Position numbers and translations under genes: made by a program. A DNA stretch of 32,045 nucleotides from positions 1-32,045 of the forward strand of contig NZ_BDGT01000051.1 of assembly GCF_001748285.1 (NCBI RefSeq), given 5' to 3'. The notes under the pieces were generated by a model that ran no database searches, had not been told where the DNA came from, and saw only the letters and a list, made by a program, of their open reading frames with translations. This document shows positions 1-32,045 of the stretch, piece after piece. Position 1 is the first letter of the stretch, and every line of letters begins with the position of its first letter. The stretch is from Thermogemmatispora onikobensis. Its GTDB lineage: Bacteria; Chloroflexota; Ktedonobacteria; Ktedonobacterales; Ktedonobacteraceae.

Positions 1-14
1 AAGCACAAAAGCTT

Positions 15-1154
15 TTGCTTCAGAAAGAAGATGACCAGCTTCAAGCCTTCGAAACCCACTTCCGACAGCGTCTGGAAGAGCTACGACAGCAACCGCTAGC
101 AGCGCTGAGCCAGGTGCTTGCGAATCACTGGCTCCTGGTGGCCAGCGCCGGTAGAGACAGCAGTAGAGACACCGGTAGAGACATGGGCACTGGCATAGAT
201 ACAGGCGCCACCCACTACCACAGCACCGAGCAGCTCTGGCCAGAGCTGGCCAAGGGCGGGCCGAGCGAGTTCATTACTGATGCTTCTACCCTGCTTCATC
301 TGGCAACCATCCGTCAGGCGGCCCGTCCAAACGGCATCAAGCCGGAAGCTGTGCGTCTCTGTATCATTGCCCTCCTGGCGGGTCTCATTCCCACGCTCAG
401 CGGACCTTACGCCCTCGCCACACTGGAAGCCCTTAGCCTGGTGCTCAGCACCGGACGCCTCTGCCGGGTCCCCATCCCGCTGACAGCAACGCAGCCGCTC
501 GACCTCTTTGGCCAGCTCAGGGCCACAGAGCGCCTTTTCCTCCCTGCCAGCTCCCTGGCCGATACCGTACTGTGGGCTGCTGACCATCCCAAGCAACTGG
601 CCATCGTCGTTCTCGAAGGGCTGGACCGCCTTCCCGGCGCCCCAGTTTATGTGCCGCTTCTACAGCAATACATCGTCATGCAGCTTCTCCCCGCATCAAC
701 GCCGATACCGGTGCCACTCTTCCATCCCCAGGCGCTCCCTCCTGGCGATCCCTACCGCTCTCTGGCGACCTTCCGCTGGCCACCCAACCTGCTGCTGACC
801 GCGACCTGCGATGACGACCTGCACAGCCTGCCACTACCCAAGATCACCCGGGGTTGGCTGGTCCACCTCAACCCCAGTCAGCTCGCTCTAAGCCTCAATC
901 AGCAGCAGCTCAATGGTCATCAGGAGCGGAGCGAGATAGCCGCTGAGGACTGGCGCCACTGGCGTCTCACCGTCCACCAGGCACTCGTAAGCCCAGCCAG
1001 CAACGAGATGAGCGCCAGCGCGTTTTCCGCCATCATAGATCAGCTCAAGCGGACTGCCCGCTGCTTCGATTGCTCCTTCAATGAGAAGCTCCTGAACAAG
1101 GCGGCCTATGATCCCAGTGCAGAGGCTGCTGCTTCCCTGGAGGAGGTGGACTAA
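15..1154 (+). CDS. Hypothetical protein resembling a degenerate AAA+ ATPase, possibly 5'-partial
   Basis: I do not recognise this gene at family level. Its middle is laid out like a MoxR/McrB-type AAA+ core. SGPYALATL (residues 129-137) sits where a Walker A GPxGTGKST would be. LAIVVLEGLDRLPG (195-208) resembles Walker B. PNLLLTATCDDD followed by LPLP resembles sensor 1. The P-loop Lys/Thr and the Walker B Asp-Glu pair are absent, so it probably does not hydrolyse ATP. Residues 46-61 hold an R-D-x-x tetrapeptide run encoded by a 12-bp repeat. The listed start is TTG without a good ribosome site, and the frame stays open to the left edge, so the true start may lie outside the window. The next gene starts 4 bases after its stop, so the two are probably co-transcribed. 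The ATPase reading is inference. Confidence 0.65.
   Translation: MLQKEDDQLQAFETHFRQRLEELRQQPLAALSQVLANHWLLVASAGRDSSRDTGRDMGTGIDTGATHYHSTEQLWPELAKGGPSEFITDASTLLHLATIRQAARPNGIKPEAVRLCIIALLAGLIPTLSGPYALATLEALSLVLSTGRLCRVPIPLTATQPLDLFGQLRATERLFLPASSLADTVLWAADHPKQLAIVVLEGLDRLPGAPVYVPLLQQYIVMQLLPASTPIPVPLFHPQALPPGDPYRSLATFRWPPNLLLTATCDDDLHSLPLPKITRGWLVHLNPSQLALSLNQQQLNGHQERSEIAAEDWRHWRLTVHQALVSPASNEMSASAFSAIIDQLKRTARCFDCSFNEKLLNKAAYDPSAEAAASLEEVD
151..186 (+). repeat. Three copies of a 12-bp tandem repeat inside a coding region
   Basis: GTAGAGACA begins at 151, 163 and 175, an exact 12-bp period, with variable triplets between the copies. It encodes an Arg-Asp-x-x repeat in the first gene and keeps the reading frame. 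Confidence 0.8.
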
Positions 1155-1158
1155 GGCC

Positions 1159-2262
1159 ATGACCATCACCATCGCGCTGCTCCAGGGCGAACAGGCCAGA
1201 TACTTTGTCACCTCCTCGCTGCTGGGAACTGTCCAGGCTGCTCCGGAGACACTGCAGGCTGAGGCCGTACGCGCGGTCCTCTGGGCCTTGTACCGGGGAG
1301 GCGCCAACTCCCTGAGCAGCGACTCCGCCGTCTCAACCCGCACGCTGCTCCATCACACGCGCCACCTGCTGCTACCCTTCGCCCGGCAGCCACCAGCCTC
1401 CTCCAACGGCGCTACAACAACGACGACAGAACAGATCAACCGCCAGTTTCTGGAGCGCCTCGCCGAGCAAGGCGATCTGCTCCCAATCAATCGCGCGGGG
1501 TCGCACTGGCTACCGGCCCCCCCGCGCCTTATTCCACTGGGCAGCCGCTATCTGCTCGCCGGTGGCCTCCCTCTGCACGCGCTACCCGGGACGCTCCAGA
1601 AGCAGATCACCCTGCGCACTACCCTGCGCCTGCTCCCGCTCACCACAGACAAGGACTGGCCCTACGGCTACCAGAGCCTGACGAGCTGGCTCGGCCCTCA
1701 GCCACCCAGCCTGCGCGAGCTGCAGAGCGCCTTCCTGCAGACCCCACTCACTCCTGTGGAGAGAACCCCAACGGCGAGCGACCAGATCGAGGTCTACCTG
1801 CCCCAGAGTCGCGGCCCCCAAGAAGAACGCTGGCAGCCGCTGATACCCACAGCCACGGCGTCACCGGGGCGCTACCTATTGCGCAGACCAGACCGCTGGC
1901 AGCCTGGATGCTTCCACTACAGCATTGCGTGGCTGAATCAGGGGCGGATTCTGCAGGAATCTCAGCCTGGAGAGAATCAGGACATTGCCCGCCTCTGCTA
2001 CGCCCTCGATCAGGCCGCCGGCAAACAGGCAATAGCCCGCTGGTATGGCCAGGCCGGCAGCGAGACGCTGGCCCTGCATCTCGAAAGCCGCCTGCCCCGA
2101 CGCGAGTACCGCCTGTTGCTGGCCCTGAGCGAGTGCCTCACTACCGAGCGCAGCGCCCCACTCCGCTATCGCTGGCAGGGCATCGCCGTCGAAGATAGGC
2201 CCCGCATCGAGGAGACACTGTGGCCCCTGGGCCTGACCTTTGCAGAACATCTCAACCGCTGA
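1159..2262 (+). CDS. Hypothetical protein, partner of the upstream degenerate ATPase-like gene
   Basis: A 367-residue protein that I do not recognise. The ATG at 1159 is chosen because AGGAGGTGG (1141-1149) lies at good spacing before it. An upstream in-frame ATG at 1108 would overlap the previous gene and has no such site. The protein has no signal peptide or membrane segment. A central segment, LLPINRAGSHWLPAPPRLIP then LGSRYLLAGGLPLHALP (near residues 110-145), looks like a conserved beta-rich core. The C-terminal third is helical and rich in Arg, Leu and Glu. It starts 4 bases after the preceding stop, so the two genes are likely translated together. The gene ends 45 bases before a convergent methyltransferase gene. 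A role in a nucleic-acid or defence system is conceivable from the company of an AAA-like gene, but nothing in the sequence proves it. Confidence 0.75.
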   Translation: MTITIALLQGEQARYFVTSSLLGTVQAAPETLQAEAVRAVLWALYRGGANSLSSDSAVSTRTLLHHTRHLLLPFARQPPASSNGATTTTTEQINRQFLERLAEQGDLLPINRAGSHWLPAPPRLIPLGSRYLLAGGLPLHALPGTLQKQITLRTTLRLLPLTTDKDWPYGYQSLTSWLGPQPPSLRELQSAFLQTPLTPVERTPTASDQIEVYLPQSRGPQEERWQPLIPTATASPGRYLLRRPDRWQPGCFHYSIAWLNQGRILQESQPGENQDIARLCYALDQAAGKQAIARWYGQAGSETLALHLESRLPRREYRLLLALSECLTTERSAPLRYRWQGIAVEDRPRIEETLWPLGLTFAEHLNR

Positions 2263-2280
2263 GTCGAGACCAGTCGCCAG

Positions 2281-2300
2281 CGCCCGCCAGCGCCCGCCAG
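2281..2300. repeat. 10-bp tandem duplication between convergent genes
   Basis: CGCCCGCCAG is repeated twice head to tail, preceded by a partial third copy, in the 45-base gap between two convergent stop codons. No terminator hairpin is evident there. Confidence 0.6.
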
Positions 2301-2307
2301 ACCTACC

Positions 2308-3219
2308 TCAGCGCCCCGGCTTGCGGCCAATGGTGACGTGAAACTGGAATTCCGTACCGTAGTTGCGCCACTCCTCCGGCAGCGAGGCCAACAGCTCACG
2401 CCATTCTTCTACCGGCATAAAAGATGCCACGCGCTCAGTAAGCGCCGACATCACAGCCAGCATATCTTTCTCCAGCAGGCGCCCACCCTGGCCGCCAGCT
2501 TCGCCCATCACCACGCCATAGGTCCGCTTTTCGACAGCGATCGCCCCCGCCTGCCTCAAGAGGGTCGGCATATTGAGAGCAATCAGCGGATCAAAGCCCC
2601 AGCCCGCAATCGCCCGATTGACCAGATCGCGCAGATGGGCCGAGCGCGGCCCCGGCTGGTTGAAATACATGCCGGCCTCCGTCAACTGCAACCAGCCACC
2701 AGGACGCACCAGGCGCAACAGCTCGCGCAGCACCTGCGGCCAGGCCGAGGCCGGCACCGCCAGAATCAGCAAGCGCTGATGGACCAGATCAAAGCTGTTC
2801 TCGGGAAAGGGCAGCCCCTTGAGGACGTCGCCATAGACATAGTCAACGTTGGCCGGCACCGTCGGCAAACGCTCCGGCGGCTCAACGTCCACCCCCATCA
2901 CTTGACACAGCGGATAACGCTGCCCTACTTCGCGCGCCCATAGTCCCGTGCCACATCCCACATCGAGAATCGCCCGCGGATAATCGTCGAGCGGCGCAAT
3001 TATGTGCTGCTTTTGCACGCTCATGAGCGCGTAATGCTGAAAGTTGAGGCGATCGATCTCGGCCTCATCCTTCGGTAAGACATAGGGGACATCCTGGAGA
3101 TAACGGCGCTGCCACTGCTGCTCTTCCTCCGCGCGCGCGTCCTGTCCACGCAGCGTCAGCTCCCCCGTCCTGATCGCCGGCAGTCGCCGCGTCCTCCTAA
3201 ACAGGCCCCATAACGGCAT
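2308..3219 (-). CDS. Class I SAM-dependent methyltransferase
   Basis: A 303-residue protein with a Rossmann-type methyltransferase core. Motif I ILDVGCGTG (84-92) binds SAM. The acidic end of strand 2 is VMGVDVEPP (D111), which contacts the ribose. YGD (129-131) would bind adenine, and FDLVHQR (143-149) is motif IV, followed by LRLVRPGGWLQLTE. The N-terminal lead-in DRLNFQHYALMSVQKQHI is typical of small-molecule methyltransferases of the Methyltransf_25/11 group. The ATG is supported by AAGGAGG at 3225-3231. Substrate unknown: it could act on a metabolite, quinone or lipid. It is separated from the upstream halogenase-like gene by 336 bases with hairpins, so it is probably transcribed on its own. 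The lead-in and motif assignments are from reading, not alignment. Confidence 0.9.
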   Translation of the reverse strand: MPLWGLFRRTRRLPAIRTGELTLRGQDARAEEEQQWQRRYLQDVPYVLPKDEAEIDRLNFQHYALMSVQKQHIIAPLDDYPRAILDVGCGTGLWAREVGQRYPLCQVMGVDVEPPERLPTVPANVDYVYGDVLKGLPFPENSFDLVHQRLLILAVPASAWPQVLRELLRLVRPGGWLQLTEAGMYFNQPGPRSAHLRDLVNRAIAGWGFDPLIALNMPTLLRQAGAIAVEKRTYGVVMGEAGGQGGRLLEKDMLAVMSALTERVASFMPVEEWRELLASLPEEWRNYGTEFQFHVTIGRKPGR

Positions 3220-3375
3220 CCTGGCCTCCTTCTCATGATGAAATACCTGGCTCTCTTCGTCTGTCCCCTGGTGAAGATTAGCGCTCTTGCCCCATGCACT
3301 AGATGCCGCTGCTCATGGAGATTGCCGCCCACCAGAGCAGCAGAGACCTCGCCAACCTGCCAGGCCGGACAAGAG

Positions 3376-3402
3376 GCAACGAGGGCATAGCGCCCTCGTT
3401 GC
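3376..3402 (-). terminator. 11-bp perfect hairpin upstream of the methyltransferase gene
   Basis: GCAACGAGGGC (3376-3386) pairs perfectly with GCCCTCGTTGC (3392-3402) around a 5-base loop. On the minus strand it is followed by CTCTTGTC, only weakly T-rich. It may be a back-up terminator for the halogenase unit. If the minus-strand TATACT at 3412-3417 is a -10 box, it would instead be a stem at the very 5' end of the methyltransferase mRNA. Confidence 0.5.
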
Positions 3403-3478
3403 TCATAAGAGAGTATACTTGGTCATCGCTCAAAAATGGAAGGATCTACGTGAAAAGGGCGCCAGCAGCCTTGACCGG

Positions 3479-3512
3479 GTGGCAGCCATGCCCGTCTGTG
3501 ATGGGCTGCCAC
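3479..3512 (-). terminator. Hairpin 44 bases after the halogenase-like gene
   Basis: GTGGCAGCC (3479-3487) pairs with GGCTGCCAC (3504-3512) around a 16-base loop. It lies just downstream of the stop codon at 3556 in the minus direction. The position fits a transcription end, but there is no U-tract. Confidence 0.5.
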
Positions 3513-3555
3513 GGCCTGCCTCCAGGGTCGGGGGAGTACGCACAGCCAGGAAGCT

Positions 3556-5268
3556 CTAGGCCAGCACGCCGATCATCTCCAGCTGCACCAGCAGCTCAAG
3601 ACCCGCGCGCAACGGCAAGCGCTCCGTCTGCGGCAGGGCCTGCAGCAGCTCCTGCGCTGTCTCCTCCAGGTGAGCCAGGGTATGCACGCCATCGAAGAGC
3701 GAGAGCAGCACCTCCTCACCCGGGTGCAGGTCCAGATAGCGCCCCGTCTGCCGATTGACCACGCGCCGTGTCTGGCGTACCGCTCCCTGATAGTAGTAGA
3801 GACCATCGCACAGCTCCGCCTCCTTGAGACGCAGCTGGCGCCCCGCGTACTGGGCCGCCAGCTCCTCGCGACGGTAGGGCGCTCCAAAGAGGCCATTGAC
3901 CAACTGCTGCGCCTCATGCAAAGGATAGCTGCCAAAGAGGCTCAGCGACTCCGCCCGCGTCGCATAGCCCGAGGCCAGGCGCGTAAAAGCCTGGCGATCA
4001 GAGAGGTTCAGCTCGCTGCCGCTGCGCGCCAGAATGCGCCGCGCCTGCCAGAACCAGCTTTCCAGCGAGAAGTTATTGCTATACCAAAACGCCGCCATAT
4101 CGCGGTAGGCTTGCAAATAGGTGCGATAGGTCTGGGCATAAAACTCCCAATAGCGGCGAACCTCCTCATCGCTGCCAGCCGCAAAGCTCGACACCAGGGT
4201 ATAGGCCGCTTTCTGCCCCAGCTCATGGGCCAGCATCACGCCAGAGGAGAGGATCGGATCGACAAAGCCCGCCGCGTCGCCGACCATCGCCCAGCCGCGC
4301 CCGCTGATCTGGCGACTGCGGTATGACCAGTCCTGAATAGCACAGACCAGGCGCCGCTGATCGGCAGCGATGCGCGTCAGGTGTGCCTCCTTGAGGAGAT
4401 CGCGCACCTCGGCGCAGGTCTGCAGCTCCTCCAGATAGAGCTGCTCCGGTCCCGCGGGCAGCTGTTTGAGCGTCTGGCGATGGGTCACAAAGCCAACGCT
4501 CATGACATCGCGCCTCAAAGGAATATACCAGATCCAGCCGCGCGGCGTCGTGATAATGCAGATGCGCGTTAGCTCGGGATAGCCCGTATACTCATAGAGC
4601 CACTTCGCTCCCTGCCAGTAGGCAAAGAGGGCATAGTTGTTCATCTGCCCATCGTACTCGCGCAGCTTGAGGGCATGGCCAAGCAGGGCCTGCTGCCCGC
4701 TGCAATCGAGGACCCAATCGCAGAAGACCGTCTGTGGGCCACGCTCATCGACAAACTCGACGCCGATGGCCCGCGGCTCCCGCCCGTCCTGGCCCTCAGC
4801 GGGCAGCGGTGCCAGCGGCTCGCGATCCCAGAGCACGCGCGTCACACGCGCCCGCTGGCGCACCTCGACCCCCAGGCTGGCGGCGTGGCGTAGTAACAGC
4901 TCGTCATACTCCGCGCGCCGCACCTGCCAGGCTCGCGTGTAGAGCCGCGGCAGACGCTTGCCCTGAGCCACGAGCTGCGAGATCAGCTCATCGAACTCGA
5001 AGCCCCACGGCTCGCGGCTCTGTCCCCAAATAAAGGTCGCTCCCAGTTTCTCCAGGAAGCCCGCGTTGGCCACCTGCTCGTACGCCCCCATCTCCTCCAA
5101 GACCGGCGAGGCCCCCGCCAGCAGCGACTCCCCCACATGGTGGCGGGGAAAAGCCTCTTTTTCGAGCAACAGTAGACGCAACTGCGGCGCATAGCGGCGG
5201 GTCAGGGCCGCCACCGTGCTGCCCGCGGGCCCGCCGCCGATAATGACAACATCGTAGCGCCTGGTCAT
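3556..5268 (-). CDS. Flavin-dependent halogenase-like oxidoreductase with PqqD-like C-terminal domain
   Basis: A 570-residue FAD protein. GGGPAG (11-16) is the dinucleotide-binding loop and GES (46-48) follows as in halogenases. K74 in EKLGATFIWG sits where phenolic halogenases keep the Lys that forms or positions hypohalous species. WIWYIP (245-250) matches the halogenase WxWxIP signature. GDAAGFVDPILSSG (330-343) holds the FAD-contacting GD and the Fx.Px.Sx.G signature. About the last 80 residues, from VVNRQTGRYLDLHPGEE to the end, resemble a PqqD-like winged helix (TGR, LFDGVHTLAHL, LELLVQLEMIGVL). Halogenase is therefore more likely than geranylgeranyl reductase. The substrate is unknown. 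The ATG has AAAGGAGG at 5277-5284 and follows the propeller stop by 18 bases. It is last in a four-gene unit. Halogenating activity is inferred, not shown. Confidence 0.85.
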   Translation of the reverse strand: MTRRYDVVIIGGGPAGSTVAALTRRYAPQLRLLLLEKEAFPRHHVGESLLAGASPVLEEMGAYEQVANAGFLEKLGATFIWGQSREPWGFEFDELISQLVAQGKRLPRLYTRAWQVRRAEYDELLLRHAASLGVEVRQRARVTRVLWDREPLAPLPAEGQDGREPRAIGVEFVDERGPQTVFCDWVLDCSGQQALLGHALKLREYDGQMNNYALFAYWQGAKWLYEYTGYPELTRICIITTPRGWIWYIPLRRDVMSVGFVTHRQTLKQLPAGPEQLYLEELQTCAEVRDLLKEAHLTRIAADQRRLVCAIQDWSYRSRQISGRGWAMVGDAAGFVDPILSSGVMLAHELGQKAAYTLVSSFAAGSDEEVRRYWEFYAQTYRTYLQAYRDMAAFWYSNNFSLESWFWQARRILARSGSELNLSDRQAFTRLASGYATRAESLSLFGSYPLHEAQQLVNGLFGAPYRREELAAQYAGRQLRLKEAELCDGLYYYQGAVRQTRRVVNRQTGRYLDLHPGEEVLLSLFDGVHTLAHLEETAQELLQALPQTERLPLRAGLELLVQLEMIGVLA

Positions 5269-5286
5269 CGTGAGTGCCTCCTTTCC

Positions 5287-7107
5287 CTAGAGGCGACGCA
5301 GACAGAGCACCCCTCCGCTGAGCAAGGCCACCAGCCGTGTTGACGTACAGGCAATATCGGCAATGCGCACCAGTGGCAGCCCCTCATGCTGAGCCTGCCA
5401 GCTCTGGCCCAGATCATCCGAGCGGAAGATGCCGCCGCCCGCCAACACGAAGAGCAAGCGCTGGCCGGCCCGCTCGCAAGAGACCACCCGGCGAATGCCG
5501 CCGCCGCCGTGGCCAACCGGACTGCGGCGCCAGTTGCCGTCGGGTCCCGCCAGCAGCAGGATATTGCCGATCCCCAGCGCCAGCGGCTCAGCGCAGCTGG
5601 CCACCAGCGGCCAGTTGGTATCGGCCTCCAGTCCGCGTATCCAGTTGCTCCCATCATCGGTTGAATACCAGAGGCAGACATGATACTGCCGCGGATCGTA
5701 GGTTGCCGCCACCAGATGCTCAGGGGTCGCCTGCAGGGCCGCCAGCAGCGTCACCCCGAACGGAGGCGTCAACTGGCGCCAGCTTGCACCATCGTCGGCG
5801 CTGTGCCAGAGGCGGCGGCCATCGCCGCTGGCCACCCAGATGTGACGATTTGGAGCGCTACCGGCCCAGGTAATCAGCGTATTGCCCTCCAGCGGCTCCG
5901 CCAGCAAGAGCTGATGCTCACCGCTAGCCGGCCAGAGGCGTAGCAGGCCCTCGGGTCCCGCCAGCAGCAGCGTTTCATCGTCGACGGCAGCCCAGCCGGT
6001 CAACGGCAAGCTCAGCCCTTGCAGGCGCTGCCATTCCGCCGTCTCGCCCGCCTCGTCCTCTGTCAGCCTGGCCTGCAGTGGGGCCGTATGTGTCCCCACC
6101 AGCCACAGACGCTCACCCTGGGGCTGCAGACGCAGCAGATCATGCAGCGGCGGCTCTGGAAGAGCACGCCAACTGTGACCATCGTCGTCACTGACCAGCA
6201 CCCCCTCAGCAGTGCCCGCATAGAGCCGGCCCCTGCCCCGGCCCTGGCGACAGATATGCACTATCCGCCCGTCGACCGTCTGCCAGCTCCTGCCGCCATC
6301 GGTCGAGCGCAGCAGGCCGCGCTGCGTTCCCAGCAAGAGCGTGCCGGCCTCCGTCGTGAAGAGCGAGAGAGGATGGACCCCTTCCAGGTCCACCGCCGCC
6401 TGCAGGGATTGCCAGCGCTCGCCTTCGGCATCAGCCTGCAGCAGGGTGCCATCCTCCAGTACCGCCAGCACTTCCCCACCCGGCAGGCGCGTCAAGACCT
6501 CGACCGCTCCCTCGCTGCTCTCCAGGACCCGCCGCCAGCCGCGGCCACCGTCGCGCGAGCGATAGATCCCCTCATCGGTGGCCGCCAGGACCGCCAGCCG
6601 ATCCAGCCAGAGGAGATCAGTGATCTCCTGGCTGTGCAGACCAAAGGAGACGTTGCGCCAGGTGCGCCCGCCATCGCTGCTGCGCAAGATGCCGTTGGCC
6701 AGCGTCCCAGCCAGCACGGTATTGTCGCTGCCGAACGTAGGCGAGGGCGCCAGGGCCGTCACCCCGACGCTTCCATCCTCGATCTCGGCGCGCTGCCAGC
6801 CGGCTCCGCCCGTGAGCGAATAGGCCAGACCGCCATTGCCGCCGGCTAGTAGCAGATTGCCATAGGCCCATAAGACCGTGACCGGCGCCGGCGGCAAGAG
6901 CACCGGCCCCGGCTCCCACGTTCCAGCCTCTGCCTCTTCCGGCTGCTCGGAGGCCGCCCGATAGCAGGCAACGCCTCCCAGACCACCGGCCCACAAGCGA
7001 CCCGGCGCCGGGGCCAGGGCATAGATTGGCGTCGGCAAAGCCGGCGTCACCAGCTCGCGCCAGGTCTGTCTGTCTGACTCCGATCCTCTCCCTGTGGTCA
7101 TACTCAA
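5287..7107 (-). CDS. Asp-box (BNR) beta-propeller protein, sialidase/YCF48-like fold
   Basis: A protein of about 606 residues built from repeats. I count seven Asp boxes (SxDxGxxW): SSDGGRTW, SRDGGRGW, STDGGRSW, SDDDGHSW, SADDGASW, STDDGSNW and SDDLGQSW, spread along the whole length and consistent with one or two propellers. The catalytic residues of true sialidases are not evident, so it is more likely a scaffold or binding protein. There is no signal peptide. AAGGAGG at 7117-7123 lies 9 bases from a TTG (7107) and 15 from an ATG (7101). I chose the TTG, and the two differ by two residues. A longer frame to 7218 exists without a ribosome site. It is downstream of the chaperonin paralog (197-base gap) and 18 bases upstream of the halogenase-like gene, suggesting a shared transcript. 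Confidence 0.85.
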   Translation of the reverse strand: MSMTTGRGSESDRQTWRELVTPALPTPIYALAPAPGRLWAGGLGGVACYRAASEQPEEAEAGTWEPGPVLLPPAPVTVLWAYGNLLLAGGNGGLAYSLTGGAGWQRAEIEDGSVGVTALAPSPTFGSDNTVLAGTLANGILRSSDGGRTWRNVSFGLHSQEITDLLWLDRLAVLAATDEGIYRSRDGGRGWRRVLESSEGAVEVLTRLPGGEVLAVLEDGTLLQADAEGERWQSLQAAVDLEGVHPLSLFTTEAGTLLLGTQRGLLRSTDGGRSWQTVDGRIVHICRQGRGRGRLYAGTAEGVLVSDDDGHSWRALPEPPLHDLLRLQPQGERLWLVGTHTAPLQARLTEDEAGETAEWQRLQGLSLPLTGWAAVDDETLLLAGPEGLLRLWPASGEHQLLLAEPLEGNTLITWAGSAPNRHIWVASGDGRRLWHSADDGASWRQLTPPFGVTLLAALQATPEHLVAATYDPRQYHVCLWYSTDDGSNWIRGLEADTNWPLVASCAEPLALGIGNILLLAGPDGNWRRSPVGHGGGGIRRVVSCERAGQRLLFVLAGGGIFRSDDLGQSWQAQHEGLPLVRIADIACTSTRLVALLSGGVLCLRRL

Positions 7108-7304
7108 AAGCAGACACCTCCTTCCGCTTTGCTCAGCTGCGTCACGCGCTTCAGCTTCAGCGCCCTCGGCTCTTGTCATTATCGCAGAGAGCCGCAAGCG
7201 CCTGCGCTCTCCCACCACTCAGTGGCCACAGAGGAAGATCACAGGCCGCCGGGTCTCCTCCCCACAGACGTGGCTCGCTGCCCGCTGCCCGGCCCCCCTC
7301 GCGT

Positions 7305-8990
7305 TCATCCATGAAAGACCACCGCATCGGTGGTGACCAGCATTGTTGCCAGACTGACCGCTGCCTGTAAGGCCCCACGCACAATGCTGCAGCAGTCCAG
7401 GATGCCGCGCTCCCACATCGAGGCCACCTCACCACGCAGGGCATCAAAACCATAGTCGGCCCCCCGGCGACGCACCTCTTCCAGCACCAGCGGTGGATGC
7501 CTGCCTCCATGATTGCGCACAATCTGCAGAAATGGCTCCTGCAGCGCAGCCTCCAACAGCGCTACCCCCTGACGCTCGTCATCGGCGGCACAGGCCACCC
7601 GCGCCTCCTGCAGCGCCGGCAGACAGTTGAGGAGGGCCACGCCGCCACCGGGCACCAGGCCGCCCTCGTAGGCCGCCTCCAGCACGCGCAGCGCCTTTTC
7701 TGCCTGCTCTTTTCTCAGCTCCAGCTCATGCTCGCTGACAGCTCCGATCTTGAGAATGCCAATCCCGCCCGTCAGACGCGCCTGACGCAGGCGCAGAAAC
7801 TCCCACTCGCTCTGTTTCCCGCGCGTGGTCTCGCGTAGCGCGGCCCGCACCGCCGCCAGGCGCTGCTGAATATCGCGCGTCCGTCCCTGACCGCCGATGA
7901 GCGTCACCCCCGTGGGAGTGAGGATCGCCTGCTGGGCGTGGCCCAGGTGCTCGCGTCGCAGATGGCGGCAGAGGGTGCCAGTCAGCTCCGAAAGCACTGT
8001 GCCCCCTGTCAAGGCCGCCATATCGGCCAGGTCATCGTGCACCAGGGTCGCCCCGCTGGAGAGCACCAGCAGGCCGAGCGTCACCAGGCCACGCACGTGG
8101 TTGGCCGTCAGCATGGTCAGGGCCGGCCCCCGCAAGGCGCGCGCGACCACCAGCAGAGGGGGCCGGCCTGGCTCGGCCAGCACCAGCTCCAGCATGGGCA
8201 GCACCTGCTCAACTTCGTGCAGTTCCTCATCGGCGAGGACAATCCAGGGCTGACGCAGGATCAGCCCAGCCTCGCCCTCCGGCAGGAGCGCACGCGCCGG
8301 GATGTAGCCGTCCCACTTGCCTCCGCGAATATACTCGTGATCAAGACCCGGCCAGGGCAGCTCCTCGGTGACAATGGTCGAGCACGGCCCCAGCACCTCG
8401 AACATGCGCGCCAGCACCTCGCTCAGCTCGCTATCGCCCGTCACCCCCAAAACCAGGGCCTGCACCTCCTCACAGCGCCCCAAGGGACGCGCCTGACGCT
8501 CCAGAGCGGCCTCGACCGCCACAAGGGCCCGCTGCAGGCCACGCGCCAGGGCCGGCGGACTGGCCCCCGCCGCTAGCTGGCGACAGGCCTCGTGCACCAG
8601 GGCCCGCACCATGACTGCCGCCAGCGCTACCCCATCGCCATAGCGCTCGTGCAGCTCCAGCGCCATCTTGCGCAGCAACATGGCCCCCAGATTGTCGCCG
8701 CGGTCGCGCAGGGCGATGACGCGCCGCGCAATGGTGCTGGCGTCGGCCAGGACCTCGCACTCACTACGAGTCCGTTCATTGAGAACCAGGGTGCGCGCCG
8801 GCCCTAGGGTCAGGGCCAGGGGCCGGGCCAGCAGATCAACGCCACGTACCAGGAGGCGTAAGGCCCGCGGCAGGCGGATCAGCGAGGGCTGCTGCGCCAC
8901 CCGCCGCAGCTCCGTAACCAGGCGCCGCGCCTCCGCCAGCCGATAGCCGGTCGTGACGTCGCGCGGATCACGCGGCCTCAGCGTCGTCAT
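7305..8990 (-). CDS. Divergent GroEL/Cpn60-family chaperonin paralog
   Basis: A 561-residue protein that follows GroEL from end to end. GVDLLARPLALTLGP (50-64) matches GVDKLADAVKVTLGP, and LADASTIAR matches TKDGVSVAR. The apical segment YIRGGKWDGYI matches VVEGMQFDRGY, and LKIGAVSEHELELRK with GLVPGGGVALL matches the second equatorial block. The ATPase site is damaged: GDGTTT has become GDGVAL (118-123), and the position of GroEL catalytic D398 is Lys (K432, in QAEKALR). The Gly-Gly-Met tail is missing. No GroES gene is adjacent. The ATG overlaps the stop of the membrane-protein gene (ATGA, 8987-8990), so the two are translationally coupled. It is probably a specialised non-folding or accessory chaperonin. 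Family membership is sure; loss of ATPase is inferred from the residues. Confidence 0.93.
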   Translation of the reverse strand: MTTLRPRDPRDVTTGYRLAEARRLVTELRRVAQQPSLIRLPRALRLLVRGVDLLARPLALTLGPARTLVLNERTRSECEVLADASTIARRVIALRDRGDNLGAMLLRKMALELHERYGDGVALAAVMVRALVHEACRQLAAGASPPALARGLQRALVAVEAALERQARPLGRCEEVQALVLGVTGDSELSEVLARMFEVLGPCSTIVTEELPWPGLDHEYIRGGKWDGYIPARALLPEGEAGLILRQPWIVLADEELHEVEQVLPMLELVLAEPGRPPLLVVARALRGPALTMLTANHVRGLVTLGLLVLSSGATLVHDDLADMAALTGGTVLSELTGTLCRHLRREHLGHAQQAILTPTGVTLIGGQGRTRDIQQRLAAVRAALRETTRGKQSEWEFLRLRQARLTGGIGILKIGAVSEHELELRKEQAEKALRVLEAAYEGGLVPGGGVALLNCLPALQEARVACAADDERQGVALLEAALQEPFLQIVRNHGGRHPPLVLEEVRRRGADYGFDALRGEVASMWERGILDCCSIVRGALQAAVSLATMLVTTDAVVFHG

Positions 8991-9706
8991 GGCATGTCCA
9001 CCTTTACCTCACCTCGACGCGCCAGCAGCACCAGCGCCCGCCTCCAGAGCAGCAGGGCCGCCAGCACCGGGGCAATCAAGAAGAAGCCGGCTATCGAGAG
9101 ATAGCCGACAAGCATGACGACCAGGGCCAGCAAGAGCGAGCCGGCTGTCAGCAATGGATAGCGCCAGGCCAGTCGCAGAGCCTGCCAGAGCAGCGACCAG
9201 GCCCCCTGCCCCGGCTCCGCCAGAAAGAGCGGCCCCCAGTAGGCGGCGCTGAAGAGCAGAATCAGCAACAATAGCCTTAACAGGATATCCAGCAGCAGGA
9301 ACTGAAGCGGAGCCACTACGATGATCAGCAGACAGAGGAGACCACAGAGGCCCGGCAGCGGCGCCAGCGTGCGCAGACTCGGCAGCAGCAAACGCCCCAG
9401 CTCGTCGCGCACCGTCGCCAGGTCCAGCGGCTCCTGGCGATTGAGACGGGCCACGCCGCTAAAGAGCACAGCTGTCGCCGGCAGCAAGGCCAGAGCACTG
9501 TAGGCCACCAGGAGCAGACGTAGCCCCAGCGGAAGAGCCGGCCAGGCCAGCGCCACTAAGGCCGGCACCAACTGCACGGCCCAGGCCACATTGAGGGCCA
9601 CCAGCCGCTCCAGCTGATCGCGCAAGAGGGCAAAGGCGCCCCAGATCGGACGGCGCAGAGTCTCCTCTGAAAGGGCATCGGCCTCGAACTCTTCAAAGAA
9701 CGGCAT
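8987..9706 (-). CDS. Multi-pass membrane protein, DUF624/YesL-like
   Basis: A 239-residue protein with about five to six hydrophobic segments: roughly 35-55, 60-80, 115-135, 137-155, 180-205 and 205-225. The N-terminal lead-in IWGAFALLRDQLERLVALNV followed by LPATAVLFSGVARL resembles DUF624/YesL proteins, which often sit next to carbohydrate ABC permease genes, as this one does (the MalG-like stop is 247 bases upstream). The ATG at 9706 has a GGAGAA site about 9 bases away. Its TGA overlaps the ATG of the chaperonin paralog. It could anchor the downstream products to the membrane, but that is inference. The family assignment is tentative; the membrane topology is clear. Confidence 0.75.
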   Translation of the reverse strand: MPFFEEFEADALSEETLRRPIWGAFALLRDQLERLVALNVAWAVQLVPALVALAWPALPLGLRLLLVAYSALALLPATAVLFSGVARLNRQEPLDLATVRDELGRLLLPSLRTLAPLPGLCGLLCLLIIVVAPLQFLLLDILLRLLLLILLFSAAYWGPLFLAEPGQGAWSLLWQALRLAWRYPLLTAGSLLLALVVMLVGYLSIAGFFLIAPVLAALLLWRRALVLLARRGEVKVDMP

Positions 9707-9751
9707 CGTCTCTGTTCTCCCTGTACCCGGAAAGCATCACAAATACATCCG

Positions 9752-9769
9752 CGATACCATCGATACCAT
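9752..9769. repeat. 9-bp tandem duplication upstream of the membrane-protein gene
   Basis: CGATACCAT is repeated twice in a row, 46-63 bases before the ATG at 9706. It could be a regulator half-site pair or a slippage product. I see no convincing -35/-10 pair around it. Confidence 0.5.
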
Positions 9770-9953
9770 GATGGCATGCACCACCGTTGCACAATTGCAT
9801 AGCGAGACCGGCACGGCGGGCAGAGAGCCAGACGCACAGCCTGTCGCTCCTACCCGTCGTGCCCCGCGGTACCCGTTGATGTCGTCGGCCAGCCGAACGC
9901 TCGCCGACTCCTTCCCATGCGAGCCGGCTGGCCGCCTCAGAGCGGAAGCGGGC

Positions 9954-10994
9954 CTACTTCAGGCCCTGGATGCGCACGCCGCGCAGCAGATACTCGCGGC
10001 AGAGAATGAACATCACAAAGATCGGGAAAGTCTGCAGGAGGGCCAGCACCATCAGGCCATTCCACGAGAGGCCCGCCGCCAGCGCCGAGCGCATGGCCGC
10101 CGACTGGCTCAGGGCCGTGGCACGGTCCATCACGCCCGAATTGATAAAATTGTTCATGACCGTGTATATGGCCAGCGCCGTCGGAGCCTTGTCGTTGCTC
10201 TGAATGACCAACTGCGGCCACAGGAAGCTATCCCAGACCGCGTAGAACTGAATCCAGGCCACTACCGAGTAGACTGGGATACTCATCGGGAAGACAATGC
10301 GGCGGAAGATGTTGAACTCCGAGCCGCCATCGACACGCGCCGCCTGCAGCACCGAGTCGGGAATCGTGTCAAAGTAGCCCTTGAAGATCAGGTAGTTGTA
10401 GGCATTGAAGATGCCCGGCACAATAATGGCCCAGGGCGTATCGTAGAGCGAGAACGTCGGAAAAGGTTGATCGGTGCCCGGCAGATTGGGCACAGAGGCC
10501 CCCGGCAGGGCAAAAGGGAAATTGAGCGTCAGGAAGAGCATCGGGATCAAGAGCACCGCCAGCGGGATCATCAGGGTGCCGATAAAGAAGAGAAAGGCCC
10601 AGCGCGCGCGCCGTCCACGCAGCAGTTTACTGGTAGCGTAGGCGGCCATCGAGGTCACCGGAAGCGAGATCAGCAGGGTCACAGAGGTCATGAAGAACGA
10701 GTTCCAGAAATAGACCCAGAACGGTTCTCCTGCCGATCCGGCTAGCAAAGCCCCGGCACCGCTGTTCTCGGCCCACTGGATCACCAGCTTCCAGGCCGCC
10801 AGCGTGGGATGGAGCGGCCAGAGCACCGGCGTCGTCGATAGCGTGTCCTGCGCCGGCGTGATCGAGGTCACGATCATGATATAGAATGGCACCAGGTGGG
10901 TCAGAACGCCCAGCGACAACAGGATGACCATCAGCCACCAGCCCAGCCTTAGCAAGGGCTGCTTTCTGCCAACCTTTGGGAAAAGCATAGACAC
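9954..10994 (-). CDS. Carbohydrate ABC transporter permease, MalG family
   Basis: A protein of about 346 residues with six membrane segments. It has the ATPase-docking EAA loop AARVDGGSEFNIFRRIVFPM, typical of CUT1 (MalG-type) permeases, which pass oligosaccharides across the inner membrane together with a MalF partner. The C-terminus REYLLRGVRIQGLK is also typical. AAGGAG at 11005-11010 is 10 bases from a GTG at 10994 and 16 from an ATG at 10988. I chose the GTG. A GTG at 11003 is too close to the ribosome site. The gene lies 41-50 bases after the MalF-like gene, in the expected binding protein-F-G order. Confidence 0.93.
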   Translation of the reverse strand: MSMLFPKVGRKQPLLRLGWWLMVILLSLGVLTHLVPFYIMIVTSITPAQDTLSTTPVLWPLHPTLAAWKLVIQWAENSGAGALLAGSAGEPFWVYFWNSFFMTSVTLLISLPVTSMAAYATSKLLRGRRARWAFLFFIGTLMIPLAVLLIPMLFLTLNFPFALPGASVPNLPGTDQPFPTFSLYDTPWAIIVPGIFNAYNYLIFKGYFDTIPDSVLQAARVDGGSEFNIFRRIVFPMSIPVYSVVAWIQFYAVWDSFLWPQLVIQSNDKAPTALAIYTVMNNFINSGVMDRATALSQSAAMRSALAAGLSWNGLMVLALLQTFPIFVMFILCREYLLRGVRIQGLK

Positions 10995-11044
10995 AACAAA
11001 CACACTCCTTCTGCTACCTGACTGACTTGCGCGTTCGTGCCCGG

Positions 11045-11986
11045 TCAGGCATCCGGGTCCTCCTTGAAGAAGGTGCGGAAGAGCACCACGATGGCAAAGA
11101 TCACCAGAAAGAGATAGATCGAGAGCGCTGTTGCATCGGCGTAGCGCTGGTTCTGGATATAGGAGAAGAGGTAGAGCATGACCGTGCGACTGGCCCCCTC
11201 GGGCTGGCCGCCCGTGAGAATCTGCGGCCAGGTATAGTCTTGCAACCCCTGGATGATGCCGTAAACCAGCATGACAGCGATCACTGGACGCAGGCGCGGC
11301 AGGGAGACAGTCCAGATCTTGCGCCAGAAGCCGGCCCCCTCGATCTCCGCCGCCTCAAAGTAGGAGCGGGGGATGCCCTGCAGAGCCGCCATATAGGCCA
11401 GGCCGGCGACGCCCGGCCCCGCCACGACTACCGCCGGGAAGACCAGCCAGAAGAGCACCTGATGTGGATCGTTGAGAAATGGCTGGTGCGGCAGATGGAG
11501 GATCTCGGTGGCGATGTACTCCAGCAGACCATACTGGTCGTTATAGAGATAGCGCCAGAGGATGCTATTGGCAATGACGCTGATCGGCAGGAACCAGAGA
11601 ATCATCATCCAGCGCATCAGGCGCGGCGGCAGCTCCATCAAGAAGATGGCGATCAGCAAAGGGAAGATGAAGGTCAGGGCCACCAGCATGCTGCCGTAGA
11701 AGAAGGTGACGCGAAAAGCCTGCCCCACCAGGGGATCGTTCCAGACACGGAGGTAGCTCTCCAGTCCAGTAAAACGACTGGGCAGCATCGGCTGGGCGTC
11801 GGTAAAGCTGATCAGAAAGGCCATCAACAGCGGATACCAGCCCCAGACGAGCTGAAAGAGGGCCGCCGGCAAGAGAAAGAGCCAGGTCTCTAGCCGGCTG
11901 CGCCGCCGCAGGCGCTGGGCCTGGGCTGGCTGCTCCACTTCGCTCGCGCTCGCCGGGACTGCCAATCCAGTAAGCGGTTCAGACAT
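11045..11986 (-). CDS. Carbohydrate ABC transporter permease, MalF family
   Basis: A 313-residue permease with six membrane segments. The first is LETWLFLLPAALFQLVWGWY. The EAA loop AAEIEGAGFWRKIWTVSLPR docks the ATPase. The ATG at 11986 is chosen because GGAAGGA lies about 10 bases upstream. An ATG at 12007 would add seven residues but overlaps that site. It is second in the binding protein-F-G unit. The CUT1 family handles di- and oligosaccharides; the enzymes nearby suggest xyloglucan-type oligosaccharides, which is inference. Confidence 0.93.
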   Translation of the reverse strand: MSEPLTGLAVPASASEVEQPAQAQRLRRRSRLETWLFLLPAALFQLVWGWYPLLMAFLISFTDAQPMLPSRFTGLESYLRVWNDPLVGQAFRVTFFYGSMLVALTFIFPLLIAIFLMELPPRLMRWMMILWFLPISVIANSILWRYLYNDQYGLLEYIATEILHLPHQPFLNDPHQVLFWLVFPAVVVAGPGVAGLAYMAALQGIPRSYFEAAEIEGAGFWRKIWTVSLPRLRPVIAVMLVYGIIQGLQDYTWPQILTGGQPEGASRTVMLYLFSYIQNQRYADATALSIYLFLVIFAIVVLFRTFFKEDPDA

Positions 11987-12007
11987 TGCTCTCGTGCTTC
12001 CTTCCAT

Positions 12008-12320
12008 AGAAGACGGGCCGCCGGGAACCCCTGGCTGCAGTGTAGTCAGGGGAGCAAGGCGACTCTCTGCTTGCTGTCCGCATAGGGTTGAGCACTCCGT
12101 CCCTCCTCACGCTGGTGAGGCCAGAGGCGCCGACCGCAGGTCAGCAACGCAACGGCTCCACTCCGGCAGGCAGAGTCAAGGCCGGCCCAGACTGGCCAGG
12201 GCTGGCGGGTCCGTCGGGGCCCGGCTCGCCAGCCCTGCCAGCCAGTACAGCGACACTGGCCCTGCGCAGGAGGCCGGGGAGGGTCGTCTGCTGCTTCCTC
12301 CGGCCAGGGGATGGCCTGGC
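12008..12320. other. 313-base spacer between binding-protein and permease genes
   Basis: No coding region. It contains an 11-bp hairpin (listed separately) and a weaker AGCAAG/CTTGCT pair near 12052-12075. Such spacers after the binding-protein gene often lower permease expression relative to binding protein. Confidence 0.5.
12197..12237 (-). terminator. Intercistronic hairpin after the binding-protein gene
   Basis: CAGGGCTGGCG (12197-12207) pairs perfectly with CGCCAGCCCTG (12227-12237) across a 19-base loop. It starts 84 bases after the binding-protein stop on the minus strand. There is no U-run, so it more likely acts as an mRNA-stabilising or partial terminator, as in malE-malF. Confidence 0.5.
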
Positions 12321-14015
12321 TTAGCTCCCCAGAGCGGGCAGGACCTTCTGCACGTACCAGGGGTGGAAGAGTTCCGCCGAGTAGAGCGGGGCATATTTCG
12401 CCCAGAAGGCATCGAGATCGGCAAAGAACTTCCTGGCACTGGCAATGAAGGTATCCCTGGACACACTGGAGGAGAGCGAGGAGAACTGGGCGTTCTGGAC
12501 GTTCTGCAGCTTCATGAGCACCGCCGGGATGCTGTCCTGGGTGTAGGCCAGGCCCGAGTTGGCATCGTTCCAGGCGTCGCCCGTCGGACCCGGATTCTGC
12601 TCCGCCGGGAAGTAGAGGCCGGGGTCGGGGAGCTGGGGAATGGCAGCGGCGGCGTTGACGGCCTGCATCGTCAGCTTGCCCCAGGCCTGTTCAGCGGTGC
12701 CGTTGATGCCGTAGTTGATCTGCTGCTTCGACATCGGCGGCACCTCCAGGAAGACATCCTTGAGGTCGTGGGTGACCTTGTAGATCTCCTGGCGCTGCTT
12801 GACCAGTTCCTCGCCGATGATAAACTGCACCAGGAAGTCGAAGGCTTTGGCCAGAGCTGGCTTGTTGCGCTGCAGATGGGGATCGATGGAGCCGATAGCC
12901 GAACCAGCCTGCGTGGCGCCGAAGGAGCCGAGGTAGCCGATGGGGTGCGAGATCCAGCCGACGACCTCCTCAAAGGGCTTACCCACTTTGACGGCAATGT
13001 TGATGGCGCTCGTCGGGTCGGTCACCGGGCGCGTGAAGAAGCCCGTATTGTTGGCCATCATGGCCACGTCGCCACGGGCAAAGGCCTGGGCCACGTCGCT
13101 ATCGCCGGTCGAGAGCGAGGAGGTAATCGATTTGTCCGTGAAGTACATGCCACGCCAGTTCTCGACGACCTGCTCGTATTGGCTCAGCCAGGGCGTGAGG
13201 TTGTAGCGCCAGGGCCAGGCGTTGGAGGGCGTCGGTTCCAGGCCCAGAGCGCCGTAGCCGGTGGGACCGGAGTTGAGGCCGTTGGCCTGCAGGCTCTGGT
13301 CGAAGACGTAGAACTGGAGGGCCGCCCCCTTCATTTTGGCGCTGGTCAGGGCCTTGGCCAGCTTGCGGAAGTCGCTCCAGGTCCAGCCCGGCGTCGGCTC
13401 AACCAGCCCGTTCTGCTGGATCAGGTCGCGTCGGAAATACATGCCGTCGCCGGCTCCATAGCCGCCTGGGGTGCCGTAGTAGCGCCCGTTGACCTTCCAG
13501 CTGCGGTAGACGGGCAGGTAAATAGCGGTGAGCTGGCTCTCCAGCCTGGTGCTGACCACCAGGTCGGTGACGTCCGCTGCCAGGCCGCGGGCAAAGGCAC
13601 TGCGCACGACGTTGTTGATGAAGGAGCCAAGGATGTTGCCTTCAAACCAGGTCGGGGCCGTGCCGGCAGCGATGGCCTGGGTGACCGCGGACTGGCTCCA
13701 GATGTTGGTGTCGGTGTGCTTGATCTTGACGCCGGGATTCTTCTTGAGCCAGTCGGCCAGGGCGTCGGCATAGGCCTTGAGGGTGATGTTGCCTTTCTGC
13801 TGCTCGGCAGTGGGCATGGCGTCGCCCGGCCAGCCGTTGGTCAGAAAGGTGACGTTGACAACCGTGTTGGAGCTGCTCCCTCCACAGGCGGCCAGCAAGG
13901 CCCCACCCGCCAGGGCCACACTCCCCGCAGCAGCTGTGCGGAGCAGCTGCCGGCGCGTCAGGGTCCTCTCAGGCGCAAGCAGCGGCTCTAGAAGGGTGCG
14001 CGTTTCGTGAGCCAT
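12321..14015 (-). CDS. Extracellular sugar-binding lipoprotein of an ABC importer (family 1), Tat-exported
   Basis: A 564-residue solute-binding protein. The N-terminus carries a twin-arginine motif, TRRQLLRTAA (RR at 21-22), a hydrophobic stretch and the lipobox LAAC (C44), then a Ser/Asn-rich linker. It should therefore be exported folded by Tat and anchored by lipid at C44. The body has the aromatic-rich features of family 1 sugar-binding proteins (NGWPGDAMPTAEQQ, WFEGNILGSF, PTPGWTWSDFRKLAKAL). It is longer than the usual 400-450 residues. The ATG at 14015 has AAGGAG about 10 bases away; longer frames have no ribosome site. It is first gene of the transport unit, behind a strong promoter and LacI-type operator at 14269-14324. 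The ligand is probably an oligosaccharide. Confidence 0.93.
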   Translation of the reverse strand: MAHETRTLLEPLLAPERTLTRRQLLRTAAAGSVALAGGALLAACGGSSSNTVVNVTFLTNGWPGDAMPTAEQQKGNITLKAYADALADWLKKNPGVKIKHTDTNIWSQSAVTQAIAAGTAPTWFEGNILGSFINNVVRSAFARGLAADVTDLVVSTRLESQLTAIYLPVYRSWKVNGRYYGTPGGYGAGDGMYFRRDLIQQNGLVEPTPGWTWSDFRKLAKALTSAKMKGAALQFYVFDQSLQANGLNSGPTGYGALGLEPTPSNAWPWRYNLTPWLSQYEQVVENWRGMYFTDKSITSSLSTGDSDVAQAFARGDVAMMANNTGFFTRPVTDPTSAINIAVKVGKPFEEVVGWISHPIGYLGSFGATQAGSAIGSIDPHLQRNKPALAKAFDFLVQFIIGEELVKQRQEIYKVTHDLKDVFLEVPPMSKQQINYGINGTAEQAWGKLTMQAVNAAAAIPQLPDPGLYFPAEQNPGPTGDAWNDANSGLAYTQDSIPAVLMKLQNVQNAQFSSLSSSVSRDTFIASARKFFADLDAFWAKYAPLYSAELFHPWYVQKVLPALGS

Positions 14016-14268
14016 GATGTCATCTCCTTCTTTGGAAGCTGGTGAATGCTCTGGGTCCATCCTTGTCGTCCTGTATCTGAAGCCCTGTGCTTTGCCTCGT
14101 CGTCCGTGTCTGTCTCGCCTCCGTTGCCTAACGCGGCCTCTCCTTGCGCGTCCTTCCAGCAATCTGCTCGCCTGCCTTCGAGGCTGCCTTAGCTGTACAT
14201 CAGTTCAACCGCGTGTACGGTCAAATGCTGGCCCTCCTCCGCTCTGACCATGACTCAAGTCTCAGTTG

Positions 14269-14282
14269 TGGGAGCGATCCCA
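14269..14282. promoter_or_regulatory. LacI-family operator at the binding-protein promoter
   Basis: TGGGAGCGATCCCA is a near-perfect palindrome with a central CG, as LacI/GalR operators have. The wider 14266-14285 stretch is TTGTGGGAGCGATCCCATAA. It falls about +7 to +20 relative to the predicted start site, where binding would block transcription. Its reverse complement is exactly the core of the site at 19485. Confidence 0.8.
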
Positions 14283-14295
14283 TAACTCTATTGAG

Positions 14296-14324
14296 AGTGT
14301 ACATAACAAAAGGATAACTGTCAA
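14296..14324 (-). promoter_or_regulatory. Strong sigma-A promoter for the ABC importer unit
   Basis: On the minus strand, TTGACA (14324-14319) is followed after exactly 17 bases by TACACT (14301-14296). The consensus -35, near-consensus -10 and ideal spacing make this the best promoter in the window. The predicted start is near 14289. Confidence 0.8.
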
Positions 14325-14342
14325 GCTCTCGATGGCGCCATT

Positions 14343-15488
14343 CTACTCAGCTTGCAAAGCCCGCTCCGAGCGCGGATCGAAGAGTAGCAGACGCTGCGGG
14401 TCAAGCCCGATCTGCAGCACCGCCCCCTCTTCCGGCAGGGCGCTCAGCTCCTCTGGTTCCGGCCAGACAGCGACCAGGCAGGGTGCCGGTTGTTGGGCTG
14501 TCTGTAACTCCAGGGTGACCTCTACTTCGCCGATGAGGGCCTCGACCGCCAGAGCGCGAGCCGGGCCGCGCCAGAGGGAGAGGCCAGCTTCGGCCTCTTT
14601 TTCTAGCTCCCAGGGGGGGACGATCTCGCGCGGGCGCAGGCCCACGATGATGGCCGCCTCCGGGTGCCTGGCCAGCACGTGCTGCCAGGCGGCATCGAGC
14701 GGGAGGCTCAGAGCACCAAGCTGGCAGAGATAGCGCCCCGCTTCGTTGACAAGAGTGCCTTCCAGCAGGTTCATTGGCGGGTTACCCAGGAAGCGGGCCA
14801 CGAAGAGATTGGCGGGATGTTCCAGCAGCTCGTTGGGGCTGCCGACCTGTTGCAGGCGTCCTGCGGCCATAATGGCCAGGCGATCGGCCAGGGCCAGGGC
14901 CTCGCTCTGGTCGTGGGTGACGTAGAGGCTGGGTACGCCACGCAGGCGGTGCACGGCCAGCACGTCGCGCCGCGCTTGATGGCGCAGGCGGGCATCGAGG
15001 TTGGCCAGTGGCTCGTCGTAGAGAAAGACGTTGGCGTCGCGGGCCAGGATGCGCGCCAGGGCCACACGCTGCTGTTCACCGCCGCTCAAGGTGTCGATGC
15101 TGCGCCGCAGCAGGGGCGTGAGCTGCAGCTTCTCGGCGGCCTCCAGGACACGGCGCTGGATTTCATCCTTCGGCAGACGGCGATTCTCCAGGCCATAGGC
15201 AATGTTGCCGTAGACGTCCATGCTCGGGTAGAGGCCGTAGTCTTGGAAGACCATGCCGACGTTGCGCTGGCGCGGGCTGAGGCGGGTGATGTCTTCGCCT
15301 CCTAGCAGGACGCGCCCTTCGTCGGGCTGCTCCAGGCCACAGATGATGCGCAGGACGGTGGTCTTGCCACTGCCCGATGGCCCGAGCAGGACGAAGAATT
15401 CGCCGTCTTCGATGCGAAAGCTGACGTGGTCGACAATGCTGCGCCCGTCATAGCGCTTGACGAGATTCTGTACTTCGAGTGTGCTCAC
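14343..15488 (-). CDS. MalK/UgpC-type sugar ABC transporter ATPase (third of three)
   Basis: A 381-residue ATPase. It has Walker A GPSGSGKT (36-43), signature LSGGEQQ (134-140), Walker B VFLYDEP (154-160), the D-loop NLDA and switch His H192 in YVTHDQ. The C-terminal TOBE/MRP-like regulatory domain runs from about residue 240. It energises a CUT1 permease pair at the inner membrane. The GTG start overlaps the TGA of the preceding ATPase (GTGA, 15485-15488), so translation is coupled. In the NLDAxLRHQARxDxLxxHR region it is closer to that neighbour than to the first ATPase, suggesting a duplicated pair that may heterodimerise. It lies upstream of the operator-controlled transport unit. Confidence 0.93.
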   Translation of the reverse strand: MSTLEVQNLVKRYDGRSIVDHVSFRIEDGEFFVLLGPSGSGKTTVLRIICGLEQPDEGRVLLGGEDITRLSPRQRNVGMVFQDYGLYPSMDVYGNIAYGLENRRLPKDEIQRRVLEAAEKLQLTPLLRRSIDTLSGGEQQRVALARILARDANVFLYDEPLANLDARLRHQARRDVLAVHRLRGVPSLYVTHDQSEALALADRLAIMAAGRLQQVGSPNELLEHPANLFVARFLGNPPMNLLEGTLVNEAGRYLCQLGALSLPLDAAWQHVLARHPEAAIIVGLRPREIVPPWELEKEAEAGLSLWRGPARALAVEALIGEVEVTLELQTAQQPAPCLVAVWPEPEELSALPEEGAVLQIGLDPQRLLLFDPRSERALQAE

Positions 15489-16750
15489 GCTTGCTCTTCC
15501 CTCTGTGTGCTGGCTTCGCTCGTCGCTTGTTGGCTCTGCGGCTGCTCTGCCTGCTCGTGCGCCGTCTCTTCGGGCCGGTTCGGCTGGTCAGCGGCGACGA
15601 CGGGCGTGTGGAGCAGGGCGCGCCCATCTTCGGGATCAAAGAGGTGGATTTTGCGCAGGTTGACGGCCAGCGGCACCTCGCGCCCGAGGTAGCTGCCGGG
15701 CAGGCGCGCTTTGAGGGTGGCCACGAAGTCGCGCGGGGTCGGCTCCAGGGTGCTCAGGTAGACGGTGCAGCCGCTGACGGTCGGTTCGATGACGTTGACG
15801 AGGCCACGGATAGTGCTGTCTTCGCTGATGGCAAAGTCGGCCCGGCGCGGCGGCTGCAGGTGCTCGGGCCGGATGCCCAGGTTGAGGCGCCGGCCTGTGT
15901 AGGGGGCAACGCGCTCCTGAAATTCTGCCGGAACGGGCAGGCGAAAGGCCGGATGGGTCAGGAGCAGGCGCCCGTTGTGGTCGGGACGCTCGTCGGGGCG
16001 GACCTCGACTTCGAAGAGGTTGATGCCCGGCGAGCCGATGAAGAAGGCGACGAACTGGTTGCAGGGCCGCTCGTAGAGGTCCAGGCCGCTGCCGACCTGC
16101 TGCAGCTTGCCGTCGCGCATGACGGCAATGCGGTCGCCAAGGGCCATCGCCTCGGCCTGATCGTGGGTGACGTAGACCGCTGGCTGCCCTTTCTGGCGGT
16201 GCAGGGTCAGGATGTCTTCGCGCGCCTGGTGACGAAGCTGGGCGTCAAGGTTGGCCAGCGGCTCATCGTAGAGATAGAGGGCAGCGTCGCGCACCAGTGC
16301 CCGCGCCAGGGCGACGCGCTGCCGCTCGCCACCACTGAGTTGACGTGGCTTGCGCCTCAGCAGGTGCTCGATGCGGAAGAGACGGGCCGCGTTGGTAACG
16401 CGCTCGCGGATCAGGTCGCGGGGCGCATGGCGAGCACGCAGGCCGTAGGCGATGTTTTCGAAGACGGTCAGGTGCGGGAAGATGGCGTAGTCTTGAAAGA
16501 CCAGGGCAACGTTGCGGTCGCGTGGACGGATGTCGTTGACCAGGCGCTCGCCGAAGTAGATGCGCCCGTCGCTGACCGGCTCTAGCCCGGCCAGCAGGCG
16601 CAGGGTGGTGGTTTTGCCACAGCCGGAGGGGCCGACGAGGACGAAGAGTTCTCCCGGCTGGATGTGCAGGTTGAGGTCGTCAACGACGGCCCGCTCGCCG
16701 AAGCGTTTGATGAGATGCTCGATGACGATGCCTCCGCTGGCCGGACCCAT
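15485..16750 (-). CDS. MalK/UgpC-type sugar ABC transporter ATPase (second of three)
   Basis: A 421-residue ATPase. It has Walker A GPSGCGKT (40-47), signature LSGGERQ (138-144), Walker B LYLYDEP (158-164), NLDA and H196 in YVTHDQ. The TOBE-type C-terminal domain is followed by a Gln/Glu/Ala-rich tail of about 35 residues (PVVAADQPNRPEETAHEQ and on) that looks disordered. The ATG at 16750 is chosen because AAGGAGAA lies about 6 bases upstream. The longer frame to 16849 starts in repeat-rich leader. The stop overlaps the next ATPase start. All ATP-site residues are intact. Confidence 0.93.
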   Translation of the reverse strand: MGPASGGIVIEHLIKRFGERAVVDDLNLHIQPGELFVLVGPSGCGKTTTLRLLAGLEPVSDGRIYFGERLVNDIRPRDRNVALVFQDYAIFPHLTVFENIAYGLRARHAPRDLIRERVTNAARLFRIEHLLRRKPRQLSGGERQRVALARALVRDAALYLYDEPLANLDAQLRHQAREDILTLHRQKGQPAVYVTHDQAEAMALGDRIAVMRDGKLQQVGSGLDLYERPCNQFVAFFIGSPGINLFEVEVRPDERPDHNGRLLLTHPAFRLPVPAEFQERVAPYTGRRLNLGIRPEHLQPPRRADFAISEDSTIRGLVNVIEPTVSGCTVYLSTLEPTPRDFVATLKARLPGSYLGREVPLAVNLRKIHLFDPEDGRALLHTPVVAADQPNRPEETAHEQAEQPQSQQATSEASTQREEQA

Positions 16751-16835
16751 AGGCTTCTCCTTCTCTTGTTCCTCTCTCTTCTCTGTATGCTTCGTGCTCC
16801 GCGTGCGTTTCTGCTTTGCTTGCTCTGTTGGTCTG

Positions 16836-16863
16836 ACGTCAAACGTCAAACGTCAAACGTCAA
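16836..16863 (-). repeat. Heptamer tandem repeat, ACGTCAA x4
   Basis: Four exact head-to-tail copies of ACGTCAA (TTGACGT on the minus strand) lie in the 156-base leader of the second ATPase gene. On the minus strand each copy contains TTGACG, a -35-like hexamer. Confidence 0.85.
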
Positions 16864-16906
16864 ACCGGCTCCTTCCTGCCTGGCTGTCAGGGATAATCGC
16901 AGTGGG

Positions 16907-18013
16907 TTAGAATAAGGCGGGCGGGCCAGGACTGTAGAGGAGATGCTCGTCATCGGCGGCAAAGTAGAGGAGCTGCTCCCAGTCGGGCCGCAGGCGCTGC
17001 AGACCACGGCTGTCGTCGGCCTCCTCCAGCGGCAGGGAGACGATGACGCGCTGCCCCAGCCAGTGACCGTGTACGAGGGCGACGCGCTCGGTGGGGAGGC
17101 GCTCGCTATGGCTGATCTCCAGTGGCAGGCCGTCCGCCTGGTCGCGCAGCCAGTGCTCGGCGCGCACGCCCAGCCGCAGCGGCCCCGATGGCAGGCGCCC
17201 GGCTAGCTCCTCGGGGAGCGGCCAGCTCCGCCCGGCGATCTGCAGGCGGCCCTCGCTGAGGGCGGCTGGCAGGACGTTGAGCGGCGGGCTGCCGATGAAG
17301 GTGGCCACGAAGAGGTTGACGGGTGTGTAGTAGAGGTCGTCAAAGCTGCCCACTTGCTCGATACGCCCCGCACGCATGACGGCCAGGCGGTCGCCCATGA
17401 AGATGGCTTCTTGCTGGTCGTGGGTGACGTAGAGCGTGGTGACGTGGAAGGTGCGTAGTAGCTTCTTGATCTCGATGCGCGTCCGCTCGCGCCGCTTGGC
17501 ATCCAGGTTGACGATGGGTTCGTCCATGAGAAAGATGGTGGGGTCGCGTACGATGCAGCGAGCGATGGCGACGCGCTGCTGCTCGCCGCCGCTGAGAGTC
17601 TCGGGGAAGCGGCCCAGCAGGTGCTGAAAGTCGACGCCCATGAGCTGGGCGGTGCGCCGGACACGCTCTTCCATCTGCTCATGGGTGTAGGCGTGGTGTT
17701 CGAAATAGTAGGCCAGATTCCCCTTGCTCTTCATGGCGGGGTAGAGGGCGTAGTCTTGAAAGACCATGCCGACGCCGCGGTCCTGGGGCTTGATCTCGGT
17801 CATGTCGATGTCGCCGTAGTAGATGCGTCCGTGGGTGGGGAATTCGAGGCCGGCGACAATCTTGAGCAGGGTGCTCTTGCCACAGCCGGAGGGGCCGACG
17901 ATGGCCAGCGTCTCGCCGTCGGCTACTTCCAGCGAGATGTCGCGCAGGGCCGGCTGGCGCCCCCCGGGACCGTCATAGTCCTTGACGATGTGTTCGAGCC
18001 GCAGGCTGGTCAT
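16907..18013 (-). CDS. MalK-type sugar ABC transporter ATPase (first of three)
   Basis: A 368-residue ATPase. It has Walker A GPSGCGKS (40-47), signature LSGGEQQ (140-146), Walker B IFLMDEP (160-166), NLDAKRR and H198 in YVTHDQ. The C-terminal TOBE-type domain runs from about residue 245. The ATG at 18013 has a GGAAG-type site about 8 bases away. It is the most divergent of the three tandem ATPases ([14 protein letters not shown] instead of LRHQAR). It sits between lacI and the other two, all on the minus strand. It may be the general MsmX/UgpC-like ATPase, with the pair downstream dedicated to another importer. That is inference. Confidence 0.92.
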
Positions 18014-18337
18014 GCCTGTCTTCCTTCCTCCCTGAGCTTCCCGGTGCCGGCCCGGCCTGGCGCTGGCCGCGCTCTGTTCGGCCTGCCCTCGCCATGAGGG
18101 CCGACTCCCGGCGATTCCTTTCTCTTCTCTTCTTTTCTGCTCGGTGCTACGCTGGACCGTTCCAGGCTGGTCGTTGCACCGGCCTGGCTCCCTTTTCTGG
18201 CGACTCCTTCGCGCTCTTCCTACCCTCCGCTGGCTACTGGAGATTCTGTATTCTGTATTCTTTGTACGCGGCTGACGCTGGCCCGCACTGGCCGCCTCTC
18301 GCCGGCCTGGCCCGGATCTCTCTGGCCATTTCGCCCT
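18014..18337. other. 324-base spacer between lacI-type gene and first ATPase
   Basis: Non-coding and pyrimidine-rich on the plus strand. It contains a 7-bp repeat (listed separately). I see no clear promoter or U-tracted terminator, so transcription from the regulator gene may read into the ATPases. Confidence 0.5.
18243..18263. repeat. Heptamer tandem repeat, ATTCTGT x3 (last copy imperfect)
   Basis: ATTCTGT ATTCTGT ATTCTTT occurs in the spacer upstream of the first ATPase gene. It is the second 7-bp repeat in neighbouring intergenic regions. Confidence 0.75.
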
Positions 18338-19414
18338 TCAGCCAGCGCGTTGCTCTTCGCCCGAGGCGGCGGGCGCGCTGAGGTGTCGGGCTTGCCGGCG
18401 ATAACCACAGGACTGGCGAATGATGAGGGTGGTGGGCAGGATGATCTGGGCGCGCTCGCGGCGGTTGTGCTCCAGTTGGTCGAGGAGCAGCTCGGCGGCG
18501 CGGGTGCCCATCTCCACGCAGGGCTGACGGATGGTGGTCAGCTCGGGAAAGATCATGGTTGTCTGCAGGAGATCGTCGAAGCCGACGATGGCCAGATCAT
18601 CGGGGACCGAGAGGCCGCGCTCCTGGACGGCGCGCACGACGCCGGCAACCATCATGTCGTTGGAGGAGAAGAGGGCGGTCGGCGGCTCCGGCAGGTCGAG
18701 AAAGCGCTGCGTCCAGGCGTAACCGCTGGCGGGGGTCCAGTCACCGTCACCGACAAGGGCTTCGTCGAAGGGGATGCCGGCGGCGGCCAGGGCCTGACGA
18801 TAGCCCTCGAGGCGCGCATGGGTGCAGACGTCTTTCGCCAGCCCTTTGAGCATGGCGATGCGCCGGTGCCCCAGGGCGATCAGGTGCTCAACGGCCACGC
18901 GCGCCGCGGCGACGTTGTCAACGTCGACGTATTGCAGGTCGCCATCATCTTCGGGATCGTGCCCAACGCGCACGTAGGGCATGCCCGCCTCGCGCAGCAT
19001 GGCGGCGCTGCGGTCCTGACGGTCGCTGCTGATGAGGATGACGCCGTCAAAGTGGCGCCCCCGCAGGAGGCTGAAAAAGGTGGCCTCGTTCATGTCTTGC
19101 CGCCCGATGAAGAGCATCGGGGTGTAGCCTCGCTGGGCACAGACCTGGCTCACGCCACGCGCGATCTCGGCAAAGATAGGATTGCCAAAAAGATGATGGG
19201 CATTGTCAGGCAGGATCAACCCCACCAGGCGCGTCTTGCGCATGACGAGCTGCCGCGCCGCCGCCTGCGGCGCGTAGCCGTAGCTGTTGATGACTTCCTG
19301 CACGCGGTCTCTGACGCTCGGCCTGACGTTCGGTTGCCCATTGAGCACTCGCGACACTGTTGAGCGAGATACTCCGGCAATGCGCGCGATATCCTCAATC
19401 GTTAATTGCGACAT
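18338..19414 (-). CDS. LacI/GalR-family transcriptional regulator
   Basis: A 358-residue repressor-type protein. The N-terminal helix-turn-helix is LTIEDIARIAGVSRSTVSRV (4-23), followed by the hinge-helix segment. The periplasmic-binding-like sugar domain starts at KTRLVGLILPDNAHHLFGNP and includes the subdomain link VDVDNVAAARVAVEHLIALG. The ATG at 19414 is chosen because the HTH begins right after it, as in the family; an upstream in-frame start at 19516 would add 34 unrelated residues. Its promoter region carries a LacI-type palindrome at 19485, matched by copies at 14269 and 30309. It therefore probably regulates itself, the importer and both glycosidase units, released by an imported sugar. 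The effector is unknown. Confidence 0.95.
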   Translation of the reverse strand: MSQLTIEDIARIAGVSRSTVSRVLNGQPNVRPSVRDRVQEVINSYGYAPQAAARQLVMRKTRLVGLILPDNAHHLFGNPIFAEIARGVSQVCAQRGYTPMLFIGRQDMNEATFFSLLRGRHFDGVILISSDRQDRSAAMLREAGMPYVRVGHDPEDDGDLQYVDVDNVAAARVAVEHLIALGHRRIAMLKGLAKDVCTHARLEGYRQALAAAGIPFDEALVGDGDWTPASGYAWTQRFLDLPEPPTALFSSNDMMVAGVVRAVQERGLSVPDDLAIVGFDDLLQTTMIFPELTTIRQPCVEMGTRAAELLLDQLEHNRRERAQIILPTTLIIRQSCGYRRQARHLSAPAASGEEQRAG

Positions 19415-19448
19415 GAGCCAACCTGCGCGCCTCCAGGGCGGTTCCACG

Positions 19449-19478
19449 TTTACTTTTGGCTGCTGTTTCGTGTACAAT
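19449..19478 (+). promoter_or_regulatory. Promoter for the GH31-GH42 unit
   Basis: TTTACT (19449-19454) and TACAAT (19473-19478) are 18 bases apart. The predicted start near 19485 coincides with the left edge of the operator. Confidence 0.6.
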
Positions 19479-19484
19479 ACCTCG

Positions 19485-19498
19485 TGGGATCGCTCCCA
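19485..19498. promoter_or_regulatory. LacI-family operator in the divergent lacI/GH31 region
   Basis: TGGGATCGCTCCCA is the reverse complement of the 14269 site, and the palindrome extends to CGTGGGA...TCCCACG (19483-19500). It begins 6 bases after the GH31 -10 box and lies 71 bases upstream of the regulator's ATG, so it could control both directions. Confidence 0.8.
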
Positions 19499-19721
19499 CG
19501 ACGTTGCTATGTGCAAGCTTACCCGATCCTCCTCCTTCCTGTCAAGGGGTGAGGTGCCTGCCCGGTTGGCTGGCTGGCCACCCGCCCGCCCGCCCGCTCG
19601 CTTCCAGGCTCAGGTCAGCCTCGCTCAGGCGGACGACAGGACTGGGGCAGAGATCAGCATGGCTGAGGACAGGATGTCGGTACTATCGGACAAAGCCATT
19701 ACGCATGGAAGGAGTCTCTTC

Positions 19722-22142
19722 ATGGCAGAGCCGGTTCCTTTGCTTCCGTATAACCTGTACATGACTGAGCCGCCACGCTTGCCAGTGCGAGAACCGGAGG
19801 ATGAGGATGGCCCCGATTATGTGGTGGAGGCGACGCTTTTGGAGCGCGGTGAGCGCCATGTCCGGCTCCAGGGGCGCACCCTCAGTGGCTCCCCTCTCTT
19901 GATCACGCTGAGCCTGGTGGCCGATGGGATCGTGCGCGTCGTGCTGGAGGAGGAGCCTGATCCGACGCGCGTCCGCCTGGCGCGCGAGCTGCCCCCCCCT
20001 CCGGCTGCTGCGCCGCTGCTGGTCGAGGAGCAGGAGACGGGCCTGGCTCTGCTCTCCCCCTCGCTCCGTCTGGAGGCCACCCTGCGCCCCTTCGGCCTGC
20101 GCTTCCTGGACGCCGCTGGCCGTCCGCTGCTGGCCCAGAACTATAGCGAGCTGACCAATGTGCGCATGAAGCTGACGATTCTTCCTTTCGGGCTGAGCCG
20201 CTTCAATGGCCGGCGCGTGGCTTTCCACGATACGTTTACGGCGGAACCCGATGAGCATTTCTTTGGGCTGGGCGAGAAGTTTACGGATTTCGATAAACGC
20301 GGGCAGCGCATCACAACCTGGAATTGCGATTGTGGCGGGGCCTTCAGTGAGCGGGCCTATAAGAATGTGCCTTTCGTGGTGAGCACGCGCAAGTATGGGA
20401 TCTTTGTCGATAGCCCCTGCGCGGTCGATTTCGATCTGGTGGCCAGCAATACGGCGACGTTTACGCTGATTAGCCGCGATAGCGCTCTGGATTATTATGT
20501 GATCGCCGGGCCGGACCTGAAGACGATTATTACGCGCTATGCTTCGCTGGTGGGCTTTCCGATTCTGCCACCGAAGTGGGCCTTGGGGACCTGGATTTCG
20601 TCGGGCTTCCAGCGCGATAGTCAGGGCGAGGTGCTGGCGCGGGCTCGCTTGATCCGCGAGCATGAGATTCCTTGCGATGTGTTGCACCTCGATTGCTATT
20701 GGCAGCGCTTTGGACGCTGGTCAGAAGTGCAGTGGGATGAGGAGCGCTTTCCTGATCCGGCGGGTCTGATCGGGCAGTTGAAGGCCCAGGGCTTTAAGGT
20801 CTGTTTGTGGATTCATCCGTATCTGGGGACGGCCAGCGAGCGCTTTGCCGAGGGGGCAGCGCGCGGCTATTTTCTGAAGAATGCCGCCGGCGAGCCGTAT
20901 GTGGCCGATCTGTGGGGGGGCTTCCATCCACCGGTGGCCATGCTGGATGTGACGCACCCGGAGGCGGTGGCCTGGTTTCAGGGGCTGTTGCGCGAGCAGT
21001 TGCGCCTGGGGGTGGATGTCTTTAAGACGGACTTCGGGGAGGGTATTCCGACGGATGTGGTGGCTTATAGCGGGATTGCCGGCGAGCGTCTGCATAATTT
21101 GTATGCCTTGCTCTATAACGATGCGGTGGCCGAGGTGACGGCACGCGAGACGGGCCGCGCGGGCCTGGTCTGGGGCCGCTCCAGCTATGCCGGTGGTCAG
21201 CGCCATGCGGCGCAGTGGAGCGGCGACCCCAATGCGACTTTTACGGCTCTGGCTTCGACCTTGCGCGGTGGGCTGAGCCTCGGGATGTGCGGCCACGCTT
21301 TCTGGAGCCACGACATCGGCGGCTTTACCGGTCAGCCTTCTCCAGAGCTGTATATCCGCTGGGCCCAGTTCGGTTTCTTCTCTCCTCTGACGCGCGCTCA
21401 CGGCAATAGCTCGCGCCTCCCCTGGGACTTCGGTCCGCAGGCCCTGGAGATCTTCCGCTCGTATGCCCGCCTGCGCTATCGCTTGCTGCCCTATATCTAT
21501 ACCTACGCCTGCATCGCGGCCCGGACAAGTCTGCCGCTGTTGCGGGCGATGGTGCTGGAGTTCCCCGATGATCCGGCAACCTATACGCTGGATCTGCAGT
21601 ATATGTTTGGCGCGGAGCTGCTGGTGGCCCCGCTCTATCGCGCCGGGGGGGAGCGCCCGGTCTATTTGCCTGCCGGGACGTGGGTCGATTTCTGGAGCCG
21701 GACCGTGCTGCAGGGGCCGACGACGCTGCAGGTGCAGGCGCCTCTGGAGCAGCTTCCGCTCTATGTGCGCGCCAATGCCTTGATCCCGACGACGGAGCCG
21801 GCGCCGTTTGTGCGCGAGGAGCCGTTTGAGACGGTGGTTTTCGAGGCCTATCTGCTGCCGGAGGGGGCCGGGTCGTTTACGCTCTGCGATCTGGATGGGG
21901 AGACGACGGTGTCGGCGCGCTTGCAGGGGACGACGCTGGCCATCGAGGTGATGGGGGCAAAGCGTCGGCTGGGGCTGCGCCTGCTGAAGCTGGCCGGGCA
22001 GCCGCCCGTTGAGACGGTGCTGCTCAATGGCCACCAGTGCGAGCGCTGGATGGGTGAGACGGCCCCGGCCCTGGCCGAGGCGCCGGCTTCGGGCTGGTTC
22101 TCCCTACCCGATGGAGGGGGAGAGGTGACGGTGGTCCTCTGA
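19722..22142 (+). CDS. GH31 alpha-xylosidase (YicI-like)
   Basis: An 806-residue retaining glycosidase that removes non-reducing alpha-xylose. KTDFGEGIPTD (435-445) is the YicI-type signature with nucleophile D437, and the acid/base is D502 in WSGDPNA. These are 65 residues apart; the YicI pair is 66 apart. RGGLSLGMCGHAFWSHDIGG (515-534) follows as in YicI. The N-terminal beta-sandwich spans about 30-275, the barrel about 285-620, and C-terminal beta domains complete it. There is no signal peptide, so it acts in the cytoplasm on imported oligosaccharide. The ATG is chosen for GGAAGGAG at 19707-19714; a longer open frame reaches 19287 without one. It is first gene of a two-gene unit behind a LacI operator. 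GH31 also contains alpha-glucosidases, but the signature favours xylosidase. Confidence 0.93.
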   Translation: MAEPVPLLPYNLYMTEPPRLPVREPEDEDGPDYVVEATLLERGERHVRLQGRTLSGSPLLITLSLVADGIVRVVLEEEPDPTRVRLARELPPPPAAAPLLVEEQETGLALLSPSLRLEATLRPFGLRFLDAAGRPLLAQNYSELTNVRMKLTILPFGLSRFNGRRVAFHDTFTAEPDEHFFGLGEKFTDFDKRGQRITTWNCDCGGAFSERAYKNVPFVVSTRKYGIFVDSPCAVDFDLVASNTATFTLISRDSALDYYVIAGPDLKTIITRYASLVGFPILPPKWALGTWISSGFQRDSQGEVLARARLIREHEIPCDVLHLDCYWQRFGRWSEVQWDEERFPDPAGLIGQLKAQGFKVCLWIHPYLGTASERFAEGAARGYFLKNAAGEPYVADLWGGFHPPVAMLDVTHPEAVAWFQGLLREQLRLGVDVFKTDFGEGIPTDVVAYSGIAGERLHNLYALLYNDAVAEVTARETGRAGLVWGRSSYAGGQRHAAQWSGDPNATFTALASTLRGGLSLGMCGHAFWSHDIGGFTGQPSPELYIRWAQFGFFSPLTRAHGNSSRLPWDFGPQALEIFRSYARLRYRLLPYIYTYACIAARTSLPLLRAMVLEFPDDPATYTLDLQYMFGAELLVAPLYRAGGERPVYLPAGTWVDFWSRTVLQGPTTLQVQAPLEQLPLYVRANALIPTTEPAPFVREEPFETVVFEAYLLPEGAGSFTLCDLDGETTVSARLQGTTLAIEVMGAKRRLGLRLLKLAGQPPVETVLLNGHQCERWMGETAPALAEAPASGWFSLPDGGGEVTVVL

Positions 22143-22180
22143 GATTCGTCCTGTCTGGCATCATGCCCAGGAGGAGAAGC

Positions 22181-24226
22181 ATGGAGGCCTTTCCACCGCT
22201 GAATCCACGTGCTCCTTTTATCTGGTACGGTGGCGACTATAATCCTGAGCAGTGGCCGCGCGCTGTCTGGGATGAGGATCTGCGTTTGATGCAGGAGTGC
22301 CGCTTTCGCGTGGCGACGGTGGGTGTCTTTAGCTGGACGGCGCTGCAGCCGGCGGAGGAGCGCTTTACTTTCGGTTGGCTCGATCAGGTGCTGGATAAGC
22401 TGACGGCGGCGGGCTGCCGGGTCTGTCTGGCAACGCCCAGCGCGGCGCAGCCGGCCTGGTTGTCGCAGCGCTATCCCGAGGTGTTGCGGGCCGATCCGAC
22501 GGGTCGCCGCCGCCACCACGGCTGGCGCGTGAACTATTGTCCGACCTCGTCGGTCTATCGCCGCCTGGCCGCCCAGATGGCGGCGAAGCTGGCCGAGCGC
22601 TATCATGCGCATCCAGCCCTGGTGGCCTGGCATGTCTCGAATGAGTATGCGCCGGCCTGCTACTGCGAGCAGTGCGCGGCGGCTTTCCGCGATTGGCTGC
22701 GTACGCGCTATGGCAGCCTCGATGAACTCAACCGGCGCTGGTGGACCCGCTTCTGGAGCCATACGTACACGGATTGGTCGCAGATTGAGCCTCCTTATGC
22801 CAACGGCGAGGGTTCGCTTCACGCTTTGACGCTGGATTATCGCCGCTTCCAGAATGAGATGTTACTGGAGTGCTTTCGGCTGGAGCGTGAGGCGATCCGC
22901 CAGTTCTCGCGCGAGGTGCCTATCACAACGAATCTGATGCGCTTCTATCGCGATCTCGATTATCGCCTCTGGGCGCGTGAGATGGATGTGGTGGCCTGGG
23001 ACTGCTATCCCTCTGTCGAGGATGAGCCGCTCGATATTGCGCTGGCTCATGATTTGATGCGCAGTCTGCGCGATGGGCAGCCGTTCTTGCTGATGGAGCA
23101 GTCGCCCAGTAGTCAGAACTGGCAGCCGTACAATACGTTGAAGCGGCCCGGGGAGCTGCGCCTGCAGAGCTATCAGGCGCTGGCCCACGGGGCGGAGTCG
23201 GTGATGTTCTTTCAGTGGCGGCGCAGTCGCGGCGGGATCGAGAAGCTGCATGGGGCGGTGATCGAGCACAGTGGGCGCAGCGATACGCGCGTCTTTGCGG
23301 AGGTGCAGGCCCTGGGCCAGGAGCTGGAGCGCCTGGGCGGGCGGACGCTGGGCGGGGTGACGCCGGCTCAGGTGGGGCTGCTCTTCGATTGGGAAAACTG
23401 GTGGGCGCTGGAGGATTGCAGCGGGCCGACGCGCGAGAAGCGCTATCTGGAGACGTTGCGCGCTCATTATGCGCCGTTCTGGCGGCGCAATGTGCCAGTC
23501 GATCTGGTCTTTAGCGATTCGGATCTGGGACGCTATCGTCTGCTGATGGCGCCCCTCCTCTATCTGCTCAAGGAGGGGCTGGCCGAGCGCCTGGCGGCCT
23601 TCGTGCAAGATGGGGGGACGCTGGTGACGACCTATCTGTGTGGGATGGTGGATGAGTGCGATCTGGCTTTTGAGGATGGCTATCCGGGGCCACTGCGCCA
23701 TGTGCTGGGGATCTGGAACGAGGAGATCGAGGCGCTGCCGCCGGGGTGCACGAATCGTCTGGTGTTAAACGATGGGCGCAGCTTTGCCTGCGGCCATCTG
23801 TGTGCGCTGATCCATGATGAGGGGGCCGAGGTGCTGGGGCGCTACGGCGAGGATTTCTATGCCGGGCGCCCGGCCTTGACGCGCCATCGTGTGGGCCGCG
23901 GTCAGGCTTTCTATCTGGCGTGCGAGCCGGAAGCGGCTTTTCTGGAGAGCTTCTACGGGGAGCTGCTGGGGGAGCTGGGGATCGCTCCGGCGCTGGAGAC
24001 GCCGCCAGGCGTGGAGGCGACGCTGCGCCAGACGGCCCGTGAGCGCCTGCTCTTTGTGCTCAATCATGGGCGGGCGCCGGCAACGGTGACGCTGCCGCCG
24101 GGCCGCACGTTTGAGGAGCTGCTGACGGGCCGGATGGTGAGCGGCTCGCTCTCGCTGCCCGGGCTGGAGGTGGCTATTCTGGCGGAGCCGCTCGCTTCCG
24201 AGCCTAGCCAGCGGGCAGGATCTTGA
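22181..24226 (+). CDS. GH42 beta-galactosidase
   Basis: A 681-residue enzyme that releases terminal beta-galactose (some members act on alpha-L-arabinopyranose). The A domain opens with YGGDYNPEQWP. Acid/base E155 lies in WHVSNEY and nucleophile E306 in LLMEQSP. The zinc-site cysteines of Thermus A4 beta-galactosidase appear conserved: C120, C160, C162 and C165 (ACYCEQC). A trimerisation domain follows from about residue 385 and a small beta domain ends the protein. The ATG at 22181 is chosen for AGGAGGA at 22169-22175; the ATG at 22163 is upstream of that site. It lies 38 bases after the GH31 stop in the same unit. There is no export signal. Its last 23 bases overlap the end of the convergent GH29 gene. 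Confidence 0.94.
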   Translation: MEAFPPLNPRAPFIWYGGDYNPEQWPRAVWDEDLRLMQECRFRVATVGVFSWTALQPAEERFTFGWLDQVLDKLTAAGCRVCLATPSAAQPAWLSQRYPEVLRADPTGRRRHHGWRVNYCPTSSVYRRLAAQMAAKLAERYHAHPALVAWHVSNEYAPACYCEQCAAAFRDWLRTRYGSLDELNRRWWTRFWSHTYTDWSQIEPPYANGEGSLHALTLDYRRFQNEMLLECFRLEREAIRQFSREVPITTNLMRFYRDLDYRLWAREMDVVAWDCYPSVEDEPLDIALAHDLMRSLRDGQPFLLMEQSPSSQNWQPYNTLKRPGELRLQSYQALAHGAESVMFFQWRRSRGGIEKLHGAVIEHSGRSDTRVFAEVQALGQELERLGGRTLGGVTPAQVGLLFDWENWWALEDCSGPTREKRYLETLRAHYAPFWRRNVPVDLVFSDSDLGRYRLLMAPLLYLLKEGLAERLAAFVQDGGTLVTTYLCGMVDECDLAFEDGYPGPLRHVLGIWNEEIEALPPGCTNRLVLNDGRSFACGHLCALIHDEGAEVLGRYGEDFYAGRPALTRHRVGRGQAFYLACEPEAAFLESFYGELLGELGIAPALETPPGVEATLRQTARERLLFVLNHGRAPATVTLPPGRTFEELLTGRMVSGSLSLPGLEVAILAEPLASEPSQRAGS

Positions 24227-25670
24227 GGGCGCCGCCGCGCTCGCCTGGCGGGGCGGGGGGTAGCGTGACGTGCAGGCCCTGCTCGTCGCGTGTCCAGGAC
24301 AGGGGGACGTCGTCGCCGAGCAGGTGGACGGCGCCGATGCGGTGCGGGTAGTGGGGGCTGCCAGCGGCCAGGGCCTGGATGCTGACCCTGCCCTGCGGCG
24401 GCCAGACGGGCAGCAGGACGTAGAGGGTTTGGCCGCGGCGGGTGAAGCGCAGGTCTTGGGCGGTAAAGGCGGCCTGCTGGCCCTCGCTGAAGGCGCCGGC
24501 GGCGCTGGCGGTGGGGCCTTCGCCGTGGAGGTGCCAGGGCTGGCTGTCGTAGATGGCTTCGCCGTTGATGGCCAGCCAGCGCCCCAGGCGGCGCAGGAGG
24601 TCGGCCTCTGGCTCGGGAATGCTGCCGTCGGCGCGTGGGCCGATGTTGAGCAGGAAGACGCCGTTTTTGCTGACGGTGTCGATGAGGTCGTCGAGCAGAG
24701 TGCCGAAGGGCTTGTAGTCCTGGGCGACAGTGTAGCCCCAGGAGTTGCGGGCGACGCTGGTGTCGGCCTGCCAGACGCGCCGGCTGATGGCGGGACGGCG
24801 TCCGCGTTCGATGTCTTCGACGGCGCTGCCTTCGTCAAAGGCGCCTTCTTTGTAGGTGATGACGACTTCCTGTCCCCAGCGGGCGGCGCGGTTGTAGTAG
24901 TAGGCGGCGAAGCGGGCCAGAGAGGGGCGGAAGGCGGGCCGCGAGATCCACCAGTCGAAGTAGATGAGGGCGGGCCGATAGCGTTCGACCAGCTCGTAGA
25001 GTCGGGCCAGCCAGTCGTCGAGAAAGGCGGCGTCGGGCGGCTCGTCGTCGGGCCGCGCGGGTCCGTAGAGGTCGGCGTACTGGGGGTCCTGGACGTCGCT
25101 GGGAATGGTTCTGCCGCCGTTGAAAAACCACCAGTGTTCGGCGCGGTGCGAGGAGAGGCCGAAGGTGAGGCCGCGGGCGCGTACGGCTTCGGCTAGTTCG
25201 CCGATGATGTCGCGGCGCGGCCCCATGTCGACGGCGTTCCAGCGTGAGAAGCTGCAGCGGTACATGGCAAAGCCGTCGTGGTGTTCGGCAACGGGGACAA
25301 CGAAGCGGGCGCCGGCTTCCTGGCAGAGGGCGGCCCAGGCGGCGGGATCGAAGCGCTCGGCGCGGAAGTGCGGGATGAAGTCTTTGTAGCCGAAGCGCTC
25401 GGGGGGGCCGTAGGTGGCCAGGTGGTGGCGGTAGGCCGGCGTGTCGGGCAGGTACATGTTACGGGGGTACCATTCGTTGTCGTAGGCCGGGACGGCGTAG
25501 AGGCCCCAGTGGATGAAGATGCCGAAGCGCGCGCCGGCGTACCAGGCCGGCACACGGTAGGCGCGCAGGGAGTGCCAGTCGGGGGTAAATGGCCCAGCAG
25601 CGGCCAGGCGTTCGATCGCGTTGAGCGCTTCCTGCTGCTCGTAGCGCTGCTGCGGCTGTGGCTGTTGCAC
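24204..25670 (-). CDS. GH29 alpha-L-fucosidase
   Basis: A 488-residue retaining fucosidase. Conserved blocks are ARFGIFIHWGLYAVPAYDNEWY (47-68), AEHHDGFAMYRCSFSRWNA, the nucleophile D239 in LIYFDWW, and VSKNGVFLLNIGPRADGSIP. The C-terminal beta-sandwich runs from about residue 390. There is no signal peptide, which is unusual compared with secreted fucosidases and fits cytoplasmic action on imported oligosaccharides. It starts at a GTG with AAGGAGG at 25680-25686, 9 bases away. It lies 73 bases after the GH116 gene on the same strand. Its stop lies inside the 3' end of the GH42 gene (23-bp tail-to-tail overlap). Confidence 0.94.
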   Translation of the reverse strand: MQQPQPQQRYEQQEALNAIERLAAAGPFTPDWHSLRAYRVPAWYAGARFGIFIHWGLYAVPAYDNEWYPRNMYLPDTPAYRHHLATYGPPERFGYKDFIPHFRAERFDPAAWAALCQEAGARFVVPVAEHHDGFAMYRCSFSRWNAVDMGPRRDIIGELAEAVRARGLTFGLSSHRAEHWWFFNGGRTIPSDVQDPQYADLYGPARPDDEPPDAAFLDDWLARLYELVERYRPALIYFDWWISRPAFRPSLARFAAYYYNRAARWGQEVVITYKEGAFDEGSAVEDIERGRRPAISRRVWQADTSVARNSWGYTVAQDYKPFGTLLDDLIDTVSKNGVFLLNIGPRADGSIPEPEADLLRRLGRWLAINGEAIYDSQPWHLHGEGPTASAAGAFSEGQQAAFTAQDLRFTRRGQTLYVLLPVWPPQGRVSIQALAAGSPHYPHRIGAVHLLGDDVPLSWTRDEQGLHVTLPPAPPGERGGALKILPAG

Positions 25671-25743
25671 GGAGAGGCTCCTCCTTTCCGCTCTCTCTTG
25701 TTCGCCTCGGTTCTCGCTGGTCAGCAGCCAGGGAAGAGGCCAG

Positions 25744-28700
25744 CTAGAGGCGCACCTCCAGGGTCTGGCCGGCTTCGATCAGCACGGGCGGGTCGAAGTG
25801 CCAGCTTGCTCCTTCGCGGCGGCCCTGGATGGGGACAGCGGCCAGCCAGACGGCCTGCTCGCCCGGCGGTGTGCGCGGCGTGGCGGCCTCGGCGGGCAGG
25901 GTCAGCTGGTGCAGGCTGAGCTGACCCTCCTGGATATGAAGCAGGAGACGCCCTTCGCCGGCGCGGTACTCGATGCTCCCCCAGGCGCCGGGCAGGACCA
26001 GCGGCTGCCGCCAGTGGCCGTCGGCAGGCAGCAGGCGCGGCTGCAGGCTCAGGGCCTGGCGCGGGGCGTCGTAGCTGAGGCCGCCGAGGGCCGGCCAGGC
26101 CAGCCAGATGCTCAAGGCTCGATAGTAGTGGCCGCCGCACTCTTGATGGTCCCAGGTCTGGCCGGCGCGCTCGTAGCGCGTGTAGACCTCGTGGATGATC
26201 GTCACTCCTTCGCCGACGAGGCCCTCCAGCAGCATCTGGACAGCAACGGTGTATTCGGTCCCCGACCAGACGGTCTCGGCCTGATGGCGCGGGTCGCCGA
26301 GGGTCCAGTGATCGGGCCGGTCGGCGCGCTTGCCGGGCGGGAGCATGCCGTTGACCAGGCCGCGCCCGGGCACAAAGTTGTAGCGATAGATGGCGCGCAG
26401 GGCCGACAGAATGTGCTCGCGCGGCAGGATGTCGCCCAGGCCGAGCAGGGTGGCGTAGAGCTGGCCGCTGAGCTGGTCGGCCATACAGGACTCGTTGCGC
26501 CGTCCGCTGCGTGGGTCAACCCACAGATCGTAGTACTCCCCGTTCCAGAGCAGGCGCTCCATGCTGGCCTGGCTCTCGGCAAACTGGCGCTCCAGGTTGT
26601 GGGCGTAGTCTTCGTCGCCGAGCAGGTGGGCCATCTGGGCGGTGGCCTTGAGGGCTGCCAGCCAGATCGACGAGACGTAAGCCGAGTAGCCGATGAAGTC
26701 CCAGGTATCGTACGTCTGCGAGGAGATGGCCGTCTCCGAGGGGGCGTGGTCGTAGTGGTAGGGCAGGCCGACCTTGAGTTCGTCGATGCGGCGGGCGTGC
26801 TCCATCGCCGCCTTGACCGCCGGCCAGAGCCGTTCCAGGGCGGCGCGGTTGGCCGTCCAGCGGTAGTCACGCCAGACCTGCAGGGCGAACTTGGGCATGA
26901 GGTCGACCATGTGGTAGGCGTCGACGACGGCGAAGCTGCCGGGGAAGAGGTGCGGGATGCGTCCGCTGGCGTCGAGGCCGGTTTCGGCGGCCACTTCCCG
27001 ATAGAGGGCCTGGCGACGCTGGGGATCACGGGCTAGCTCCGGCTCGCTCTCGGTGCGGCGCCAGACGCGCTCACGGTTGGCGGCGAAGGCTAAGAAATAG
27101 TCGTCGTAGCGCGGCGAGGCAGGGGTGAGCTGGAAGTCGGCGGTCATCTGGAGCTGGCGCTCCTCCAGTTCGGGGAAGAAGAGGGCCACGGCATGGGAGC
27201 CGTAGTACGAGACGTCGAGGGTCTGCAGGCCGCAGCAGCCCAGGCCCTCCCAGATGCCGAAGCGCCCGTCGCGTACCAGCCAGGAGGATTTGACCAGGGT
27301 GGTGAGCTGGGCGTTGATGGCGTCGGCCAGCCAGTCGGGGACGGAGGCGCCGTACTGCAGGTCGTGGAAGGCGCGCGTGCGGGTGTAGAGGGTCGCTCGG
27401 GCCTCGGTGACGTAGCGGGCAACGTCGAGGGCGTCGCTGAACCAGCTTTCGTAGCGGTGGCCGAGGTCGTCGCCGACGTTCTCGCCGCGGTGGTTGGGAA
27501 AGTACCAGGTCAGGAGAAAGGTCAGGTCGCGCTCGCTCCAGGGGGCCAGCTCCAGAACAGGGCTGCTGATGGCGGCGTGCGTCGGGCGGGTGGCGCGGGT
27601 GTTGAAGAGCTTCGGAGCCTGCTCGTTGAGGAGGCGCGCCAGGGCGCCCAGCTCGCTGAGACGGGCACTGGCCTGAGCGGGATCGCGCAGCAACTCAGGC
27701 CGCTCCTGACGCTCACGCTCGTACTGGGCGCGCGCTTCGGGCGTCAGGTTGAGTTCGAGCAGTAAGGCCCAGCGCCAGCGCGGGTCTTGATAGCGGATGG
27801 GGTCGGCGGCGATACGCGCTTGCAGGGCGTGCCGGTCGGGGACGAGGGCGCTGTCGACCATGCCGCGCAGCAGGCTGGGCAGTTGGCCGTAGGCGCTGGC
27901 CGGGTCGAGTCCTTCGCGGACGATGCGTTCGAGCAGGGCGCGCAGGGGATCGCCGCCCACCGGATCAGGGACAAACTGGCCGCCGCTGGCCCAGCTCTGC
28001 CAGGCGTTGAGGTCGCCGACTTCGCGCAGCTCCGTCACCAGCTCGGCCTCGTCCTCTAGCAGGGCGAAGACGAGCGAGCCGCGCGCCAGGGGATGGTCGG
28101 CGGGCAGGTCATCGGCGCTGAAGATGAGGGCGCTCAATCCGGGCGCCCGCTCGCTGCGCGTCTGGGGCTGGCCGGCTTCCTGGCTGAGGGCCTCCAGGCT
28201 AAAGACCTGCGGGAGGAGGCCGAGCAGGGAGACCTCGACGGCTTCGGGGCCGGGATTGCTGAGGTGAAAGGTGAAGAAGGCCGCCGGCAGGGCCGAGTGT
28301 TTGACATCCCCCGGCACGAAGCTCGACCAGGCTTCGAGGCGGACGGCCACGGGCAGGGCCGGGTCACAATAGTCCAGCCAGGCAAAGGGGAATGCTCCGC
28401 TAAAGTGGATCTCCTGCACGCTTTCGACGTATGACAGGATGTAGGTGAAGCGCGCTTCGCTCTCGCTGCGTTCGCGCAGGATACGCACGACCGCTGGCTC
28501 TGCCGCCGCACTGCCCTCAGCCGCGAGGCGCCTGCGTCGGGCGCGGATGGCGAAGAGGGTGTCGCCGGGACGGACGGGCGAGCTGAGCGGCGGACTCCAC
28601 GGGGCGCCATGCCCGCTCCAGGGCGGATTGTTGAAGATCTGCCATTCGTGCAGGGCGCCGTCAGCGCGGATCTCGATGCTGCCGGTGCCCAGTCCTCCCA

Positions 28701-28758
28701 GGGGGATGCCGGAGAGCGGGGCCACACCCCGCCTGCTTCGCGTGCGAGCTGCTTTCAT
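25744..28758 (-). CDS. GH116 glycosidase (beta-glucosidase/beta-xylosidase, GBA2-like)
   Basis: A 1004-residue retaining enzyme. The N-terminal beta domain begins GIPLGGLGTGSIEIRADG (17-34), typical of GBA2/TxGH116. In the C-terminal alpha/alpha-barrel the predicted nucleophile is E504 (FGIWEG, followed by TLDVSYYGS), and the acid/base is D684 (SQTYDTWDFIGYSAY). Known members hydrolyse beta-glucosides, beta-xylosides or glucosylceramide. Here backbone glucose of xyloglucan is the likely target. It is about 200 residues longer than bacterial TxGH116; much of the excess seems to lie in a helical, charged stretch at 240-395. There is no export signal. The ATG has AAGAGGAG 14 bases upstream, a long spacing. 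It lies between CobW (121 bases) and GH29 (73 bases) in one minus-strand unit. Confidence 0.92.
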   Translation of the reverse strand: MKAARTRSRRGVAPLSGIPLGGLGTGSIEIRADGALHEWQIFNNPPWSGHGAPWSPPLSSPVRPGDTLFAIRARRRRLAAEGSAAAEPAVVRILRERSESEARFTYILSYVESVQEIHFSGAFPFAWLDYCDPALPVAVRLEAWSSFVPGDVKHSALPAAFFTFHLSNPGPEAVEVSLLGLLPQVFSLEALSQEAGQPQTRSERAPGLSALIFSADDLPADHPLARGSLVFALLEDEAELVTELREVGDLNAWQSWASGGQFVPDPVGGDPLRALLERIVREGLDPASAYGQLPSLLRGMVDSALVPDRHALQARIAADPIRYQDPRWRWALLLELNLTPEARAQYERERQERPELLRDPAQASARLSELGALARLLNEQAPKLFNTRATRPTHAAISSPVLELAPWSERDLTFLLTWYFPNHRGENVGDDLGHRYESWFSDALDVARYVTEARATLYTRTRAFHDLQYGASVPDWLADAINAQLTTLVKSSWLVRDGRFGIWEGLGCCGLQTLDVSYYGSHAVALFFPELEERQLQMTADFQLTPASPRYDDYFLAFAANRERVWRRTESEPELARDPQRRQALYREVAAETGLDASGRIPHLFPGSFAVVDAYHMVDLMPKFALQVWRDYRWTANRAALERLWPAVKAAMEHARRIDELKVGLPYHYDHAPSETAISSQTYDTWDFIGYSAYVSSIWLAALKATAQMAHLLGDEDYAHNLERQFAESQASMERLLWNGEYYDLWVDPRSGRRNESCMADQLSGQLYATLLGLGDILPREHILSALRAIYRYNFVPGRGLVNGMLPPGKRADRPDHWTLGDPRHQAETVWSGTEYTVAVQMLLEGLVGEGVTIIHEVYTRYERAGQTWDHQECGGHYYRALSIWLAWPALGGLSYDAPRQALSLQPRLLPADGHWRQPLVLPGAWGSIEYRAGEGRLLLHIQEGQLSLHQLTLPAEAATPRTPPGEQAVWLAAVPIQGRREGASWHFDPPVLIEAGQTLEVRL

Positions 28759-28828
28759 GGCTGCGTTCGTCGCTCCTCTTACTCCTGTGACACTGACTGG
28801 ACTGGATCAGCGGCGCGCCGCCGCCGCT

Positions 28829-28857
28829 GGGTTGGGTCGGGTTGGTCTGCCGTTGGG
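28829..28857 (+). other. G-rich run with quadruplex potential
   Basis: Four GGG tracts on the plus strand start at 28829, 28834, 28839 and 28855, in the 121-base gap between CobW and GH116 genes, within a stretch of repeated GTTGGG. The last loop is long (13 bases), so a stable three-layer quadruplex is uncertain. Confidence 0.35.
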
Positions 28858-28879
28858 CACTGGTTGGGCCGCGGTTGGG

Positions 28880-30145
28880 TCAGGGAGGGCCGTGCTGGCT
28901 GACGCCCGGCCCAAAACGGTAATGCGGCTGGGGGGGCGCCGGCTGGAAGGCGCTCAACTCTTCGATCTCGGCCTGCAGTCCTCCGGGGGCCGCCGCCAGG
29001 ACGGCGCGCACGTGCGTTTCAAGGACGGCGGGCGAGCAGTCGACGCGGGCATTGAGCAGCCAGACAGCCTCGTCGGGCAGCAGATGGGCGCTGCGCGCGT
29101 CCCAGCTAATGGCCGCCGGCGCGGGACCGCAGAGGCTGGCTTTGATCAGGCGCCCCTGGAGCTGCTCCTGCTGGCTGGCCGCCGCCTCCGCGCGATCGGG
29201 AACCTGGCGCCTGTCCGGCTCCTCGCTGAGGAGGCGCCGCAGGGCCTGCGGGGCGACGAGTAGCTTGATATGGGCGATGACCAGCCCGGCGCGCGCCAGC
29301 CGCTCCTGAAGCTGGCTGAGCAGGGCGGCAGCCCAGGCCAGTACCCGGCCCGCTTCGCCGTTGCTGGTCCCGATCGGATGAGAGGACTGCAGGCGACCAC
29401 GGGCGTTGAGCCAGCCCAGACGCGCTTCGGCCCGCGCATAGCGCCGATAGTCGAGGTCATCCAGGCGATGGGCTTCGGCCTCGCTGACGCGGGCAGTGTT
29501 GACGTCCTGCAGCAGATTATCGAGCCAGAGGGCCACGCTCTCGCGCCGGCGCGCCGTCATGGGCAGGACTGGTACCCCGGGACAGTAGGCCCGCAGCCAG
29601 TTGCGCAAAAAGAGCTGCTCGTCGGCAGCGAGCAGGTCGCTTTTGTTGATCAGGAGCAGGTCACCCTCTTCGATCTGGCGGGCGAAGAGATAGGCGACGT
29701 CATCGTTGAGCAGGCTCAGGTCGCCGTGCCGGATCAGATGGGAGAGACGCGGACCGTCGACGACGATGCTCAGACAGGCTGGACGGTAATGCTCGCGGTA
29801 GAGGTGTAAGAGGGGGAGGATGACGGTGGCCTGCAGGTCGGTGCAGCTCCCAACTGGCTCGGCCAGAATAACGTGCGGCTCGATGCGCCGCTCCAGGTCG
29901 GCGACGGCCTCTAGCAGGTCGCTGAAACGGCAGCAGAAACAGCCCGCGGTGACCTCGGCGACGGCCTCGCCCGACCAGGCGGCGGCCAGGGCGGTGTCGA
30001 CGAGTTCGCGCCCCTGGTCGTTGGTAATCAGGGCCACGCGCAGGCCGCGCTGATGCAGGATGGCGGCAGCCTGAAGCAGGAGGGTGGTCTTGCCCGCTCC
30101 CAGAAAGCCACCGGCGATGATCAGCTTGGGCCTGGTTTCGTGCAC
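28880..30145 (-). CDS. CobW/COG0523-family G3E GTPase (metallochaperone-type)
   Basis: A 421-residue GTPase. Walker A is GGFLGAGKTT (12-21), the family's metal-binding CxCC is GCFCC (near 68-72), a Walker B-like strand is HVILAEPVG, and the base-specificity motif is NKSD (near 165). The CobW C-terminal domain follows, with a long insert rich in Arg and Gln. Known relatives deliver Zn, Co or Fe to client enzymes. It starts at a GTG with GAGGAG about 6 bases upstream. It heads the GH116-GH29 unit, behind a promoter and LacI-type operator. Zinc supply to the cysteine-site GH42 enzyme is a possible reason for its place here, but the client is not visible in the sequence. Confidence 0.9.
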   Translation of the reverse strand: MHETRPKLIIAGGFLGAGKTTLLLQAAAILHQRGLRVALITNDQGRELVDTALAAAWSGEAVAEVTAGCFCCRFSDLLEAVADLERRIEPHVILAEPVGSCTDLQATVILPLLHLYREHYRPACLSIVVDGPRLSHLIRHGDLSLLNDDVAYLFARQIEEGDLLLINKSDLLAADEQLFLRNWLRAYCPGVPVLPMTARRRESVALWLDNLLQDVNTARVSEAEAHRLDDLDYRRYARAEARLGWLNARGRLQSSHPIGTSNGEAGRVLAWAAALLSQLQERLARAGLVIAHIKLLVAPQALRRLLSEEPDRRQVPDRAEAAASQQEQLQGRLIKASLCGPAPAAISWDARSAHLLPDEAVWLLNARVDCSPAVLETHVRAVLAAAPGGLQAEIEELSAFQPAPPQPHYRFGPGVSQHGPP

Positions 30146-30277
30146 TACGCTCCTCTTTCGTTGGTGAAGCGGCAGCTACTCCTTCTGCTGGACAGCGGGC
30201 CCGGCCCCGTCCAGGCACAGGTCACACGTTCAGCGCGGGCCGGCAGATTGCCCGCCACCACGCGCGCTCTAGAGGAA

Positions 30278-30307
30278 AGGGTACCAGAGGCGCCTTCGTC
30301 CTGTCAA
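30278..30307 (-). promoter_or_regulatory. Promoter for the CobW-GH116-GH29 unit
   Basis: On the minus strand TTGACA (30307-30302) is followed after 18 bases by TACCCT (30283-30278). The -35 is consensus and the -10 is weak. It lies 133 bases before the GTG start. Confidence 0.5.
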
Positions 30308-30308
30308 G

Positions 30309-30322
30309 TGGGAACGCTCCCA
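30309..30322. promoter_or_regulatory. LacI-family operator upstream of the CobW unit
   Basis: TGGGAACGCTCCCA is the third copy of the palindrome found at 14269 and 19485, with the same arms and central CG. It abuts the -35 box of the CobW promoter (one base apart), so binding should compete with RNA polymerase. Confidence 0.75.
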
Positions 30323-30349
30323 GGCTTGCCACTCCTCAGCTCAGGGCGC

Positions 30350-30601
30350 TCACGAACTGAGGGAATGAGCCGCCCCGTTCGTGCTCGCCGCTGCCAGCTC
30401 CCGCGCGCCTCGCAAGATGAGCTGCCTCAGTGCTTCGCCCTGGAGCGTTCCTTCTCGGTTTCCGATGACAAGCATCGTTGGTGGATAGACAAAGAGAGGA
30501 GCATGTGGGTAATCCACAAGGTAAATATCCAGAGTGGGCAGAAGTCGCCGAAACGGAGCCAGGCTCTTCCACAATGCACGCCGTTCCTTGGGCGTCAGCA
30601 A
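30350..30601 (-). CDS. Small hypothetical protein, possible remnant
   Basis: An 83-residue frame starting with TTG. The residues look protein-like (LPTLDIYLVDYPHAPLFVYP, then TMLVIGNREGTLQGEALRQL), ending in a low-complexity tail. The similar character continues upstream of the TTG (CPFGAILGPCEQLLTPKERR) until a stop at 30671, but no ATG, GTG or TTG is available there and there is no ribosome site. It may start at a CTG, be misassigned, or be a decayed gene. I do not recognise the family. It lies upstream of the CobW operator on the same strand. Confidence 0.4.
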   Translation of the reverse strand: MLTPKERRALWKSLAPFRRLLPTLDIYLVDYPHAPLFVYPPTMLVIGNREGTLQGEALRQLILRGARELAAASTNGAAHSLSS

Positions 30602-30896
30602 TTGCTCACAGGGGCCCAGGATAGCACCAAAAGGACACAGCGACAGGTCCGGGAGGCATCGTGAAGGGGGTTACGACGCCAGCCCGGCACCTGTCGCCGC
30701 GCCCGGATCAGAAGAGGGCGCTACAAAGAAGGGCAAAATGAAACAGGAGAGAGGTATCTGGTAAAAGAACCGCTCACAGCTTGTGCGCACGAGGCGCAGC
30801 GAGGTATGACCAGACCTCGCCTGATCAGAGCCGGGCCGTGGCCCGGTCCCAGCCGGTCAACTCTCTGCCGCGCCAGCCAGAGCACGAGTCGCCTCC
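30602..30896. other. 295-base spacer with short hairpins
   Basis: No gene seen beyond the upstream extension of the preceding frame. CGAGGT/ACCTCG (30800-30819) and CCGGGC-cgtg-GCCCGG (30831-30846) lie 50-100 bases after the stop of the cysteine-rich gene and could end its transcript, though neither has a U-tract. Confidence 0.4.
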
Positions 30897-31259
30897 TCAG
30901 AGAATGCACCACGGCTCACCGTCGAGCTGCGGGTAGTCGCGCTGATGGATGCGCTCCGCACAGGGGGCGCAACAGGCGGTGAAAGCAATCGATGCATATT
31001 CGAGCACCTTGTGCAGGCAGAGATCGCTGGCGATGCGCAGCTGCCATTTTTCGGGCAAATAGCAATACTCGCGAGCCACATAGTCGCGCAGTTCCTGAGC
31101 CAGCCGGGTGGGCATGCGCAGGCCGTAGCGATGCTCCGTCAGGCGGCCACAAATACAGCGGTCACCGGCGCGCCGATCGAGAGAGGAGGCCGCGCCATCC
31201 TCGCAAGGAGGCTGATCGACGGTGCCGACGGGTGCGGCGCTCTCGCTCTGCTCTGGCAT
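30897..31259 (-). CDS. Hypothetical cysteine-rich small protein
   Basis: A 120-residue protein that I do not recognise. The first 30 residues are polar and probably disordered. The rest contains eight cysteines, including CICG (near 35-38), C66, C80, the cluster CCAPC (near 95-99) and C118 close to the end. The pattern suggests a metal-binding (zinc) or redox-active domain. The helical middle MPTRLAQELRDYVAREYCYL is amphipathic. The ATG has AAGGAG 10 bases upstream, the first of four such motifs in tandem. No neighbour gives its role. Confidence 0.7.
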   Translation of the reverse strand: MPEQSESAAPVGTVDQPPCEDGAASSLDRRAGDRCICGRLTEHRYGLRMPTRLAQELRDYVAREYCYLPEKWQLRIASDLCLHKVLEYASIAFTACCAPCAERIHQRDYPQLDGEPWCIL

Positions 31260-31269
31260 AGTCTGCTTA

Positions 31270-31312
31270 CTCCTTCTTGCTTACTACTCCTTCTCGCTCC
31301 TTCTTGCTCCTT
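31270..31312 (-). repeat. Four tandem Shine-Dalgarno-like AAGGAG motifs
   Basis: On the minus strand AAGGAG occurs at 31312-31307, 31302-31297, 31292-31287 and 31275-31270, with spacings of 10, 10 and 17 bases. The last copy is 10 bases from the ATG of the cysteine-rich protein and decides its start. The array is a 10-bp repeat of CTCCTTCT(T/C)G. Confidence 0.8.
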
Positions 31313-31366
31313 CTCGCGCTCTTCGCGTAGCGAGCACGCCAGCCTTTCCCAACGAGGCGGGCCAGC

Positions 31367-31406
31367 CCAGCCTGGCCGGGAACGGGGGCGGCTCCGGCCA
31401 GGCTGG
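31367..31406. terminator. 13-bp perfect hairpin in the right-end non-coding region
   Basis: CCAGCCTGGCCGG (31367-31379) pairs with CCGGCCAGGCTGG (31394-31406) across 14 bases. It is the longest perfect stem noticed in the window. No T-run flanks either side. It could end a transcript entering from the right or form a structured leader of the small gene. Confidence 0.4.
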
Positions 31407-31670
31407 CAGCCAGGGCCTGGCGCCCGGTGCCCCAACTCCCGAGAACCAGGGAGCACTGGCGCCCTCAGCCCTGCCGCCTGGTGGCCAGGCCGGGCCAGCC
31501 GCCCGCCCTGCCCGCCTCCCTGCTTCTTCTCCTGCTCTTCCTCCTGCGTCCTGATGCTGCGGGCAGCGGATCTGGCCAGCTTGACGACGTGTCCCGCCTG
31601 CGAGCGGGGAGCTGCCGCGGACGACCCTGCTCCGCTCCGTGCTGCGCTCCGCTGGACTGTACTGTACCGC

Positions 31671-31690
31671 GCTGTGCTGTGCTGTGCTGT
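31671..31690. repeat. Pentamer repeat, GCTGT x4
   Basis: Four exact copies of GCTGT, followed by GCTGCT, within non-coding low-complexity DNA. Confidence 0.8.
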
Positions 31691-32045
31691 GCTGCTCCCT
31701 CCCGCTGTCGCGGCGCCGGTGCCAGGGCCAAGGGTTCAGGGCCGGCCCAGGACAGCGAGCAAGCCAGGCAGTCAGCAAACCAGCCAGGCAGCCAGCAAGC
31801 CAGCAAGCCAGCTCACCGTTCACAGGGTCACGCTGCGACCCCGGTGGCCCGCCCGCAAGAAGCGCGAGAGGCGGGCGGGCCGGGGGTGATGGCTCGCAGG
31901 AAAGGAGCGTCGGTACGCGACCACGATCCGCCCGGGGTCCCTCCGGGCCTGTCGCTGGCTACGCCTTACGCCGCTCGCACCCACAAGAACGGCCTCGGAG
32001 CAGACCGCTCACCAGTCCGCCCCGGCCTGGCCGGGCTCGGTTCAC

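Follow-up and report, generated by a model that had tools for sequence, protein, structure and literature searches.

Gene content of the CobW locus

The window analysed here, a whole stretch of 32,045 nt from the 5.56 Mb genome of Thermogemmatispora onikobensis, carries on its minus strand a gene for a G3E GTPase of the COG0523 type (CobW; 28880–30145, 421 aa, GTG start). The next gene on that strand, beyond a gap of 121 nt, encodes a GH116 glycosidase (25744–28758; 1004 aa, PF04685 and PF12215), and the third gene of the operon, after a further 73 nt, a GH29 alpha-L-fucosidase (24204–25670; PF01120, 6e-100). Between CobW and GH116, a scan of positions 28600–30500 detected nothing terminator-like; it reported five such sites (0.7 expected), all of them within the CobW gene and three on its own strand. 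CobW, GH116 and GH29 are likely to be read as one transcript. Facing them on the plus strand are a GH31 gene (19287–22142), whose closest solved relative is YicI and whose listed ORF probably begins ahead of the true start, and a GH42 beta-galactosidase gene (22163–24226), whose product has a Cys4 site (C126, C166, C168 and C171). Upstream of CobW, in all six species compared (the window and loci L005–L009), lies a cysteine-rich ORF of 120 aa with no Pfam match (30897–31259 in the window, minus strand).

The CobW protein matches PF02492 (cobW) with 87.5 bits (E = 1e-24) against a Pfam cut-off of 20.7. The Walker A core (GxLGxGKTT), the NKxD motif (N167-K-x-D170) and the CxCC motif (GCFCC; C69-F-C71-C72) are unchanged in all eight aligned members of its subfamily, as are two subfamily signatures, NDQ...LVDTA and AE.VGSC.D. 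YjiA is the only convincing solved relative, and the match covers the GTPase domain (residues 10–181). The C-terminal region, roughly 170–230 residues long, matched no Pfam family: PF07683 (CobW_C) is absent from the Pfam table of the window protein at E up to 10, nor does it occur among 25 of the 29 families listed for the eight subfamily members at the same limit. The protein also scored under the cut-offs of three narrower models, namely ZigA (NF038288; 49.1 bits, cut-off 600), cobalamin-biosynthesis CobW (TIGR02475; 48.3 bits, cut-off 332.1) and CobW-related selenoproteins (NF041053; 42.8 bits, cut-off 180). From its sequence, the window CobW is a COG0523-type G3E GTPase of a subfamily without CobW_C and with a C-terminal region of its own, and it is predicted to bind metal. 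It resembles the COG0523 family (YjiA, CobW, ZigA/ZagA and Nha3) in its PF02492 GTPase domain, CxCC and NKxD, but differs in having no PF07683 match and a C-terminus outside Pfam, and in standing behind a sugar-type operator in a glycosidase operon. In PMC2770081, the CxCC motif of COG0523 is defined and the C-terminal domain is ascribed to most, not all, members. The genome holds four PF02492 matches, one of which is MeaB; two others received no identity from the family search, so the window CobW may be its sole COG0523 protein.

Operators, promoter and regulator

A 14-bp palindrome of the CebR/CelR type, TGGGAACGCTCCCA (30309–30322), lies upstream of CobW at a distance of about 160 nt from its start. 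Two more operators are found in the window: one between the LacI gene and GH31–GH42 (19485–19498), which also occurs at the relatives' loci L005–L008 and L127, and one upstream of the sugar-binding-protein operon (14269–14282), which also occurs in G001 (L127). All three have at most one mismatch to TGGGARCGYTCCCA, our criterion for the 14-bp CebR/CelR palindrome, with one mismatch each at 19485 and 14269. At up to two mismatches these are the three sites of the window, against 0.66 expected by chance, and at up to one mismatch the entire genome holds four sites, three of them in the window.

The CobW operator abuts a minus-strand TTGACA (30302–30307) that is conserved in six of six species. 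We read by eye a probable promoter here (30278–30307, minus strand), with this -35 element, an 18-nt spacer and a weak -10 element, TACCCT (30278–30283); a sigma-70 scan of 28600–30500 reported no promoter-like site, this one included. The operator region before CobW is kept in all six species and has drifted in three, reading TGGGAGCGCTCTCG in T. aurantia and TGAGAGCGTTCTCG in two others. A LacI-family regulator gene (18338–19516, minus strand; PF00356/PF13377; true start probably near 19411) presumably encodes the protein that reads the three operators. In Streptomyces, the cello-oligosaccharide repressor CebR/CelR has the 14-bp consensus palindrome TGGGAGCGCTCCCA, and its regulon includes genes for the binding protein of an ABC transporter and for intracellular beta-glucosidase (PMC5332605). 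The window is alike in its LacI-family gene, ABC transporter and GH116; it differs by one base at the CobW operator and in adding CobW, a divergent Cpn60 and a fucosidase to the regulon. The preliminary description had placed CobW at the head of a glycosidase operon (GH116, GH29) behind a sugar operator, and both the gene order and the sugar-type (CebR/CelR-like) operator bear this out.

It had also named a Zur-type site as the alternative means of control. We searched with three Zur consensus patterns of phyla other than Chloroflexota; these may not fit the host, and they gave a single window site, with three mismatches, at 8755, far from CobW, and no near match by the gene itself. This bears on the idea that CobW is a general zinc-homeostasis protein of the ZagA/ZigA type that has drifted into a sugar operon. 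A CxCC GTPase that may be the only COG0523 protein of its genome would suit such a role. The low ZigA score (49 bits against 600), the failure to find CobW_C, the lack of a match near CobW to the three consensuses from other phyla and the conserved sugar-type operator all argue against it, and we regard it as quite unlikely.

A transporter and chaperonin block under the third operator

The third operator precedes an apparent operon, all on the minus strand, which comprises the sugar-binding protein of an ABC transporter (12321–14162), two permeases (11045–12007 and 9954–11003), a membrane-protein-like ORF of 239 aa with no Pfam hit (8987–9706), a divergent, chaperonin-like Cpn60 (7305–8990) and a BNR/YCF48-like beta-propeller (5287–7218). 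The propeller gene lies directly downstream of the Cpn60-like gene, as it does in G186, G033, G024 and G001. The membrane-protein ORF, between the permeases and the Cpn60-like gene, has the same position in G033. A shared position likewise suggested a homologue in G186, which we rejected at a similarity of only E = 0.27; a DUF624-like label for the two proteins was dropped as well, neither having a Pfam hit. The block ends with an FAD-dependent tryptophan-halogenase-like protein (3556–5268, minus strand; 67% identity in G033). Three tandem MalK-type ABC ATPase genes (14343–18013, minus strand), probably the product of duplication, lie downstream of the LacI gene. Judged by the functions of their families, GH31, GH42, GH29 and GH116 would together suit the degradation of fucosylated xyloglucan oligosaccharides, with xylose, galactose, fucose and glucose taken off in steps.

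Among 13 aligned Cpn60 sequences, the equivalent of the functional residue Asp398 of GroEL is missing and GDG is kept in the divergent proteins of the window, G001, G186, G033, G024, G189 and G295 and likewise in one Cpn60 of G274, whereas the three ordinary GroELs retain the Asp. In several Chloroflexota lineages, divergent Cpn60 genes (window, L122, L124, L125, L126 and L072) adjoin permease or binding-protein genes resembling those of the sugar ABC transporter; loci L124–L126 gave no BNR/YCF48-like propeller match. In G274 (L124), a run of four adjacent Cpn60 genes lies close to a GH29 gene and a transporter of this sugar ABC type.

The GTPase and the divergent Cpn60 could be a folding-assistance pair for the large enzymes of the regulon or for its transporter, with metal incidental. 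Such a pair would account for G186, where the Cpn60 and propeller genes also lie downstream of CobW and only 5 nt separate CobW from the Cpn60-like gene, and for the operators of one kind in front of both genes in the window; in relatives whose contigs show both genes, they are about 20 kb apart. There is also the example of Nha3, which is unnecessary for nitrile hydratase when GroESL is co-expressed (Haas et al., PMC2770081). However, G033 keeps the transporter/Cpn60/propeller block without CobW, the stretches read of G483 and G428 gave no Cpn60-like match, and CxCC is invariant in all eight CobW members. On balance, we consider such a pair rather unlikely.

Linkage of CobW and GH116 across Chloroflexota

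CobW, GH116 and GH29 are consecutive in six of six Thermogemmatispora genomes (one draft contig ends inside GH29); kept to this extent, the arrangement is not due to chance. In the organism's own class, some CobW match occurs in 13 of 47 genomes and a close relative only in the six Thermogemmatispora. A profile search of 400 Chloroflexota genomes, in which at most four candidates of each genome were scored and misses are possible, found at least six more genomes with relatives of the full-length type (at least 137 bits; next match 58 bits). In the class of G186 (158 genomes), seven genomes have a full-length CobW, with at least 140 bits against at most 105 for the rest; two of the seven were already in the 400-genome set. 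Counting lineages as genera, nine have full-length members of the CobW subfamily.

GH116 is linked to CobW in four of these nine, namely Thermogemmatispora, G483, G428 and G186. In G483, behind ABC-transporter genes, the CobW stop and the start of the GH116 ORF overlap by 4 nt; in G428 the two genes follow one another with 131 nt between; and in G186 the order is transporter genes, CobW, Cpn60, propeller and GH116. The linkage proposed in the preliminary description is thus conserved throughout the genus and recurs in three distant Chloroflexota lineages. Assuming 1.2% for each lineage, the chance that three of eight non-genus lineages are linked within about 10 kb is near 1e-4. The recurrence of the pairing in distant relatives hints that one sugar enzyme needs help in receiving metal. 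A literature search by title, with most subscription papers outside its coverage, found no paper on pairing of COG0523/CobW with a glycosidase or with GH116.

The other five lineages (G310, G189, G295, G381 and genus g114) showed no GH116 in the DNA read on either side of CobW, a stretch of 3.5 to 20 kb. In one lineage unlinked to GH116, the CobW member (L074) is near uroporphyrinogen-decarboxylase-family and ECF CbiQ genes. Another member, L077, is near MocA and fucose-isomerase-like genes, and a further neighbour of 426 aa, which has no Pfam hit, resembles by eye the uroporphyrinogen-decarboxylase-type neighbour at L074. The neighbours of L077 and L074 are possibly other clients of the CobW subfamily. 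Neighbour ORFs were picked by length and some are in the wrong frame (for L072 10096–11370, only the end is a real gene), so their Pfam blanks mean little.

Co-occurrence of CobW and GH116

In the 400-genome sample, GH116 is present in 11 of the 12 genomes with a full-length CobW subfamily member, compared with 60 of 400 overall. The one that lacks it, G189, belongs to a genus in which another species does have GH116. By genus, CobW and GH116 occur in one genome in six of seven, against 36 of 224 genera with GH116, and in the class of G186 all seven CobW genomes have GH116 (42 of 158 overall). GH29, taken as a control, gave a weaker association (11 of 12 CobW genomes against 111 of 400). Hypergeometric values, which still contain relatedness and so serve as guides only, come to 4e-9 (GH116) and 5e-6 (GH29) when genomes are counted, and to 7e-5 and 2e-3, respectively, when genera are. 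Since the control also co-occurs with CobW, part of the co-occurrence reflects saccharolytic genomes.

These figures bear on the view that CobW is a passenger in GH116 operons with no functional tie to them. That GH29 co-occurs as well, and that five of nine lineages are unlinked in the DNA read, would be expected of a passenger; four linked lineages with differing gene orders, one of them with a 4-nt overlap, would not, and we judge this view unlikely.

GH42 as a candidate client

The preliminary description had proposed the GH42 enzyme with its Cys zinc site as a client of CobW. The four cysteines are indeed present, and the gene stands behind an operator of the same kind as that of CobW. 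Its role as client fared less well: GH42 is convergent to the CobW operon, not within it; none was seen in the stretches around the three other GH116-linked CobW genes; and 5 of the 17 genomes that have the CobW subfamily gave no GH42 match. Of the three GH116-linked genomes outside the genus, two carry GH42 elsewhere; in the third, a genome 75% complete, none was found. The source genome itself has a second GH42 on another contig. Further, Cys4 GH42 enzymes elsewhere are not known to need a dedicated partner for folding, which we count against this proposal. Because GH42, unlike GH116, does not travel with CobW, we rejected it as the leading client, and a beta-galactosidase client with a Cys4 zinc-type site now seems very unlikely.

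Cysteine pairs near the GH116 active site

The window GH116 has only five cysteines in 1004 residues. Two pairs, Cys508-Cys509 and Glu873-Cys874, are conserved in all nine CobW-linked GH116s (the six of the genus and those of G186, G428 and G483), and the Cys-Cys and Glu-Cys form is also found in the readable unlinked GH116s of three CobW genomes (G310, G295 and G381). Alignment with TxGH116 makes E504 the counterpart of its catalytic nucleophile, E441, and D515 that of its D452. The loop joining these two residues holds the Cys-Cys pair, which follows the nucleophile by 4 residues in the window, by 8 in G186 and G428, and by 17 in G483. Shortly before R880 comes the Glu-Cys pair, with Glu873 seven residues ahead of it. 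This arginine is present in all 54 GH116s compared and aligns with the one taken as R792 of TxGH116, an assignment made from how E777, R786 and R792 are spaced in the classical motif; residue roles in TxGH116, among them R792 as a sugar contact, follow PMC10167657 and PMC10509167. The alignment does not equate Glu873 with the TPE Glu of classical GH116s (E777 of TxGH116); as the case rests on the cysteines, this leaves the odds of our reading unchanged.

The comparison set of 54 Chloroflexota GH116s consists of 53 best-scoring loci (at most 30 per search) and L072, with weaker GH116s, including those of G384, G436, G438 and G439, left outside it. In this set, Cys509 and Cys874 occur together in 35 sequences and neither occurs in the remaining 19, of which 18 are of the classical type and one is the window-like GH116 of G425, a genome with no full-length CobW. 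Position 508 is Cys in 31 of the 35 with Cys509 and Glu-Cys, and Ser in four. In the class of G186, GH116s with Cys509 and Glu-Cys also occur where a full-length CobW is absent, in at least 17 genomes (in three of them as the Ser-Cys form); the GTPase is thus no general requirement.

GH127 has the (alpha/alpha)6 fold, as has GH116. In the GH127/GH146 zinc cysteine glycosidases, as in the GH116s described here, three cysteines and one glutamate stand near the active site, and in GH127 these form the zinc ligand set (PMC10728902). GH116 differs in belonging to another family, in keeping its Glu nucleophile and in its residue order, and its metal site is a candidate only. ExoMA2 (8ic6), the closest solved relative of the G186 GH116, has Ser-Cys plus Glu-Cys; the words zinc, Zn2+, Ca2+, metal ion and Cys are all absent from the main text of its paper, and in the literature that we searched no metal site was found reported for any GH116. 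AlphaFold models built from six close sequences each (mean pLDDT 40.3 for CobW and 36.7 for GH116) are too poor to place the cysteines.

A possible role of CobW in GH116 maturation

Taken together, the operon, operator and linkage of the preliminary description stand, and GH116 takes the place of GH42 as the recurring partner and the better candidate for the client; for either enzyme, the metal is a prediction. The best explanation we can offer is that CobW is a GTPase dedicated to the maturation of GH116, a proposal drawn from sequence comparison that we hold tentatively, as plausible but somewhat short of probable. CobW, GH116 and GH29 would be made together once a beta-glucan-derived, probably xyloglucan, oligosaccharide causes the LacI-type, CebR/CelR-like repressor to leave its operator. 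CobW would then bind a transition metal, most likely zinc, at CxCC together with GTP and dock on apo-GH116 via its C-terminal region, and GTP hydrolysis would pass the metal to a thiolate site by the GH116 active site (Cys508, Cys509, Cys874 and Glu873).

A parallel is offered by Nha3 (P47K), a COG0523 GTPase that serves one enzyme with cysteine metal ligands by maturing Fe-type nitrile hydratase (PMC2770081, PMC9164220) and for which GroESL can stand in. The client of the window CobW would be a glycosidase, and we liken the two by mode of action, not by sequence comparison; by analogy, the case of Nha3 and GroESL lends some precedent to the idea that a COG0523 GTPase and a chaperonin may go together. 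Another relationship known in the family is that of COG0523 subfamily 13, which adjoins corrinoid methyltransferases (PMC2770081). The CobW member at L074 is similar in its uroporphyrinogen-decarboxylase-family neighbour, whereas no such neighbour was seen among the genes scanned, in part, at the GH116-linked loci. A wider reading, in which a subset of GH116 would be zinc-thiolate enzymes whose maturation falls to a COG0523 GTPase of their own, joined in some lineages by an ATPase-impaired chaperonin, all within one sugar-induced regulon, seems doubtful.

Characterisation is lacking for many COG0523 GTPases, as is knowledge of their clients (PMC9164220), and a recurrent tie at the operon level to one glycosidase family provides a concrete candidate client for such a GTPase. 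If CobW does mature GH116, this would be a glycoside hydrolase served by metal-insertion machinery of its own, and a large group of GH116 enzymes would become candidate carriers of a metal site so far overlooked. Confirmation would link the delivery of metal to the breakdown of plant polysaccharides in thermophiles.
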